NCBI RefSeq assembly: GCF_025717515.1
Contig: NZ_JAJIRN010000009.1
Span: 248,001-312,000 of the forward strand
Source: Roseateles oligotrophus
GTDB lineage: Bacteria; Pseudomonadota; Gammaproteobacteria; Burkholderiales; Burkholderiaceae_C
Length of the DNA: 64,000 bases
Direction of reading: 5' to 3'
Below are positions 1 to 64,000 of this stretch, piece by piece. Under the pieces are notes generated by a model, which worked only from the letters and a program-made list of their open reading frames with translations, did no database searches and had not been told where the DNA came from. A program made the translations under genes and the position numbers. Position 1 is the first letter of the stretch, and every line of letters starts with the position of its first letter.

Positions 1-693
1 GGCATAGGACAGGTGCACCGAAGGGCCACGGCGCGACCAGTAATAGTCTTCCGGCGCATTGGCGTAGAGCAGGCCGGTGGCGGCCGTGCCGCTCAGCTCG
101 ATCGCGGTCAATTTGCCGAACTCCGCGCCGGTGCGCTTGAGGCCTTGCACATCGATCTTGACGTAGCCGGCCTGGGCCACGTCCACGGTGGCGAGGCTGG
201 TGAACTGGCCGTTGATGGCTCCATTCCCTGCGGTCAGGCGCTGCGTAAAAGTTTTGCCCAGCGCGGTGATGCGCACGGTGCTGACGCCGCCATCCGGCGC
301 GCTGCCCTTGAGCACGATATTGAACTTGCCCGGCTGCGCGACCCGCACATAACTGCTGATCACGGTGGCCGGGTCGGTCCAGTCCATCAGCCCGTCTTCA
401 TTCGAAATCCATTCGGTCGTGTCGGGGCCGGCTGCGGTGATGTAGGCATTGCCGCCGAGGGCGATTTGTGGGGCGCGGGCTTTGGCGAGCGCTGCTGCCG
501 GGGCCGCCAAGGCATGCGCTGTCGGGCCTGCGGCGACTGCGGGCGCCGTCAACGCAGGCGCCTCGGCTTCGGCTACGCTGCCGCCGCCACATGCTGCGAG
601 CGACAGCAGCAATAAGGCGCTGAACGTGAGTTGCCGTGCAGGACGGGCCGGCTCGACGGGCGAGACGGGTTCGATTGCGAGATGCTGGTGCAT
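1..693 (-). CDS. DUF5077/DUF3472-like secreted lipoprotein (C-terminus outside window)
   Basis: Open from an ATG for 231 codons to the window edge, so the C-terminus is missing. The N-terminus has a lipoprotein signal: a hydrophobic run (LLLLSLAAC) ending in Cys-Gly-Gly, which predicts a lipid-anchored protein. After an Ala-rich linker comes a beta-rich region that starts near GGNAYITA and includes WISNEDGLMDWTDP. This resembles the DUF5077 domain often found in front of DUF3472; the following YYWSRRGPSVHLSY fits the start of DUF3472. It lies downstream of, and on the same strand as, the TonB receptor and GH31 genes, so it probably helps bind or process the same glycan at the cell surface. 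The family call is from memory of the motif pattern; enzymatic activity is unknown. Confidence 0.7.
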   Translation of the reverse strand, partial: MHQHLAIEPVSPVEPARPARQLTFSALLLLSLAACGGGSVAEAEAPALTAPAVAAGPTAHALAAPAAALAKARAPQIALGGNAYITAAGPDTTEWISNEDGLMDWTDPATVISSYVRVAQPGKFNIVLKGSAPDGGVSTVRITALGKTFTQRLTAGNGAINGQFTSLATVDVAQAGYVKIDVQGLKRTGAEFGKLTAIELSGTAATGLLYANAPEDYYWSRRGPSVHLSYA

Positions 694-744
694 GGGCTGG
701 CGAATCTTTCTTTGAACTGAACTGAGGAAGCTGCGCACAGCGGC

Positions 745-775
745 GCTTGGCCCGCCGGAAGCTGGCGGGCCAAGC
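745..775 (-). terminator. GC-rich hairpin after the TonB receptor gene
   Basis: A perfect 12-bp inverted repeat (GCTTGGCCCGCC / GGCGGGCCAAGC) with a 7-nt loop lies about 30 bp past the receptor stop codon. No T-run follows it on the minus strand. It may therefore stabilise the 3' end or attenuate transcription rather than act as a full intrinsic terminator before the lipoprotein gene. Confidence 0.45.
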
Positions 776-804
776 ATGGCCATGTGCGGATCAGGTGCTG
801 AGTC

Positions 805-3744
805 TTACCAGAACTTGTAGCTGGCCGACAGGCTGTACACGCGGCCGAAAACGTTCAGCGCATGGTTGTAGCCTTCCCAGCCGTTCGGGTCGAAGTCGGG
901 CTGCTTGTTCAAGACGTTCTTGATGTTCAGGCCCAGATTCAAGGACTTGATCGGCTCCCAGTTGAAGCCCAGATTGACCGTGTAATAGGCCGGTGCGCCG
1001 CCGCACAGATTGGCCGGCAGGTCCACGTCGGCCGCTGTACAGGTCGTCGGGTTGTTGTTCTCTTCATCATGCTTGTCGTAAGCCCATTTCGTGCCGCCGG
1101 TGTAGTTGACGAACAAGCTGCTGCCGAAGTTCTGATAGCGCCAATCGGCATTGAAGGTAGCGCGGTACTTGGGCTGACCGTAGTAGCCGACATAGTTCTG
1201 CGAGAAGCCCTCGCCGAGCGCGTCATCATGCTTGTTGCGGTTCATGATGGTGGCGGCCAAACCCAGGTTGAGCTGACCCATGCTTCCGAGGCTGAAGCGG
1301 CCATGGGCGTCGAGGTCGAAGCCGTCGACCAGCGTGCGGCCGCGGTTCAGATAGCTATTGCTCATGCCCGCCAACATGCCGACCGAGTAGCTCAGCGGTT
1401 TGCCCGTGCAGGCTGCCGCATTGGCCGGGTTGGTGCACATGGCAGCGGCGGCGGCCACAGCGGCCTTGTCGTTGTCGGAGATCGGGTTGCGGATCACGCC
1501 CGGCGCGCCGGCCAGGGTAGGGCCGTATTTCTCCGCGTACTGGTCATACAGTTCCTGGAAGTCCTGACGGACGATTTCATCGCGGCGCTGGATCAACCAA
1601 TAGTCGGCCGAGATGTCAAAGTCCTTGCCCGGCTGGAACACCAGGCCGAGCGTGCCGCTCTTGGCCTTCTCTGGCTTCAGGTCCTTGTTGGGTGGCGTCA
1701 GGCCGGCGATATTGTTGCTGCAGTTGCTATTGAGCAAGGACTTGCCGTTGTCTTTGTCCACCTGGTCAACCGACTTCTTGAGCTGATTGGCGATCGCATT
1801 GGTTTCGTTGCAGCGGATGGTGTCCTTCATGCCGCCGCGCTGGGCGAACACGCCGCCTTCGCCGGACTCGGCCAAATTGGGCGCTCGGAAGCCTTCGGAG
1901 TAGGTGCCGCGCAGCAGCAGTTCCGGCATGGCGCGGAACTTCAGGCCGAGCTTGGGCGCCAGATTGGCGGCGAAGTTCGGGTACTTGTCCAAGCGCGCCG
2001 CAGCGTCCAACTCCAGGTTCTTGGTGATGGGCACGACCACCTCGCTGAACAGCGCGCCTATGGTGCGCTGGCCGTCGAACCAGGAGCCACCTTGCTGGGT
2101 GATGTGGCCGTCGGCCGCGTCCTTGTTGCCGGGCGTGTAGAAGGACTCCTGCATCAGGTTGTAGCCGAAGGCGGCGCGCACATCGCCGGCCGCCAAGGTG
2201 GTCAGCTTGCCTTCGATCTTGCCGTCCAGGCTGATCAGTTTCGTGCGCGACTGAATGTCAAAGGTCGGGAAGGCCTCGCGGATCAGCGCGGCATTCTTGT
2301 CGTTGATCACCCCGAACTGGTAGGCCGGGTGGTCGGGGATGAAGCTGCGCTTGCTGACCGGGTCGTAGGTGAAAGGGCCAAAAGCTTTTTCGAAGCCGAC
2401 CGTGTTGATGTTGATGGTCTGGTAGGTGACCGAGTGGCTGGCGGCCACACTCAAGGCGGTCTCGTAGTCCCAGTCGCCAAACAAAGTGCCGCGCAGGCCG
2501 GCCATCGCGCGGTAGCTGTCGTCGGTGTTTTCCTGCCCGAAATGATTGCTGGCATCTTGCAAAAGATAGCTCAAGCCGGCCGCGCCGCCCATCTTGGCCT
2601 TCAACTCAGGAGTCAGCTTGTTGTACTCGTTATTGGGTCCGAGGAAGGGGGCGACAAAAGTGTTCAGCTTGGTGCCGGTATTGCGTGAATACCAGTTGAT
2701 GGTCTGGCCGCTGCTGAAGCTGCGCGGGCCGTTTTCGCCGCGCATATTGATATGGGTATAGGCGACTTCGGCAAAGCCTTCCATCGTCGGGCTGATATTG
2801 AGGCGGCCGGCCAAGTAGCCGGTGGCGCGGTCGGACTTGGGGCCGGTGTCGAGCTGATAGGGCAGGGCATTGACGATGCAACTGGTGTTGGCGCCAGCGG
2901 TCAATACGTTCTTGCAACCCGGTGCAGCCATATTGGTGCGGGCATTCTTGGCGTCGAACACGAACAGGGTGCCTGGGTTGACGGTGCCGAGCTCGCTGCC
3001 CTCGCCGATGCGCAGGTTCTTGATGAAGTTGGGATTGTTGACGTAGAACTGCTCGGGCCGCTTCAGGTAGGTGTCTGCAAAGGCAATGCGGTCGCGCTTG
3101 AACAGATTGACCGAGCCGTAGATGTTGAAGCGATCGCGGTCAAGGTCGCCAAAGCCATAGGTGGCGCTGGCCTGGTGTTCGCCAAAGGACTTGACCTTCT
3201 GCGAATGGTCGGTCGTCAGGCTCATCTGCAGGCCTTGGTAGGACCGCTTGGTGATCACGTTGATGACACCGGCGATCGCATCGGAGCCGTAGACGGCCGA
3301 GGCGCCGTCGGTCAGCACCTCCATGCGTTCGATCGCGGCGGCGGGGATGGAATCGATATTGACGAACTGGGTCTGAAAGCCTTCCGGTGCGCCGTAGAAG
3401 GACAGGCGGCGGCCATTCAACAGCACCAAGGTGCCTTGCGCGCCGATGCCGCGCAGATTGGCTTGCGAGGCGCCGTCGGAGCCGGTAAACATCGAACGGA
3501 AGTCTTGCTGGCCGGGGCGTGCGGCGGGCAGGTTGTCCAAGACCTGCATCAAGGTGCGCGCCCCCATGCTCTCGATTTGTTGGGCCGTGATCACCTGCAC
3601 CGGCGAGGCCGTCTCGGCGTTGACCCGCTTGATGCTGGAGCCGGTCACTTCGACCCGCTCCAACTCCTCTGCGGCATGGGCCGTGTGAGCGACTTGCACC
3701 AAGCCAGCTGCAGCCAGCAGCGCCACCAATTTTGTAACTTTCAT
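805..3744 (-). CDS. TonB-dependent outer-membrane receptor of the GalNAc locus (OmpAga-like)
   Basis: A 979-aa outer-membrane receptor that should import a sugar or glycan fragment using TonB energy. It has a signal peptide (about residues 1-24, ending AHA), then a TonB-box-like stretch (LERVEVTG), a plug domain (about 45-170, with VLDNLP, NLRGIG and VLLNGRR) and a long beta-barrel ending in SASYKFW, the usual aromatic C-terminus. The length is normal for sugar-locus receptors. It follows the GH31 gene with a 77-bp gap and is probably co-transcribed with it. Its position opposite the aga genes suggests transport of GalNAc or GalNAc-containing oligosaccharides; that substrate is inferred from context only. 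Confidence 0.88.
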   Translation of the reverse strand: MKVTKLVALLAAAGLVQVAHTAHAAEELERVEVTGSSIKRVNAETASPVQVITAQQIESMGARTLMQVLDNLPAARPGQQDFRSMFTGSDGASQANLRGIGAQGTLVLLNGRRLSFYGAPEGFQTQFVNIDSIPAAAIERMEVLTDGASAVYGSDAIAGVINVITKRSYQGLQMSLTTDHSQKVKSFGEHQASATYGFGDLDRDRFNIYGSVNLFKRDRIAFADTYLKRPEQFYVNNPNFIKNLRIGEGSELGTVNPGTLFVFDAKNARTNMAAPGCKNVLTAGANTSCIVNALPYQLDTGPKSDRATGYLAGRLNISPTMEGFAEVAYTHINMRGENGPRSFSSGQTINWYSRNTGTKLNTFVAPFLGPNNEYNKLTPELKAKMGGAAGLSYLLQDASNHFGQENTDDSYRAMAGLRGTLFGDWDYETALSVAASHSVTYQTININTVGFEKAFGPFTYDPVSKRSFIPDHPAYQFGVINDKNAALIREAFPTFDIQSRTKLISLDGKIEGKLTTLAAGDVRAAFGYNLMQESFYTPGNKDAADGHITQQGGSWFDGQRTIGALFSEVVVPITKNLELDAAARLDKYPNFAANLAPKLGLKFRAMPELLLRGTYSEGFRAPNLAESGEGGVFAQRGGMKDTIRCNETNAIANQLKKSVDQVDKDNGKSLLNSNCSNNIAGLTPPNKDLKPEKAKSGTLGLVFQPGKDFDISADYWLIQRRDEIVRQDFQELYDQYAEKYGPTLAGAPGVIRNPISDNDKAAVAAAAAMCTNPANAAACTGKPLSYSVGMLAGMSNSYLNRGRTLVDGFDLDAHGRFSLGSMGQLNLGLAATIMNRNKHDDALGEGFSQNYVGYYGQPKYRATFNADWRYQNFGSSLFVNYTGGTKWAYDKHDEENNNPTTCTAADVDLPANLCGGAPAYYTVNLGFNWEPIKSLNLGLNIKNVLNKQPDFDPNGWEGYNHALNVFGRVYSLSASYKFW

Positions 3745-3806
3745 TTCATGTTCTCCGGTTGAAGGCGGTCAGACCCATCTGCCGCCTAGTTCTCAAGTTA
3801 TTGATT

Positions 3807-3826
3807 GCTGACCTCTTGGGGTCAGC
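3807..3826 (-). other. Small hairpin at the GH31 stop codon
   Basis: GCTGACC and GGTCAGC pair around a 6-nt loop and overlap the end of the GH31 gene, upstream of the receptor gene. No T-run is present. It could be an intercistronic stability element, but the stem is only 7 bp. Confidence 0.3.
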
Positions 3827-6800
3827 GATTTCTGCCCTGATTGATTTCGACCCGCGCGTTTGTCCAACCCAAGAGCGCCGCGTTGGCCCAGTTGGCGCAG
3901 ACCTTGTGGGGCTCTTTGCCGACGGCACCCAGCGTGCGCAGACTCAGATGCGTCAAGCCGCGCACATCGATTTCGGGTTTGACGACGGCGGGCGCTTGCA
4001 CCAGACCGCTGTCGTAAAGCAGGCGCTCATCGCCCCAGATCTGGAACTGCAGGCCGCCATAGGCGCGGCAGCTGTCATCGATGCCCAGGTCGGCGCGGAA
4101 CAAGTTCCATGGCCCTTGCAGCTTCAGATCCAAGCGGCTTTGCGCGGCTACGCCCAGGCCTTGCTGGAACTTCAGGCCGTTCATGCGCATCTCGGCGGCC
4201 TTGGCCGCGGGCCTGTCTTTGGCAAAGCCCTTGGGCAGCGACAAGCCCGATAGATAGAGCTGTTGCTCGCCCAAGCCCTCGGCTGCGCGCTGCTCAAGCA
4301 GATGAAACTCCGACAGCACAATCGGCTCGACCTCGCTGGGCGCCAGCGCGTTGAAGGCCTTGGCCGGGGCGGCTTGCGCCGACACGGCGGTGACCATCTC
4401 ATCCACGCCGCTCGCCGCCTGCTCGGCGTCGGCGTTATGGGTGCTCAGGACACGGAAGCGCAAGAGGCGGCCGGCGGCAGGCTTGGCGAACATGACCGTC
4501 TGCAAACCCTCTTGCAGCTTGAGCCGACCGACCTGCACCGGCTTGCCCCAATCGCCGTTGTTGTCACCCAGGTAGACCTCGTAATCACGCACCTGGCCAT
4601 GCTTCCAGTTCTTGTCATTGCGCGGCGCGATCTCGAAGCCGTCGATCATGCGGCGCTCGCCCAGGCCCAAGACCCATTCATGCGGGCCGGCACGCATCGC
4701 CTGATTGCGCGTGGTGCGGAACCAGCTGTCGGGCTTGCCGTCAAAGGCATTCTCGATCGGGTGGCCGGGCTCTTCTCCGGGGCGGTTGACGACGGTCAGG
4801 CTGTCGACCGGCACCTGGCGCCCCAACACCGGTGCGGCGGGGAAGTCCTCGCTCTTGGCCAGCGCGGTGTCCGGCGAAATCTTCAGCCTGAACTCGGCCG
4901 CGTGGCGAATGCTGCGCTTGGGCGTCTTGATATGGACGGTGCCGAACTTGTCGTTCGCGTCAAACCACCAGCCCTGCGTGGCGGCGTCAAAAGCCGCTTG
5001 ATCGGTCGATTCGGGCAAGACCTGGCCCCCGAGTTCGACCGCCTGCGGTTTGCTGCGGCTGTGAACGATCAGCGCCAGGCTGCGCTGCGCCTCCTGACCG
5101 GCGTAGTCGCCCTGCACCGCGCCGACCTGGACGCGGATATCGCCCGCACCCTGTGTCGGTGCGCGCATTGTGATGACTTGCCGGCTGCTCTTGCCTTGCT
5201 CGCTGTATTGGCGCGTCAGGCCATCGTCTTCATACAAGGTGTAGCTCGACTCGCCCAGCGGGTAGAGCTCCAGCGTCAGCTGATCCTTGGCCTTTTGCCC
5301 GTCGTACAGCATCTCCGGGTACATCGGCAGGATCGCGCCGGCGCGCACAAACACCGGCAACTTGTCCAGCGTCACTTGCAGGTCAACCGTCTTGCCGCTC
5401 GCGCCGGCCTGTACTTGGCGGCCGTCCCAATAGTCGAACCACAGGCCTTCGGGCAGGTAGATGTTCTTGCGCCAGCCCTGGCTGGCGGCCTGGCTGCGGA
5501 ATACCGGCGCCACCAGCAGGTCACGGCCGAGCAGGAATTGATATTTATGCGTCTCGGTAGCCGCATTCGGGTCGTTCGGGTGATCCCACATCAGCCCGCG
5601 CACAATCGGCGCGCCGCTCGCCTCGGCCTCTTGCGCCAGGCCGTACATGTATGGCGTTATCCGCAGCTTCAGCTTCAGATACTTGCGGTTGATGCTGCGG
5701 TAGGGCTCGTCATAGGCCCAGGGGTGTTTGCGTGCCTGCGCCGCCCAGCCGCTCATGCCCATCAGCACGGGCGTGAAGGTCTTCCACTGCAGATCGCGGG
5801 TGAAGGTCTCGGGGCTGCCGCCAAAGATCGCGTCCACATCGCCGGTCGCGTAGGCCTGGCCCGACAAGGCCGAGCCGATCAGCGTCGGGATATGCCAGCG
5901 GATGTAGTCCCAGCTGCTGCTCTGGTCGCCGGTCCAGGTCACCGCATAGCGCTGGATGCCGGCCCAACCCATCACCGTCCACAAGAACGGCCGCGCATCG
6001 GAGTTGTCCAGAATGCCTTGGTAGGCCGACTGATTGGCGTCCATCGCGAACTGGTAGCCGGCCCCGGTCCAGGCAACGTCGAGCTTTTGCGCGCGGGTGC
6101 CGGCCGTGCCGACTTCCCATTTGATCTTGTCGACGCCGTTCTCGGTCCACAGCCCGGTGCGAAAGCCTAGCTCGCTCAGGCCCGCTACGGTCTTGGGCAG
6201 ATCGCTATAGCCGCAGCCATAGCCGTCATTGGGCAGAATCCAGCCGCCCGGCATGTCGTGCTCGCGGTATTTCTTGGCCACCGTCTCGATCACGTCGGGC
6301 GTCTTGCCGGTCGGGCCGTCGCTCCAGCCCTTGGGTACGGTGCCGGGCTTCTTGACGTTATCGGCGTCGTTATAACAGTCGGCGTCGCCATATTCATAGG
6401 CCCAGCGCGGCAACATTTTGGCGCGGCCGGTCAGCTCGGTGTAGCGGGCCAAAACCTGATGGATGCTGGGTCCGGCGAAGATGAAGGCGTCGAAGCGGCC
6501 GTCTTGGTGGGCCAGCGTGATGCGCTCGTTCTGGCGCAGATCGTAAGACCCATCGCGCCAGCTATTGCGCAAGATGCCCCAGCCCTTGGAGCTCATCAAA
6601 AACGGTGCGGGGCTGGGTCGGTCGCCTTCTTCCCAGCCGCCGGAGTAAGACACCTCGAGCTGTTTGCCCTTGAACTCGAAGCGGCCGTTTTGCTGGCCGC
6701 CGCCGAAGAAGCGCTCGCTCTTGTCGCTGCTCAAGGTCTGCACCGACAGCTTGTCGCTCAGGTCCAGGCTCTCGGTTTCGCGCCACAGCAGTTGCTGGTT

Positions 6801-7214
6801 GTCGGCCCGGTAGAGCGCCAGGCGCAGCGGCTTTTTGTAGATGCGCAGTGCGAGGCTGTCGGTCTGCAGCAGATAGTGGTCACCCAATTCGCTGAGCTTG
6901 TGCGCGATTGGAGCGCCCGGCCGCAAGGCTTCGGTCAGCACGATGGGCGCGGCCTTGTCCTCGGGCGCCGCAAAACGCTCGCTCGGGCTGGCTTCGAGCC
7001 GCACAAGGTCGGCGCGCAGCAGGCTGATGCGCAGGCGCGCTTTGCCGTCCGCCCGCAGCTCCCATTGCGGCGCGCTGCCGCTGCCTGCCGTGCTGGGCGC
7101 GGCCACCAGCTCACGCAAATTGCCCAGCGGCGCGGCGTGCGTCGAGCCGGCCGCCAGCAGGCCACCGGCCAGCAGACCCAGCAAGCCGGTGTTGAGGAGC
7201 AGACGATGTTGCAT
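3822..7214 (-). CDS. GH31 family glycosidase, predicted alpha-N-acetylgalactosaminidase, with discoidin-like and NPCBM domains
   Basis: A 1130-aa secreted glycosidase with a signal peptide at about 1-27. After an N-terminal beta-sandwich, the GH31 barrel runs from about 265 to 590. The likely nucleophile is D379 in KLDVAW and the likely acid/base is D430 in WTGDQ, the positions of the two GH31 aspartates. A discoidin-like (F5/8 C) module follows at about 800-925, and an NPCBM module at about 965-1125; NPCBM domains are known to bind galactose-type sugars. The divergent neighbours form a GalNAc catabolic operon, so release of terminal alpha-GalNAc is a better guess than alpha-glucosidase or xylosidase activity. 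From memory, one GH31 branch has this activity; the assignment to that branch is inference. Confidence 0.82.
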   Translation of the reverse strand: MQHRLLLNTGLLGLLAGGLLAAGSTHAAPLGNLRELVAAPSTAGSGSAPQWELRADGKARLRISLLRADLVRLEASPSERFAAPEDKAAPIVLTEALRPGAPIAHKLSELGDHYLLQTDSLALRIYKKPLRLALYRADNQQLLWRETESLDLSDKLSVQTLSSDKSERFFGGGQQNGRFEFKGKQLEVSYSGGWEEGDRPSPAPFLMSSKGWGILRNSWRDGSYDLRQNERITLAHQDGRFDAFIFAGPSIHQVLARYTELTGRAKMLPRWAYEYGDADCYNDADNVKKPGTVPKGWSDGPTGKTPDVIETVAKKYREHDMPGGWILPNDGYGCGYSDLPKTVAGLSELGFRTGLWTENGVDKIKWEVGTAGTRAQKLDVAWTGAGYQFAMDANQSAYQGILDNSDARPFLWTVMGWAGIQRYAVTWTGDQSSSWDYIRWHIPTLIGSALSGQAYATGDVDAIFGGSPETFTRDLQWKTFTPVLMGMSGWAAQARKHPWAYDEPYRSINRKYLKLKLRITPYMYGLAQEAEASGAPIVRGLMWDHPNDPNAATETHKYQFLLGRDLLVAPVFRSQAASQGWRKNIYLPEGLWFDYWDGRQVQAGASGKTVDLQVTLDKLPVFVRAGAILPMYPEMLYDGQKAKDQLTLELYPLGESSYTLYEDDGLTRQYSEQGKSSRQVITMRAPTQGAGDIRVQVGAVQGDYAGQEAQRSLALIVHSRSKPQAVELGGQVLPESTDQAAFDAATQGWWFDANDKFGTVHIKTPKRSIRHAAEFRLKISPDTALAKSEDFPAAPVLGRQVPVDSLTVVNRPGEEPGHPIENAFDGKPDSWFRTTRNQAMRAGPHEWVLGLGERRMIDGFEIAPRNDKNWKHGQVRDYEVYLGDNNGDWGKPVQVGRLKLQEGLQTVMFAKPAAGRLLRFRVLSTHNADAEQAASGVDEMVTAVSAQAAPAKAFNALAPSEVEPIVLSEFHLLEQRAAEGLGEQQLYLSGLSLPKGFAKDRPAAKAAEMRMNGLKFQQGLGVAAQSRLDLKLQGPWNLFRADLGIDDSCRAYGGLQFQIWGDERLLYDSGLVQAPAVVKPEIDVRGLTHLSLRTLGAVGKEPHKVCANWANAALLGWTNARVEINQGRNR

Positions 7215-7298
7215 TTTGTACTTTCTGGACCCTTGGCAGGCCTCAATCGAAACTAACTGAGCGAACTCTAGGCAAGGCTTTTGCTGGAGTCAATCGAC

Positions 7299-7316
7299 CG
7301 AAAGTCACAACGAAAG
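7299..7316 (-). promoter_or_regulatory. Candidate AgaR operator (GH31 side)
   Basis: Two direct CGAAAG repeats start exactly 12 bp apart. A further CGAAAG lies at 7364-7369. The position, 85-100 bp before the GH31 start, suits repression of that operon. From memory, AgaR-type DeoR regulators in other proteobacteria recognise repeated CTTTC-like blocks; binding here is inferred. Confidence 0.45.
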
Positions 7317-7494
7317 ATAAATCCGTCAATTTAGTGAAAACCATTAGAAATATGAATTGAAAACGAAAGTGAGGTGCTGCTTTTTTGCCCGCATGTGCGG
7401 CGAAAATTGTCGAACTTGGCCCCGGTGAGGGCTGTGTGTGGCTCGAATTGCCCGATTCGCGGTGGTGGGCGAATTTCCGTGTTTCGAAATTTAT

Positions 7495-7512
7495 CTTTCT
7501 TTTTGCTCTTTC
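7495..7512 (+). promoter_or_regulatory. Candidate AgaR operator (agaS side)
   Basis: Two CTTTC blocks start 13 bp apart, and the second continues as CTTTCG. A GAAAG in opposite orientation follows at 7525-7529. The site is about 70 bp upstream of agaS and matches the repeat type seen on the GH31 side. Confidence 0.45.
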
Positions 7513-7578
7513 GTTTGCTACAGTGAAAGCAAATATCGACTCTGAACGAACCTTGAACCCCGTGTTCCACTGCGCTCA

Positions 7579-8772
7579 ATGAACCCATTACTTACCCGCA
7601 CTCGCGACGACTGGCAGGCCCTGGGCGGCCTGGCCACGGCCGAAGAAATCAGCCAGCAGCCCGAGGTCTGGCGCGAAATGGCGTGCTCGATGGCTGTGCC
7701 GCAGCAAGCCGCCATTGATGCTTTTTTGGGCTCATGGCTGAGCAATGAGCGGCACCTAGTGATCCTGACCGGCGCCGGTAGCTCGGCCTTTTGCGGCGAG
7801 GGTGTGGTCGACGAGATCAACCGCAAGTGGCCGGCGCAAGTGCGCGCGGTGCCGACCACCAGCCTGATCTCGCACCCGGCGCTTTATCTTGAGCGCGACA
7901 GGCCGACGCTGCTGGTGTCCTTTGCGCGCAGCGGCAACAGCCCCGAAAGTCTGGCCGCCGTTGACCTGGTGCGCCAGCTGGTCGATGCGCCGCGTTTTTT
8001 GAACATTACTTGCAATGCCGACGGTGCGCTGTATGTCCGCAATGCAACACAGGCCGACAGCTTGAATCTGCTGATGCCCGGCCGCTCGTGCGACCGCGGC
8101 TTCGCCATGACGAGCAGCTTCAGCTGCATGCATCTGGCGGCCTTGCTGGCCTTTGGGCGGGATGACTGGGCCAACCGCCTGGCGCGCGTTGAAGCCTTGG
8201 CGACGCAGGCGGAGCATTTGCTGCGCGACTGGGCCGTGCCGATCGAGGCGCTGGCGCATGAACCGTTCGCGCGCCTGGTCTATCTGGGCAGCGGGCCGTT
8301 GGAGGCCTTGGCCAAGGAGTCGGCGCTGAAGGTGCTGGAGCTGACCTGCGGTCATGTGCTGGCCTTTGCCAACACCAGCCTTGGCTTTCGCCATGGCCCC
8401 AAGTCCATCCTGAACGAGAACACCTTGGTGATCGTATTCCCCTCGTCCGATGCCCATGTGCGACGCTTCGATGCGGACTTGTTGGCCGAGTTGCAACGCG
8501 ATGGCGTGGCCGGCCGCGTGCTGCAAGTGGGCCTGGCCGAAGCCGGCGAGGATGCGGGTGGGGGAATTTTGCTTGCCGGCGTGGCGCCCGAGTTGGCCGC
8601 CGCTGGCGACAGCTGGTTGGCGCCCTTGTGGCTGTTGGTGGCGCAGCAATACGCCTTGCAGCGCTCGGTTGCGCTGGGTCTGACGCCCGACAACCCATTC
8701 CCCGACGGCACCGTCAATCGCGTCGTGCAAGGCGTCACCATTCACAGCTATGTTGCCCCAGTCGTTCACTGA
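7579..8772 (+). CDS. agaS: AgaS, galactosamine-6-phosphate deaminase/isomerase (SIS domains)
   Basis: A 397-aa protein with two SIS sugar-isomerase domains, expected to turn galactosamine-6-phosphate into tagatose-6-phosphate and ammonia in the cytoplasm. It closely follows the AgaS pattern I know from E. coli: ILTGAGSSAF, SFARSGNSPES, DRGFAMTSSFS, ESALKVLELT, GFRHGPKS and the C-terminal GTVNRVVQGV. Its length is also close to the family norm. It is the first gene of the rightward aga operon, and the kinase gene starts inside its 3' end. The ribosome-binding site before the ATG is weak, but the N-terminus aligns with the family from the start. Confidence 0.92.
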   Translation: MNPLLTRTRDDWQALGGLATAEEISQQPEVWREMACSMAVPQQAAIDAFLGSWLSNERHLVILTGAGSSAFCGEGVVDEINRKWPAQVRAVPTTSLISHPALYLERDRPTLLVSFARSGNSPESLAAVDLVRQLVDAPRFLNITCNADGALYVRNATQADSLNLLMPGRSCDRGFAMTSSFSCMHLAALLAFGRDDWANRLARVEALATQAEHLLRDWAVPIEALAHEPFARLVYLGSGPLEALAKESALKVLELTCGHVLAFANTSLGFRHGPKSILNENTLVIVFPSSDAHVRRFDADLLAELQRDGVAGRVLQVGLAEAGEDAGGGILLAGVAPELAAAGDSWLAPLWLLVAQQYALQRSVALGLTPDNPFPDGTVNRVVQGVTIHSYVAPVVH

Positions 8773-9697
8773 GTGCCTCCTCTACGGCATCGACATCGGC
8801 GGCAGCAAGATCGAGCTGGTTGCCTATCAAGGCGCCGAGCTGAGCGAGCGCTGGCGCAGGCGCGTTGACACGCCGACGCAAAGCTTCCCGGCCTTTGTCG
8901 AAGCGGTCGCGGGCTTGGTCGAGGCCGCCGATGCGGACTTGGGCAGGAGCGGGCAGTTGGGTCTTGGCCTGCCCGGCGTGGTCGATCCCGTCAGCGGTCT
9001 GCAGCTAAGCTCCAATGTGCCGGCGCTGAATGGCCAGGCCGTCGCTCCCGCCTTGAGCGCGCGGCTGCAGCGGCCGGTGGCGCTGGGCAATGACTGCCAA
9101 TGCTTTGCCTTGTCCGAGGCCCATGGCGGCGCGGCGGCGGGCGCCGAGAGCATGTTCGGTGCCATCCTGGGCACCGGGGCCGGTGGTGGTTATTGCGTCA
9201 ACGGCCGCTTGCTGCGCGGCTACAACAGCCTGGCCGGCGAATGGGGACACTGGGCCTTGCCGGCGACGCTGCGCGATGCGCACAAGCTGCCGATCTGGCC
9301 CTGCGGCTGCGGCCTGAGCGGCTGCCTGGAGCGCTATGTTTCCGGCAGCGGCTTGGCGGCGCTGTACCAGCATTTTGGCGGCGCGGCGTTGGCGGCTGCG
9401 GCCATCAATGAGCGCGCCGAGGCCGGCGAGGCGTTGGCCGCACATACGCTGGCCGTGCACCTGGATGTGCTCGCCCATGGCTTGGCCGGCTTGGTGCTGG
9501 TCTTGGACCCGCATGTGATTGTGCTGGGCGGCGGCCTGTCCAAGCTGCAGCACCTGTACCAGGCCTTGCCGGCCGCGGTGGCAAGGCATTTGTTTGCCGG
9601 CGCACGCGTGCCTCCCATCCTCATGCCCGCGTTCGGGGACGCCGGCGGCACCCGCGGCGCGGCCCTGCTGGCGCGTCAACTTGACCATTCTTCTTGA
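8750..9697 (+). CDS. agaK: ROK-family sugar kinase, likely N-acetylgalactosamine kinase
   Basis: A 315-aa ROK kinase, expected to phosphorylate imported GalNAc at C6 with ATP. The ATP-binding motif DIGGSK is near residue 15, the sugar/metal motif GEWGHW is in the middle, and the zinc-type cluster CGCGLSGCLE follows, all ROK hallmarks. The start overlaps agaS by 23 bp, which implies translational coupling. Placement between agaS and agaZ, and before the deacetylase gene, points to GalNAc rather than glucose or GlcNAc. Substrate choice cannot be read from the motifs alone; a GlcNAc kinase is the main alternative. Confidence 0.85.
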   Translation: MLPQSFTECLLYGIDIGGSKIELVAYQGAELSERWRRRVDTPTQSFPAFVEAVAGLVEAADADLGRSGQLGLGLPGVVDPVSGLQLSSNVPALNGQAVAPALSARLQRPVALGNDCQCFALSEAHGGAAAGAESMFGAILGTGAGGGYCVNGRLLRGYNSLAGEWGHWALPATLRDAHKLPIWPCGCGLSGCLERYVSGSGLAALYQHFGGAALAAAAINERAEAGEALAAHTLAVHLDVLAHGLAGLVLVLDPHVIVLGGGLSKLQHLYQALPAAVARHLFAGARVPPILMPAFGDAGGTRGAALLARQLDHSS

Positions 9698-9717
9698 GGC
9701 TCAGCCCGCTTCCATTT

Positions 9718-11025
9718 ATGTCGCTACTGCTTGAAATCATCTCCGCCCACCGCCAGGGGCAGCCGGTCGGCATCTACAGCGTTTGCTCGGCCAACGAGCA
9801 TGTGCTGCGGGCTGCGTTTGCCCAGGCGCGGCGCTATGCGACGCCGCTGCTGATCGAATCGACGTCCAATCAGGTCGATCAGTTCGGTGGCTATACAGGT
9901 ATGACGCCGCTGCAATTCCGCAGCTATGTGCTGAGGCTGGCCGAGGAAGAAGGCTTCGATGCCGCCGGCCTGCTGCTCGGTGGCGATCATCTGGGCCCGA
10001 ACGCCTGGCAGCATCTGCCGGCGGCTGAGGCGATGGGCTTCGCAGCCGAGCTGATTCGCAGTTATGTGGCGGCCGGTTTCGAGAAGATCCACCTCGACTG
10101 CAGCATGGCCTGCGCCGATGACCCCCGGCGCCTGCCCGACGAGACCGTGGCCGAACGGTCGGTGCTGTTGGCCGTGATCGCCGAGCAGGCCGCGCTGGAC
10201 GCGGGCCTGGCGCCACCGGTCTATGTGATCGGCACCGAGGTGCCGATCCCCGGCGGCGAGGCTTCGCTGGGCGCGGGCCTGGCCGTCACCACGCCGGCCG
10301 CTGCGGCCTGCACGCTGGCCGTGCATGCCCGGGCCTTTGCCGCGCATGGCCTGCAAGCCGCCTGGCAGCGCGTGATCGCGATGGTGGTGCAGCCGGGCGT
10401 GGACTTTGACCACAGTCAGATTCAGCATTACCGGCCGGCCGCTGCGGCCGAGTTGTCGCGCTTCGTCGCCGCCCAGATCGACCCGCCGAAGCTCGTGTTC
10501 GAGGCGCATTCGACCGACTACCAAACCGAGGCCGCCATGCATGCGCTGGTGCGTGACCATTTTGCGATTCTCAAGGTGGGCCCGGCGGTGACTTTCGCTT
10601 TGCGCGAGGCCTGGTTTGCGCTGGCGGCGATCGAGCGCGAACTGATTCCCTTTGGCCGCCAATCGCAACTGCCGGCGGTGCTGGAGCAGCGCATGCTGGC
10701 CGAACCCAAGCATTGGCTCAAGCATTACAGCGGCAGCCCGGCCGAGCAGCATCTGCTGCGCGCCTATGCATTGAGTGACCGTTGCCGCTATTACTGGGGC
10801 GATGCGGCGGTGTCGGCTGCCTTGGACAAGCTGATCGCCAATCTGGAGCGGCAGGCGATCCCGCTGCCGCTGCTGAGCCAGTTCCTGCCCGAGCAATTCG
10901 ACGCGGTGCTTGCGGGCGAACTGGCGGCCCAGCCGCGCGCGCTCGCCCAGCACAAGGTAGGCATGGTGTTGGCGCGTTATGCGCGCGCTTGCAGTCGCAA
11001 TGTCTCTCGTGAAACCGAAAGTTAA
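9718..11025 (+). CDS. agaZ: AgaZ/KbaZ family protein (tagatose-bisphosphate aldolase subunit or tagatose-6-P kinase)
   Basis: A 435-aa protein of the GatZ/KbaZ family. Conserved runs include STSNQVDQFGGYTGMTP, GGDHLGPN, KIHLDCSM, EVPIPGGE, QPGVDFDH and EAHSTDYQTE. In enteric bacteria the Z protein supports the tagatose-1,6-bisphosphate aldolase; other authors annotate it as a tagatose-6-phosphate kinase. The ATG chosen sits 20 bp after the kinase stop and matches the family N-terminus; a TTG eight codons upstream is less likely. No class II aldolase (AgaY/KbaY) or PfkB-type kinase gene lies in this cluster, so the partner must be encoded elsewhere or the protein acts alone. Confidence 0.88.
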   Translation: MSLLLEIISAHRQGQPVGIYSVCSANEHVLRAAFAQARRYATPLLIESTSNQVDQFGGYTGMTPLQFRSYVLRLAEEEGFDAAGLLLGGDHLGPNAWQHLPAAEAMGFAAELIRSYVAAGFEKIHLDCSMACADDPRRLPDETVAERSVLLAVIAEQAALDAGLAPPVYVIGTEVPIPGGEASLGAGLAVTTPAAAACTLAVHARAFAAHGLQAAWQRVIAMVVQPGVDFDHSQIQHYRPAAAAELSRFVAAQIDPPKLVFEAHSTDYQTEAAMHALVRDHFAILKVGPAVTFALREAWFALAAIERELIPFGRQSQLPAVLEQRMLAEPKHWLKHYSGSPAEQHLLRAYALSDRCRYYWGDAAVSAALDKLIANLERQAIPLPLLSQFLPEQFDAVLAGELAAQPRALAQHKVGMVLARYARACSRNVSRETES

Positions 11026-11089
11026 TTCGGCACATAGCTTTCGAACGCTTAAAGTTCGGGTCCCTGAAATGAAAGTAGGCAAGCAAGCG

Positions 11090-11878
11090 ATGAGCAAGAC
11101 CAAACCGCCGAGCCGCAACACCGGGCAGCGTCGCGAGCAGATCATGCAACTGCTGATGGAGCGGGGCAGTGTGGAGGTGTCGGAGTTGGCGCCCAAGCTG
11201 GGCGTGTCGACGGTGACGATACGCAGCGACCTGGCCGCCTTTGAAGAGCAAGGACTGGTCACGCGCAGTTATGGCGGCGCCGCGCTCAAGCGCATGCCGC
11301 CGCAGGAACACAATATCCGCCAGAAGGACGGCTTGAACAGCAGCCTGAAGGAGCGCATCGGGGCGCGAGCCGCACAGCTGGTGTCGAGCGGTGACAACAT
11401 CATCATCGACTCCGGCACGACGACGATGGCGCTGGCCCACCAGTTGCGCGAGCTGCGCAATATCACGGTGATGACCAACGGGCTCAATATCGCCTGGGAG
11501 TTGGCCGACGCCGAGGGCGTCGAGCTGATGCTGACCGGCGGGCTTTTGCGCAAGAAATCGCTGTCCATCCTGGGCACCCAGGCCGAGGCTTGCTTGGGCG
11601 GCTATATTTTCGACAAGCTGTTCCTGGGCGTGGACGGCTGCGATCTGCAGTTTGGCCTGACCACTCACCACGAGGCCGAGGCGAGGCTCAATCACATGAT
11701 GGTGGAGCGGGCCAAGAAGGTCATCGTGTTGAGCGACTCGAGCAAGTTCGGCCGCGTCAGCTTGCACCGTATCGTGCAGCTCGACCGTGTGCACACCCTG
11801 ATCACCGACGCCGGCATCAGCAGCGAATACCGCGACGGCCTGCTGCGCTTGGGGCTAGAACTGATCATTGTGGAATGA
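11090..11878 (+). CDS. agaR: DeoR-family transcriptional regulator AgaR
   Basis: A 262-aa DeoR-type repressor. The N-terminal winged helix-turn-helix spans about residues 12-65 (REQIMQLL, VSTVTIRSDLA). The C-terminal sugar-phosphate sensor domain contains DSGTTTMALA and DKLFLGVDGCD, typical of DeoR effector domains. Being inside the aga operon, it probably responds to an aminosugar phosphate and controls both divergent operons. The start is uncertain: an in-frame ATG at 11069 would add seven residues, and the reading frame stays open further upstream. The gap to agaZ holds GAAAG and CTTTCG motifs, so the gene may have its own regulated promoter. It overlaps the deacetylase gene by 4 bp. Confidence 0.88.
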   Translation: MSKTKPPSRNTGQRREQIMQLLMERGSVEVSELAPKLGVSTVTIRSDLAAFEEQGLVTRSYGGAALKRMPPQEHNIRQKDGLNSSLKERIGARAAQLVSSGDNIIIDSGTTTMALAHQLRELRNITVMTNGLNIAWELADAEGVELMLTGGLLRKKSLSILGTQAEACLGGYIFDKLFLGVDGCDLQFGLTTHHEAEARLNHMMVERAKKVIVLSDSSKFGRVSLHRIVQLDRVHTLITDAGISSEYRDGLLRLGLELIIVE

Positions 11879-13008
11879 GTGCCCAAATCGCATCGCTGTC
11901 GGGTCGCATCCTGACGCCGGCCGGTTGGCTGCTCGGCCGGGTCGAGTTCGACGAACGCGTGCTGCGCATCCTGCCCGATGCTGCCGCGCCATCCGAACGG
12001 ATTATCTTGCCGGGCTTTGTCGACCTGCATGTGCATGGCGGCGCCGGGGTCGACATCATGCAAGGCGGCGATACGGCGGTGCAAGTCGCGCGGGCCCACG
12101 CTAGGCACGGCACCACCTCGATGCTGGGCACGACGATGACCGCCAGCCCGGCCTCTATCGAACATGCGCTGGACGGCTTGGCCGACGCGATGACCGAGCG
12201 TGTGGCCGGCACGGCGCGTATTCTCGGCGTGCATCTGGAAGGCCCGTTCATCAGCGAGAAGCGCCTCGGCGCGCAGCCGAATCTGGTCTGCTCGGCCACC
12301 TTGGCGCAGGTGCTGCACTATCACGCCATCGCACCCATCAAGGTCTTGACGCTGGCGCCCGAACTGAGCGGGCACCTGGCCTTGATTCCGCAGCTGAGGG
12401 AGCTCGGCATCCGGGTGCAGATCGGCCACTCGGCCGGCAGCTACGAAGACGGTGTGGCGGCGCTGGACGCTGGCGTGGCCGGCTTCACCCATTTGTTCAA
12501 CGGCATGACGCCGCTGAATCACTACCAACCCGGCATCGTCGGCGCGGCGCTGGCCCATGCGGAATATGCGGAGCTGATCCCGGATCTGCAGCATGTGCAT
12601 CCGGGCGCGATGCGGGTGGCGCTGCGCGCCATCCCCAGGCTCTTTTGCGTGACCGACGCGACGGCCGCCACCGGCATGCCAGACGGCGAATATTCGCTCG
12701 GCACGCAGACGGTCTTGAAATGCCTGGGCTGTGTCCGACTGGCGAGCGGCTCGCTGGCCGGCAGCGCCCTGACCATGGATCAGGCGCTGCGCAATCTGCT
12801 CTCGATCGGCGTCGACTTGGCGGCCGCTTCGCATTGCCTGTCACGCAATCCGGCCGACTATCTCGGCCTGCCCGAGCGCGGCCGCATTGCGCCGGGCGCC
12901 TGGGCCGACCTGGTCGTCCTGGATGCCGAGCTGCAGGTGCAGGCCGTCGCCATCGAAGGCGAACTTCTTTCCACCCTGAATACCAAGACCCAAGGACCTC
13001 CAGCATGA
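11875..13008 (+). CDS. agaA: N-acetylgalactosamine-6-phosphate deacetylase (AgaA/NagA family)
   Basis: A 377-aa amidohydrolase expected to remove acetate from GalNAc-6-phosphate. The metal-site motif DLHVHGG lies near residue 52, followed by HLEGPF, the histidine motif IGHSAGSYEDG, THLFNGM and the catalytic-aspartate region CVTDATAATGMPDGEY. Length and motif order match NagA. The ATG overlaps the agaR stop as ATGA, and the transporter ATG overlaps its own stop the same way, so the genes are tightly coupled. NagA enzymes may accept both GlcNAc-6-P and GalNAc-6-P; the GalNAc assignment rests on the operon. Confidence 0.88.
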   Translation: MSAQIASLSGRILTPAGWLLGRVEFDERVLRILPDAAAPSERIILPGFVDLHVHGGAGVDIMQGGDTAVQVARAHARHGTTSMLGTTMTASPASIEHALDGLADAMTERVAGTARILGVHLEGPFISEKRLGAQPNLVCSATLAQVLHYHAIAPIKVLTLAPELSGHLALIPQLRELGIRVQIGHSAGSYEDGVAALDAGVAGFTHLFNGMTPLNHYQPGIVGAALAHAEYAELIPDLQHVHPGAMRVALRAIPRLFCVTDATAATGMPDGEYSLGTQTVLKCLGCVRLASGSLAGSALTMDQALRNLLSIGVDLAAASHCLSRNPADYLGLPERGRIAPGAWADLVVLDAELQVQAVAIEGELLSTLNTKTQGPPA

Positions 13009-14810
13009 ACGCGCCCGCAATTGCTTTGCCCACTGTGCCAGCGGCCTCAAGCCGAGCCTGGTCTATGCGCTTCATGCTCTTTATCGCCGGCATGGGCGGC
13101 CTGCTTTACGGCATTGACATCGGCATCATTGCCGGCGCCTTGCCCTATCTGGAATCCACGGCGTCCATAACTTGGCGTTTGAGCGCGCAGCAGCTCGGCT
13201 TCATCGTCGCGGCCGTGCTCTTGGGCAGTGTCTTGTCGTCCTTGTTTGCCGGCGCCTTGGCCGATTGGATCGGGCGCAAAAAGGTCATGGTCTTGAGCGG
13301 GCTGTTGTTCACCTTGAGCATTCCCATCATCGCTTTGGCCGATGGCTACACGCCGTTGCTCTTGGGGCGCTTGTTGCAGGGCATCAGCGGCGGCTTGATC
13401 GGTGTGGTGGTGCCGCTGTATCTGGCCGAATGCTTGGGTGCCGACAACCGCGGCCGTGGCACGGCGATGTTCCAACTGCTCTTGACCATAGGTCTGGTGG
13501 TGGCCGCGCTGATCGGGCTGTACTATGCCCGCGAGGTGGAATCCGTCGCCGCTAGCCTTGGCAGCGACGCGCTGTTCACGGCCAAAGATCAGGCTTGGCG
13601 CAGCATCTTCTGGAGCTGTCTGCTGCCAGGTCTGGTGTTCACCATCGGCAGCCTGTGCTTGACCGAGTCGCCACGCTGGCTGGTCGGTCGAGGCCATATT
13701 GACGCTGCCCATGCTGCCTTGTTGCGCAGCCGCAGCGGGGCCGAAGCGGAGCAAGAATTGCGGGAGATGCAGCAAGCCCGACAAGCCAGCGGCGGCGGGG
13801 CAGGGCAAGCCAATGCACCGCGCGAGCCCTTGTTCAGTCGCCGCTATATGGCGCCGTTCCTGCTGGCCTGCGTGATCTTGGCCTGCACCCAAGCGACCGG
13901 CATCAACTCGATCCTTGCCTATCTGGTGAATATCCTGAATCAGGCGGGCCTGGGCGGTTCGTCTGCGAACGCGGCCGATGTCGCCATCAAGGTGCTGAAC
14001 GCGGTGATGACGGTGGTGGCGCTGATGCTGGTCGACCGCAGGGGCCGCAAATTCCTTTTGATGTTGGGCAGCGGAGGCATCTTTGTGTCGCTGCTGTTGG
14101 CCGGCAGCCTGTTCTTGTCGGCCGAGCGCGGCCGACTTGACGTCAAGCCGGCGCTGCAGCAAATGGTGCAGCAAGATCGACTTGCCTTGAGCTTCGACGC
14201 GGCCACCTTGGCCAAGCTGGGCGTGGTGGCGAGCGGCTTGCCGCAGCAACTGACGCTGTCCTATTCCTACGGTGACTTCAGCAATGTGCAGAGCCGCCGC
14301 AGCGACGAACTTGACGCCAAGCCGATCGAAATTCGGCGCGAGCACGCGGTGCAGGCCGACAGCGTCATCGGCGCTTTCTTTCGCCGTCTGCACCTGAATC
14401 CCTTTGCCGACCCAGGCTTGGCGGCAAGCGCGCCCTTGGTGATCGAACAGGCGCTGGTCGGCCCGGTGCCCAGCCAGACCCATGGCTGGTTGGTGACCGC
14501 CTGCATCTTCGCCTTCGTCGCGTTCTTTGCGGTAGGCCCCGGTGTCTGCGTCTGGTTGGCCTTGTCGGAACTGATGCCCACGCGCATCCGCTCCAACGGC
14601 ATGAGCATCGCGCTGTTGATCAACCAGTTTGTTTCGACCTCTATCGCGGCGGCATTTTTACCCACCGTCGGCAATCACGGTTATGCCGCCATGTTCTTCT
14701 TTTGGGCGGCGTGCACGGTGATCTATTTCTTGGCGGCCGCCTTGCTCTTGCCGGAAACCAAGGGCAAGACGCTGGAACAAATTGAAGCGCACTTTGCGCG
14801 CAAGCGCTGA
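13005..14810 (+). CDS. Sugar-porter family MFS transporter with a large periplasmic insert, likely GalNAc permease (AgaP role)
   Basis: A 601-aa inner-membrane MFS protein of the sugar-porter type. Signature motifs are GIDIGIIAGALPY in helix 1, DWIGRKK after helix 2, GRLLQGISGG, ESPRWLVGRG, QATGINSILAY in helix 7, DRRGRK after helix 8, and LPETKGKTLEQIE at the C-terminus. Between helix 9 and helix 10 it carries about 120 extra residues (373-493), which should lie in the periplasm; ordinary members have a short loop there. The downstream helix starts at about 494 and leads to GPGVCVWLALSELMPTRIR. As last gene of the aga operon it most likely imports GalNAc without phosphorylation, which fits the separate ROK kinase. 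Confidence 0.85.
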   Translation: MNAPAIALPTVPAASSRAWSMRFMLFIAGMGGLLYGIDIGIIAGALPYLESTASITWRLSAQQLGFIVAAVLLGSVLSSLFAGALADWIGRKKVMVLSGLLFTLSIPIIALADGYTPLLLGRLLQGISGGLIGVVVPLYLAECLGADNRGRGTAMFQLLLTIGLVVAALIGLYYAREVESVAASLGSDALFTAKDQAWRSIFWSCLLPGLVFTIGSLCLTESPRWLVGRGHIDAAHAALLRSRSGAEAEQELREMQQARQASGGGAGQANAPREPLFSRRYMAPFLLACVILACTQATGINSILAYLVNILNQAGLGGSSANAADVAIKVLNAVMTVVALMLVDRRGRKFLLMLGSGGIFVSLLLAGSLFLSAERGRLDVKPALQQMVQQDRLALSFDAATLAKLGVVASGLPQQLTLSYSYGDFSNVQSRRSDELDAKPIEIRREHAVQADSVIGAFFRRLHLNPFADPGLAASAPLVIEQALVGPVPSQTHGWLVTACIFAFVAFFAVGPGVCVWLALSELMPTRIRSNGMSIALLINQFVSTSIAAAFLPTVGNHGYAAMFFFWAACTVIYFLAAALLLPETKGKTLEQIEAHFARKR

Positions 14811-14821
14811 GAAGATCAGCT

Positions 14822-17800
14822 TTACACCGTCGCCATCAAGCGACGCGACCGCTGCAGATGCCAGGCCATGTCCAGCTCCTCGAAGGCCTCAGCGGCCCGA
14901 GCCAGCAAGGCCTGCGCAGGCTCGCCCTGGCCGAGAGCCAACTCGGCCGCCAAAAGGCGATTGCAGGCGGACTCATGCGCCGAGCCGCGCAGGTCTGCTA
15001 CCGCCTGCGCCGCATCCAGATAACGCTGAGCACGCTGGGCGTCCGCAGCCGCAGCGGCGATTCGAGCCGCCGCCCGGTAGGCCATCGCCACGCCGATCCA
15101 GTCGCGCTGGCGGCCACGCCGCAAGGCCAGGGCAATCTGGCGGCGAGCACCGCCCACATCGCCTTGTTCGGCCAGCACATCGGCCAACCAACCATGGATC
15201 AGTGAACTGAACAGGCCGCCACCGCGCGGCGCCAGCCAAGTCGCGGCGTCCTGCAAGGATTGGGCCGAGGCGGCCGAACGCTCGATCTGCCAGGCCGCGT
15301 AGGCGCCGGCGGCATGACCCATTGAATAGGTGAACAGGCTGCGCACCAAACCGCCGATACGGTGCGCCTGCGCGGCCGCTTGCTGCGCCTGCGCCCAATC
15401 ACCTTGCCACAGGTACACCGCCGCGCGCCAACCCTGCACCGAGGCCTCGACGGCATGGTTCGAGCCTTGAATGATGGACAGCGCCTCTTCGAAGCAGGCA
15501 TGTGCCGCCGCAAAATGACCCTGGTCGCCCAAGACATAGGCGCGGCAGGCGAGCGAGTAGGCCAGGCCCACGGCCGGGCGCGTCGGCGGGGCCGTCGTTT
15601 GTCGCAAGGCGCGCAAGAAAACGATGGCTTCATCCAGTCGCGTCAAGGCCTCGGGGTAGGCCGCCGCCGCCGCCAACAACTGGCCCTGCGCGCCGTGCAA
15701 TTGCGCGATCAGGGCCACATTTTCTTCGCCATTGCACTGCGCCGCCGCCAGGCCACTTGCGCAATGCAAGAGGCCGGCACGCACTTCGCCAAGTGCATAG
15801 CTGGCATAACCCAGCCAATAGTCGGCGCGCGCAATCAAGGTCGCATCGCCAATTTTTTCGGCCAATTGGACGGCGTGCTGGAGCACGCGCAGATCGGCTC
15901 GTGAGGCGTCAAACACGCAGGCGACGCCGAAGCGCTGTGCGATCGACACCCAACGAGTACCGATCGGGCTGCCCTCGGGGAGGTTCTCCAATGCCGCCAG
16001 TGCCGCGCGGTATTGCTTCTTGGCGCGGTCCAGCGCGGACGCGGCCAGGGCCTGATCGCCGGCTCGCTCGGCATGCACGGCCGCCTCTGCCCATTGCCCG
16101 GCTGCAGCCTCGTGATAACCCAGCAACTCATCGGTCGCTTGGCGGGGCGTGTCATGCGCCTGCGAGCGCAACTCGGCGGCGATATGGCGGTGCATCGCTT
16201 GGCGTTCATGCCATCCGATCGACTCATAGACGACATCGCGGGTCAGGCCATGCTTGAAACGAAAGAAACCGGCGCGCCGGTCCGGATAGACAAAGTCATG
16301 CTCGGCCAGGCCCAGCACGGCCGTATCCTGCTCGCTGCAGCCGGTCAAACGCTGCATCAGCCAGGCCGGAATGATGTTGCCGATGACCGCCGCTGCGCGC
16401 AGCAAGGCCGCCTGCTCGGGCGCCAAACGCGCCACACGAGAGAGGGTCAGCGCCGACAGCCAAGCCTGCCCCGCCGAGTCAACACGTGGCCGACTCAGCG
16501 CCCGTCGACCGGCCTGCTCATATTTGATGGCGTGACACAACTCCTCGATGAACAAAGGATTGCCGCCGGCATGGCGCTGAATATCAAGCGCAATGAATGG
16601 GTCCGTGTTCGGCAATAGCTGAACAATCGCCAGTTCGGCTTCGACGGTATTGAAGGGCTGCAGTTCGAGCATGGCCGCGCCGCTATCGGCCAACCCCGCC
16701 TCTTGCGGTCGCGTGGCGGTCAGCAGCAGCAAGGGCAGTTTTTGCTTGACCGCCAGGGCATACAGGCGATGCAGCAACAGCAAACTCGCGTCGTCGGCCC
16801 ATTGCAGGTCGTCTATGAAAATCAGCTGCGGGGCCTGGCGCGTCAATCCCGCCAATAAATGCAACAGACCGGACTGGCGCAATGGCGGGGCCGCGCTCAA
16901 CAGGGGCTCGGCTTCGGCCATGCCCTGCGATACCAAGATCCGCAACATCTGCAGATAGGGTTGCAGCGGTTCGGCGCTCAAATAGCTTTCGCAATAGCCG
17001 CGCTGTATTTTGCAGTCTTTCAGGGCGGCGCGACGCAGGAATTCTTCCGTCAAGCGGGTCTTGCCGACACCGGCGTTGGCGCGAATGCTGACCCAGCCGG
17101 GCCGACCCTGGATCGCCGCCGCCAAAGCCTGGTCCAGCATCAGCAGCTCTGCCGTGCGACCAACGAACGGCGCCAGGCCGCGCTGCTGGCTGGCCTCGAA
17201 GCGCCGGCCAATCGTTGACCGGCCCTTGATGGCATAGACGGCAAGGGCGGTGCTGCGGCCCTTGAGTTGCACCACCCGGCGTTCGCTGGTTTGGAAATAG
17301 TGACTCTGCAACCCCAGGGTTTCTTCGCTGACGAGGATCTCGTCGACTTCGGCCTCGTCGGATAAGCGGGCGGCGAAATTCGGCGTATTGCCAAGCAGGT
17401 CGAAGCGCCCTCTGACCGCGTCGCCTTCCTCGATCAAGACCATACCGGCATGAATACCTGAATGCAGACTCAACTCTTGCCCATGTGGCCATTGCCCGCT
17501 GCCGCTTGGCGGCCGCATCAATCGCACTTGCTGGTGCAACTCGAGCGCCGCTTCGGTGGCACGCCGGCCGTCGTCCTCGCGCATTTCCGGATGGCCGAAG
17601 ATGGCCAGCATGCCGTCGCCCTGAATGCGCACCACCGTGCCGCCATGGCGCGGCACCACGCCTTGATAGAGTGCGCGCAGTTCGCGCAGCATGATGGCGT
17701 AATGCTCGGCCTCCATGGCGTCGGCAAGCCGAGTCGATTCGGACAGGTCTGCAAACAGCACGGTCAGATTTCGGCGTTCCCCCATCGCATGCGACACCGG

Positions 17801-17830
17801 AACTTGATCGGTCGGGTTGATCATGGGCAT
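14822..17830 (-). CDS. Class III nucleotide cyclase fused to AAA-type ATPase and TPR-like repeats
   Basis: About 1002 aa. The N-terminal class III adenylate/guanylate cyclase domain (about 15-205) has the metal motif LFADLSES and the second aspartate region RIQGDGMLAIFG. A STAND-like ATPase follows, with P-loop ANAGVGKT and Walker B LIFIDDLQWADD. The C-terminal half is alpha-helical and TPR-like, rich in Ala. The architecture is common in proteobacteria and suggests a ligand- or partner-gated signalling protein. An in-frame ATG at 17851 adds seven residues; the chosen start has AGGGG about ten bases upstream. It lies 35 bp downstream of the second cyclase-like gene, on the same strand. The ligand and cyclic nucleotide product are unknown. 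Confidence 0.85.
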   Translation of the reverse strand: MPMINPTDQVPVSHAMGERRNLTVLFADLSESTRLADAMEAEHYAIMLRELRALYQGVVPRHGGTVVRIQGDGMLAIFGHPEMREDDGRRATEAALELHQQVRLMRPPSGSGQWPHGQELSLHSGIHAGMVLIEEGDAVRGRFDLLGNTPNFAARLSDEAEVDEILVSEETLGLQSHYFQTSERRVVQLKGRSTALAVYAIKGRSTIGRRFEASQQRGLAPFVGRTAELLMLDQALAAAIQGRPGWVSIRANAGVGKTRLTEEFLRRAALKDCKIQRGYCESYLSAEPLQPYLQMLRILVSQGMAEAEPLLSAAPPLRQSGLLHLLAGLTRQAPQLIFIDDLQWADDASLLLLHRLYALAVKQKLPLLLLTATRPQEAGLADSGAAMLELQPFNTVEAELAIVQLLPNTDPFIALDIQRHAGGNPLFIEELCHAIKYEQAGRRALSRPRVDSAGQAWLSALTLSRVARLAPEQAALLRAAAVIGNIIPAWLMQRLTGCSEQDTAVLGLAEHDFVYPDRRAGFFRFKHGLTRDVVYESIGWHERQAMHRHIAAELRSQAHDTPRQATDELLGYHEAAAGQWAEAAVHAERAGDQALAASALDRAKKQYRAALAALENLPEGSPIGTRWVSIAQRFGVACVFDASRADLRVLQHAVQLAEKIGDATLIARADYWLGYASYALGEVRAGLLHCASGLAAAQCNGEENVALIAQLHGAQGQLLAAAAAYPEALTRLDEAIVFLRALRQTTAPPTRPAVGLAYSLACRAYVLGDQGHFAAAHACFEEALSIIQGSNHAVEASVQGWRAAVYLWQGDWAQAQQAAAQAHRIGGLVRSLFTYSMGHAAGAYAAWQIERSAASAQSLQDAATWLAPRGGGLFSSLIHGWLADVLAEQGDVGGARRQIALALRRGRQRDWIGVAMAYRAAARIAAAAADAQRAQRYLDAAQAVADLRGSAHESACNRLLAAELALGQGEPAQALLARAAEAFEELDMAWHLQRSRRLMATV

Positions 17831-17865
17831 GTGTCTGTTTCCCCTGATCATAGGGCGGCAGAGCC

Positions 17866-19095
17866 CTATGAGTTCAGCAATGGGGCAGAGAACGCCGGCA
17901 AGTCTTCTTCGCGCAGGCCCAGATAAACGGGTTGCCCGTCGCGTCTATGGATATTGATCTTGGCGTTGTAAACCCGGTGTGGCCGGCCATGTTTGTCGCT
18001 GATCTCAAACTCGCTGATGCCAAAAGCGCCGCCGGCGTCCCGGTTGCCGGTCAAGTAACAGGCAATTTCATCGATCTCGGCGCCGGCCAGGGTCAGACCG
18101 TTCAAGGCCTTGAGCGGCCGCCGCGTGCGTTCAACAAAGTCTACCGAATCGATGCGCTGAATTTCGCCGCTATTTTCGTCGCGCATCAAGGTGTTGAATT
18201 TGCCCAGCAGAATCTGCCCCGGCAGGGCGCGCTCGATCATGCGGGCCAGCTCTATCGTCACCTGGCCGACCAAATAGCTGAACGAGGTCGGGTTCAGGCC
18301 TTCGCTTTGATAGAACTCATAGTGCGAGCCGACATGAAAGGCCGCGCGCAACTGCGGCACCGACTCGGGCCGGCGCGCGCGCTCGCGCGCCAAGGCGTTG
18401 TCGGCCAGGATGAATTGCAGCAGCTGATACAGCTCGACATTCGCCTCGATGCCGCGCATGCGATTCCAGATGTAGAAACCGTCGCCGGTGGTGGTGCGGG
18501 CGAAATTGATATTGATCTCGCGGTCCAGCAGCTTGGCATAGGCGGCATTGACCGAGCAGGACAGGCTGTTCAGTTGCACCACCTGTTGCAGCGGCGTCAG
18601 CAGCGAAAACCCGACCGCGTCAAACAGAATCACCGCCCGGTCTTCGACCAGCCGAATGCCATAACGGGCCACGATGGCGGCAATCAGGTCCAGCCCTAAG
18701 CCGGCCTCGGGAGTGAAAGGCAGTGCAATGAAGTTGGGGCTTAGGCCCAATTCGGCGGCAATTTGCTCGAACTGCTCCTCCGGCAGATGCGCCTGATTGG
18801 CCAGCAATTCATCCAATAAGCGGCCGCGCCGCGAGGACTCCTGGGCGGCAACACTGGCTTGGGTGAATTCGGTCAGCAGTGGATGCGGGGCCACCAGCAG
18901 GCGCAAGCCACATTGATCGCCAGCGCAGGGCGTCCAGGCAAAGATCAGGTTTTCGCCCAAGTCCCACAACGCATACAGCAGTTGGTCAAGCACGACGATG
19001 TTGTCGCGCACCTGTGACTCACTCAGGCCGGCCGGCAAGGCATAGGCCATAAAGCCGTCAAGCCATGATCTACGCTTGCGGATTTCTTCTGTCAC
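17866..19095 (-). CDS. Divergent nucleotide-cyclase-like protein
   Basis: A 409-aa protein starting at GTG, with AGGGGAG about ten bases upstream. The middle has a cyclase-like pattern: VILFDAVGFSLLTP resembles the first metal site of class III cyclases, and TTGDGFYIWNR resembles the GDG turn with the second metal aspartate. The first 130 residues look like a separate input domain without signal peptide or membrane helices. The C-terminal 80 residues are not recognised. It is encoded directly before the cyclase-ATPase gene, so the two may form a heteromeric cyclase or a regulator-effector pair. It may also be catalytically weak; key residues outside these motifs were not verified. Confidence 0.7.
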   Translation of the reverse strand: MTEEIRKRRSWLDGFMAYALPAGLSESQVRDNIVVLDQLLYALWDLGENLIFAWTPCAGDQCGLRLLVAPHPLLTEFTQASVAAQESSRRGRLLDELLANQAHLPEEQFEQIAAELGLSPNFIALPFTPEAGLGLDLIAAIVARYGIRLVEDRAVILFDAVGFSLLTPLQQVVQLNSLSCSVNAAYAKLLDREININFARTTTGDGFYIWNRMRGIEANVELYQLLQFILADNALARERARRPESVPQLRAAFHVGSHYEFYQSEGLNPTSFSYLVGQVTIELARMIERALPGQILLGKFNTLMRDENSGEIQRIDSVDFVERTRRPLKALNGLTLAGAEIDEIACYLTGNRDAGGAFGISEFEISDKHGRPHRVYNAKINIHRRDGQPVYLGLREEDLPAFSAPLLNS

Positions 19096-19175
19096 TCGGC
19101 GGCTCCCCTGATCAATGCTGAATTGGGGCCAGGACCGACCCCTTGTCGGTATTGTCGGGGATACGCCCTCGAATA

Positions 19176-19403
19176 TTAAATCCGGCGCACCGATGGTTTG
19201 GCCGAGGCCAGCAGGAGTTGTTGCATCTGGCTGTTGGCGCTCAAGCCGGTGATGACGACGCGTGGCAACTGGGCCAATTCGGTCTTTACGGCCTTGCCGC
19301 TCACAACGACTCGCTCCAATTTTTCGGGTTCGGCGGCTTGCGCAGTGGCGGCCGCAAACATGGCAGCGCCGACGATGAAACGAACAAAATATTGGCTACG
19401 CAT
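19176..19403 (-). CDS. Small secreted protein with TonB-box-like repeats
   Basis: A 75-aa protein. It begins with a clear signal peptide (FIVGAAMFAAATAQA), leaving a mature part of about 55 residues. That part contains two similar stretches, LERVVVSGKAV and LPRVVITGLSA, which resemble the TonB-box/linker segment at the N-terminus of TonB-dependent receptors, here without plug or barrel. An earlier in-frame ATG at 19424 adds seven residues. Its ORF lies 80 bp upstream of the cyclase-like genes on the same strand. I do not recognise the family. It may be a decoy or regulator of TonB-dependent signalling, but that is speculation. Confidence 0.6.
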   Translation of the reverse strand: MRSQYFVRFIVGAAMFAAATAQAAEPEKLERVVVSGKAVKTELAQLPRVVITGLSANSQMQQLLLASAKPSVRRI

Positions 19404-19671
19404 GATGACTCCTTGAGTGAACATCGAAGCGGCTGTCGTGAATCAATGGCTGCTTCGTTGAACTCAGTATCGGAAACCCTGAGGCGCGCCGCCACGGCCA
19501 TGCGATGAAACGCCGCCGGCTCCGTGTGGCCTGCGTCAGCGGCCGACAAAGGGTTTACCCGCGGCCAGCAAGCTCGATATACGGGGTCTTGACGCTGGCT
19601 CAAAGCGCTTGGATCCCACGCCGAAGCGTCAGCCACCTATGATGTCAGGTTGCTTCGCCATTCTGCTGACC

Positions 19672-22605
<2,934 letters not shown>

Positions 22606-22612
22606 TTTCGGT

Positions 22613-23404
22613 TCAGCCGACCTTGCGGCGGCGGGCCATGAAACCGACGGCGAACAGACCGGCCATCAACATGGCCCAGGTGCCGGGTTCGGGCACAGCC
22701 GGTGCAATCGGACCCGGTGGCAAGGTCGAGACCAAGCCGCCGCCGCCAAGCCCGCCGCCACCAAGCCCACCACCGCCCAAGCCACTACCGCCACTCGGTG
22801 CCACCAAGCCCGGCGTGACCAAACCTGCGCCCTCGAAGCCTGACCCACCGGCCAATTGTGCAAAGCTGTTCTTATCACTTGGCGGGCCAGCCAACGGGCC
22901 CGCAGAAGTTGGATCCAATTCCAGTGGGCCTTCCGAATCTTGCGTCGATGAAGCCAGGCTTGGTCCCCCGCCCGGTCCTGCGGCACGTGGGGCGATGCGT
23001 TGGATGCGGCTCACATTGCGACACACCGTCGGCACCAGAATGCACTGCCCTTCTTCGCAATAGACCAAGCCGCGTTCCTCGTAGGCCTGTGTCCATTTGG
23101 CACGGCTGACCGTCTTGCAGACATTGTTGGCGCCGAAATGCATATCGGTGATGGCGCTGCCGTATTGGGCTTGGCCTTGGATACCGTCGCGTTTGATGGT
23201 GACCAATTCGTCGTAGTCTCGCTTGACCATGCGCTCCTTCAAGCGCGCCCGCACCGGTGCGGGAATATCCGTATAGCGATCAACGGCGGCGACAATGTCA
23301 CCCATGAAAGGGTTGACGCCGGGTTTGTCCCATGAGCAGTGTGGCAAGGTGGCGCCAGACGCTGCGCTGGAGGCGGCTAGAGCGATCATTGCAAGCATGG
23401 ACAT
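22613..23404 (-). CDS. MHFG family PEP-CTERM sorting-domain protein
   Basis: A 263-aa exported protein with an N-terminal signal peptide and a classic PEP-CTERM tail: VPEPGTWAMLMAGLFAVGF followed by ARRRK. Such tails direct sorting by exosortase/EpsH systems. The conserved core holds the diagnostic MHFGANNVC stretch, then a Cys-rich segment (YCEEGQC, PTVC), which fits the MHFG family as I remember it. Between core and tail is a Gly-rich, low-complexity linker with a GLGGGG repeat. It is convergent with uvrA, only 7 bp from its stop. Function unknown; probably an extracellular or outer-surface protein made under biofilm conditions. Confidence 0.8.
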   Translation of the reverse strand: MSMLAMIALAASSAASGATLPHCSWDKPGVNPFMGDIVAAVDRYTDIPAPVRARLKERMVKRDYDELVTIKRDGIQGQAQYGSAITDMHFGANNVCKTVSRAKWTQAYEERGLVYCEEGQCILVPTVCRNVSRIQRIAPRAAGPGGGPSLASSTQDSEGPLELDPTSAGPLAGPPSDKNSFAQLAGGSGFEGAGLVTPGLVAPSGGSGLGGGGLGGGGLGGGGLVSTLPPGPIAPAVPEPGTWAMLMAGLFAVGFMARRRKVG

Positions 23405-23771
23405 TTGGAGATTCCGTCAAGGTTTGGCCCGCGGGCCTGGCGGCAGAGCCGTCGAAACTTTCGGTGAACCAGGTGTTTATGCTGATGGAATAGTCCCGCT
23501 AATCCACCGATTCGCCATGTCAAGAGTGTACTAACCCTTGGTCGTTGGGCGCCGCTTATGGAATGGGCAGATCGGTCTAGGCGGTGTGTTAATTCACGTT
23601 TACCCTGTATTTGCAAGCACGACAGGCCGGCAAGTGCCAAAGCGCGGTGCTTGTCGGGCAACTCCCTGTCATTTTTCAACGTGGGCGGCCTTGGCTCGAC
23701 CACTTGGCGATCAAATCGCTGCTAATCTGAGCAGGCTACGCCGCCTGCCGACCAACTTTTCAAAATACCCC
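23405..23771. other. Intergenic region without a recognisable gene
   Basis: A 367-bp gap between the divergent MHFG gene and the receiver gene. It should hold both promoters. The receiver frame stays open upstream, but it lacks family similarity and a good ribosome-binding site. No strong hairpin or repeat was seen. Confidence 0.4.
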
Positions 23772-24158
23772 ATGTACCCGGCCAATACACGCCATGTGCT
23801 CTATGTTGAAGACGATCGCATCAACATTGTTTTGATGGAAGAGGTCTTTCGGCGTTTGCCTGACTGGCAATTGGATTGCGCGGAAGATGGCGCCCAAGCT
23901 CTGAGTCTGCTTGAGAATTTGCAGCCGGATCTGGTGCTGATCGACATGAATCTGCCCGATATGAGTGGCTTGGCTCTGCTGGCGCAGTTGCGAAGCAATC
24001 CACGCAATGCCGGCCTGCTTTGCGTTGCGCTTTCGGCCGATGACCTGCCGGATCAGGTCATTGCCGCCCGTTCGGCAGGGTTCAGTGATTATTGGGTCAA
24101 GCCGATTGATGTGATTCAAATGGTCGAGGTTTTGCGCGCGGCCTTGCCAAGTGTTTAG
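23772..24158 (+). CDS. Stand-alone response regulator receiver protein
   Basis: A 128-aa CheY-like protein with no output domain. The phosphorylation site is D58 (LVLIDMNLP), the acidic pocket is EDD at 13-15 and the conserved lysine is K110 (WVKP). It probably relays a phosphate between kinases or binds a partner protein. No histidine kinase gene is adjacent, so it is an orphan here. The ATG was chosen because the receiver fold begins right after it; the frame is open for another 78 codons upstream without similarity. It shares a hairpin terminator with the convergent SWIB gene. Confidence 0.85.
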   Translation: MYPANTRHVLYVEDDRINIVLMEEVFRRLPDWQLDCAEDGAQALSLLENLQPDLVLIDMNLPDMSGLALLAQLRSNPRNAGLLCVALSADDLPDQVIAARSAGFSDYWVKPIDVIQMVEVLRAALPSV

Positions 24159-24211
24159 GCGCAGAGAGAAGTAAGGCCGGCGCAGACTCGCTCCATTCAC
24201 CGGGCGAAAAA

Positions 24212-24235
24212 AAAGGCCCGGTTGTCCGGGCCTTT
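24212..24235. terminator. Bidirectional intrinsic terminator
   Basis: A perfect 10-bp stem (AAAGGCCCGG / CCGGGCCTTT) with a TTGT loop lies between the convergent receiver and SWIB genes. It has an A-run on one flank and a T-rich flank on the other, so it can stop transcription from both sides. Confidence 0.85.
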
Positions 24236-24282
24236 CTATTGCAAGCCGAAACCGCACGAAGGCGGCCCATCTGCGTCACGCA

Positions 24283-24732
24283 TTACTTCAAGTGACTGTT
24301 GATCAGCTTGGTCATTTCGAACATATCGGCCTTGGCCTTGCCGAAGATTTCCTTCAGCGCCGCGTCGGCAACGATGATGCGCTTCTGCATCGCGTCTTGC
24401 AGATTGTGCTTCTTGATGTATTCCCAGACCTTCTTGGTCACGTCGGTGCGTGGCAGCGGTGCCGCGCCCACGATCGCAGCCAAGGCGGCGCTAGGGGTCA
24501 ATGCCTTCATGAAAGCTGCATTCGGGGTGCGCTTCTTTGCAGGAGCGGCATCCTTCTTGGCAGCCGGAGCCTTCTTGGCCGCAGCAGCTTTCTTAGCAGG
24601 TGCAGCTTTCTTGGCCGGCGCAGCAGCTTTGACAGTCTTAGCGGCCGGAGCCGCAGCTACTTTTTTCGCCGGAGCGGCTTTGGTGGCCGGAGCCGCTTTC
24701 TTAGCGGGCGCGGCCTTCTTTGCAGTTGCCAT
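24283..24732 (-). CDS. SWIB/MDM2-domain protein with a Lys/Ala-rich histone H1-like N-terminus
   Basis: A 149-aa protein. The first 70 residues are tandem AAPAKK-type repeats, strongly basic and resembling histone H1 tails. They are followed by a SWIB domain (about 75-149, with LPRTDVTKKVWEYIKKHNLQ). The basic tail probably binds DNA non-specifically, making this a nucleoid-associated protein. Similar proteins occur widely in Burkholderiales and in chlamydiae. The ATG has GGAGAG at good spacing; an upstream start would add 26 unrelated residues. It is a single gene with its own terminator. The repeats in the DNA come from the coding pattern and are not a separate element. Confidence 0.85.
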   Translation of the reverse strand: MATAKKAAPAKKAAPATKAAPAKKVAAAPAAKTVKAAAPAKKAAPAKKAAAAKKAPAAKKDAAPAKKRTPNAAFMKALTPSAALAAIVGAAPLPRTDVTKKVWEYIKKHNLQDAMQKRIIVADAALKEIFGKAKADMFEMTKLINSHLK

Positions 24733-25092
24733 TTCTATTCTCTCCATCAAAAGTTGTTGATGTGCTGGGTCCGGGTGAAGGCCGCATAAGCCTTCAATTC
24801 TCTCTAGCACCTAGCAGGGGCGATGGTACTGCGGCACTCGGCGCTTGAGAAGGCTTTCATAGGGGAAGCGGGCCCAATCTCACACCGAAATGCAGCTTGT
24901 TTACCCTAGGTGTCGCGCACTCGCATCATTTGTTGCCGATTTGCCCTTGAATCCAGCCATGGCAAGGGCAAGCGAGTGAGTCACGCCCGCGAAACTCGCT
25001 CGCAAATTTACGGCTGATTGCCGGGTAAATTTGACGTTAGTATTTTGGCGCAAGGAGCAATAATTCGGGCTCTTGTCGCCGGGCTTCCATTG
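24733..25092. other. Intergenic region without a recognisable gene
   Basis: A 360-bp gap between two leftward genes. It should hold the SWIB promoter and the 3' end of the TonB-like gene. I see no hairpin followed by a T-run and no convincing ORF. Confidence 0.4.
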
Positions 25093-25851
25093 CTAGCGCT
25101 CAAGCTCGTAGGACAGCAGCGCCACGGTTTCCCATTCAACCGGGTGTCCGTTTTCAAGATAAGGGGCAAAGCGCGCCGAGCGAATGTCTTGCAAGGCTTG
25201 CTGATCCAGGCGTGGAAAGCCGGCCGACTTTTTCAGGCTGACCTCTTTCAAAAAACCGCGGGCGTCGACGACGATGCGCAGATGCACCACGCCTGACTCG
25301 CCCAAGCGGCGCGAGGCTAAGGGCACGGTCATTTGTGGCTCGACCAAATACCGCATCGCACCGGGCGCAAGTTGCCGCGGGCCAATCGATGGGGGCGCTG
25401 CGGTTGCTTGAGGCGGCGCAGGGACTTGTGTCGAGATGGCGGCGGCGATCTGAGTTGCTGCCTCTGCGGGCGCTGCGGTCTGACTGATCGACAGCGTCGC
25501 AGGCGTTGTCGAGAGGGGCGCCTGTGCCTCCGGCGTTGGTGCCGGCGAACTGCTCTTGACAGGCATGGACCGAAGCGGTGGCGACTTGGGCTCAGCCGAG
25601 GGGGGCAGCGCCGGAGCAATCAGGTTCAGCACGATGGGTTCCGGCTTGCTGGTCATCTGCCGGGCGCCGACGGACTGCCACAAGGCCCATGCGGCCACCA
25701 AATGACCCAACAGGACGCAACCCAGCAAGAGGCTCCGCCCAGGCTTGGTCAGGTCCTGGTAGGGCACCATAGACCTTGCCGCTTGGCTCCGCGACCGATG
25801 CTTGACGATGGGCGCGGAGGTGGCGGAATGAATAGCGAATACGGGAATCAC
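25093..25851 (-). CDS. TonB-family energy transducer protein
   Basis: A 252-aa protein predicted to couple inner-membrane proton motive force to outer-membrane receptors. A single membrane helix (SLLLGCVLLGHLVAAWALW) near residues 40-58 is followed by a Pro/Ala-rich periplasmic spacer of about 100 residues. A TonB C-terminal domain follows (about 165-250, with GVVHLRIVVDARGFLKEVSL and SARFAPY). No ExbB/ExbD genes are next to it. The GTG start has AGGGG at good spacing; an ATG at 25770 is the alternative and keeps the helix. A Fur-box-like sequence upstream suggests iron control, so it may serve siderophore or haem receptors rather than the sugar receptors. Confidence 0.82.
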   Translation of the reverse strand: MIPVFAIHSATSAPIVKHRSRSQAARSMVPYQDLTKPGRSLLLGCVLLGHLVAAWALWQSVGARQMTSKPEPIVLNLIAPALPPSAEPKSPPLRSMPVKSSSPAPTPEAQAPLSTTPATLSISQTAAPAEAATQIAAAISTQVPAPPQATAAPPSIGPRQLAPGAMRYLVEPQMTVPLASRRLGESGVVHLRIVVDARGFLKEVSLKKSAGFPRLDQQALQDIRSARFAPYLENGHPVEWETVALLSYELER

Positions 25852-25921
25852 TGCAAGCCCCTGATGCTTGAATTTGCGGAAACTTCTTTGCCCTGAAAGG
25901 CTTTGCGCTCATCCTATCATT

Positions 25922-25943
25922 AATGCGAACGATTGCTATTTGC
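25922..25943 (-). promoter_or_regulatory. Fur-box-like operator
   Basis: The sequence AATGCGAACGATTGCTATTT, followed by GC, closely resembles typical proteobacterial Fur sites of the AATGCGAATGATTCTCATTTGC type. It lies about 70 bp upstream of the TonB-like start. Iron repression is inferred from this resemblance. Confidence 0.6.
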
Positions 25944-25962
25944 GTCATTTAATCGGGCGTGA

Positions 25963-25999
25963 AAAAGCCCTCTGAGGCCAGTGACTTCAGAGGGCTTTT
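25963..25999 (-). terminator. Intrinsic terminator of the TerC gene
   Basis: A 13-bp inverted repeat (AAAAGCCCTCTGA / TCAGAGGGCTTTT) with an 11-nt loop lies about 40 bp past the TerC stop. On the minus strand it ends in a run of T, as expected of a Rho-independent terminator. Confidence 0.85.
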
Positions 26000-26040
26000 C
26001 AAGAGAGGGCGGGGAGGGGCCGATGAGCCCCGCGGTCAAC

Positions 26041-27012
26041 TCAATGCTTGGCGTCTGCCTTGGTGATTTTGGGTGCCGTGTGCAAGCTCAGCACCATGGT
26101 TGCTGCCAGAATTGCGATCACCACGCCGAGCGAGACCAATACCGGGATTTTCACCAGATCGATCAAGATCATCTTGCTGCCAATGAAGGCCAAGACCACC
26201 GCCAGGCCGTAACTGAGCAAATGGAACTTGGTCGCCATCGCGGCCAGCAGGAAGTACATCGCACGCAGACCCAGGATCGCAAAGATATTCGAAGTCAAGA
26301 CGATGAAGGGATCATCCGTGATGGCGAAGATGGCCGGGATCGAATCAACCGCGAAGATCACATCGGTCATGCCGATCAAGGCAATCACCAACAGCAAGGG
26401 TGTCGCCAGGCGTTTGCCGTTTTCGACCGTGAAAAAGCGCTCGCCGTCAAAGTTCTTGCTGACCGGCATGGTGCGGCGCAAGAGCTTCAGGGCCGGGTTG
26501 GCTTCCAGATCGGGCTCCTGGCCGGCGGCCCACCACATCTTGATGCCGGTGATCAGCAAGAAGGCGCCGAACAAATAGAGCACCCAGTGGAACTCGGCGA
26601 TCAAATAGCTGCCGACCAGAATCATCACCGTACGCAAGACGATGGCGCCAATGATGCCGTACATCAGCACGCGTTTTTGGTATTCGGTCGGCACCGAGAA
26701 GTAGGTGAAGATCATCAGGAAGACAAAGATGTTGTCCACCGCCAGCGACTTCTCGATCAAGTAGCCGGTCAAGAACTCCAAGGCGCGGGTATTGGCTAAC
26801 TCCACATTCCCCGTGCTGTCCTTGATGGCCCACCAGAACAAGCCGTTGAAGGCCAGGCTCAAGCCGACCCAGACCAGCGACCAATTGACCGCTTCTTTGA
26901 CCGAGACCTCATGCGCGCCTTGCTTGCGCAGCACCACGAAGTCGACGAACAGGGCCGCCAAAACCGAGCCGCCGAAAAAGAACCAAAGCCACAGGGGCGC
27001 AATCGTATCCAT
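26041..27012 (-). CDS. TerC/Alx family membrane protein, likely manganese exporter
   Basis: A 323-aa integral membrane protein with about nine helices. TerC-family motifs are visible: FLTGYLIEKSLAVDNIFVF near residue 85 and ALIGMTDVIFAVDSIPAIFA near 215, each with conserved acidic residues inside the membrane. Length is normal. Members of the Alx/TerC/MntP-controlled group handle manganese, and the upstream yybP-ykoY RNA supports this strongly. Single-gene unit with its own terminator. The alternative family label is tellurium resistance protein, but no ter operon genes are present. Confidence 0.9.
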   Translation of the reverse strand: MDTIAPLWLWFFFGGSVLAALFVDFVVLRKQGAHEVSVKEAVNWSLVWVGLSLAFNGLFWWAIKDSTGNVELANTRALEFLTGYLIEKSLAVDNIFVFLMIFTYFSVPTEYQKRVLMYGIIGAIVLRTVMILVGSYLIAEFHWVLYLFGAFLLITGIKMWWAAGQEPDLEANPALKLLRRTMPVSKNFDGERFFTVENGKRLATPLLLVIALIGMTDVIFAVDSIPAIFAITDDPFIVLTSNIFAILGLRAMYFLLAAMATKFHLLSYGLAVVLAFIGSKMILIDLVKIPVLVSLGVVIAILAATMVLSLHTAPKITKADAKH

Positions 27013-27080
27013 TGAATTTCCCGCAAAAAATTGTCAATCAAGCCGCCCCATTTGCTCAAACCATGGGCGCGACCAAGAGT

Positions 27081-27218
27081 CGAAAGGTCTTGCGGGACGG
27101 CGCTTTGGATTGTCTAAATCAATCAATCCACTGCCGGCTGCGGGGCCCGGGCATCTTCACAGACACCGTACTGACGGGCGGCCGCCACGGCTTGCACCGC
27201 GTAGCTACTCCCCCTTCG
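27081..27218 (-). ncRNA. yybP-ykoY (manganese) riboswitch in the TerC leader
   Basis: On the minus strand the RNA starts with CGAAGGGGGAGTAGC and ends with GCAAGACCTTTCG. These match the conserved 5' GGGGAGUAGC and 3' GCAAGACCUUU segments of the yybP-ykoY class, and the flanks pair as P1 (CGAAGGG with CCTTTCG, one G-U pair). A CGTCAGTACGG segment and GC-rich arms lie between them. The element ends about 68 nt before the TerC ATG, leaving room for an expression platform. This class senses Mn2+ and turns on Mn exporters. I recognised it by eye, without a covariance model. Confidence 0.82.
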
Positions 27219-27323
27219 AAGCCCGCATTCTGCCAGCAAAAGGCAAGACCTGTCCCCGTCTAGGGACAAATCCCCAGCGCAGCGAGATGCAAAATGTCAC
27301 GGCGCGCTTGTATATTCGGCGGC

Positions 27324-27680
27324 ATGAAGATACTGCTACGTTGGTTTCTATTGGCCGCAGCCTTGCTGTTGGTCGCCCATTTATATCCTGGCGTGGTGGT
27401 CACCAGCTTCAGTTCGGCGCTGATCGCGGCGATGGTGCTGGGCCTGCTCAATACCTTGCTGCGACCCATCCTGGTGCTGCTGACCCTGCCCGTTACGGTG
27501 GTCAGCCTGGGTTTGTTTCTCTTCGTCATCAACGCCTTGATGTTCTGGGCGGCCGCCAATTTGCTCGGTGGCTTTGAGGTCGCCGGATTCTGGGCGGCGC
27601 TGATCGGCTCATTGATCTACAGCCTCTTCGGCATGCTGATCGATGTCTTGTTTGAGCGGCTATTCCCGGATCAAGATTGA
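27324..27680 (+). CDS. Phage-holin-superfamily-IV-like small membrane protein
   Basis: A 118-aa protein made of about four membrane helices with short loops (LLNTLLRPILVLLTLPVTVVS is a family-like stretch). It matches the chromosomal family named phage holin family 4, whose members are usually not in prophages. No phage genes are nearby, so lysis is not implied. Function unknown. The ATG was preferred to an upstream in-frame start that adds ten polar residues. The 3' end overlaps the end of the convergent GGDEF pseudogene by 10 bp. Confidence 0.75.
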   Translation: MKILLRWFLLAAALLLVAHLYPGVVVTSFSSALIAAMVLGLLNTLLRPILVLLTLPVTVVSLGLFLFVINALMFWAAANLLGGFEVAGFWAALIGSLIYSLFGMLIDVLFERLFPDQD

Positions 27681-29363
27681 ACCTGAGGATCGCATTGAAG
27701 GCCTCTTTGCGGAGGTGAGTCCGCGCACACGACGCAATTGCGCCCTTGCGCCTTGGCGCGGTAGAGCGCCGTATCCGCTTGCGCCCAAGGGGTTTCGGTG
27801 TCATCCATCGGCGCTATGCCGATGCTAACCGTAACGTGCAGGCCCGCCGTCACCGCCGGCCAGTCATGGGTTTCGATTTCTCTGCGAATCCTCTCGCAGG
27901 CCACCAGCGCTTGCTCGGGGCTCGCGTCGGGCATCAAGACAATAAACTCCTCGCCCCCCAGCCGTATCGGCAGGTCACGCGATCGCACATGCGCCAGCAG
28001 CAGACTCCCGACTTGCCGCAACACAGCGTCACCGATCTCGTGACCGAAGACGTCATTGATCTTTTTGAAATGATCCAGATCCAGCATCGCCGCCAGCAGA
28101 GGGCGCTGGGTTGTCTTCAAGTGGGCCCATAGATCGGGCAAGCGTGAGCTCATGTAGCGGCGATTCGGCAGACCCGTGAGGGCGTCGTGGTGAGCTTCGG
28201 CCTCCCATCGGGTCGCTTGTATCCGCTGCATCTCAGCGTCCAACTGCGCGTTCGGTGCGCAGGCGTTGCTGCTCGATATCATGTTGATGACGCATCATCC
28301 AGGCCTGCAAATCAGCCCTTGCGCGGGCCTGTTTGAGTGACAAGGCGTGAAGCTCTTCAAACGACAATAAGGCGGCTTTGTACCTTGTCAATTGCCGCTT
28401 GGCCTTCACGATGAGCCGCAAGATATCCAAATGGCTGAGCAAGTCTTCCTCGGGCAAAGTCTGCCTCACCAGCAATAAAGACTGCAGTGCTTCATCGGCC
28501 CGACCTTCTCTCAACATCCATTCGCACAACACCGCTTGGGCCCCGACGACCAATTGCACTAGGCCATGCTGGCGGCCCAGTTGCAGCGCACCTGCGGCCA
28601 GATCCCGGCTCTGCGCCTGGCGCCCCAGGCCTTGAAGTGCACGGCTACGGTTCAGCATGCAAATGCCTTGGCTGTGTGCATTGGCCTCTGCGTCGGCCAG
28701 ACTTTGGGCGCGTAGGAATAGCTCCAATGCCTGCTCCAGCTGGGCATCCGAAGGCGGCGATTCCCGCAGCAAACCTTCGACGGAGATCCAACCCTGGTTG
28801 TACACGACCGAAAACTGCAAGCTCGCATCGTTCAAGCTCTCGGCCTGCCGCATGGCCTGGGCAAAAAATTCCAAAGCCCGTTCTTGTTGGCCCAGCATGC
28901 CGTGCACTTGGGCGACTCTAAGATTCGCCCAGCCGCTGGCAAGGGCGTCGCCGGATTTGGCCGCCAATTCGACGGCGCGCTGTGCATGTGCCAAGCCCTG
29001 CTGCATCATGTCGGCCTGCAAATACGCGACCGCGAGGGTGCCCAGCAGGCGCGCATGAACAGCTGTTTAACCCGCCTGAGTCAATAAGGGTTCGGCAATT
29101 CGACCCGCTGCCAGGCAGGCCTTTAAATCGCCCAAACGCAAACGATGCAAGGCCAGCAAGGCAAGGACGCCGCCATCCTCGCGCAAGGCCAGCGCCAACT
29201 CCGCGTACTTCGCCCCCTCGGCATGCCGGCCCATGCGTTCAGCAGCGGCAGACATTTGAAAATACTTGTCGAAGTCCGGTTCAAGGTCCACGGTTTGCTT
29301 CAAATCTTGCCAGCTGGAGAAATCGATCGGCTCAATGTCTTTGCCTGCGCGCCGATTCGGAAC
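27671..29363 (-). pseudogene. Decayed TPR-GGDEF diguanylate cyclase
   Basis: Three pieces read as one TPR-type sensor with a C-terminal GGDEF domain. The first piece (about 29363-29070) has no normal start and ends at a TAA at 29067-29069. The same frame continues after it (TAVHARLLGTLAVAYLQADM). Near 28233-28282 a frameshift moves from EQQRLRTER to the frame of AQLDAEMQRIQATRWEAEA; losing one CG pair from a CGCGCG run would explain it. The GGDEF part itself looks intact (DALTGLPNRRY, DLDHFKKINDVFGH, LGGEEF). The 5' end runs straight into the M48 stop codon, so the promoter and N-terminus are also missing. A sequencing error could explain one lesion but hardly all three. Confidence 0.78.
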
Positions 29364-30950
29364 TCAAGGCAACTCGGCCCCCGGCGGTACGCCGCGCGGA
29401 TACATCTCGGCCAGCAACTGGCGGCGCTCATAAAGCAAGCTGCGCAGGCGCGAGTCGATCACGGCGGCTTCGACCTGATCGGCATCGCGGCCGCGCGATT
29501 GACGCAGGCCCGAGCGAAAACGGTCAATCGCGCCGTTCAAATCGCCCATCGCCGCGCGCTCCTCACCCTGGGCGCGTACCGCACGCAAGGGCTGATCCAG
29601 CTTGCTCCACAAAGCCCCCAGCTCGGCCCAGGCGAGTGGATCCATCGGGTTCAGGCTGACATAGGTCTGCAAGCCCTCGGCGGCTTCGCGGACCTTGGCC
29701 GGATTCGGGTCCACCCGCGCCAACTGTGCTTTTTGAATCAGCATGGGTCGCGAGCGCTCGGCCGCAAGTGGCTTCAAGGCGGCATAACCGTCCGCTGCCT
29801 GGCCCCGCGCCTGATTCAGTTCGGCCCGCAAGTAACGCAGCAAACGCTCGGCCCTGGCGTCATGCCCCATCAGTTGCAAGGTCAACTCGGCGCTGCGCAA
29901 GGCGTTTTCGGCGCGCGGGTAATCACGCATCTTGATCGAGGCCAAAGCGCTGGCGTAGCGGGCGGCGAGTTGCTCATAGCCCTTGCTTTCGGCCGAACCC
30001 TTGCCGGACAGTTCACGTGCGCCGGCATCCAGGTTTTGCAAAGCGATCCAGGCCTCGGCCCGTGCATCCATCAGCACTTTGGCGCGGGCGGCCATCAGCG
30101 CATGCTCGGCGCTGCCGACCGGTCGCTCGTAGTCGGTGGTGCCCATGCGCAGGCGCGCGTCACCGATCCGTTCGGTGGTCAATGGGTGGGAGCGCAGATA
30201 GGGGTAAGAGCCCGAATCCATCAGATGGTTGGCCTGCTCCATGCGCTCGAACATGCTGTACATGCCGGCCTGTGAAAAGCCGGCCTGGTTCATGACCGTG
30301 AAGCCGACCCGGTCCGCCTCGCGTTCCATATCGCGCGAAAAACTCAGCGACGCTTGCGCCGCCGCCGCCTGGCTGCCGACGATGGCCGCATTGGCCACGT
30401 CCGAGCTATGGGTGCGCGAAGCCACAATCAAACCCGCCACCAAGCCGGCCAAGGCCAGCATGCTGTTGCGCGAATCGCCGGCGATGCGCCGCGCAATATG
30501 CCGCTGAGTCACATGCGACAACTCATGCGCCAGCACCGAGGCCAGTTCATCGGCCGAATTCGTCATCGCGATCAAGCCCAGATGCACACCGACAAAACCG
30601 CCCGGCAGCGCAAAGGCATTGATGCTGCGGTCGCGCACCAGAAATATTTCCCAGGCAAAGCGCTCATTGGTCTCATCGCCGATATTGCCGAGTTGCTTGG
30701 CCGTCGTGACCAGGGGTGCCCAGATCGACTGCAAATACTCCAGCAGCAAGGCGTCTTCAAGAAAATCCGGGTCGGGGCGAATCTGCCGCATGACCTGATC
30801 GCCGATCCGGCGCTCGGTGCCGAGGTCTAGATCTTGCGAGACCGAGTCACCCAGGGCGGGCAGATTCACCTGCGCATGACCCATGGGCCCGCCCATGCCC
30901 AAGACCGCAGCCGCCAACAAGCTGACGGCACTGCGGCTCGGGCGACGCAT
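29364..30950 (-). CDS. M48-family periplasmic metalloprotease, BepA-like, with TPR-like C-terminus
   Basis: A 528-aa protein with a signal peptide ending near HAQ. The M48 catalytic motif is LAHELSHVTQRH (HExxH), and the third metal ligand region is READRVGFTVM. A helical, TPR-like C-terminal half of about 200 residues follows. This is the BepA/YfgC architecture, which repairs or degrades outer-membrane proteins during assembly. A TTG 12 codons upstream could be used, but the ATG gives the usual signal peptide. It diverges from moaC, and the decayed GGDEF gene abuts its stop. Confidence 0.88.
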   Translation of the reverse strand: MRRPSRSAVSLLAAAVLGMGGPMGHAQVNLPALGDSVSQDLDLGTERRIGDQVMRQIRPDPDFLEDALLLEYLQSIWAPLVTTAKQLGNIGDETNERFAWEIFLVRDRSINAFALPGGFVGVHLGLIAMTNSADELASVLAHELSHVTQRHIARRIAGDSRNSMLALAGLVAGLIVASRTHSSDVANAAIVGSQAAAAQASLSFSRDMEREADRVGFTVMNQAGFSQAGMYSMFERMEQANHLMDSGSYPYLRSHPLTTERIGDARLRMGTTDYERPVGSAEHALMAARAKVLMDARAEAWIALQNLDAGARELSGKGSAESKGYEQLAARYASALASIKMRDYPRAENALRSAELTLQLMGHDARAERLLRYLRAELNQARGQAADGYAALKPLAAERSRPMLIQKAQLARVDPNPAKVREAAEGLQTYVSLNPMDPLAWAELGALWSKLDQPLRAVRAQGEERAAMGDLNGAIDRFRSGLRQSRGRDADQVEAAVIDSRLRSLLYERRQLLAEMYPRGVPPGAELP

Positions 30951-31060
30951 CAAACTGACAGTTAGCTTCAACAACACAGACTCCAAAAAGCACTCGCCCT
31001 TCTATGATGCGCTGACAATCGTTTCCCAATTGTTGCCGCTTTTCAAGGGCCGACATCTCA

Positions 31061-31540
31061 ATGACTACAGAACTCACTCATTTTGACTCTCAAGGCCAAG
31101 CCCATATGGTGGACGTTGCGGCCAAAGATGTCACTCACCGTATCGCCGTCGCTGCGGGCCGCATCAGCATGCAGGCCTCCACCCTAGCATTAATCACCAG
31201 CGGCAGCGCAAAGAAGGGCGATGTTTTAGGTATTGCCCGGATTGCCGCCATCCAAGCGGCCAAGCGTTGTGCCGACCTGATCCCGCTCTGCCACCCCTTG
31301 CCCTTGACCCGCGTGGCGGTCGAATTCGAGATCGACCCGGCCGCCAACGCCGTGCATTGCCGTGCTCAAGTCGAGACCTTGGGTCGCACCGGCGTTGAGA
31401 TGGAAGCGCTGACTTCGGTGCAGATCGGCCTGCTGACTATTTACGATATGTGCAAAGCAGCGGATCGCGGCATGGTGATGGGCGACATCCGCGTGCTGGA
31501 AAAGCATGGTGGCAAGAGCGGCGACTGGTCGGCGCCCTGA
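31061..31540 (+). CDS. moaC: MoaC, cyclic pyranopterin monophosphate synthase
   Basis: A 159-aa molybdenum-cofactor enzyme that converts the MoaA product into cyclic pyranopterin monophosphate. The whole family pattern is present: [57 protein letters not shown], and the active-site region [13 protein letters not shown]. Length matches E. coli MoaC. No other moa genes are adjacent. The stop codon abuts the end of the convergent ligase gene with no spacer. Confidence 0.96.
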
Positions 31541-33322
31541 TTACTGGCGCAGCTCGCGCCAGTTGTAGTCGCGCTGCGGCGGCTCGCACTGGAAGGGTTT
31601 GAGCGCGCCCGCCTCCGGCTCGTGCTCGCAGTCCTCCAGCCACTCCGTGCCGGCCGGGTTGCGAAACTCGCGCAGTCGCTGCACCACATAACGTGCCTTG
31701 TCATCGTCGCCGACGGCGTGCAGGGATTTGGCCCAGGCAACCATCAAGCGCGCATCGATCAGGTTGTGCGCGGTGCGTTTGGCGGCCTCAAGCGCCGCCG
31801 GGCCGGCGGGCAAGGAGGTCGCCGCAGCGTAGTCGGCCTGGGTCGAAAACAAGGCCGTGGCTTGGCCGCTGGCAATGCGCTTCATCAAGGGCGCGGCATT
31901 GGCGGACGGGGCGTAAATTTCGACCACCCGAAGGTATTCCCAAACGGTAAAGCCGCTGCTCGCAAGCATCAACGCGCCGATCCAGCCCCAAGCCCGGCCA
32001 TTCGCCTTCGATGCTGCGTCTTCGTTCGCCCCCAGCGCCAAACCGAATGCAAAGGCAGTCGGCAGCAAGAAGTAGGCGTACCAGAGCGGGTATTCCAACA
32101 AGCTGTGCAGGCCAATCATCAAGACCAACATGAAGGCACAGCGGCGTGCCACCGCATCGCCGCCGCTGGCCGCCTTGCTGAGCGCAAAAGCGCGCCAGAG
32201 CGACCAGGCCAGCAGGCCCAGAACGGCCAGACTCAGCGGCAGACCTACTTCAACGGCCAGCTGCATCACGATGTTGTGGGTGTGATCAAAAAAAGCGATC
32301 GGCCGATCCGGGAAGGGTGTCATGGTCCAGGCCAGATTGAATTCGCCCCAGCCGACGCCCGTCCATGGGTTGGCCTTGAGCAGGCCCCAGGCATTGGCAA
32401 TAATCGCCAAGCGTTGCGGTGAACCGGCGCCTTCGGCCAGCCTCGACTCGGCCCCCAGCGCATGCTCGCCCCCGGCCGCCCAGACCGACAGTAGCCACCA
32501 ACTCAGCAGCAGCAGCAAGGGCGTGGCCATCAGCGCCAGTTTGGCGGGCCGGCCGAGTTTTCTATCCATTGCGCCCCAGGCCGCCAAGATCAGCACGCCG
32601 ATCACGCCGGTGCGCGATGCACTCAGCACCACGGCAAAAACCAGCGCAAACAGCAGCAGCGGCAACACCAATGCGCCGCCGATTGATTTGAAACGGCCCT
32701 GGTCGGCCAGATAGACCGCAGCCACACAGGCCCACATCAACAGGCTGGCCAAATGATTGGGTTGGCGCATATTGCCGACCGCACGGCCGGGAATGCCCGA
32801 ACGGGCAATTACATGACCATCGGCCCAGCCGGGCATAAAAACCTGCACCAAGCTAACCAGCAAACTCAAGACCCCCGCCAACAGCAGTCCCCAGCACAAG
32901 GCCTCCAGCCAGCGTTGCCGGTCGCCTCGCGGCAGCCCCTGGCCGGCCAGCAGCAGGGCAAGCGCTGCCAGCAGCATGCCGCTATTGGCCAAGGCGAGTG
33001 CAGAAGGCAGGCTGGCCAATAAAGAGGAGGCCCAAGGTGCCAATGCCAACAAACTCAATGCCGCGGCGGCGGGCGTGAATCGCCAGCGCGGCGCCCCCTT
33101 GCCCGCCATGCTCATCAGCACCAAGCCCCAACCGGCCAGTGCGGCGAGTTGATTGAACAGCGTCGCCGACGGTGTCAGGTTGAACGCCAGCAAGGGCGCC
33201 ACCGTGCAGGCGAGCAATATGGCCAGCAAGGTGGGCCCCTCAAGCGGCGTCGGCGCAGACGACGAGGCAGGAGAAAAAGCCGGAGAAAAAGCAGGAGCGG
33301 AAAGCTTGGTGGGTATCGACAT
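31541..33322 (-). CDS. PglL/Wzy-type O-oligosaccharyltransferase or O-antigen ligase
   Basis: A 593-aa membrane protein with about twelve helices. The large periplasmic loop carries HTHNIVMQLAVEVGLP, and the start of the Wzy_C-type region has GNMRQPNHLASLL and LEYPLWYAYFLLP. These features fit the O-antigen ligase/PglL superfamily, especially pilin or protein O-glycosylation ligases with a soluble C-terminal tail of about 130 residues. No pilin or glycan synthesis genes are next to it, so the acceptor is unknown. The N-terminus has a short repeat (AFSPAFSPA). It follows the DUF2846-like lipoprotein gene by 53 bp on the same strand. Confidence 0.82.
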   Translation of the reverse strand: MSIPTKLSAPAFSPAFSPASSSAPTPLEGPTLLAILLACTVAPLLAFNLTPSATLFNQLAALAGWGLVLMSMAGKGAPRWRFTPAAAALSLLALAPWASSLLASLPSALALANSGMLLAALALLLAGQGLPRGDRQRWLEALCWGLLLAGVLSLLVSLVQVFMPGWADGHVIARSGIPGRAVGNMRQPNHLASLLMWACVAAVYLADQGRFKSIGGALVLPLLLFALVFAVVLSASRTGVIGVLILAAWGAMDRKLGRPAKLALMATPLLLLLSWWLLSVWAAGGEHALGAESRLAEGAGSPQRLAIIANAWGLLKANPWTGVGWGEFNLAWTMTPFPDRPIAFFDHTHNIVMQLAVEVGLPLSLAVLGLLAWSLWRAFALSKAASGGDAVARRCAFMLVLMIGLHSLLEYPLWYAYFLLPTAFAFGLALGANEDAASKANGRAWGWIGALMLASSGFTVWEYLRVVEIYAPSANAAPLMKRIASGQATALFSTQADYAAATSLPAGPAALEAAKRTAHNLIDARLMVAWAKSLHAVGDDDKARYVVQRLREFRNPAGTEWLEDCEHEPEAGALKPFQCEPPQRDYNWRELRQ

Positions 33323-33375
33323 GGGGGCGAATCATCACATGAACCGGACTGCCTTGGGCAGCCCTTGCGCGCGCT

Positions 33376-34197
33376 TCAGTCGAGCGCCTTGCACATGCCC
33401 ATTTCGCAGCGCACTTGTATCGAGCTCGCAGCACAGGCGACGGAGAAAATCTCAACAATACCGCTGCGTGACTGCAGCTGAGCCCTTGGGCGCACCTCGC
33501 CGGGGCCCATGCAGCCGCGTTCTTTGGCGGCGCGCTCGGCCTCGTAGTCATAGCGGCTGCTCGTGAGCTTGGGGGCTGCGGGTGCCGCCGCCATGGGCGC
33601 AGCCTGAGCCGGCTTGGCCGGTGTGATTGCCGCGTCTGGCGCAGCGGCCATGGCAGCTGGCTCGAACGTTGCGGTGCCTGCCGGCACGACCGCGGGCATA
33701 TTGGCGGGCATCGTTTCTGCACGCGTCTCACTAGGCGGCGCCGCCATCAAGGGACTGCTCACCAGACTGGTCTCCAATACCCCGGCGCGGCCGGTGCTGG
33801 CGTCCACGCTGTGCAGTCGCGAGCCCGCACTGAGCAGGCCCATCTTGACTTCTTGCCAGACAAACGCAGGCTCGCCGGCCTTTGCCATGAGGGTCAGCGC
33901 ATGGGTGTTTTCGCCTTTGGACACCAGTTGATGCTCGCCGGCCTCGACATCGGCCACCACAAAGGTCTTGCCCTTGGTGGTGCCGGCGGGCTTGCCGTCC
34001 ACTTCCAGGTCCAGCCCCACCAAGCTGCCCATGAACTCATTGCGATAGATATAGATGCGCGACTGCGTGGCGGCGACTTCGAAGCGCTTGACGGCCATGT
34101 CCTGCCCCGGTGCGGCGTTCTGCACGCTCGCACAACCGGACAACAAGCTCACCGCCAGCATCAAGGGCAAAGCAATTCGTTTCAGATTCAGATCCAT
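33376..34197 (-). CDS. DUF2846-like lipoprotein
   Basis: A 273-aa protein with a lipoprotein signal (LMLAVSLLSGCAS). The first domain (about 35-130) is beta-rich, with YIYRNEFMGSLVGLDLEVDG and a VEAGEHQLV motif typical of DUF2846. Then comes an Ala/Pro-rich linker, and a short Cys-containing C-terminal part (CMGPGE, SVACAASSIQVRCEMGMC) that I do not recognise. Probably anchored to the outer membrane. It may be co-transcribed with the ligase gene downstream, but a functional link is not evident. Confidence 0.7.
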   Translation of the reverse strand: MDLNLKRIALPLMLAVSLLSGCASVQNAAPGQDMAVKRFEVAATQSRIYIYRNEFMGSLVGLDLEVDGKPAGTTKGKTFVVADVEAGEHQLVSKGENTHALTLMAKAGEPAFVWQEVKMGLLSAGSRLHSVDASTGRAGVLETSLVSSPLMAAPPSETRAETMPANMPAVVPAGTATFEPAAMAAAPDAAITPAKPAQAAPMAAAPAAPKLTSSRYDYEAERAAKERGCMGPGEVRPRAQLQSRSGIVEIFSVACAASSIQVRCEMGMCKALD

Positions 34198-34338
34198 GGT
34201 CGGTTGCGCCGTGCGGCACCCCGGTATTGAGGCAGCAGCGAGTGTATGGGCTGCGCGGGGCGGCCCGCGGCCGTCTTGCGCTCACGCTTCATGCAGTATT
34301 GCCGCCGGCTCATAAACAAATTTGACGGTTGCGTACTA

Positions 34339-34360
34339 GTGTACTACTATAGATATACAC
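34339..34360 (+). promoter_or_regulatory. Probable GntR/YtrA operator
   Basis: GTGTA and TACAC form an inverted repeat with a 12-bp spacer, immediately before the ribosome-binding site of the GntR gene. Several GTAC blocks precede it. YtrA-type regulators normally repress their own operon, so autoregulation is likely. Confidence 0.55.
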
Positions 34361-34373
34361 ATAGGGAGTGCCC

Positions 34374-34775
34374 GTGAGCTTCGACGGTTTCATCTTCAGT
34401 ATCAACACCGGTTCTACCGAGCCGATTTACCGCCAATTGGTCGAGCAGTTACGCCGTCGCGTGGCCAGCGGGCAGTTGGTGGCGGGCCAGGAGATCCCCT
34501 CGGTACGCGAGGTGGCGCAGGCCTTGGCCGTGCATCCGATGACGATCTCCAAGGCTTACAGCCTGCTCGAGGCCGAGGGCCTGCTCGAGCGCCGGCGCGG
34601 CTTGGCGATGCGGGTGGCGGCGCAGCACAGTCGGGCCCAACCGGCGGCCGATCGCATCGAGTCGCTGCGGCCCACGCTGGAGCGCGCGGCGGCCGAGGCG
34701 CAGCAGCTAGAGGTGCCGGCCAAACAAGCGCTGCATCTATTCGATCAAATTCTTCAGCAAGGGGGCGCCAAATGA
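34374..34775 (+). CDS. GntR-family (YtrA-type) transcriptional regulator
   Basis: A 133-aa regulator. The winged helix-turn-helix covers about residues 10-75 (PIYRQLVEQLRRRVASG, IPSVREVAQALAVHPMTISKAY, LEAEGLLERRRG). It is followed only by a short helical dimerisation tail, which defines the YtrA branch. The GTG chosen has AGGGAG six bases upstream; a GTG two codons earlier is inside that ribosome-binding site. It overlaps the ABC ATPase gene by 4 bp and should repress the three-gene operon until an unknown signal, often a cell-envelope antibiotic, is present. Confidence 0.87.
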   Translation: MSFDGFIFSINTGSTEPIYRQLVEQLRRRVASGQLVAGQEIPSVREVAQALAVHPMTISKAYSLLEAEGLLERRRGLAMRVAAQHSRAQPAADRIESLRPTLERAAAEAQQLEVPAKQALHLFDQILQQGGAK

Positions 34776-35662
34776 GCGCTGTCACCATGTCAAATTCCGT
34801 CACCGCGCAAATGCAAGGGCTGAGTCTCAGCTACGGTCAACAAAAAGTGCTGAGCGACCTTGACTGGCAACTGCTGCCCGGCCAGGTGGTTGGCCTCTTG
34901 GGGCGCAACGGCGCCGGCAAGACCAGCCTGCTGGAGACGCTTTTGGGCTTGCGCGAGCCGCAAACCGGCAGGGTGCAGGTGTTTGGACAGACCGCCGCCG
35001 AGCTGGACGACGCCGGCCGCGCCCGCGTCGGCTATGTGCCGCAGCAGAGCGATCTGTTCGAGGGCTTTACGCCAGCGCAACTGCTGCGTTACTTCAGGAG
35101 CTTCTATCCGCGCTGGAACGAGGCCAAGGTCGAAGGGCTGATGTCGCGCTGGGATATCGCGCGCGACAAGCCGATCGCCAAACTCAGCGGCGGCCAACAG
35201 CAGCGCTTGTCCATCATCCGCGCGCTCGCTCATGAGCCCGATTTGTTGGTGCTGGACGAGCCGGTGGCCAGCCTGGATCCCGCCGGCCGCCGCGACTTTT
35301 TGCGCGAGTTGGTCGACCAAGTCTTGGACCGTGGCACCACAGTGGTGTTCTCCACCCATATCTTGTCGGACCTGGAACGGGTCGCCTTCAACGTGGCCTT
35401 TTTGAAGCAGGGTCGTATCGTGCTGCAGGCGCCGCTGGATGAGTTGCTGGACGAGGTGCGGGTCTTGAGTGGGCCGAGTGCCGAGTTGCAGGCGTTGATC
35501 GCCGCGCAAGGTTTGCGGGCCTTGCACCGCAGCCCGCTTGAGGGCGGCCGCGAACGTTGCCTGCTGCGCTATCCGCAGGCTTCATCGTCCAGCGGGCAGG
35601 TGCCGGCCAGCGTGAGCAGCGAGCGCATCAATCTGGAAGATCTGTTCATGGAGCTGACATGA
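34772..35662 (+). CDS. ABC transporter ATP-binding protein
   Basis: A 296-aa ATPase subunit with Walker A GRNGAGKTS, Q-loop YVPQQSDLF, signature LSGGQQQRLS, Walker B LLVLDEPVASLD and switch STHILSD. Type and context match YtrB/CcmA-like exporters that pair with a YtrA regulator. The last 60 residues are a family-variable tail. ATGA overlaps join it to both neighbours, so the three genes form one operon. Substrate unknown. Confidence 0.9.
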   Translation: MSAVTMSNSVTAQMQGLSLSYGQQKVLSDLDWQLLPGQVVGLLGRNGAGKTSLLETLLGLREPQTGRVQVFGQTAAELDDAGRARVGYVPQQSDLFEGFTPAQLLRYFRSFYPRWNEAKVEGLMSRWDIARDKPIAKLSGGQQQRLSIIRALAHEPDLLVLDEPVASLDPAGRRDFLRELVDQVLDRGTTVVFSTHILSDLERVAFNVAFLKQGRIVLQAPLDELLDEVRVLSGPSAELQALIAAQGLRALHRSPLEGGRERCLLRYPQASSSSGQVPASVSSERINLEDLFMELT

Positions 35663-37125
35663 GCATGAGTACGCTTTGGTCGAACTACAGCCCGCTCTTG
35701 TTGGCGCCTTTGCAGCAGCGCCGCTACACGGGCGAATTGTGGATCTGGTTGCTGCTCTTGTTGCTGGTCGCGGGCGTGGCCGTGGCGGTCGGCGTCATGG
35801 TGGATGTGCAAGCGGCGCTAGGCATCGCCGGCATCGCCGTCGGCACTTGTTTGCTGATCTATTGGGGCATCAGCTTCGCCAGTCTGCGGCGACAAAACCA
35901 TCCGACCGCCGCCCGACTGGTGCCCGGGCACCTGAGCCGATTGCGCCGCTGTGCGGTCGGCCTGCTGCTGGGTTTGAGCCTTACGGCGGCGTTGCTGTTT
36001 GGCTCGCATTTGGGCCAGCCCTTGGCCTGGGGCATGGGCGCGGGCTTCTTGATGTTGCTGGTCGCGGCGATGCTGCGCTGGTACCGGCTGTGGTTCCTGA
36101 TCTGGATCGTGCCCAGCCTTGGTTTTTGGTGGCCGGTGAATGCGCTGTGGCTGCGAGTTTGGCATGGCCTGCTGCATTGGTACGCGACGCAGCCCGCCAG
36201 CTTGGCTTTGCTGGCCGGCTTGCTCTTGCCTTGGCTGCTGAGTCGCTTATTGCAAGACGGCGGCGCGGCGCATCAAGCCAGCTATCGCGAGGCCGAAATG
36301 CTGCGCTTGGCCTTTGCCGATCAAACACGCGGCCTGTCTACGGGCAAATACTCGGGCAAGACCGGTCTGACGCTGATGAAGCTGTTCGCTTGGCCGCAGC
36401 CGCTATGGCAGCGCTTATTGCTGGCCCATGCCAAGCCCGAAGCGCGCAGTGCCTTGGCGCGTGCCGACCTGGTGTGCCTGGGCAATCAGCACTGGACCAG
36501 CATCCTGGGTTCCTTGACTATCGTACTGGCGCTGCTGGCGATTGGCGCGACGGTCGTTGCCCAGTTTTACGCACCCAACTGGTCGAGCTTCGGCGGCAAT
36601 GGCAGCTTTGGTTTGCAGATCGGCATCATCAGCATGGTCTTGAACCCGCTACTGGGTCTGGCCGCCAGCCTGCATCGCAGCCGCCGCGAGCAGGCGCTGC
36701 TGATGCTGCTGCCGGCGATGCCGCGCGGGCAAACGCTGAACCGGCTGTTGGCCCGGCGGCTGTTGACGCAGTACTTCTTGCATTGGACGGTGGCCTTGGT
36801 TCTGATCGGCCTGATGGTGGTGCCGGCCTCCGGCGGCGATGCTCCGCGTTTGGGCCTGTATGCCTTGTTGCTGGCCTTGCCCATGGGCAGCTATTTGTTG
36901 CGCGATTGGTCGCGCCAAGCCGCTCCGTTGGGCGCGCATCAGCTGTTGCCGCTGATCGCCATGGCCGCCGGTGCAGCGGTATTGGCCGGCATGGCATGGC
37001 TGGGTTTGAGCCTCTGGATCACGGCGGCATTAAGTCTGGGTTTGACGCTGTTCTTGTTGCAGCGCCGTTGGCAGCGACTGGTCTTGCCTAGCCCGGCCGC
37101 GATGCCGGTCGGGCGCTGGGCTTGA
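35659..37125 (+). CDS. ABC transporter permease
   Basis: A 488-aa membrane protein with about twelve predicted helices in two halves, separated by a cytoplasmic part near residues 205-275. It is the membrane partner of the ATPase encoded just before it (4-bp overlap). Sequence motifs do not reveal a substrate; the YtrA-type regulator suggests export or envelope-stress defence. The ATG start (MSMSTLW) was preferred because the frame upstream lies inside the ATPase gene. Confidence 0.83.
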   Translation: MSMSTLWSNYSPLLLAPLQQRRYTGELWIWLLLLLLVAGVAVAVGVMVDVQAALGIAGIAVGTCLLIYWGISFASLRRQNHPTAARLVPGHLSRLRRCAVGLLLGLSLTAALLFGSHLGQPLAWGMGAGFLMLLVAAMLRWYRLWFLIWIVPSLGFWWPVNALWLRVWHGLLHWYATQPASLALLAGLLLPWLLSRLLQDGGAAHQASYREAEMLRLAFADQTRGLSTGKYSGKTGLTLMKLFAWPQPLWQRLLLAHAKPEARSALARADLVCLGNQHWTSILGSLTIVLALLAIGATVVAQFYAPNWSSFGGNGSFGLQIGIISMVLNPLLGLAASLHRSRREQALLMLLPAMPRGQTLNRLLARRLLTQYFLHWTVALVLIGLMVVPASGGDAPRLGLYALLLALPMGSYLLRDWSRQAAPLGAHQLLPLIAMAAGAAVLAGMAWLGLSLWITAALSLGLTLFLLQRRWQRLVLPSPAAMPVGRWA

Positions 37126-37486
37126 AGCTCCATCTCCTGCCCGGCCAGACCGCAGCCGAAAGAGTCGGTCTAGCTGTTTTCGCTTGCTTGCGCGCCTTGG
37201 GGTGATTGGACGGTTGGCCCGGCCAACAAAGCGGTGCGACCCCCGGCTCGGCTTTGATTCAGGAAGGCCGCCTGTTCGGCGGTGGCCGACAGCCCCGAAG
37301 CGGGACTCGCTGGTGCAAGTCCGGTGGCTTCAAAAAACTGCAAGCTGCCCGCAGCTGACGCCTCGGTTTGCTTTAGGGGGGGGCAACTCATAGGGGATAG
37401 GGGGAAAACTGCTTGGCGTCGTGCGGGGAGACCCGTTGCGCTGAGGCGCCGCAGGTTTTGAAAGTTGCTTTTATGCTCAGCTCTTC
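37126..37486. other. Intergenic region with one weak ORF
   Basis: A 361-bp gap. A 73-codon ORF on the minus strand (37170-37391) begins next to a run of eight G/C and has no ribosome-binding site. Its C-terminal half (GGRTALLAGP) faintly resembles phage structural proteins, but this is too little to call a gene. No repeat or clear hairpin with a T-run was seen. Confidence 0.35.
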
Positions 37487-38176
37487 TTGACCATCACGCC
37501 ACCGGCCTTGACGCCCAAGGCGAGGCCTGGCTTCGGTTCTGGCTTTGGCTCCGGCGTATTGCGCCGCATCTTCCTGCTTGCTTTGACGGCCAGCTTGTTT
37601 GGCTGCGCCAATATGAAGCCCGCGCCGGCTGCCTATTTGAGCAGTTATGAACAATTGAGCCCCGCCGATAAGGCCGCCCCATCGCGCAGCTTTGTGCGCC
37701 CGGCAACCAAATTTGATGCAAGCAACATCGAGCTTTCCCAGGTGGAATGGGTCGGCCATGGCCCCAGCGCCTTGAGCGCCCAGGAGCAGCAACAGTTGGT
37801 GAGCCATTTGCGTGAACAGCTCTCGCTCGGGCTTGCCGACCTCGGCAGCGCGCAAGCGCCAACTGCTGCAAAAGCAGATACGAAGACCAAGCCCACCCTG
37901 CTGTTGCGTGCGGGTGTGACGAGGGCCGAGGTCGTTAGCCCCACCTTGAATGTGGTCAGCACTGTGTTCTTGTTCGTTCCGCTTGACCGCGGTGGCGCGG
38001 CGGTTGAGATCGAGTTGCTGGACGCCCAAACCCGCCAGCCAGTGGCCGCCTTGCAAAGCACCCATTACGCGCCCATGACCGAGTTCAAGGCAAGATTCCA
38101 GCGCTTGGCGCCGGCCGAATATGCGGTCCGCCAAGCGGCACTCGAGTTCGTCGAGATATTGAGAACGGCGCAATAG
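37487..38176 (+). CDS. DUF3313-like lipoprotein
   Basis: A 229-aa protein with a lipoprotein signal (FLLALTASLFGCANM) preceded by a Gly-rich stretch. The mature part fits DUF3313: YEQLSPADKAAPSRSFVRP near the start, a beta-rich middle (LLLRAGVTRAEVVSP), and AAVEIELLDAQTRQPVAAL. The start is unsure: the frame opens at a TTG and has no ATG before the signal peptide, and another TTG at 37559 would place the hydrophobic core at once. Likely an outer-membrane lipoprotein of unknown function, unrelated to its neighbours. Confidence 0.65.
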   Translation: MTITPPALTPKARPGFGSGFGSGVLRRIFLLALTASLFGCANMKPAPAAYLSSYEQLSPADKAAPSRSFVRPATKFDASNIELSQVEWVGHGPSALSAQEQQQLVSHLREQLSLGLADLGSAQAPTAAKADTKTKPTLLLRAGVTRAEVVSPTLNVVSTVFLFVPLDRGGAAVEIELLDAQTRQPVAALQSTHYAPMTEFKARFQRLAPAEYAVRQAALEFVEILRTAQ

Positions 38177-38331
38177 GCTTGATCGATGACCAAGCGCACC
38201 AGAACGTGGGTACGAATATTGCCGGGCTTTGGACCGTCTTGAACCTAAACAACACCCCAAAACTCACCCGATGTCTCCGCGGGCCTCGCGTCCTTCTGTT
38301 CAAGGTCCGCGCACCGACCCTGGCCCGAAGC

Positions 38332-38745
38332 TCAGCGCAACCAAGCCACAATCTGCGGCGCCTGCAGTGCCCCCGACATGCGCTGTAGCTCCTTGCCCTG
38401 CCGCATTTGCAGCAGCGTCGGGATGCTGCGGATGCCGAAACGCTGTGACAGCTGCGGGTTCTCGTCGCTATTCACCTTGACCAGCAAGACCTGACCCTTG
38501 GTTTGCTTGGCGGCGATGGCGAACTGCGGCGCCATCTGCCGGCAAGGGCCGCACCAGGGCGCCCAGAAGTCCACCAGCACGGGCAGCTCGCTGCCGGCCA
38601 CCACCGCGTCGAAGTTGGCGTCCGTCAATTCGACCACCTCGCCGCTGAGCAGCGCTTGGCCGCATTTGCCGCAGACCGGGTCTTGGGCTGCGCGCTCGTC
38701 GGGCACACGGTTCTTGGTCAAGCAATGGGGGCAGGTGATCAGCAT
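38332..38745 (-). CDS. trxC: Thioredoxin 2 (TrxC)
   Basis: A 137-aa cytoplasmic thioredoxin. The N-terminal zinc ribbon has CPHC and CGKCG, the feature that separates TrxC from TrxA. The catalytic motif is WAPWCGPCRQM, and the cis-proline region is IRSIPTLLQM. The ATG has GAGG eight bases upstream; the longer frame adds 17 residues without similarity. Zinc-containing TrxC acts in oxidative stress in E. coli. It lies 47 bp after the LysR gene on the same strand, so it may share that transcript. Confidence 0.94.
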   Translation of the reverse strand: MLITCPHCLTKNRVPDERAAQDPVCGKCGQALLSGEVVELTDANFDAVVAGSELPVLVDFWAPWCGPCRQMAPQFAIAAKQTKGQVLLVKVNSDENPQLSQRFGIRSIPTLLQMRQGKELQRMSGALQAPQIVAWLR

Positions 38746-38792
38746 GATGAATTCCTCTTTCGACTCTGCAGCTTGGGCGGCCGGCCAGAATT

Positions 38793-39701
38793 TCAAGGTG
38801 CGGCTTCCAAGGTCGCCTGCAAATGCGCGCCCACCTCCTGCATGAACGCGCGCACCCGCGCGGTTTGCCGCAGATCCGGGTGGGTCAAAAGCCAGACCGG
38901 CGTATTGACGTCGCTGAGCACCTCGGAGACCGGTAGCAAGTCGGGCTCATGGCCCTCGATCAGCGTCGGCAGCAGCGCTAAGGCCAGGCCGGTGCGCGCC
39001 ATCGCGACGGCCGGATGCAGCAGGTCCAGCCGCATGACGATGCTTGCCGGCGGCACATGGTCGAGCATCCAGCGGTCGAAAAAACGTGAGCGGCGCTCGC
39101 GGTCGAAACCTATCCAGGGGTAGTTGGCACAGAGTTCACTCACCGGCAGGATGCTTTGCGGCAGGCCGGCCTGGCCGCGCCTGGCGTAGACGCGCATGCG
39201 CACCTCGCCCAGGCGCCTCCCGACCAGATGCTCGGGCACGACCCGGTTCATGCGCAGCGCCACATCGGCGTCGCGCTTGGACATATCGACCAGGCTGGAG
39301 TTCTCGTTCACCTCCACCTCGATACCGGGATGGCCGCGCCTGAACGCCGCCAGCGCCTCGGGCAGCAGGTAGAGCATCGCCACAAAGGCGGTGCTCAGGC
39401 GCAGCGTGCCCTGCAACTCAAGGTCACGCCCGACGATGCGGCGCTGCATCTCGGCGATCGCGGGCCGCATCTCGCGCGCCTGCGCCGCCATCAACTCGCC
39501 CGCCTCGGTTGGCCGGTAGCCGCTGCGTAAACGCTCGAACAGGCGCGCACCCAGCCGTTCCTCCAGGGCGTCCAGCCGCCGCAAAACGGTGGTGTGCCGC
39601 ACGCCCATCAGCTTGGCCGCGCCATTCAGCGAACCGGCCTCGGCAATCGCCAGCGCGTAGCGCAAATCGTCCCAATCCAGCCCGACTTCCAGTTGTTCCA
39701 T
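38793..39701 (-). CDS. LysR-family transcriptional regulator
   Basis: A 302-aa LysR regulator. The N-terminal helix-turn-helix (about 10-65: LRYALAIAEAGSLNGAAKLMGVRHTTVLRRLDALEE) is followed by a substrate-binding domain of the normal size. The ATG chosen matches the family N-terminus; the frame is open for 45 more codons without similarity. It is divergent from the 56-aa ORF and the tautomerase gene, the usual layout of a LysR gene and its target. The inducer is unknown. Confidence 0.88.
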   Translation of the reverse strand: MEQLEVGLDWDDLRYALAIAEAGSLNGAAKLMGVRHTTVLRRLDALEERLGARLFERLRSGYRPTEAGELMAAQAREMRPAIAEMQRRIVGRDLELQGTLRLSTAFVAMLYLLPEALAAFRRGHPGIEVEVNENSSLVDMSKRDADVALRMNRVVPEHLVGRRLGEVRMRVYARRGQAGLPQSILPVSELCANYPWIGFDRERRSRFFDRWMLDHVPPASIVMRLDLLHPAVAMARTGLALALLPTLIEGHEPDLLPVSEVLSDVNTPVWLLTHPDLRQTARVRAFMQEVGAHLQATLEAAP

Positions 39702-39728
39702 TGTGCGTATTTGCAAACTCGGATTGCG

Positions 39729-39760
39729 GTTTGCGTAGTTGTTTGTGCGTTGGCGCAAAC
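39729..39760. promoter_or_regulatory. Inverted repeat in the LysR divergent region
   Basis: GTTTGCG and CGCAAAC form an inverted repeat with an 18-bp spacer, and GTTTGTGCG lies between them. The position, just upstream of both divergent genes, suits a LysR binding site. The exact boundaries of the site are uncertain. Confidence 0.4.
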
Positions 39761-39816
39761 ATAACATCTGTTCCATCGAAAACCAAGCCAAGCCGGCATT
39801 CAGCAGGAAGTGAATC

Positions 39817-39987
39817 ATGAATAGCAGCAGCCTCAACTACCTTCAGTCCGCCCAAGCGCAGCCAAGGCCGGCACCAAGCTCCTTCTTCTGCGCCCCGCGC
39901 CTCTTGCTGAATCGCTGGCTTGAGACCTGGGCCACTCGAGCCGAGGCACGCTGGAAGACCACCGACCTGCGCAGCCGCTATTACTGA
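39817..39987 (+). CDS. Small 56-aa protein of unknown function
   Basis: A short ORF with AGGAAG seven bases before the ATG. The product is basic and aromatic (NRWLETWATRAEARWKTTDLRSRYY at the end, split here by no domain I know). No signal peptide or membrane helix is evident. It starts 115 bp from the divergent LysR gene and 36 bp before the tautomerase gene, so it is probably the first gene of the LysR-controlled operon. It is too short for most automatic gene calls; the good ribosome-binding site and operon position support it. Confidence 0.55.
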   Translation: MNSSSLNYLQSAQAQPRPAPSSFFCAPRLLLNRWLETWATRAEARWKTTDLRSRYY

Positions 39988-40023
39988 GCTCCACACCAGA
40001 CCAACAAGCAGGGGAACCGCAGC

Positions 40024-40431
40024 ATGCCTTTTCTTCATCTCAGCCTATGCCCAGCCCCCGGCGCGGACCCCAGCCTGCGCGAGTTGGCCGTGACGCTGAC
40101 CGACTTGACCGCCGAACATCTGGCCAAGGACCCCGCTTTGACGGCCGTGCGCATAGAGTTGGTGCCGGCCACGCAATGGTTCATCGGCGCGCGAGCCATG
40201 GCCGCCGATACGCTGGCCAGCTATCAACTGCAGGTGCAGGTGACGGCCGGCACCAACAGCACCGCGCAGATCAGCGCCTACTTGGCCGCAGTCCATCGGG
40301 CGATGGGCGCCGCCTTGGGCCGCCTGCATCCCACCAGCTACACCGTCGTGCAGCAACTGCCCGCCGAGGCCTGGGGTTATGGCGGGCGAAGCCAAGCCGC
40401 CCGCAGATTGAGCGCAGAAGCGCCGGCTTGA
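40024..40431 (+). CDS. Tautomerase-superfamily protein
   Basis: A 135-aa protein starting MPFLHLSL, which places a proline right after the initiator Met; this N-terminal Pro is the catalytic base in the 4-oxalocrotonate tautomerase/MIF superfamily. The rest is alpha-beta and about twice the size of the shortest family members, as expected of a fused two-unit form. GGGGAACCGCAGC precedes the ATG. Divergence from the LysR gene suggests that regulator controls it. Substrate unknown. Confidence 0.75.
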   Translation: MPFLHLSLCPAPGADPSLRELAVTLTDLTAEHLAKDPALTAVRIELVPATQWFIGARAMAADTLASYQLQVQVTAGTNSTAQISAYLAAVHRAMGAALGRLHPTSYTVVQQLPAEAWGYGGRSQAARRLSAEAPA

Positions 40432-40534
40432 TCGGCGTTGACGGCTCGGGCCATCACCTTTATTGACGCAAGGCCGTATTTTTTGTCTCGCTGTGGCACA
40501 GTGCTGGCTTCTATGCAGAGCAAGGACGGGAACG

Positions 40535-41602
40535 GTGGCAAGCAAAGCTGGGTCTAGCCCGACGATTGTTGATGTGGCCGAACAGGCCGGCGTGTCGATC
40601 AAGACCGTCTCGCGCGTGCTCAACAAGGAAGCCGGGGTGCAGGAGAAGACCCGTGAGCAGGTGCTCAAGGTCGTCGCTGCACTGAAGTACCGGCCCAAAC
40701 TGGCGGCGCGCAGCATGGGCGGTGGGCGCTCATTTTTGATCGGTCTGCTCTATTACGACCCGAGCGCGGCCTTTGTCGGCGGGGTGCAGCAGGGCGCGAC
40801 CTTGCGCTGCCGCGAGTCGGGCTATCACCTGGTCGTCGAGTCCTTGCATAACGACGCCCCCGACATCTACAACCAGGTCGACCGCATGGTCTCGGCGCTG
40901 CGCCCGGACGGCATGATTCTGACGCCGCCGCTGTGTGATAACCCCAAGGTTCTGCAGGCACTGCGCGACAACGAAACGCCATTCGTGCTGCTCTCTCCGG
41001 GCCAGCAGCCGGCGGATCAATTCAGCGTGCGCATGGACGATGAACTCGCGGCCGAAGAAGTCACGAATCTATTGATCAGCCTCGGCCACGAACGCATTGG
41101 TTTCATCAAGGGCGCGCCCGATCAGGCGGCCTCGGAGCTGCGTTACCGGGGTTTTGTGCGGGCGATGCGCTCGCATGATTTGAGCGTCGAGGAGAGCTTG
41201 GTGTGGGAGGGCGACTTCACCTTCCCGAGCGGCGTCGAAGGGGCGCACAAGCTCTTGAGTCGCAGCGTGCGGCCGACGGCGGTGTTCGCCAGCAATGACG
41301 ATATGGCTCTGGGCGTGCTGGCGGCGGCGCAACGCTTGGGGCTGAATGTGCCGGCCGATTTGTCGATTGCGGGCTTTGATGATTCCAGCGCGGCCAGCCT
41401 GGTCTGGCCGCCGCTGACCACGGTGCGCCAGCCGACCCATGAGATGGCCAGTGTGGCGGTGGAAATGCTGATCGCCGCCAAGGGCAATGACGCCGAGGCG
41501 GCGACGCCGCAGAGTTCGCACCGGGTGCTGCCGCATCAACTGCTGGTGCGCGATTCCAGCCGCGCCTTGCACTCAAGCCCGGCGCCCAAGAAGAAGGCTT
41601 GA
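40535..41602 (+). CDS. LacI-family transcriptional regulator of the beta-glucan locus
   Basis: A 355-aa LacI repressor. The helix-turn-helix and hinge are at about 10-60 (TIVDVAEQAGVSIKTVSRVLNKE, then PKLAARSMGGG). The periplasmic-binding-protein-like sensor follows, with VFASNDDMALGVLAAAQRLG and SIAGFDDSSAA. The GTG start has AAGGA eight bases upstream. It converges on the halogenase/receptor operon, ending 16 bp from it. The palindromic 12-bp operators upstream of the two divergent operons about 9 kb away are of LacI type, so this gene is the obvious candidate repressor. The inducer is probably glucose or a beta-glucoside. Confidence 0.88.
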   Translation: MASKAGSSPTIVDVAEQAGVSIKTVSRVLNKEAGVQEKTREQVLKVVAALKYRPKLAARSMGGGRSFLIGLLYYDPSAAFVGGVQQGATLRCRESGYHLVVESLHNDAPDIYNQVDRMVSALRPDGMILTPPLCDNPKVLQALRDNETPFVLLSPGQQPADQFSVRMDDELAAEEVTNLLISLGHERIGFIKGAPDQAASELRYRGFVRAMRSHDLSVEESLVWEGDFTFPSGVEGAHKLLSRSVRPTAVFASNDDMALGVLAAAQRLGLNVPADLSIAGFDDSSAASLVWPPLTTVRQPTHEMASVAVEMLIAAKGNDAEAATPQSSHRVLPHQLLVRDSSRALHSSPAPKKKA

Positions 41603-41618
41603 TCCGCTGCGCTTGCGC

Positions 41619-43883
41619 TCAGGATGCCAGTTTGGCGCTCTTGAAGAACGCGTTGACGGTCAGGCGCCCCAGCCCCGCTTGATAGGCTGCGGGCGAGGCC
41701 TGGATGTCGCCGGAATGGAAGATGCTGCCGTCGTAAAAAACCGCGCGGTTCCATTTGGCGGGCACGCGCCCTATCACCTCGAAGTAGCGGTTGCTCTGCG
41801 TCATATAGCCGGCCGGAATGCCGTATTTGCTGCCGAATTCGCTGCCGGCCAGGGTCTTCGCGTCCGCCAGGAAGGCCTGCGTTTCCTGCTCGGACATCAA
41901 GGAGCGGAACAAGACGGTGCCGCCGAGCTGCTCGTCACCGAACAGATAGTGGACCAGCGCGCACATCATCTCCCCGGGCTCCAGCCCTGAGTCGTCCCGG
42001 TGGCAGGTGCGCTGGCGGGCGTCCAGCGTTGTGCCGTCCTGGGTGACGCGCGAAAAGCGCCCATACATGCCAAGCGGCGGGCCGGCCCGCAGGCGGCCGC
42101 GCAGATGATCGCGGAAGTAATCATCCAGCTGAGCGGCCATGGCGGCGGGCAGGTCCAACTGCGGGCCGGGGTAGGGGTGGCCGGCAGGAATATGGAACTG
42201 ATTCGAGACCGACTGCGCCAGGCTCACCAGCCCATCCGGGTTCAGCACAAAGTCATCGATGACGAAGACCTCTTGGCCGTTGCTCAACTGGATGGTCTGA
42301 ATATTGGGTTGCGGATTGAGCTGCAAGGACGGGGCGCCGGGCTTGGCTTCTGCCGGCTTGGGCACACCACAAAAGCGGGCGACATAGTCCTGATGCTTGG
42401 GCAGTTTGATCAGGCTGCGCGCCGCCTCCTTGCGGATCTCGCCGAGGAATTCGCTCAGGTCCGCGTCGGCCATCCGGCGTGTCACCGGGTGGTGGGCGCT
42501 GGGGCTGATGCCCTGGCCCATCATCACCTGAATCCAGGAGTTATCCCGGAACAGCTCATCGGAATCGAGGCAGACGCGGGCCGTGTCTTTGAAGAGCTGG
42601 ATCCGATGCGCGAGCAGCTTGGGCACCGCCATCTCGCGGCAATCGCGCCAGAACTGCGCGTCGCTGCGATTGTTGACGTGGTAATGCAGGATGATGAAGT
42701 CACGAATGGTTTCGATCGCGCGGCGCGACTGATCGTTGTACTCGTCGATATCGCTTTGGCAAACGCCATCGGCCGGGAACATCTGAATCAGGCGCGTCAG
42801 GCCGCGCTGAATCAGGTGAATGCTGGTGGACTCAATCGGTTCCAGAAAACCGCTGGACAGGCCGATGGCGACGCAATTGCGCTTCCACACCAGCTCGCGC
42901 TGACCCGGCGTGAACTTGATGACGCGCGGCGGGCGTATCACCTCACCCTGCACATGGGCCAGCAATGCGGCCTTGGCCGCCTCGTCATCCAGATGCTTGC
43001 TGCTGAAGACCAGGCCATTGCCGACCCGGTGCTGCAGCGGAATCTGCCATTGCCAACCCCAGGGATGGGCGATTGAGCGGGTGTAGGGCAGGGCCTCGCC
43101 GACCGAGGCGGTCTGCACGGCCACGGCGCTGTCGCAATGCAACCATTCCGACCAATCCTGATAGGCCACGCCGAGGGTCTCGCCCAGCAGCAAAGAGCGC
43201 ATGCCGGTGCAGTCGATGAACAGATCGCCTTCGATCAGCGAGCCATCATTCAGGCTCAGCCCGGTGATGCCGCCATGGCTCGCTTCGCTGCTGACTTCGC
43301 TATGCACCTTGACGATCTTGCCCTCGATGCGCTGCACGCCCAGCGCCTCGGAGTAACGGCGCAAATACTGGGCATAGAGCGTGGCGTCGAGGTGATAGGC
43401 GTAGTTCAGACCGGTGTTGGGCAGATGGGCGAAGCGCTTGTCCATCGCCGCGCGCAGTTCCAGGCAATAGTCGCCGTAGTCGCTGGCCAGGCCGCGCTTG
43501 CGGCCCTCCAGCCAGAAATGCTGGAAGCCGGCCGTCCAATGCGGCTTGCCGGTGGTGCCGAAGGAATGGAAATAGTCCTCGCCGACATTGCGCCAGTTCT
43601 CGAAACTGATGCCCAGCTTGAAGGTGGCCTGCGTGGCGGCCATGAACTCGCGCTCGTCGATGCCGAGGATCTCGTGAAAGAAATGCAGGGTCGGGATGGT
43701 CGCTTCGCCGACGCCTATGGTGCCGATTTCTTCCGACTCGATCAGGCGGATGTCGTACAGCCTCCCTAAGCTCTTGGACAGGCCGGCCGCCACCATCCAG
43801 CCGGCGGTGCCGCCGCCAGCGATGACGATGCGGCGCACCGGCTTGGAGCTGTAGGGGATCGCATTTTCAGCGGTCTTGTTCAT
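41619..43883 (-). CDS. Flavin-dependent halogenase fused to a DUF6445-like 2OG-oxygenase domain
   Basis: A 754-aa two-domain protein. Residues 1-505 form a tryptophan-halogenase-type flavoenzyme: FAD motif GGGTAGWM (23-30), GVGEATIP, catalytic lysine K89 (FKLGISF), WQWQIP (277-282), and EPIEST with E351-S352, equivalent to the catalytic Glu-Ser of PrnA/RebH. Residues 530-754 resemble DUF6445, a 2-oxoglutarate/Fe(II) oxygenase-like fold, with a possible metal triad H628-x-D630 and H723. It is the last gene of the leftward operon. Both active sites look complete, so it may halogenate and hydroxylate, or act on one substrate twice. The substrate is unknown; related locus-linked enzymes act on indoles in vitro, as I recall. 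Confidence 0.83.
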   Translation of the reverse strand: MNKTAENAIPYSSKPVRRIVIAGGGTAGWMVAAGLSKSLGRLYDIRLIESEEIGTIGVGEATIPTLHFFHEILGIDEREFMAATQATFKLGISFENWRNVGEDYFHSFGTTGKPHWTAGFQHFWLEGRKRGLASDYGDYCLELRAAMDKRFAHLPNTGLNYAYHLDATLYAQYLRRYSEALGVQRIEGKIVKVHSEVSSEASHGGITGLSLNDGSLIEGDLFIDCTGMRSLLLGETLGVAYQDWSEWLHCDSAVAVQTASVGEALPYTRSIAHPWGWQWQIPLQHRVGNGLVFSSKHLDDEAAKAALLAHVQGEVIRPPRVIKFTPGQRELVWKRNCVAIGLSSGFLEPIESTSIHLIQRGLTRLIQMFPADGVCQSDIDEYNDQSRRAIETIRDFIILHYHVNNRSDAQFWRDCREMAVPKLLAHRIQLFKDTARVCLDSDELFRDNSWIQVMMGQGISPSAHHPVTRRMADADLSEFLGEIRKEAARSLIKLPKHQDYVARFCGVPKPAEAKPGAPSLQLNPQPNIQTIQLSNGQEVFVIDDFVLNPDGLVSLAQSVSNQFHIPAGHPYPGPQLDLPAAMAAQLDDYFRDHLRGRLRAGPPLGMYGRFSRVTQDGTTLDARQRTCHRDDSGLEPGEMMCALVHYLFGDEQLGGTVLFRSLMSEQETQAFLADAKTLAGSEFGSKYGIPAGYMTQSNRYFEVIGRVPAKWNRAVFYDGSIFHSGDIQASPAAYQAGLGRLTVNAFFKSAKLAS

Positions 43884-43892
43884 GCGCTTGTC

Positions 43893-44906
43893 CTAACGAT
43901 TCAGTCGGTTCAGCAGCACCGAGCGCAGATGGCGCGCCCGGTCCGAGGTGATGGGTGCCAGCACGCCTTGGGCGGCGGGCGGGATATGGGCGGCGGTGCT
44001 TTCGCCCGCCTTGAAAACATAATGATCAAACAAAGCGGCCCAAGCCTGGCGCTGGGCCGGTGGCAGGTCGCGCAGCGTCATCAGCGCCAGCATCAAGGTG
44101 TTGATCGGCGGATCCATGAAGGCCGGGCTTTGGCGCCACCAGAAATTCACCAAGGCGCTGATGGGTTCCAGCGCCTCCACCGCATGCCACCACAGGCTGG
44201 GGATGAAGACCGCGTCGCCCGCGGCCAACTCCACCGTCTGCGCCTGCTCCAGCGCCTGCGCGTAACGCGGGAAACGATCGAAGTCGGGCTTGGCGATGTC
44301 GACCAGGCTGATGGCTTGGCCGGCCGGTGTCAGATCCAAGGGGCCGATATAGAGATTGCCGACCTGCTCGGGCGGGAACAGTGTGAAGCGGCGCCGCCCG
44401 GCGACGACACAGGCGAGGTTGTCCGGCAGGTCGAAATGGGCGGCCACCCGTACCCGGTTGCCGAGCCAAAGGCTGACCAAGGGATCAGCCACATTCAGCG
44501 GCAAATCATTGGCCCGGCGCAGGCCGGGGAAGGAACCGTCGAGCTCGGTGGAGCCGAGGTAGAGCGCGGGCGGAAGCGGCGAATTTTTCTGCGCCAGCAG
44601 CTCGTCCAGCAGCGCGCCGAAGCCGGCAATCTCGCGCCGATAGTTGAAGCCGCTGAAATCGGCGTTGTAGAAAAAGCGTCCGTCGATTTCGGGCGCACCC
44701 CGCCAGAGCCCGACCTTGGTGTCGGCCCCGGCCGAGCCAAAGCCGCGCAGATAGTCGCAAAAATGCTGATCGGACTGCTGCGCCGCCTGCACCATCGGCC
44801 AATGCCGCACCAGGCCCCGCAGCAGCACCGGCTCGGTGCTCTGCAGCAAGTCGGCAGGCAAGGCGTCGGCGCGCACATCGCTGCGCTCCCGCATGGGCCT
44901 CGTCAT
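43893..44906 (-). CDS. Cupin-like/JmjC-type oxygenase-like protein
   Basis: A 337-aa protein of the cupin_8 type. The metal-site pattern H157-x-D159 (HFDLPDN) and H241 (SLWWHAVE) is intact, with RRRFTLFPPEQ in between, as in JmjC-like Fe(II)/2-oxoglutarate enzymes. GNLYIGPLDL and MDPPINTLML are locus-typical stretches. It lies between the SapC and fused-halogenase genes with 3- and 9-bp gaps, clearly one operon. Such proteins recur next to SapC and halogenases in TonB-receptor loci of Xanthomonas and Caulobacter relatives; their reaction has not been established to my knowledge. Confidence 0.78.
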   Translation of the reverse strand: MTRPMRERSDVRADALPADLLQSTEPVLLRGLVRHWPMVQAAQQSDQHFCDYLRGFGSAGADTKVGLWRGAPEIDGRFFYNADFSGFNYRREIAGFGALLDELLAQKNSPLPPALYLGSTELDGSFPGLRRANDLPLNVADPLVSLWLGNRVRVAAHFDLPDNLACVVAGRRRFTLFPPEQVGNLYIGPLDLTPAGQAISLVDIAKPDFDRFPRYAQALEQAQTVELAAGDAVFIPSLWWHAVEALEPISALVNFWWRQSPAFMDPPINTLMLALMTLRDLPPAQRQAWAALFDHYVFKAGESTAAHIPPAAQGVLAPITSDRARHLRSVLLNRLNR

Positions 44907-44909
44907 GCT

Positions 44910-45611
44910 TCAAGCCTCCCGGGCGAGTTGCAGTCGGATCAGATTGTGCAAATTGGACATCGAGGCGATGGCCATATAAATCGGCAGCAGATAGTCGGCC
45001 TGGTGCAGCAAGCCCACCGTCTTTTCGTCGAGCGCCGCGAGGCGTTCTTCGTGAATGGTGTGCAGGCCGACCAGGCGGCCATGGCTGCCGTCCGGGCGCT
45101 CGACATCCAACACAAAAGGCTCGAGCAAATCATGGGCGAGCAGGGCCTCGACGAAGGCGGGCGTGGCTTGCAGGCCTTCGTGCAGCGCCTTCAAGACGGA
45201 GTTGGCGTGCTCGAGAAATTCGGTGCTGCCGCCCTGGGGCAAAAACACCGCCTCACCCTCGGCGCCTTGACCGATGCGCGGGCTCGCCATGTCGACCAGC
45301 ATTCTGAGTTCATCCTCGTTGACGCCAATCATGAAGGGCTCGCGCTGCATGGCCAAGGGCAGATAGGGCACGGTCCAGCCTTCGGGCCCGAGGAAGAGGT
45401 TCTGGCCCTCCTGCAAGCCGAGCAGGGCGAGCGGCTGCATCTGCCCGTCGGAGTTTTTCTGGAACACGATCGGGTAATGCACTTGCAGGCGGCGGAACTC
45501 GTCCGGCGTGGCAATGCAGGACATCTGTGCGTCGCCCCATTCGGCGCCTCGGCGGGTGATGATGCGCAGGTCTTTGTGGCTGATGTTGTCGAGCAGGACT
45601 GGGTTTTTCAT
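44910..45611 (-). CDS. SapC family protein
   Basis: A 233-aa soluble protein of the SapC family (PF07277-like). Typical stretches are HYPIVFQKN near residue 45, the LGLQEGQNLFLGPEGWTVPYLPLAMQREPF core, and LAHDLLEPFVLDV. It has no signal peptide or membrane helix. The name comes from a Campylobacter S-layer/peptide-resistance context that does not fit here; in sugar loci its function is unknown. The chosen ATG (MKNPVLLDN) gives the family N-terminus, while the frame is open 16 codons upstream. It sits between the halogenase and cupin genes. Confidence 0.83.
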   Translation of the reverse strand: MKNPVLLDNISHKDLRIITRRGAEWGDAQMSCIATPDEFRRLQVHYPIVFQKNSDGQMQPLALLGLQEGQNLFLGPEGWTVPYLPLAMQREPFMIGVNEDELRMLVDMASPRIGQGAEGEAVFLPQGGSTEFLEHANSVLKALHEGLQATPAFVEALLAHDLLEPFVLDVERPDGSHGRLVGLHTIHEERLAALDEKTVGLLHQADYLLPIYMAIASMSNLHNLIRLQLAREA

Positions 45612-45639
45612 GGGGATTGAGTTCAGGCTTAAGTGGACG

Positions 45640-47187
45640 TTAGGACATGCCGTGCACATGGATGTGCTCGATCAAGTCGCGGTGGCGCGGCAAGCCACCG
45701 AGCAGGCGTTTGGTGGCGGTCGTGACTTGCTGGAAGCTGGCCTGCGCCTGCGCGAGCCTTGCCGTGCGCGGCGCCGGCAAGTTCGGTTTGAAGCCCATGC
45801 CGTAGAGCACATATTGGTAGCTCGCAGCGGGGAAGACTTCGTCGACGCGGAACAGATCGTTTTTGAACGGCGCCCGGTGGCGCCAGAGCTGCAGCAATTC
45901 GGCCAGGCGTTCGGGCATCGATTCGGCTTGGGCGTGCTCGCGCCAGTAGGCTGAATCATTGCGCTGGTTGAGCGCGTAATGGAGCTTGAGAAAATCGATG
46001 ATGCGGGCCCAGCGGTAGTCGAAGGCTTCATTGAAGCGCTTGGCCACCAGGTCCATATCGGCGCGATTGGCGGGCATTTCATCGCGGATCATCGCGGCGG
46101 ACAACTCGACCAGCGCGAGCGCCGAGGCCTCGAGTGGTTCGATGAAACCCGAGGACAGACCGATCGCCACGCAGTTGCGCTGCCAGAAGCGCTCGCGGTA
46201 GCCCGGCGAGAAGGGGATGTGGCGGGCCGAGGGCAAGTCGGCGGCGGCCGGGCCACCGCTGCGCTCGATATGCTTGCGCAGCGCCTGTTCGGCCGCCTCG
46301 CGGCTGGTGTGGGCGCTGGAGTAGACCAGGCCGAGGCCGCGCCGGCTGGGCAGGCCGATGTCCCAAGTCCAGCCTTCGGCATGGGCCGTGGCGATCGTTG
46401 CCGAGGCCAGCGGCACTGGTTTGTCTGCATAGGGCACTTGCAAGGCCAGCGCGCTATCGTTGAACATCACATGCTGCTGCGAGCGCAGGGCGACGCCGTA
46501 ATGCTGGCCGATCAGCAAGGCCTTCAGGCCCGAGCAGTCGATGAAGAGATCGCCCGCTATGTCGCCATGACTGCGGGTTCGCAAGGCTTTGATGTCGCCA
46601 TTCTCGTGCGCGAGCACCTGGGTGACTTCGTCCGACACATGCCTAACGCCCAGTTTCTCCGTCGCATGCTGGCGCAGCAAGACGCCCAGCTTGACGGCAT
46701 CAAAGTGGTAGCCGTAATTGATGGCGCCGCCAAACTCCGGCGTCGTCACTTGCTTCGGCGCCAGGCTCGCATTGCACACATGCGGCTGCGGGCTGACGCA
46801 TTCGGCAAAGCCTGGCTCGCTGCCGGCGTGCAACCAAGCGCCGACCAGGTCGATCTCGCCATGGCCTTGCGGCAGCGAAAAGGGGTGGTAGTAACGGTCG
46901 TTCTCATGTTCATTGACCCAGCCGTCAAAGCGCGAACCTTGCTTGAAGGCGGCGTCGCATTGACGCAGCAGGTCGACTTCGCGCAGGCCGATGCGCTGCA
47001 GGGTCTCACGCATCGACGGCCAGGTGCCTTCGCCGACCCCGATGGCGGGTGCGTCCGGCGACTCGATCAGGCTGATCTGCAGCGCGTCGGCTTGCGTCCC
47101 GCCATGCTCGGCGGCCAACAAGGCCGCAGTCAGCCAGCCGGCCGAGCCGCCACCCAAGACCACGATGCGGCGCACCGCTTGCGTCAT
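45640..47187 (-). CDS. Flavin-dependent (tryptophan-type) halogenase with altered active site
   Basis: A 515-aa member of the tryptophan halogenase family: FAD motif GGGSAGWL, GVGEGTWPS, catalytic lysine K82 (FKQGSRF), YHFDAVKL, FIDCSG and WTWDIGLP. The helix bearing the catalytic Glu reads EPLEASAL: E353 is kept, but the usual Ser after it is A354, and GVGEATIP is changed to GVGEGTWP. This may alter halide or intermediate binding, or turn it into a non-halogenating flavoenzyme. It is the second gene of the operon, 115 bp after the receptor and behind a terminator-like hairpin, and 28 bp before sapC. Very different from the other two halogenases of the window. Confidence 0.83.
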   Translation of the reverse strand: MTQAVRRIVVLGGGSAGWLTAALLAAEHGGTQADALQISLIESPDAPAIGVGEGTWPSMRETLQRIGLREVDLLRQCDAAFKQGSRFDGWVNEHENDRYYHPFSLPQGHGEIDLVGAWLHAGSEPGFAECVSPQPHVCNASLAPKQVTTPEFGGAINYGYHFDAVKLGVLLRQHATEKLGVRHVSDEVTQVLAHENGDIKALRTRSHGDIAGDLFIDCSGLKALLIGQHYGVALRSQQHVMFNDSALALQVPYADKPVPLASATIATAHAEGWTWDIGLPSRRGLGLVYSSAHTSREAAEQALRKHIERSGGPAAADLPSARHIPFSPGYRERFWQRNCVAIGLSSGFIEPLEASALALVELSAAMIRDEMPANRADMDLVAKRFNEAFDYRWARIIDFLKLHYALNQRNDSAYWREHAQAESMPERLAELLQLWRHRAPFKNDLFRVDEVFPAASYQYVLYGMGFKPNLPAPRTARLAQAQASFQQVTTATKRLLGGLPRHRDLIEHIHVHGMS

Positions 47188-47210
47188 ATCAATGCCCGCC
47201 CTTTATTTGA

Positions 47211-47235
47211 AAAATCGACCCGCTGGGTCGATTTT
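47211..47235 (-). terminator. Intra-operon terminator-like hairpin between receptor and halogenase
   Basis: AAAATCGACCC and GGGTCGATTTT form an 11-bp stem with a 3-nt loop, followed on the minus strand by more T. It lies in the 115-bp gap after the receptor gene and probably lowers transcription of the downstream enzyme genes relative to the receptor. Confidence 0.75.
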
Positions 47236-47250
47236 GAATCCATCAATGTT

Positions 47251-47291
47251 GGCCGAAGCGACCTTGCCTTTGGAGCATGGCCGCTTCGGCC
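47251..47291 (-). other. Second intercistronic hairpin
   Basis: GGCCGAAGCG and CGCTTCGGCC form a 10-bp stem with a 21-nt loop, just past the receptor stop and before the terminator-like hairpin. It could protect the receptor mRNA from 3' exonucleases. Confidence 0.5.
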
Positions 47292-47302
47292 CGGCTACTC
47301 GT

Positions 47303-50300
47303 TTAGAACGAGTAGCGCGCTCCGACCAAATAGCGTCGCCCGGTCTGCGTCACCGATACTAACTGCTCTTTCGTGCGGCCATGTTGGCGAATCACCCCGT
47401 CGTTCAGGTTCAGGAAGTCAGCCTGGAAGGTGAGGTTCTTCGTCATCTTGTAGGCAATCGTCATGTCCATCTGACCGTAGGGCTCGGTATAGATCGGGTT
47501 ATTGCCCGCGCCATCGGTGGTCGCTGCCAAGAACTCGCCACGCCAGTTGTAGGCACCGCGAATCGAGAAGCCGCTGCCCTCATAGAAGCCCACCAGGTTG
47601 TAGGAATTGCTGACACCGACCAGGGCCGATTGCGCCGCGGTGCTGTGGTTGTCGTAGGACAAGCCGGACGACACCTTGGTGTAATTGCCCGCGACGCCGA
47701 AGCCGCTATTGCCGAATAGGTGCTGCGCGTTCAGCTCGATGCCGCTCAAGTTGTCGCCCTTGGCGTTCGACGGCGTGGTCACCGCAAATTGCAGCAATGG
47801 ATCGGTCGCCTGTCCGACGATGGTGCCCTGGATTTCGCCGGCTGCATTGACGCCGGTCTTGGTCACGCCCGGCTGGCCGTTGAAGTTGTTGAAGATGTAG
47901 TTGCGCTGGCATTTCGGATCGGTCGCCGAGCATCCGCTGGCTATTGCCGCAAGGTAGTACTTGCCCCCAATCGGCGTATGCACTTGACCGACCGGCTGCT
48001 TCACCGTGGTGCTGGCGATGAAGTTGGTGATGTTCTTGCGGAACAGACCGGCGGCTACATAGCTGGACTTGTTGTAGTAATACTCAAGCGAGGTGTCCCA
48101 GTTCTTCGACAGCAGTGGCAGCAAGGCCGCGTTGCCGGTCGAACCGGTGCCGCCGCCAGCGTTGGCCGTGTCGCCCACCGTCACGCCGCCCGCCAGCGAA
48201 GCCCAGCCGGGGCGACCGATGGTTTCGCCGTAGCTGGCGCGCAGTTTCAGATTGGCCGACAAGTCAGCATCCCAGTCGATGCTCGGCAACCAGTAGTTGT
48301 ACTTGCCGCTTGATGTGCCGAAAGTCGTGCCACCGGACTGCACCGCGATCTCATTCAAAGACCCCCAGCTTGCACCGGTCAGGGCCAGCACTTGGGAGCT
48401 TGATTCGACCTTGGTTTGTTCGCGCCGCAGGCCGACCGACACATTCATAGGAATGGCGGTGTCGAAGCTGTGGTCGTACTGCAAATAGCCGCTGGTCGAC
48501 TTTTCGGTCGTGCGCAGGTCGACGCCCTTGGTGAAATCGGTATATGCCGAGAAGTAGGCTTCAGCTTCCGCGCGCGTCAATGGCGCCGGGTGGCTGGATG
48601 TGCCCGACTTCATCGCGATCTCGATCGCGCGGGTGCGCATCGCGTTGAAATCAAAGGAATAGAAGTTCTGCATCAGGCGCGGATCATCGCTGCCCTTGAC
48701 CTGTCCGAAATAGCCGGGCAGGTTTTCGGTGTTGAACAAATTGGCGGCGTAATCACCCTGTTTGCCCACGCCACCCCAGTCGCCGTTTTGGTGGTTGACC
48801 GAAGCCGAGCGGTTGTTCACCTTGGTGCCGGACAAACCGAAATTCAGCTTGTCGTCGGCGCTGAGTTTGTAGGCAGCACGGAACTGCGCCTGATCGATCT
48901 TCTGATCGCTCAGCGCGTTGTCGAAACGGGTGCCGCCGACCTGGATTTTGTTCGTGTCGAACACCGTGTTCGGCAGGCTCAGGATGGGCAGGTCCTGGTT
49001 GTAATAGCCGTAGGCATCGCCTTGGCTGAACATGCCGGCACCGATCACCGAATAGGTTCCGTAAGGGCTGTTGGGTGCCGTCTTGGCGGTGGAACTGTGA
49101 GCATCGAGCTCGACCTTGAGCTGCTCGCTGAGCTTCCATTCCGCGTTGAAGCCGGTGGAACGGTTCTTTGCCTTCTCGCCATATTGACCGCCGTCGAGGG
49201 CGAGGTCATGGTCTTTGGCGGGGAACTGTGCCGAGTAGGAAATCGGGCCGGCAACGGGGCCGTCGGTCCAGGCCGACGGGCCGCCCTGGAAGTTGAACCA
49301 GGTGCCGACCTGCACGTTCTTCTTGTTGACCGTGTTGTCGGCCATCGTGTAGTCGAGCGTGAACTTCAGGTCCTTGCTCGGCGCGTATTGCAGCACCAGT
49401 TGGCCGTTGGTGCGCTCGCGCTCCAAAGCGGTCAGCGCATAGCGCAGGTCGACCGGCGTCGAGTACAGGGTGTTGGCGCCTGGGCGATTGGTGATCTGGG
49501 CGTAACCGGGCTCGCCCTTTTTCGGAATCGCGCCCCAGCCGCTTTCGTCCCCGAGGAAGGGGTGCCAGCCATTTTGCGTATAGGCCTTGTTGGAGCCTGA
49601 GTCGCGCCGCGAGAAGCTGCCGCTGATCGAGATGCCGAGGGTGCCGTTGGCAAATGTCTCGCTGTAAATGCCGGACAAATCAGGCGTTAGGCTGCTGCCC
49701 TGATACATATCGGGCAGGCGACCATCGGATGCATCGTGGTTGGCCTTGACGGAGAAGCTGGCAATTCGACCCTTGCTGTCGAGCGGGCGCGCGGTCTTGA
49801 TATTGATGGTGGCGCCAATGCCGCCGGCCGGGCTTGCCGCGCGGCTGGTCTTGAACACCTCGATCGCGGAAACCGAGTCGGACGAGAGATTGGCGAAGTC
49901 GAAGGCGCGCGAGGAGTTGGCCGAGCTGCCGCCCTCCGCACTATTGAGCAAGGCGCCGGGCATCTGGCGGCCGTTCAACAGCACCATATTGAAGTCGGCA
50001 CCGATACCGCGGACGGTCACGCGGGAGCCTTCGCCGCTTTGACCGCGCTCGATGGAGACACCGGAAATGCGCTGCATCGATTCCGCAAGATTGGTGTCCG
50101 GGAACTTGCCGATGTCTTCCGCCACGATGCCGTCCACCACGCCGTGGTTTTCACGCTTGAGCGAAACGGCGGACTCGAGCGACCTGCGGATGCCGCTGAC
50201 GACCACCGTATCCAGTTGCTGGGTATCGGCTGCGGGCGCTGGCGTGGCCGCTTGCTGGGCATGTGTGGCGGGCGCCAACATGGTCAGCAAGGCCGCGCAG

Positions 50301-50380
50301 GCGCTCGCAATGGGTTTCAAGTTCAGGGAACGCCGCTGTGCGGTGTCGCTCTGAAGATGTTGTGTCTGAGCTCTTTTCAT
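47303..50380 (-). CDS. TonB-dependent receptor of the beta-glucan locus
   Basis: A 1025-aa outer-membrane receptor. Signal peptide to about residue 42 (ending ATHAQQ), then TonB-box-like LDTVVVSGIR, plug domain with GKFPDTNLAESMQRISGV, VTVRGIG and VLLNGRQMPG, and a barrel ending in VGARYSF. This is the IRRSLESA type found in sugar-utilisation loci of Caulobacter, Xanthomonas and relatives. It is the first gene of the leftward operon, with a leader of about 200 nt and GGAGACAT before the ATG. With GH1, GH5 and glucokinase genes opposite, it probably imports cello-oligosaccharides or another beta-glucan fragment. Confidence 0.88.
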   Translation of the reverse strand: MKRAQTQHLQSDTAQRRSLNLKPIASACAALLTMLAPATHAQQAATPAPAADTQQLDTVVVSGIRRSLESAVSLKRENHGVVDGIVAEDIGKFPDTNLAESMQRISGVSIERGQSGEGSRVTVRGIGADFNMVLLNGRQMPGALLNSAEGGSSANSSRAFDFANLSSDSVSAIEVFKTSRAASPAGGIGATINIKTARPLDSKGRIASFSVKANHDASDGRLPDMYQGSSLTPDLSGIYSETFANGTLGISISGSFSRRDSGSNKAYTQNGWHPFLGDESGWGAIPKKGEPGYAQITNRPGANTLYSTPVDLRYALTALERERTNGQLVLQYAPSKDLKFTLDYTMADNTVNKKNVQVGTWFNFQGGPSAWTDGPVAGPISYSAQFPAKDHDLALDGGQYGEKAKNRSTGFNAEWKLSEQLKVELDAHSSTAKTAPNSPYGTYSVIGAGMFSQGDAYGYYNQDLPILSLPNTVFDTNKIQVGGTRFDNALSDQKIDQAQFRAAYKLSADDKLNFGLSGTKVNNRSASVNHQNGDWGGVGKQGDYAANLFNTENLPGYFGQVKGSDDPRLMQNFYSFDFNAMRTRAIEIAMKSGTSSHPAPLTRAEAEAYFSAYTDFTKGVDLRTTEKSTSGYLQYDHSFDTAIPMNVSVGLRREQTKVESSSQVLALTGASWGSLNEIAVQSGGTTFGTSSGKYNYWLPSIDWDADLSANLKLRASYGETIGRPGWASLAGGVTVGDTANAGGGTGSTGNAALLPLLSKNWDTSLEYYYNKSSYVAAGLFRKNITNFIASTTVKQPVGQVHTPIGGKYYLAAIASGCSATDPKCQRNYIFNNFNGQPGVTKTGVNAAGEIQGTIVGQATDPLLQFAVTTPSNAKGDNLSGIELNAQHLFGNSGFGVAGNYTKVSSGLSYDNHSTAAQSALVGVSNSYNLVGFYEGSGFSIRGAYNWRGEFLAATTDGAGNNPIYTEPYGQMDMTIAYKMTKNLTFQADFLNLNDGVIRQHGRTKEQLVSVTQTGRRYLVGARYSF

Positions 50381-50454
50381 ATGTCTCCTATGGATTCTGC
50401 GCTTGGTACCGTGAACCTGGTTTGCACCCGTCCCCGGCGTGATTGCGAGGCGCC

Positions 50455-50485
50455 AACTGCCCCCATCCTAAAGGCGGGGGCAGTT
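50455..50485 (-). other. Strong hairpin in the receptor mRNA leader
   Basis: AACTGCCCCC and GGGGGCAGTT form a perfect 10-bp stem with an 11-nt loop, about 75 nt before the receptor ATG and inside its 5' leader. No T-run follows on the minus strand, so it is more likely a stabilising or regulatory leader structure than a terminator. Confidence 0.5.
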
Positions 50486-50587
50486 TCGTTTTGCACGCAG
50501 CCCTTGCCGTGCGGACCGCTTCGAATAGTTCCTCTGCCCGTGATCTCACTAGCGCCGTGGCGATAGTCACTTTCATAAGGCGATGCG

Positions 50588-50617
50588 ATGATAAGGATCA
50601 AAAGACAACGTTGTCAA
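50588..50617 (-). promoter_or_regulatory. Promoter of the receptor/halogenase operon
   Basis: On the minus strand TTGACA (perfect -35) is followed after 18 bp by TATCAT (-10). The -35 box overlaps the palindromic operator GACAACGTTGTC, so a bound repressor would block RNA polymerase directly. Confidence 0.75.
50604..50615. promoter_or_regulatory. LacI-type operator O1 (receptor side)
   Basis: GACAACGTTGTC is a perfect 12-bp palindrome. The same sequence occurs in mirror position on the GH1 side. The central CG step is typical of LacI-family operators. Confidence 0.8.
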
Positions 50618-50626
50618 CGCGATAAT

Positions 50627-50638
50627 GACAGCGTTGTC
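50627..50638. promoter_or_regulatory. LacI-type operator O2 (receptor side)
   Basis: GACAGCGTTGTC differs from O1 by one base and lies with its centre 23 bp from O1, just over two helical turns. Two repressor dimers could bind side by side. Confidence 0.75.
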
Positions 50639-50817
50639 GTTTTCCCTTAGTCGTAAAAAACAACAGCCCTAAATGCCGGGATTGAGTGCCTGGATTGACA
50701 TGAATCACCGGGTCGAGGTGGCTTGCGGCGATGGGCCAAACGAGCCCTGCCGGCAGGGCAAAGAAACAAGAATTGCAGCGGCCTAGGTCATTTGGTTTTG
50801 GACCACTTAGGGAAAAC

Positions 50818-50829
50818 GACAGCGTTGTC
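50818..50829. promoter_or_regulatory. LacI-type operator O3 (GH1 side)
   Basis: GACAGCGTTGTC, the same sequence as O2, upstream of the GH1 promoter. Its centre is 23 bp from O4, mirroring the spacing on the receptor side. Confidence 0.75.
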
Positions 50830-50838
50830 ATATTTTCG

Positions 50839-50868
50839 TTGACAACGTTGTCTTTTGATTCTTATCAT
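50839..50868 (+). promoter_or_regulatory. Promoter of the GH1/glucokinase operon
   Basis: TTGACA, an 18-bp spacer and TATCAT, almost base for base the same as the receptor promoter on the other strand. The -35 box overlaps operator O4. Confidence 0.75.
50841..50852. promoter_or_regulatory. LacI-type operator O4 (GH1 side)
   Basis: GACAACGTTGTC, a perfect palindrome identical to O1. It overlaps the -35 box of the GH1 promoter. Confidence 0.8.
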
Positions 50869-51023
50869 GGCGCCGCTGCACAGACCAGAGTCTCGCCGCA
50901 GCGCAGACGAACTCGGCGGCGGAGCGGTTTTAAGCCGCTCGCACCGAGCCGTCGTCTGCCCAGCCGGCCAAAGCCTGTTTCCGGGCCTAAGGCGCGATTG
51001 CCCCTAACTTGAATCCTGAACCC

Positions 51024-52382
51024 ATGACCGCCAACTGCATTTTCAAGGCCGAAGACACCGATTTGGCGAGCCGCTTCCCCGCTCACTTTCAATGGGGTTC
51101 GGCCACCAGTGCGGCCCAAATTGAAGGGGCTTCGGCGCTCGACGGCAAGGGCGCCTCGATCTGGGATAGTTTTTGCGGCCAGCCCGGGCGCATCAACGAT
51201 GGCTCCCACATTGATGTCGCTTGCGACCATTACCACTTGTTCCACGAAGACATCGCGCGCATGAAGTGGCTGGGCCTTGAGTCCTACCGTTTTTCGATCT
51301 CCTGGCCGCGCGTGCAAGCGCTGGGCGAGGGCGCCTGGAACGAAGCAGGCTTTGCTTTCTATGGTCAATTGATCGACGCCTTGATCGAAGCCGGCATCAA
51401 GCCCCATGTCACGCTCTATCACTGGGATTTGCCGCAGGCGCTGCATGACAGCATCGGCGGCTGGATGTCGCGCGATATCGTTCCGCGCTTTGCCGCCTAT
51501 GCCGCCGAAGTGGCGCGTCGTTTCGGCTCGAAGGTCGCCAGCATTGCGACCTTGAATGAGCCCTGGTGCGTGGCGACCCTGGGTTATGAAACCGGCCAAT
51601 TCGCGCCGGGCATGCGCAGCCGTAAAGCCGCGATGCAGGTCTCGCATCATTTGATGATGGCGCATGGCGCGGCCATGCTGGCCATGCGCCCGCTCACGCA
51701 GACCCAGCTCGGCGTGGTCTTGAACCACACGCCGGCCTTTCCGGCCGAGCCGACCGAGGCCGATCGCCAAGCCGCCCGGATCGATGATGGATTGAATGTG
51801 CGCTGGTATATGGACCCGATTTTTCGGGGTAGCTATCCGGCCGACGTGATCGAGCATCTCGGTGATGACGCGCCGCAAATCGAGGCGCAAGACCTGACCC
51901 TGATTCAGCAGCCGCTGGATTTTCTGGGCGTGAATTTCTATACCCGCAGCTTCATCAGCACGCAAACGCCGGCCGTGCCGGCGCCGGGCAAATTGGGCTT
52001 CACCGATATGGGCTGGGAAATCTACCCCAAGGCCTTGACTCAGCATCTGGTGCGCATCACCCGTGAGTACTCGCCGCCGCCCATCTTCATTACCGAAAAC
52101 GGTATGGCCAATGCCGATCAGGTGGTGGATGGCCAGGTTGCCGATGTCGAGCGCATCGCCTATCTGAGGGCGCATCTGGGCGCCTTGGCGCAGGCGATGG
52201 AGTTGGGTGTGGATGTACGGGGCTATTTCTACTGGAGCTTGCTCGACAACTTCGAGTGGAACTCCGGCTATCTCAAGCGCTTTGGTCTATTTCACGTCGA
52301 CTACAGCAATCAGCAGCGCTTGGCCAAGGCCAGTGCGCATTGGTATCGGGCGCTGATTGAAGTGTTCGGGCAAGCACGATGA
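51024..52382 (+). CDS. GH1 beta-glucosidase
   Basis: A 452-aa glycosidase that should cut cellobiose and short beta-glucosides to glucose. The acid/base is E179 (TLNEPW), the nucleophile is E358 (ITENG), and the N-terminal FQWGSATSAAQIEGA and C-terminal YFYWSLLDNFEW stretches are classic GH1. No signal peptide, so it acts in the cytoplasm after import by the MFS protein. The ATG (MTANCIFKAED) was preferred to a TTG five codons upstream. First gene of the rightward operon; its stop overlaps the glucokinase ATG. Confidence 0.95.
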   Translation: MTANCIFKAEDTDLASRFPAHFQWGSATSAAQIEGASALDGKGASIWDSFCGQPGRINDGSHIDVACDHYHLFHEDIARMKWLGLESYRFSISWPRVQALGEGAWNEAGFAFYGQLIDALIEAGIKPHVTLYHWDLPQALHDSIGGWMSRDIVPRFAAYAAEVARRFGSKVASIATLNEPWCVATLGYETGQFAPGMRSRKAAMQVSHHLMMAHGAAMLAMRPLTQTQLGVVLNHTPAFPAEPTEADRQAARIDDGLNVRWYMDPIFRGSYPADVIEHLGDDAPQIEAQDLTLIQQPLDFLGVNFYTRSFISTQTPAVPAPGKLGFTDMGWEIYPKALTQHLVRITREYSPPPIFITENGMANADQVVDGQVADVERIAYLRAHLGALAQAMELGVDVRGYFYWSLLDNFEWNSGYLKRFGLFHVDYSNQQRLAKASAHWYRALIEVFGQAR

Positions 52383-53371
52383 ATTTGCCGTCTACAGCGG
52401 CGGGCTATCCGCGCCTGCTCGCCGACGTCGGCGGTACCAATGTCCGCTTTGCCAGCCAATTCATCGCTAACGGCCCATTGCAGCAGACCGGCGTTTATGC
52501 CTGCGCGGATTTCGAGTCGCTCTGCGACGCGATCTGCCACCATCTATGGCGCGAGGGCTTGGGCCGGCCGCGCTCCGGCGCCATCGGCATTGCAACGCCC
52601 ATCACCGGTGACCATGTGCGCATGACCAATCACCGTTGGACGTTTTCGATCAAGGCGATGCAAGAGGCCTTGGGTCTACAACGGCTGCTGGTGCTGAACG
52701 ACTTTTCGGCGCTGGCCTTGGCCTTGCCGACCCTGCATGCCGACGCACGCTGCCAGGTCGGCGGTGGCGTGGCCGTGGCCGGTGCGCCGATCGCGCTGAT
52801 CGGCCCCGGCACCGGCCTGGGCGTATCGGGCCTGCTGCCCTCGATTGATGGCGGCGGCCTGGTGCCGCTCGGCGGCGAAGGCGGGCATGTGACGCTGAGT
52901 TCCTGCGACCCCGAGGAGCAGGCGGTACTGAACATCCTGCATCGGCGCTTTGGCCATGTTTCGGCCGAGCGGGCCTTGTCCGGCCCTGGGCTTGAGAATC
53001 TCTACCTGGCCTTGGCGCAAGTGCAGGGTCACAAGGTTGAGGCCTTGCAGGCGCAGCAGGTGACGGCGGCGGCGTTGGCCCGTAGTGACAGGATTGCAGA
53101 TGGTGCGCTGGACTTGTTTTGCAGCTTGCTGGGTGGCGCGGCAGGCAACTTGGCCTTGACGCTGGGCGCGCGCGGCGGTGTGTATATTGGCGGCGGCATC
53201 GTGCCTCGCTTGGGGCTCCGTTTCGCCGAATCGAAGTTCCGCCAGAGTTTTGAGGCCAAGGGGCGCTTTCGCGCTTATTTGAGCGAGATCCCGAGCTATG
53301 TCGTACAAGCCAGCGAGCAGGCCGCCTTGCAGGGCGCCTGCCGGGCCCTTGACGTCGGCATGCCGCATTGA
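52379..53371 (+). CDS. glk: Glucokinase (Glk family)
   Basis: A 330-aa hexokinase-fold enzyme that phosphorylates glucose with ATP. Motifs: DVGGTNVRFA near residue 16, LVLNDFSALALALP, GPGTGLGVSGL, and PLGGEGGHVTL with the substrate-binding Glu and His. It belongs to the bacterial Glk group, not ROK. Placement after the GH1 gene, with a 4-bp ATGA overlap, shows it handles the glucose released by the beta-glucosidase. Confidence 0.93.
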   Translation: MNLPSTAAGYPRLLADVGGTNVRFASQFIANGPLQQTGVYACADFESLCDAICHHLWREGLGRPRSGAIGIATPITGDHVRMTNHRWTFSIKAMQEALGLQRLLVLNDFSALALALPTLHADARCQVGGGVAVAGAPIALIGPGTGLGVSGLLPSIDGGGLVPLGGEGGHVTLSSCDPEEQAVLNILHRRFGHVSAERALSGPGLENLYLALAQVQGHKVEALQAQQVTAAALARSDRIADGALDLFCSLLGGAAGNLALTLGARGGVYIGGGIVPRLGLRFAESKFRQSFEAKGRFRAYLSEIPSYVVQASEQAALQGACRALDVGMPH

Positions 53372-53409
53372 ACACCGGGCAAAGCCCTAACCCTTGGTCG
53401 ATACACAAG

Positions 53410-55107
53410 ATGACAAGCAAGCCAGCTTCAACCCTGCGCAATATGTTTTGGGTCGCCTCGCTCTATCTGGCGATGGGCATCCCCTACAGCGTGATCAACG
53501 GCACCGCGGTGCGGATGTTCAAGTCTTTGGGCTTCCCGGACAGCCAGATCACCGTGGCGGTGGGCAGTATCGGGATCGCTTGGTCGCTGAAGCCACTCTG
53601 GGCGGCCTTTCTGGACATGTATCGCACCAAAAAATTCTTCGTGCTGACGATGGAAATGCTCTGCGGGCTGCTGTTCGCGGCGATCGCCATGTCGGTCGGC
53701 GAGCCGGGCTTTTTTCAGATCAGCATCGCGCTGTTGTGGGTGGCGGCATTCGCCTCTTCGACGCAAGATATCTGCGCCGACGGCATCTATCTGACCGCGC
53801 TCGATAGGCCCACTCAGTCGCGTTTCGCGGGTTTGCAGGGTGCGTTTTGGGTGCTGGGCAAGGTGCTCGCCACCGGCTTGCTGATCTCGGTGCTCTTCAA
53901 GATGCAGACCAGTCAGGGCTGGGCCAACGAGACGATGTGGCGCAACGTGATGTTGATCTGCGCGGGGGTGATGGCTTTGCTTGCGCTGTATCACTTGTTC
54001 ATCTTGCCCACCGGCAGTGTGTCCGAGCGCCCAACCGGCACCGCTCAAGTATTCAGTGACTTCCTTGGTACGGCGACGACCTTCTTTCATAAGCGGGCGT
54101 TTTGGGGAATGATTGCCTTCGTCTTCCTCTACCGCTTGGGTGAAGGCCTGATCCTGATGGAAGGGCAGTTGTTCTTGCAGAGCAGCACCGAGCAAGGCGG
54201 CCTTGGTTTGACGGCGGGGCAGGTCAGCGAGATCGATGCGGTCTATGGCACCGTCGCCAGCATCATCGGCGGCCTCTTGGGTGGGGCTTTCGCCGGCAAG
54301 CTGGGTCTGCGCCGCTCGCTCTGGATACTCGGTCTGAGCCTGAATATTCCGCACTTCACCTATCTGTTGATGAGCCATTACGCTGCGGCCGGGCAGGGCT
54401 TGGACTACAGCGCCATCGTGACCCTGGTCAGCATCGAGAAGTTCGGCTACGGCTTCGGCATGGTGGGCAATATGATTTATCTGATGCAGCAGCTCGCGCC
54501 GGGCCGCTCGACGATGACGCATTACGCCTTCGCGACCGCCTTGATGAATTTGGTGCTGGTGCCGACGGCGATGATCTCCGGGCCGCTGGCCGAATGGCTG
54601 GGTTTTTCGAGCTTCTTTCTGGTCGTGATGTTTGCGTCGCTGCCCTCTGTTTTGGCGGCGTGGCGGGCGCCATTTCCGCAACAAGAGGACGAGGCGAAGC
54701 CGCTGTTTGATGCCGACGCGACAGGCGTTCAGGTGACGGTGGATGACCCGACGCGCCTGACCGCACAAGAGCAGCAGGTTCAATCGCTGGCGGGGCGCGC
54801 GTCGATGTTTGCGATGTTGAGCATCTTGACGCTGTTGATCGTCGACGCCAAGGTGCTGGGCTCTTTGCAAGGCGCCGCCCCCGGCGCGGGTGGCCTGCAA
54901 CTCTTGCTTTTGCTGGGGCTGCTATTGCCCAAACTCTATTTCGCGCGGCGCTGTTTCACCCTCGCTGCGCGGGCCGCTGAAGTCGCCGCGCCATGCGGCG
55001 AGCGGCATTATTTGGGCAATGCCCGCGGCGCCAAGATCGCCACGCTGATTTGCGCCGCTGTCTCCTTGTCGGTGTTGGCCTTTTGCGCGCACAGACTCCT
55101 GTCGTAA
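53410..55107 (+). CDS. MFS transporter (AmpG/PAT-like), probable oligosaccharide permease
   Basis: A 565-aa inner-membrane protein with about twelve to fourteen helices. It has PYSVINGTAVRMFKSLG in the first loop, DMYRTKKFFVL after an early helix, and QDICADGIYLTAL, which fit the AmpG/acetyl-CoA-transporter-like part of the MFS. A polar stretch near 435-475 separates the last two helix groups. The ATG was chosen; a TTG 14 codons upstream would overlap the glucokinase stop. In this operon it most likely imports cellobiose or other beta-glucan fragments from the periplasm; AmpG-type muropeptide transport is the alternative. Confidence 0.82.
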   Translation: MTSKPASTLRNMFWVASLYLAMGIPYSVINGTAVRMFKSLGFPDSQITVAVGSIGIAWSLKPLWAAFLDMYRTKKFFVLTMEMLCGLLFAAIAMSVGEPGFFQISIALLWVAAFASSTQDICADGIYLTALDRPTQSRFAGLQGAFWVLGKVLATGLLISVLFKMQTSQGWANETMWRNVMLICAGVMALLALYHLFILPTGSVSERPTGTAQVFSDFLGTATTFFHKRAFWGMIAFVFLYRLGEGLILMEGQLFLQSSTEQGGLGLTAGQVSEIDAVYGTVASIIGGLLGGAFAGKLGLRRSLWILGLSLNIPHFTYLLMSHYAAAGQGLDYSAIVTLVSIEKFGYGFGMVGNMIYLMQQLAPGRSTMTHYAFATALMNLVLVPTAMISGPLAEWLGFSSFFLVVMFASLPSVLAAWRAPFPQQEDEAKPLFDADATGVQVTVDDPTRLTAQEQQVQSLAGRASMFAMLSILTLLIVDAKVLGSLQGAAPGAGGLQLLLLLGLLLPKLYFARRCFTLAARAAEVAAPCGERHYLGNARGAKIATLICAAVSLSVLAFCAHRLLS

Positions 55108-55117
55108 ACAGGTCGTC

Positions 55118-56221
55118 ATGAAAACTCCAAAGCGCTGCGCCCTGGTGCTGCTGAGCTGCCTTGCCGGCAATGGCCTGGCGGGCGACGACGTCAACCGGCA
55201 AGCGGATGCCTGGAAAAATAGCCAAGGCTGGTGGAGCAGCAGCGACGATGTCCCGGGTTTCGAGTTGGGGTCAGCCGCCCGGCAATTGCCGCTGGTGAAG
55301 GTGGCCGGTAATAAGTTCGTCGACGAGCGGGGCGCGGTTGTGGTGTTCCGCGGCGTGAATATTGCAGACCCGGACAAGCTCGTCGCGGAAGGCCGCTTGA
55401 ATCGCGAACTCTTCGAAGTCATCAAGTCCTGGGGCGCCAATGTGGTGCGCATTCCGGTGCATCCTTCGGCTTGGCAGCGGCGCGGCAAGAAGGGCTATCT
55501 GCCGATCTTGGATCAGACGGTTCGGTGGATCAACGAGCTGGGCATGTACGCGATCGTCGATTGGCATTCCATCGGTAACCTCAAATCCGAGCAGTTCCAG
55601 AACAGCAGCTACTACACCACAAAAGCCGAAACGCTTGATTTTTTCCGCATGGTGTCGGCGCGCTACAAGGGCGTGAATTCGGTCGCCATGTACGAGATTT
55701 TCAATGAGCCTACCGTCTTTGGCGGGCAATTGGGTGTGGCGAGTTGGGCCGATTGGAAGGTCATCAACGAAGAAGCGATCACGATTATTCAAGCGCATAA
55801 CGCCGCCGCGATTTCCTTGGTGGCGGGCTTCAACTGGGCCTATGACCTAAAGCCTATTGCCACTGCACCGATAGAGCGCGACAACGTGGCCTATGTGAGT
55901 CACCCTTATCCGATGAAAGTAGCGGCGCCGTTTGAAGAAAATTGGGAGCGTGATTGGGGCTTCGTCGCGAATAGATATCCGGTCATTGCGACCGAAATTG
56001 GCTACCAATTGGCGAGCGACAAAGGCGCCCATATTCCTGTCATCGACGATGGCAGTTATGGCCCCCGCATTAGCAACTACTTGGGCAGCAAGGGCATCAG
56101 CTGGGTTGCCTGGGTGTTCGACCCGGATTGGGCGCCGCAAATGATCAAGGATTGGAGCTACGAAGCTACCTTGCAGGGCCGCCATTTCCGTGCGGTGATG
56201 CTGAAGGAATACACGCCATAG
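55118..56221 (+). CDS. GH5 endoglucanase-like secreted glycosidase
   Basis: A 367-aa glycosidase with a short signal peptide (LVLLSCLAGNGLAG). Catalytic acid/base E197 (YEIFNEP) and nucleophile E293 (ATEIGY) are in place. FRGVNIADPDKL, VVRIPVHPSAW, IVDWHSIGN and SHPYPM fit the GH5 cellulase clan. A Cys in the signal region (LLSCLAG) raises the chance that it is a lipoprotein. It starts 10 bp after the MFS gene and ends the operon. It would cut beta-glucan outside the cytoplasm, giving fragments for the receptor and transporter. Endo-beta-1,4-glucanase is likely; other beta-glucan links are possible. Confidence 0.9.
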   Translation: MKTPKRCALVLLSCLAGNGLAGDDVNRQADAWKNSQGWWSSSDDVPGFELGSAARQLPLVKVAGNKFVDERGAVVVFRGVNIADPDKLVAEGRLNRELFEVIKSWGANVVRIPVHPSAWQRRGKKGYLPILDQTVRWINELGMYAIVDWHSIGNLKSEQFQNSSYYTTKAETLDFFRMVSARYKGVNSVAMYEIFNEPTVFGGQLGVASWADWKVINEEAITIIQAHNAAAISLVAGFNWAYDLKPIATAPIERDNVAYVSHPYPMKVAAPFEENWERDWGFVANRYPVIATEIGYQLASDKGAHIPVIDDGSYGPRISNYLGSKGISWVAWVFDPDWAPQMIKDWSYEATLQGRHFRAVMLKEYTP

Positions 56222-56571
56222 GGCGCGCCCCGTCCGCATGTATTGCGGGCATATTGCCGGCGGCCACGCTTGGCGCGCGCAGGGTACAGCCGAAAACCGC
56301 GCTCGCCACAGCTTTGTTCGGGTTGTCTGTTTTCGGGGACAGGTATTGCTTGACGCGAGTTTTGGTGACAAATTCTGCCTTGGTGTTATTACCTAGGGCG
56401 TTAGACCGAGTTCGGGTCTTGGCCATAGTCTCTGGCAACACTTGTACGCAAACCCGGGGTCTTGCCCATCAGCAGGTCACCGTTGGTTTGATTGCTTTAG
56501 ATTGATCAAGACGGATGTTTCGCCTGTGCAGGGTAGATGTCCGGCCGTGTTTTTCTGTTCTGGAGGTCGCT
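56222..56571. other. Intergenic region without a recognisable gene
   Basis: A 350-bp gap after the GH5 gene. It should hold the promoter of the PBP-like gene. No terminator-like hairpin, repeat or riboswitch motif was recognised. Confidence 0.4.
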
Positions 56572-57006
56572 GTGAAGAGACACTCAATTCAGCTAGGTCT
56601 GGCTTGTGCCCTTGGTCTTGCAGCCCTGCAACTGGTTCATGCCGGTCCCCTGGTCGTGATTGTTGCGGCCCAGAGCAACGCTCCGAAAATCAGCGTCGAG
56701 CAAGCCTCGGCGATCTTCATGGGTTCGGCCAAATCCTTTCCTAACGGCGAGAAGGCTGTGCCGGTGGATCAGAGCATGGGCAGTCCCGCCTTCGCCGAGT
56801 TCTACAGCGTTGCGGCAGGGCGCACCGAGGCACAAGTCAAGGCCTATTGGTCGCGCATGGTGTTCACAGGCAAGGGTTCACCGCCTCAGGATGGCGGCGA
56901 TGCGGCCGCCGTCAAAAAGCTGGTGGCAGCAAACCCCAATTTAGTCGGCTATGTGGATGCCAGCCTGGTTGACGCCAGTGTCAAGGTCCTGACCGAAATC
57001 AAGTGA
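56572..57006 (+). CDS. Small PstS-like periplasmic substrate-binding-fold protein
   Basis: A 144-aa exported protein. It starts at GTG with GGAGG about seven bases upstream and has a signal peptide to about residue 24 (ending HAGP). The mature part resembles a half-size phosphate-binding (PstS-like) domain: VSVEQASAIFMGSAKSFPNG-type start, SPAFAEFYSV, YWSRMVFTGKG and LVGYVDASLVD. Such small proteins often accompany porins or sensor kinases. It lies 14 bp before the beta-barrel gene and is likely co-transcribed. Phosphate or another oxyanion is possible as a ligand; not shown by sequence. Confidence 0.75.
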   Translation: MKRHSIQLGLACALGLAALQLVHAGPLVVIVAAQSNAPKISVEQASAIFMGSAKSFPNGEKAVPVDQSMGSPAFAEFYSVAAGRTEAQVKAYWSRMVFTGKGSPPQDGGDAAAVKKLVAANPNLVGYVDASLVDASVKVLTEIK

Positions 57007-57020
57007 GGCCGAGGAAAACC

Positions 57021-58157
57021 ATGAAGAACATTTTTCAAATCGCTGCGCTCACCGCCTGCGGCCTTGCCGCGCCCTTGGCCGCTATGGCCGCAGATGACGA
57101 CGGCCCCAAATTTTCATTCTCCGGCTTTGCCCAGTTGACGGCCGGCAAGGTCTTGAGTGGCAAGGAGGGCAGCTATATGCAGTGGAGTTGCCCCTGCACC
57201 ATCCAGAACTGGGAATATGTCGGCGTGTACGAGAAGAGCAAGGGTTGGCAGGCGGACCAGGAATCGTTGCTGGGTCTGCAGGGCACTTTGCGCATGAACG
57301 ACAAGCTATCGGCCACGGTGCAGTTGCTGTCCAGGCCGAATAACGACAACTACCAACCCAGTGTGGACTGGGCCTATGTGTCCTATGCGCTGACCGACGA
57401 ATGGACCTTGCAGGCCGGGCGCAAGCGCATACCGCTCTACTACTACAGCGACTTCCTCTATGTCGGCACAGCCTATCCCTGGGTGCGGCCGGCGCCCGAT
57501 GTTTACGGCTGGCCCATCTACGCTTATGACGGCGCCAACCTGGCCTATAGCCGGCCCGTGTTCGGCAACTGGACGCTGGACGCCAACCTCTGGGCCGGTG
57601 GCTTCAGCTACAAAGACAACGCCTACGACACCAAAATCTACTTCGGTGACCGCACCGACGAAGCTTGGCGCAAGATCCTGGGCGGCTACGCCACATTGAG
57701 CGATGGTGCGATCAGCGTGCGGGCGATGTTGATGACCTTCCGCAATGAGCAGAGCACGCATAAGCCCGATGGCTCGACGGTCATCAATCTGGATGGCTAC
57801 AGGACCAACATCATGGGCCTGTCGGCCAATTACGACGGGCGCAACTGGATCCTGCGCAGCGAGCTCAACCGTTTCTCGCAAAAAGTCTCGGGCTACACCT
57901 ACAACTACTTTTTGCTAGGCGGCGGCTACAAGTTTGGCGATTGGACCGGCATGTACACAATCTCGCGCTATCGCACCGCAGAAAATAACTTTTTAGCACC
58001 GATCGAGGGGCGGCGAACCAAGACCCTGGCTCTGCGGTGGGACGTTAGCAAGAATTGGGCACTGAAGGCGCAATACGATGTTTCCAAGGATCAATCGAAA
58101 TATGATTTCTTTGGCGATTACAAACTGCTTTCTTTCTCGGCGCAAACTTCGTTTTGA
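57021..58157 (+). CDS. Outer-membrane beta-barrel (porin-like) protein
   Basis: A 378-aa protein with a signal peptide (ending AAMAAD) and many alternating aromatic/polar strands, ending in LLSFSAQTSF, a typical outer-membrane-protein C-terminal Phe. The barrel begins with KFSFSGFAQLTAGKVL. Two cysteines in WSCPCTIQNW could form a disulphide in an external loop. GAGG lies a few bases before the ATG. Paired with the PBP-like gene, it may be a channel whose ligand is bound by that protein. No specific porin family is recognised. Confidence 0.75.
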   Translation: MKNIFQIAALTACGLAAPLAAMAADDDGPKFSFSGFAQLTAGKVLSGKEGSYMQWSCPCTIQNWEYVGVYEKSKGWQADQESLLGLQGTLRMNDKLSATVQLLSRPNNDNYQPSVDWAYVSYALTDEWTLQAGRKRIPLYYYSDFLYVGTAYPWVRPAPDVYGWPIYAYDGANLAYSRPVFGNWTLDANLWAGGFSYKDNAYDTKIYFGDRTDEAWRKILGGYATLSDGAISVRAMLMTFRNEQSTHKPDGSTVINLDGYRTNIMGLSANYDGRNWILRSELNRFSQKVSGYTYNYFLLGGGYKFGDWTGMYTISRYRTAENNFLAPIEGRRTKTLALRWDVSKNWALKAQYDVSKDQSKYDFFGDYKLLSFSAQTSF

Positions 58158-58270
58158 CATGGCCAAGGGAGTCGACCCGGGGCGGGAGGTGGCGCAAGAG
58201 TTGAATGCCTTGCCCGCCCTTCGAGTGGATATTCCGGATCAAAGCGACCGATTCGCTTGATCGATCGGCA

Positions 58271-58310
58271 ATAAGAAACCCATGACTTGTGAAAGTCATG
58301 GGTTTCTTAT
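58271..58310 (+). terminator. Intrinsic terminator after the porin-like gene
   Basis: A long, nearly perfect inverted repeat (ATAAGAAACCCATGACTT with AAGTCATGGGTTTCTTAT) has a short loop, and TTATTT follows. It can act on transcripts of the PBP-porin pair. Confidence 0.85.
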
Positions 58311-58459
58311 TTGGGGGCATGTGGCCTCGCCTGGGCCGCCTTTAGCCGCGCACGCTGCTGGCGTATTGTTGCTTTCCCCATCGGCCAATGCGCCACACTC
58401 CGGACGGTAATGCCCGATGGCCCATCGGAGGCGACTGGCGCAAGCCGGCCTCGCTTGCG

Positions 58460-58479
58460 TTTACTAAACAAAACTAAAC
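58460..58479. promoter_or_regulatory. Candidate upstream operator with ACTAAAC repeats
   Basis: TTTACTAAAC is followed by a second ACTAAAC ten bases later. The exact inverse, GTTTAGTAAA, lies at 58582-58591 on the far side of the promoter. Confidence 0.5.
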
Positions 58480-58502
58480 TGCGGCCGGAAATTGAAAGTT
58501 TG

Positions 58503-58531
58503 TTGAAGCGTCGTGGCTTCCTTTGTATAAA
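58503..58531 (+). promoter_or_regulatory. Sigma70-type promoter of the second receptor operon
   Basis: TTGAAG and TATAAA are separated by exactly 17 bp. The promoter lies between the two copies of the ACTAAAC/GTTTAGT motif, a layout that suits repression by looping or by a downstream roadblock. Confidence 0.65.
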
Positions 58532-58581
58532 CCTTCCTGGGTTAAATGCGATGTTCATCGATATTCAGCCGGCATTTCGTA

Positions 58582-58591
58582 GTTTAGTAAA
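58582..58591. promoter_or_regulatory. Candidate downstream operator GTTTAGTAAA
   Basis: An exact inverse of the TTTACTAAAC block upstream of the promoter, about 45-50 bp after the expected transcription start. Confidence 0.45.
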
Positions 58592-58854
58592 TACCTAGGG
58601 TTCTCCCCAAATTGCGCTTTGCGCACCCTGGGAAAACGAGCGGAAGCCGGACTGCCGAACCGAGGGTGGTTTGGGCGCAGGGCTTCGCATCGAACTCCAA
58701 AGTGGATTCTCCTCACCGCTTGAGGCCTCGAGCGAGAGGGCATCCGAAATTTTCCGCGTTGCGACGCGGGGCCTGTCGCCTGTTCCACGGGTGATGGGAA
58801 CCCAGCTAACGCCATACAAGAAGCCCGTCGCTGGGCACGAACAGGAGACAGCAC

Positions 58855-61800
58855 ATGACGACAAGAACCCCTTTTGCTGCGCGGCAGCATCGCTGGCCCG
58901 TAACGCCCATCGCCACGGCGGTGGGCGCTGCCTTGCTGGCTTTGAGTGGCGCTCAAGCGCAAACCGCACCGGCAGACAAGCCGAGCGAGAAGAAGGCCGA
59001 CGCGAGCCAAATGGAGACGGTTGTCGTGACCGGCTTCCGCAGTTCAATCGAGAAGAGCCTCGATCAAAAGCGCAACGCCAACGCCATCATTGACGTGGTG
59101 ACCGCCGAAGACGTGGGCAAGTTCCCCGACAAGAACGTGGCCGATGCACTGCAGCGCGTGCCGGGCGTGATCGTCGAGCGCAGCGGCGGCGAGGGCAAGA
59201 ATGTCAGCGTTCGCGGCCTTTCGTCGGAGCTGACTCTGACGCAATTGAACGGCAACTACATTGCCACGGCCGAGTCCAATGGCGATCCGACGCGCTCCTT
59301 CAACTACATGCTGATGCCGTCGAATATGCTGTCCAGCGCCGAGTTGTTCAAGACGCCGGAAGCGCGCATCGACGAGGGCGGCGTGGGCGGTACCGTGATC
59401 CTGCACACGCGCCGTCCGCTGGACGTGAAGGCCAATTCCGGCTTCGTCAATGCCGAGGGCACCTGGGCCGACACCAGCAACAAAACCGACGGTCAGTTCG
59501 CCGGCCAATATGCCTGGCACGACGAGGCCAAGCGATTCGGCGTGCTGGTGGGCTACACGCAGCAGAAGCGCACCACCCGCACCATGGGTGCGAGCACCGA
59601 GAATTGGCAGTGGTACGCGGACGACTACAAGGCGCACCCAGCCACCGACGTCAACGGCAGCCCTTCCGGCATGAACTCGCGCTGGTGGGGGCAGTCGGGC
59701 TTTTACGACCAGGGCGGCAAGTACTACAGCAATTTCATGATGCCGACCTCGGTCAACTTGAACGTCAAGACCGAGGAGCGCGAGCGCAAGGGCGGGCAGC
59801 TGACGCTGCAGTTCAAGCCGGTCGACAAGCTGACGCTGACGGGCAATTATTTCCGCTTTGACCTCTCGCAGAACTCGCAGACCAACACGCTGAAGGTGCC
59901 GGAATGGAATCTGGCCCGTTATGACGGCGATGGCAACTGGCCTCGCGGACGTCTGCTCGACCAGCTAACGTTTGATAAGAGCGGCACCTTGGTCACCGGC
60001 GCGAAGTACAGCGCCCATCCCGGCAAGACCTACTACTGCAACGAAGCCCAGGCCAAGGCCGGTGGTCAGCAGCCGGGCGGCTGGGGTCCTGACGATTGCA
60101 CGGTGCCTACGCCGCAAATCACCGGCAGCTACAACCGCGAAAAGGCCTTGTCGCAGACCGCCGACTTCGAGGCCGAATGGAAGGGTGACTCGCTGGAGGC
60201 CGTCTTCAAGGGCGGGCGCACCTGGGCCAAGGGCGGCCCGGAGATGCAGTTCGGCATGCCGATCAAGCCGCGCATGCAGGACCAGAGCGGCAACTGGGTG
60301 CTTGGCAACACCGCCAGCGCCTGGAGCCTGGCTGGCACGCCGACCATGACTTTCGCGCCGGAGCTGATGGCGAATCTGCAGAAGGGCATTGGCGAGATCG
60401 ACTTGGGGTCGACCAGCTCATCGTGGACACGCAACAGCACCGAGCAGAACTACGCCCAGGCCGATTTCACCTGGAATACCGACCTCGGCTTGCTGGACTC
60501 GCTGCAGTTCGGCCTGAAGTACCGTGACGGCGGCACCCACCGCAACACCGGCAACAACTACTGGGTCTGCAAGGGTGCCGACCCCGCCGACTACAACAAG
60601 CGCTACCAAGCCGGTTGCGATTCGGCGGCCAACAAGTTCCAGCCGCAGTTCCTGTACGGTGACTCGCTGGGCAATCTGGCAGGTGGTATCAGCGCCAGCG
60701 CCTTCCCGGCGATCAACTATCCGGCCTATATCTCTTACCTGAACCAGACTTACGGCGCCATGCAGACGCGTAACGAGGACAACTTCGTCTACAACGTCGA
60801 CGAGAAGATCTACTCCGGCTACCTGCAGGCCAATGTCAAGGTGGAGCGCCTGCGCGGTAATGTCGGTCTGCGCCTGGTGCGCACCAAGCAGCACGCCGAT
60901 TCGACCGACCAGGTCACCAATTACAAGGACTACTTCCATAACGGAGCAGACGGAAAACCGGCGCCTTGCCTGGCAGGCGGCAAGCCGGCTCTCGGGGCGC
61001 CCGCCGGATCGGGTTGCGTCAGCGGCTTCACCAAGCTGCCGGACAGCCTGTCGCGCACCGAGTCCTTCGAGGTCAGCTCGCTCGACCGCACCTACAACGA
61101 TGTGCTGCCGAGCGTGAACCTGGCCTATGACCTGAGCAAGGACCTGGTGCTGCGTGCGGCCGCGTCCAAGGTGATTTCGCGGCCCAGCTATGGCGACATC
61201 GCCGCGCCGGGCGGACTGCAGTACTACAGCCAGGAGTACGTGAATGACCGGCGCTTGATCGGCGGCGGCGACCAGCAGGGCTGGTTTGGTGGCGGCAGCA
61301 ACAAGGAACTGGAGCCCTACAAGGCCACGCAGTTCGACTTGGGGCTGGAGTGGTACCTGCGTCGTGGCTCGGTGCTGGGCGCCAATCTGTTCCGCAAGAA
61401 CGTCAGCAACTTCACCGTGCCGGTGAACCAGAACGTGGACCTGAACGTGGGCGGCCAGGCCGTGACGGTGCAGAACTACTCGACCAGCGCCGGTGGCCGT
61501 AACGGGGTCTCGCAAGGTGTGGAATTGTTTGCCCAGCACACCTTGGACTTCGGCCTCGGCTTCCAGCTCAACTACACCTACAACAAGACCAACCAGGCGG
61601 CCATCACGCTGCAAAACGGCAAGACCATCGGCTCCTCGCCGCTGGTCGGCAGTGCGAAGAACCAGGCCAACGTGACGGTGTTCTACGAGACCGACAGCTA
61701 TCTGGCCCGAGTGTCCTACAACCGCCGTGGCGAAGTGGTGGGCGGCCTGGTCAACGGCTTGAACGTCTATCAAGAGCCCTATAGCCAGATTGACCTGAAC

Positions 61801-61962
61801 GCGGCCTACAACGTCAACAAGGAACTGAGCTTGACCGCTTCGGTGCTGAACCTGACCAAGGAAGAGTCGCGCTCCCACCTGGGCAACGACACCAAGGATC
61901 GCTTCTACTCGAATGGCTATGCCGGTCGTATCGTGTATGCGGGCTTGAACTACAAGTTCTGA
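58855..61962 (+). CDS. TonB-dependent receptor of the second halogenase locus
   Basis: A 1035-aa outer-membrane receptor. Signal peptide to about residue 35 (SGAQAQ), TonB-box-like METVVVTGFR, plug with GKFPDKNVADALQRVPGV, VSVRGLSS and a barrel ending in VYAGLNYKF. It is the same FRSSIEKSL type as the beta-glucan receptor but clearly a different paralog. AGGAGACAGCAC precedes the ATG. With a halogenase and a GH2 beta-mannosidase-like gene downstream, it probably takes up manno-oligosaccharides or a related glycan. Confidence 0.88.
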   Translation: MTTRTPFAARQHRWPVTPIATAVGAALLALSGAQAQTAPADKPSEKKADASQMETVVVTGFRSSIEKSLDQKRNANAIIDVVTAEDVGKFPDKNVADALQRVPGVIVERSGGEGKNVSVRGLSSELTLTQLNGNYIATAESNGDPTRSFNYMLMPSNMLSSAELFKTPEARIDEGGVGGTVILHTRRPLDVKANSGFVNAEGTWADTSNKTDGQFAGQYAWHDEAKRFGVLVGYTQQKRTTRTMGASTENWQWYADDYKAHPATDVNGSPSGMNSRWWGQSGFYDQGGKYYSNFMMPTSVNLNVKTEERERKGGQLTLQFKPVDKLTLTGNYFRFDLSQNSQTNTLKVPEWNLARYDGDGNWPRGRLLDQLTFDKSGTLVTGAKYSAHPGKTYYCNEAQAKAGGQQPGGWGPDDCTVPTPQITGSYNREKALSQTADFEAEWKGDSLEAVFKGGRTWAKGGPEMQFGMPIKPRMQDQSGNWVLGNTASAWSLAGTPTMTFAPELMANLQKGIGEIDLGSTSSSWTRNSTEQNYAQADFTWNTDLGLLDSLQFGLKYRDGGTHRNTGNNYWVCKGADPADYNKRYQAGCDSAANKFQPQFLYGDSLGNLAGGISASAFPAINYPAYISYLNQTYGAMQTRNEDNFVYNVDEKIYSGYLQANVKVERLRGNVGLRLVRTKQHADSTDQVTNYKDYFHNGADGKPAPCLAGGKPALGAPAGSGCVSGFTKLPDSLSRTESFEVSSLDRTYNDVLPSVNLAYDLSKDLVLRAAASKVISRPSYGDIAAPGGLQYYSQEYVNDRRLIGGGDQQGWFGGGSNKELEPYKATQFDLGLEWYLRRGSVLGANLFRKNVSNFTVPVNQNVDLNVGGQAVTVQNYSTSAGGRNGVSQGVELFAQHTLDFGLGFQLNYTYNKTNQAAITLQNGKTIGSSPLVGSAKNQANVTVFYETDSYLARVSYNRRGEVVGGLVNGLNVYQEPYSQIDLNAAYNVNKELSLTASVLNLTKEESRSHLGNDTKDRFYSNGYAGRIVYAGLNYKF

Positions 61963-62010
61963 TCTTTCTTGTTCCTCGACCCTCGCAGCAACCAATGCAT
62001 GGGGGTTTTT

Positions 62011-62040
62011 GTCGGCTTTGCCCTTCTGGGCAAAGCCGAC
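62011..62040 (+). terminator. Terminator-like hairpin between receptor and halogenase
   Basis: GTCGGCTTTGCCC and GGGCAAAGCCGAC form a perfect 13-bp stem with a TTCT loop, followed by CTTTTCTT. It lies in the 110-bp gap after the receptor gene, in the same relative place as the hairpin in the first halogenase locus. Confidence 0.85.
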
Positions 62041-62072
62041 CTTTTCTTAATTCAAACGATTGATCACCAGCG

Positions 62073-63596
62073 ATGAGCGACACAGACAGCAAGCGAATTC
62101 GGCGCGTGGTCGTCGTCGGTGGCGGCAGTGCCGGCTGGATGGCGGCGGCGGCGCTGAGCACCTATCTTGGCAAGCAGGCCTCGGTGCGCCTGATCGAGTC
62201 CGAGGAAATCGGCATCGTCGGCGTCGGCGAGGCCAGCGTGCCGCATATCCGGATGTTCAACCAAATGCTCGGCATTGATGAAGCCGAGTTCGTCAAGCGG
62301 ACGCAGGGCACCGTCAAGCTCGGCATCCATTTTCAGGATTGGTCGCGCATCGGCGACAGCTATATCCACGGCTTCGGCGTCATCGGGCGCTCGCTCGGGC
62401 CGCTGCCTTTTCATCAGTTCTGGCTGAAGCTGCGGCAGTCCGGCCGCGCGGCCCCATTGGGGGACTATTCGCTACAGACGGTGATGGCGCCCTTGTCCAA
62501 GTTCATTCCAGGCGACAGCGGCGCAGCAGCGAATTCGCCCTTGGCCGACATTGCCTATGCCTACCATTTCGACGCCAGCCTGTACGCACGCTTCCTGCGG
62601 GAGCTGGCGGAGCGCCGAGGCGTGCGGCGCACCGAAGGCAGAGTCGTCGCTGTGACGCAGCGCGCCGCAGACGGCTTTGTCGAATCCTTGCGACTGGCCA
62701 ATGGTGAAGTCATCGAAGGCGATTTGTTCATCGATTGCTCGGGCTTTCGGGGCCTGCTGATCGAGCAGACGCTGAAAACCGGCTATGTCGATTGGTCGCA
62801 TTGGCTGCCCTGCGACCGAGCGCTGGCGGTTCCTTGTGAAAGCGTGGCGCCCATCAATCCCTACACGCGCTCCACCGCACGCGCGGCGGGCTGGCAATGG
62901 CGCATTCCGCTGCAGCATCGCACCGGTAACGGCTATGTGTATTCGAGCCAGTACATCGGCGACGACGAAGCCGCCGCGACGCTGATGGCAAATCTGGACG
63001 GCAAGGCGTTGGCCGAGCCTCGCTGCTTGAGCTTCACCACCGGCATGCGCAAGCAGGGCTGGAACAAGAATGTGGTCGCCCTGGGGCTGGCCAGTGGCTT
63101 TCTGGAGCCGCTGGAGTCGACCAGCATCTATCTGGTCCAGTCGGGTATCGGCCGGCTGCTGAGCCTGTTCCCCGATGCCGATTTCAATCCCTTGCTGGCC
63201 GAGCGTTTCAACCGCGAAACTGCCTTCGAATATGAGCGGATCCGAGATTTTTTGATCCTGCACTATCACGCGACCGAACGCGAGGACTCGCCGTTCTGGA
63301 ACTACTGCCGCACCATGTCCATCCCGGACAGTCTGCGCGAGACGATGGAGCTGTTCCGCTGTGATGGCCGCTACCTCCGCAACGGTGAAGACTTCTTCGC
63401 GTTGCCGAGTTGGGTGCAGGTGATGCTGGGCCAAGGCATCGTGCCGCAAAGCTACCACCCTATCGTGGACAACATGCCGGAGGACAGATTACTCGAATTC
63501 GTCGAGGGCACGCGCAGCACGCTGGCGAATGCAGTTATGGCAATGCCGGCGCACCAGGATTGGATAGACAAGCATTGGAAGGCGCCCAAGCCATGA
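62073..63596 (+). CDS. Flavin-dependent (tryptophan-type) halogenase
   Basis: A 507-aa flavoenzyme with all halogenase hallmarks: FAD motif GGGSAGWM (16-23), GVGEASVP, catalytic lysine K82 (VKLGIHF), FIDCSG, WQWRIP and EPLEST with E348-S349. It therefore could oxidise halide through FADH2 and pass hypohalous acid to an electron-rich aromatic substrate; a flavin reductase from elsewhere would be needed. Unlike the first locus, no SapC, cupin or DUF6445 partner is present before the window ends. The stop overlaps the GH2 gene start by 4 bp, tying it to polysaccharide use. The natural substrate is unknown; free tryptophan is unlikely. Confidence 0.87.
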   Translation: MSDTDSKRIRRVVVVGGGSAGWMAAAALSTYLGKQASVRLIESEEIGIVGVGEASVPHIRMFNQMLGIDEAEFVKRTQGTVKLGIHFQDWSRIGDSYIHGFGVIGRSLGPLPFHQFWLKLRQSGRAAPLGDYSLQTVMAPLSKFIPGDSGAAANSPLADIAYAYHFDASLYARFLRELAERRGVRRTEGRVVAVTQRAADGFVESLRLANGEVIEGDLFIDCSGFRGLLIEQTLKTGYVDWSHWLPCDRALAVPCESVAPINPYTRSTARAAGWQWRIPLQHRTGNGYVYSSQYIGDDEAAATLMANLDGKALAEPRCLSFTTGMRKQGWNKNVVALGLASGFLEPLESTSIYLVQSGIGRLLSLFPDADFNPLLAERFNRETAFEYERIRDFLILHYHATEREDSPFWNYCRTMSIPDSLRETMELFRCDGRYLRNGEDFFALPSWVQVMLGQGIVPQSYHPIVDNMPEDRLLEFVEGTRSTLANAVMAMPAHQDWIDKHWKAPKP

Positions 63597-64000
63597 GCGC
63601 GAGAATGTTTGTCGGGCTCGTCCTGGCTGCGTTCGCAGCGTCGGCAATGGCTGCGCTGCCGGGCGAGTTTTTGATCGATAAGGGCTGGAGCTTTCGCCTG
63701 CTGCCCGGCAGTGCCGCAGCCGCCGCGCACCCGCAAGCGACAACTTGGCATGCGGCCAAGGTGCCTGGCACGGTGCATACCGATCTGTTTGCGGCCAAGC
63801 TGATTCCCGACCCCTATGTCGGCGCGCCCGAAGCCAGCCAGCAATGGATAGGCTTGGCCGATTGGGAGTACCGCACGCGCTTCGATGTGCCGCGCGCGGC
63901 GCTGGATCAGGCCCGCAGCGAGCTGCGGTTCGAAGGCCTAGACACCTTCGCCGAAGTCACTCTCAATGGCGCCCCGCTGCTGGCAGCGAACAATGCCTTC
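63593..64000 (+). CDS. GH2 beta-mannosidase-like glycosidase (N-terminal part; cut by window end)
   Basis: The first 136 codons are present. A signal peptide (LVLAAFAASAMAA) is followed by the start of a GH2 jelly-roll sugar-binding domain: WHAAKVPGTVHTDLFAAKLIPDPY, then WEYRTRFDVP and LRFEGLDTFAEVTLNG. The VPGTVHTDL and IPDPY motifs point to beta-mannosidases rather than beta-galactosidases. The catalytic domain lies outside the window. The ATGA overlap with the halogenase gene shows tight coupling. Confidence 0.82.
   Translation, partial: MSARMFVGLVLAAFAASAMAALPGEFLIDKGWSFRLLPGSAAAAAHPQATTWHAAKVPGTVHTDLFAAKLIPDPYVGAPEASQQWIGLADWEYRTRFDVPRAALDQARSELRFEGLDTFAEVTLNGAPLLAANNAF

Follow-up and report, generated by a model that had tools for sequence, protein, structure and literature searches.

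The window, a 64,000-nucleotide stretch of the Roseateles oligotrophus contig NZ_JAJIRN010000009.1, contains a five-gene operon on the minus strand at 41619-50380. The coordinates given in the original prediction were exact and its gene families were confirmed with Pfam and NCBIfam profiles (Table 1). The first gene encodes a TonB-dependent receptor (TBDT) that scored 601 bits against TIGR01782, for which the curated cut-off is 310, and that carries a signal-peptide-like stretch as judged from its N-terminus and hydropathy. The divergent genes, previously read as a beta-glucan pathway, were borne out by profile search as GH1, glucokinase, MFS and GH5.

Table 1. Features of the operon and its surroundings in the window.
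Feature	Coordinates	Strand	Assignment or remark
TBDT, operon gene 1	47303..50380	-	TIGR01782 (TonB-Xanth-Caul); Plug + barrel
F2, predicted PF04820 flavin-dependent halogenase	45640..47187	-	E 6e-117; nearest solved structure 2pyx
SapC	44910..45659	-	PF07277, E 3e-64; AlphaFold2 model
Cupin_8 protein, FIH/JMJD5-like	43893..44906	-	PF13621, E 1e-69
F1-DUF6445 fusion protein	41619..43883	-	PF04820 E 1e-182 + PF20043 E 2e-61
F1, predicted PF04820 flavin-dependent halogenase half of fusion	42336..43883	-	Nearest solved structure 6y1w (Xcc4156)
DUF6445 half of fusion, predicted 2OG-Fe(II) oxygenase	41619..42335	-	Invariant HRD, H, R
LacI-type regulator	40463..41602	+	Convergent with operon; Pfam profile search
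GH1	51009-52382	+	Divergent from operon
Glucokinase	52379-53371	+	Divergent from operon
MFS	53368-55107	+	Divergent from operon
GH5	55118-56221	+	Divergent from operon
Divergent GH1, glucokinase, MFS, GH5 block	51009..56221	+	Beta-glucoside/beta-glucan use
Second TIGR01782 receptor of window	58855..61962	+	Paired with third halogenase
Third halogenase of window	62073..63596	+	Directly 3' of second receptor; 45% identity to F1

Both operon halogenases matched PF04820 over its full length (F1, 608 bits; F2, 392 bits; cut-off 21). The FAD motif GxGxxG was present in all 78 F1 rows and all 61 F2 rows, and the residues that we take to be catalytic, K89/E348/E351 in F1 and K82/E350/E353 in F2, were kept at 95% or more. 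The WxWxIP motif typical of flavin-dependent halogenases was found in 73 of 78 F1 rows and in 0 of 61 F2 rows; its last place was P or G in 57 of the 61, and F2 of the window has WxWxIG where WxWxIP was expected. The Trp4 motif of free-tryptophan halogenases, for which the available portion of PMC8269204 gives group A (PrnA, RebH) and group B forms, was detected in either form in none of the 78 F1 rows, the 61 F2 rows or the 21 enzymes of the halogenase-receptor pairs considered below, and less strict portions of the group A motif were likewise absent from all three sets. By this motif F1 and F2 are outside the free-tryptophan halogenase groups A and B. VirX1, a phage halogenase, is related to both.

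The Cupin_8 protein has a conserved HxD...H (H157, D159, H241), and its relatives in the PDB include FIH, JMJD5 and JMJD7, in support of its earlier description as JmjC-like. The signature of 2OG-Fe(II) oxygenases is HxD...H...R; in the DUF6445 half, H112, D114, H207 and R224 were invariant in 22 of 22 sequences. By sequence, DUF6445 had no relative in the PDB (best E 0.22), and no Pfam family other than its own matched it better than chance would allow. A Foldseek search with its model (pLDDT 88) gave 70 matches with E values of 0.001 or lower, with TM-scores of 0.34-0.52 by query length and OGFOD1 as the best match. Most of the 50 of these 70 matches that were listed are named as iron/2OG oxygenases, and one, 3bvc, is uncharacterised; others, AlkB, EvdO2 and P3H1, also belong to the 2OG oxygenases. 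DUF6445 is distant from these folds (9-16% identity among the matches listed). It was thus the fold comparison, where sequence searches had found no relative, that settled the DUF6445 half as a predicted 2OG-Fe(II) oxygenase and upheld the label of iron oxygenase. That the enzymes are catalytically dead, named beforehand as a possible refutation, was not supported, since the Lys/Glu residues of the halogenases and the HxD...H of the oxygenase domains are retained.

The PF07277 match spanned positions 1-220 of 220 in SapC (217 bits), whose true start is likely Met17, at 45611. Its AlphaFold2 model was confident and had no fold match at E 0.001 in the PDB or BFVD; by sequence there was no meaningful match either (best E 0.78). 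SapC is probably a soluble protein of unfamiliar fold.

The exact run TBDT-F2-SapC-Cupin-F1 was found in 53 of 80 SapC-anchored loci, with DUF6445 on F1 in 12 of the 53 and median gaps between members of -8 to 85 bases. Because the loci were collected with an operon-type SapC as query, all 80 necessarily contain SapC and the set leans towards that type of operon, a bias that is smaller in the sampled SapC loci and the 120-genome search described below; F2 was missing from 20 loci, F1 from two and the cupin from two. This arrangement exceeds chance. Halogenases are listed in sugar loci by regulon collections from Xanthomonas and Caulobacter, and related groupings had been predicted for relatives of both genera. 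Halogenases, SapC and cupin were indeed found with a TBDT in relatives including Xanthomonas; for Caulobacter the result covers the presence of the families only, with matches to PF04820, SapC, TIGR01782 and Cupin_8 in the control genome, Caulobacter vibrioides. Among 94 proteins in the flanks of 40 module loci the commonest families were LacI, GH3 and GH16, and the 25 commonest of 70 families included no scaffold-making and no aromatic-degradation family.

Whether SapC and halogenases co-occur had been proposed as a check, and the answer was divided. Among 79 sampled SapC loci, all five in TBDT operons had a halogenase, while the 74 outside such operons had neither a halogenase nor a receptor by the profiles used; SapC was consequently rejected as a general halogenase marker. 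SapC genes outside the module adjoined OEP (4), PPIC rotamase (4) and TBDT (2) among 66 hand-picked neighbours, which lean towards exported proteins. A class-wide SapC search was positive in six of 56 genomes; it was used for positions only, the neighbourhoods of G008, G042, G046 and G053 being left out. DUF6445 gave four matches in 120 genomes, one of them weak (the fusion of the window, one beside F1 in G012, and two in G139 that were not beside a known halogenase), and was rejected as an independent marker because these are too few to count.

A search of 120 genomes for full-length PF04820 genes (E <1e-40) found 31, in nine genomes. Twenty-nine of them lay within 5 kb of a TIGR01782 TBDT, against about 0.94 expected from random placement, and 15 lay within 1 kb. 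The genome of the window contributed eight of the 31, and elsewhere the figure was 21 of 23 within 5 kb. Seen from the halogenase side, the association held in eight of the nine genomes and in several receptor branches; seen from the receptor side, 36 of 58 TIGR01782 receptors in these genomes had no halogenase within 5 kb. Ten of 12 Cupin_8 genes in the same nine genomes were within 1.4 kb of a halogenase, and TBDT-halogenase pairs without SapC were common. In the genome of the window alone, pairs occur in beta-glucan, alpha-glucan (alpha-amylase), mannoside (GH2 mannosidase-type/GH31), amino-sugar-like and homogentisate loci. Halogenases in the sampled Pseudomonadota thus hardly ever occur away from a TIGR01782 receptor, irrespective of the sugar, and it is the receptor family that stays constant. 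The original prediction had asked why a glucan locus needs such chemistry; the distribution does not support a need of the glucan locus as such, since the pairs are also found in unlike sugar loci of one genome. Since the enzymes go with a family of receptors and not with a particular sugar, a possible role for them is chemical modification of the receptor itself, which the association singles out as one substrate candidate.

Distances between receptors and between their nearest halogenases were correlated over 21 pairs (r 0.40), a value reached by 0 of 10000 free permutations and 2 of 10000 within-genome permutations. The correlation was weaker over the 15 halogenase-only pairs (260 of 10000 within-genome permutations). 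Joint duplication of neighbours, without any reaction between their products, could produce such a correlation.

The explanation we favour, tentatively and at a little under an even chance, is a cytoplasmic module dedicated to the receptor, whose precursor it would halogenate or hydroxylate, with SapC as a handling factor. The two halogenases F2 and F1, the Cupin_8 protein (FIH-like) and the predicted oxygenase DUF6445 would work in the cytoplasm on aromatic and other side chains of the precursor, or of a peptide stretch within it, ahead of Sec export. SapC would keep hold of the unfolded chain or offer it to them. Once exported, the receptor would owe to these changes a tuning of how it binds ligands, how stable it is or how phages and bacteriocins recognise it; for other members of the family the module would be cut down to one or more halogenases, or be missing altogether. 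We know of no precedent for cytoplasmic modification of an outer-membrane barrel. The larger claim, that this is receptor maturation of a new kind, in which outer-membrane transporters are brominated or chlorinated and hydroxylated by dedicated enzymes with SapC as a new-fold escort, is possible but rather doubtful. The variable enzyme sets, the 36 of 58 receptors without a near halogenase and the lack of a tracking residue count against the favoured explanation.

That last point emerged from a search for a target residue. No column of the receptor alignment tracked the presence of F2 (55 receptors with F2 versus 19 without). Similarly, none separated 34 halogenase-linked rows (16 halogenase-only and 18 module; 33 different receptors, that of the window being entered twice) from 32 unlinked receptors; the receptor tree excluded G078:337652, which lies 6.3 kb from a halogenase, as well as three receptors that scored under the family cut-off. 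With no discriminating column, no fixed target residue is visible. W272, W361, W415, W535, W946 and H428 were invariant in 74 module receptors; in six unlinked receptors of the window's genome, W361, W415 and W946 were matched in one of six each and H428 in none. This invariance is no evidence of modification, because nearly all the module receptors come from one clade, and the sites are only candidates. The earlier idea of a target at the receptor is the best-fitting candidate, although no residue tracks the presence of the enzymes.

An unlikely alternative is that the product is a small aromatic, halogenated or hydroxylated and derived from indole, a phenol or a peptide, which is secreted as a receptor-linked ligand, signal or weapon. 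PF04820 enzymes elsewhere make natural products, which favours this account. In its favour, too, free indole is accepted in vitro by Xcc4156, BrvH and metagenomic relatives, as reported in the available portions of PMC7336383 and PMC8269204. Against it, the flanks hold no scaffold-making family among their 25 commonest, and the halogenases recur beside receptors of unlike cargo. Somewhat less likely is action on SapC, a TonB/ExbB-type partner or another cell protein, the receptor being only co-regulated. The failure of any receptor residue to track the enzymes fits such a target, and SapC accompanies them in all 80 anchored loci, albeit by query choice; however, SapC does not need the halogenases, given the 74 of 79 sampled loci without one nearby, and TBDT-halogenase pairs commonly do without SapC. 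A role in detoxifying or degrading plant aromatics that come off with the polysaccharide or are bound to it, raised in the original prediction, is a little less likely again: the beta-glucan setting and one pair beside homogentisate genes (L013) agree with it, but this genome also has pairs in alpha-amylase, mannosidase-type/GH31 and amino-sugar-like loci, which, like flanks with no aromatic-degradation family among the 25 commonest, speaks against it. Simple inheritance and regulation of the cassette as a unit, with enzymes serving general metabolism, is the least probable of all, for although joint transfer would also give short gaps and conserved order in a SapC-anchored set biased to the operon type, the association spans eight of nine genomes and several receptor branches, and the checked F1-position active-site residues are kept in all 21 pair enzymes.

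Receptor modification by such a module has partial parallels. FIH, JMJD5, JMJD7 and OGFOD1 act on proteins; these, together with TYW5, are related by sequence or fold to the Cupin_8 protein and DUF6445, in which the metal residues are kept and which differ from them in being bacterial and receptor-linked. QhpG and LodB are flavoproteins of tryptophylquinone (CTQ) biogenesis. QhpG is halogenase-like and acts on a protein side chain, dihydroxylating tryptophan in the cytoplasm before export, according to the available portion of PMC7876137. F1, F2 and the third halogenase are not members of the QhpG/LodB families, since their NCBIfam scores are far below the cut-offs (QhpG: F2 38.3 and F1 19.7 bits versus 240; the third halogenase matched LodB weakly, at 20.5 versus 400 bits, and QhpG weakly), and among the operon's Pfam assignments there is neither a QHNDH nor a LodA-type gene.

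Word searches found no TonB in the text of PMC7336383, no TonB, SapC or cupin in PMC5945002, and no TonB or SapC in PMC8269204. The available portion of PMC1790865 describes Xanthomonas carbohydrate-utilisation loci in which, as here, a TBDT occurs with a regulator, transporter and glycosidases; neither halogenase nor SapC was found by word search in PMC1790865 or PMC2996990. Literature searches, most subscription journals lying outside them, returned no paper joining SapC, halogenase and TonB-dependent receptor, or tryptophan halogenase, TonB-dependent and polysaccharide utilization; "SapC" in PMC4911050 is the name of a clay and not the protein. Halogenases in virus-receptor interplay are a speculation in the available part of PMC11337851, where halogenase and receptor are mentioned apart.

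SapC, a family of unfamiliar fold, gains a functional context from these loci. If the receptor is indeed modified, halogenation would be added to the list of changes made by bacteria to their own surface proteins, with altered recognition of the receptor by ligands, phages or bacteriocins as a possible purpose, and those bacterial 'tryptophan halogenases' for which tryptophan is not the substrate would gain a native one. The indole-active enzymes Xcc4156 (6y1w) and BrvH (6frl) are close relatives of F1 (690 and 465 bits). As given in the available portions of PMC7336383 and PMC5945002, both have open active sites and refuse free tryptophan, and in each case a peptide has been suggested as the substrate; the available portion of PMC7336383 states their native substrate to be unknown. 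They were studied as single enzymes, whereas F1 of the window has an extra DUF6445 oxygenase. A neighbouring second halogenase gene was reported for brvH in the available portion of PMC5945002, and the window likewise holds F1 and F2.

The five genes of the leftward operon lay where the original prediction had placed them. Pfam assigned a Plug/TonB barrel to the receptor (TBDT), Trp_halogenase to both flavin-halogenase-type proteins (F2 and F1), and SapC, Cupin_8 and DUF6445 domains, the last being fused to F1, the final halogenase of the operon. The receptor belonged to TIGR01782 (TonB-Xanth-Caul, NCBIfam). The minus-strand genes were tightly packed, with intergenic gaps of 115, -20, 3 and 9 bases, and the overlap at SapC vanishes if SapC starts at Met17. 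The operon was flanked by a convergent LacI gene and by divergent GH1, glucokinase, MFS and GH5 genes (Pfam), and its closest relatives were in Paucibacter and Roseateles, with SapC identities of 93% and less.

The module is real, widely conserved and little explained. A contig scan returned 241 stretches matching the pattern, of which 197 were confirmed; the best 80 of these 197 form a set biased by the use of operon-type SapC as the query. Among these best 80 loci, the layout TBDT-F2-SapC-Cup-F1 was found in 41 and the same layout with DUF6445 fused to F1 in 12. TBDT-SapC-Cup-F1 accounted for nine and its version with DUF6445 for six, TBDT-F2-SapC-F1 and TBDT-SapC-Cup for two each, and other layouts, some cut by contig ends, for eight. 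By tblastn, F2 was missing from 20 of the same 80 loci (contig ends counted in) and F1 and the cupin from two each, while DUF6445 was found in 21. Judged from record titles, hosts included Roseateles, Massilia, Lysobacter, Luteimonas, Xanthomonas and Steroidobacter. The TBDT-F2-SapC-F1 loci L047 and L048, which lack the cupin, were from Paucibacter, and the operon at locus L093 held two SapC genes (TBDT-SapC-Cup-F2-SapC-F1). Two Massilia loci (L090 and L095) had TBDT-SapC-Cupin with no halogenase within the stretch examined, and provide natural test cases for the roles of SapC and cupin without halogenases.

The module was frequently located in beta-glucan loci. Flanks were sampled as 94 proteins around 40 module loci, out of 119 listed; among the 25 of 70 flank families listed, the commonest were LacI (7), GH3 (6, counted through its C-terminal domain) and GH16 (5), and housekeeping genes were present too. 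From these families and the varied cargo of the loci tabulated below, the halogenases therefore track the receptor family, not a single sugar.

Halogenase-receptor loci and their cargo (L012 to L017 are loci of the window's own genome)
Locus	Coordinates	Features	Cargo
Window operon	41619-50380, minus strand	TBDT-F2-SapC-Cupin-F1 with DUF6445	GH1, GH5, glucokinase (Pfam)
L012	7370-15283	Second full TBDT-F2-SapC-Cupin-F1 operon, without DUF6445	GH30 and glucokinase adjoining
L013	7717-16397	Halogenase and TIGR01782 receptor; only pair of this genome in an aromatic-degradation context	Homogentisate dioxygenase, fumarylacetoacetase, MFS
L015			Three alpha-amylase-family proteins, glucokinases
L016			HGSNAT-type, MFS, two cupins; amino-sugar-like
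L017	Window 58855-63596, continuing from 58855	Second TIGR01782 receptor in the window, then third halogenase; no SapC or cupin adjoining	GH2 mannosidase-type, GH31
L269	4388-15056	One locus with receptor, four halogenases and Cupin_8 protein	Transporter-like gene adjoining

A search of 120 genomes gave at least 31 full-length PF04820 matches (E < 1e-40) in nine genomes, weaker and mostly partial matches being dropped; eight of the 31 listed were from the window's genome. Among those 31, 29 had a TIGR01782 receptor within 5 kb, compared with about 0.94 expected from random placement, and 15 had one within 1 kb. The two exceptions were a halogenase of locus L269 that is separated by 6.1 kb from the receptor there, and a halogenase of G166, a genome lacking TIGR01782 receptors. 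Conversely, the nine genomes held 58 TIGR01782 matches (60 rows, with two halves of one gene merged and one fragment dropped; three score under the family cut-off), and 22 had a listed halogenase within 5 kb. In the same genomes, 10 of 12 Cupin_8 genes (E up to 1e-10) were within 1.4 kb of a halogenase.

The enzymes of the module are members of known families. F1 was closest to Xcc4156 (6y1w), then 9luq and BrvH (6frl), and F2 to 2pyx and 9ltb. The active-site residues checked were kept in at least 95% of halogenase copies, as well as in all 21 pair enzymes, each a halogenase with a neighbouring TIGR01782 receptor. The DUF6445 residues HxD, H and R were invariant in 22 of 22 sequences, and its model (pLDDT 88) matched 2OG-Fe(II) oxygenases, OGFOD1 best, with low TM-scores of 0.34-0.52. 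Consistent with the fusion to F1, a free-standing DUF6445 gene directly followed F1 in one genome (G012, locus L198). Solved relatives of the cupin were FIH, JMJD5, JMJD7 and a protein listed as C2orf60 (TYW5). Counting the window's own copies, the Trp4 motifs, in both printed forms, were found in 0 of 78 F1 rows and 0 of 61 F2 rows; among the pair enzymes the count was 0 of 21. These two forms are reported to mark free-tryptophan halogenases, and halogenases without the motif reportedly accepted indole, not tryptophan (PMC8269204). Xcc4156 and BrvH, according to their descriptions, have open active sites, accept indoles and do not halogenate free tryptophan, and a peptide substrate was proposed for both (PMC7336383, PMC5945002).

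By eye, no signal-peptide-like N-terminus was seen in F1, F2, cupin or SapC, unlike the receptor, so the enzymes should be cytoplasmic. We tentatively propose, at slightly below an even chance, that the module modifies the receptor precursor in the cytoplasm. The receptor would be the substrate of the enzymes, modification would precede its export, and SapC would have a part in it. Gene association, gene order, intact active sites and independence of cargo are the direct observations behind this proposal. We know of no dedicated receptor-modifying system of such make-up. The nearest working precedent is QhpG (PMC7876137).

In a 66-row receptor tree, in which the window's receptor was entered twice, the sampled module receptors formed one clade, and halogenase-linked and unlinked receptors alternated on other branches. 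Distances among receptors correlated with those among their halogenases. The strongest results against receptor modification are that no target residue was found and that 36 of the 58 TIGR01782 receptors had no halogenase neighbour. No receptor residue was found to track either F2 presence or halogenase linkage. Barrels this distant aligned poorly outside the plug, so a target within a variable surface loop could escape this search.

A less biased sample of SapC gave 87 matches in 45 of 120 Pseudomonadota genomes, including three from the window's genome, two in TBDT-halogenase operons and one alone. Among the 84 others, 80 regions were examined (weak or partial matches G121:C164, G165:C221, G141:C407 and G149:C62 were left out), and the SapC frame was present in 79. 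SapC lay in a TBDT operon at five of these 79 loci, all five with a halogenase; the remaining 74 had no halogenase, cupin or TBDT-operon-type receptor by the profiles used. One of the 74, L201, adjoined a TBDT of a different kind. From 167 listed neighbours outside the module, 66 proteins were hand-picked at 43 of 44 representative loci (of the 74), and included four outer-membrane efflux proteins, four PPIC rotamases, two TBDTs, three response regulators, three mechanosensitive channels and numerous one-off families. To these, twenty single scans added an exoprotein of the two-partner-secretion type, together with some unrelated genes. This neighbourhood leans weakly toward exported proteins, and the neighbours were not chosen blind. 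A putative SapC is named together with SapDEF S-layer export genes in one paper (PMC6374484). The SapC model (pLDDT 90, pTM 0.86, built from 51 sequences) had no match in PDB or BFVD at E 0.001. A gene of 310-337 residues directly adjoined non-module SapC at L173, L175, L180, L181, L184, L185, L193 and L225, and in single scans was a PPIC-type rotamase at the first three.
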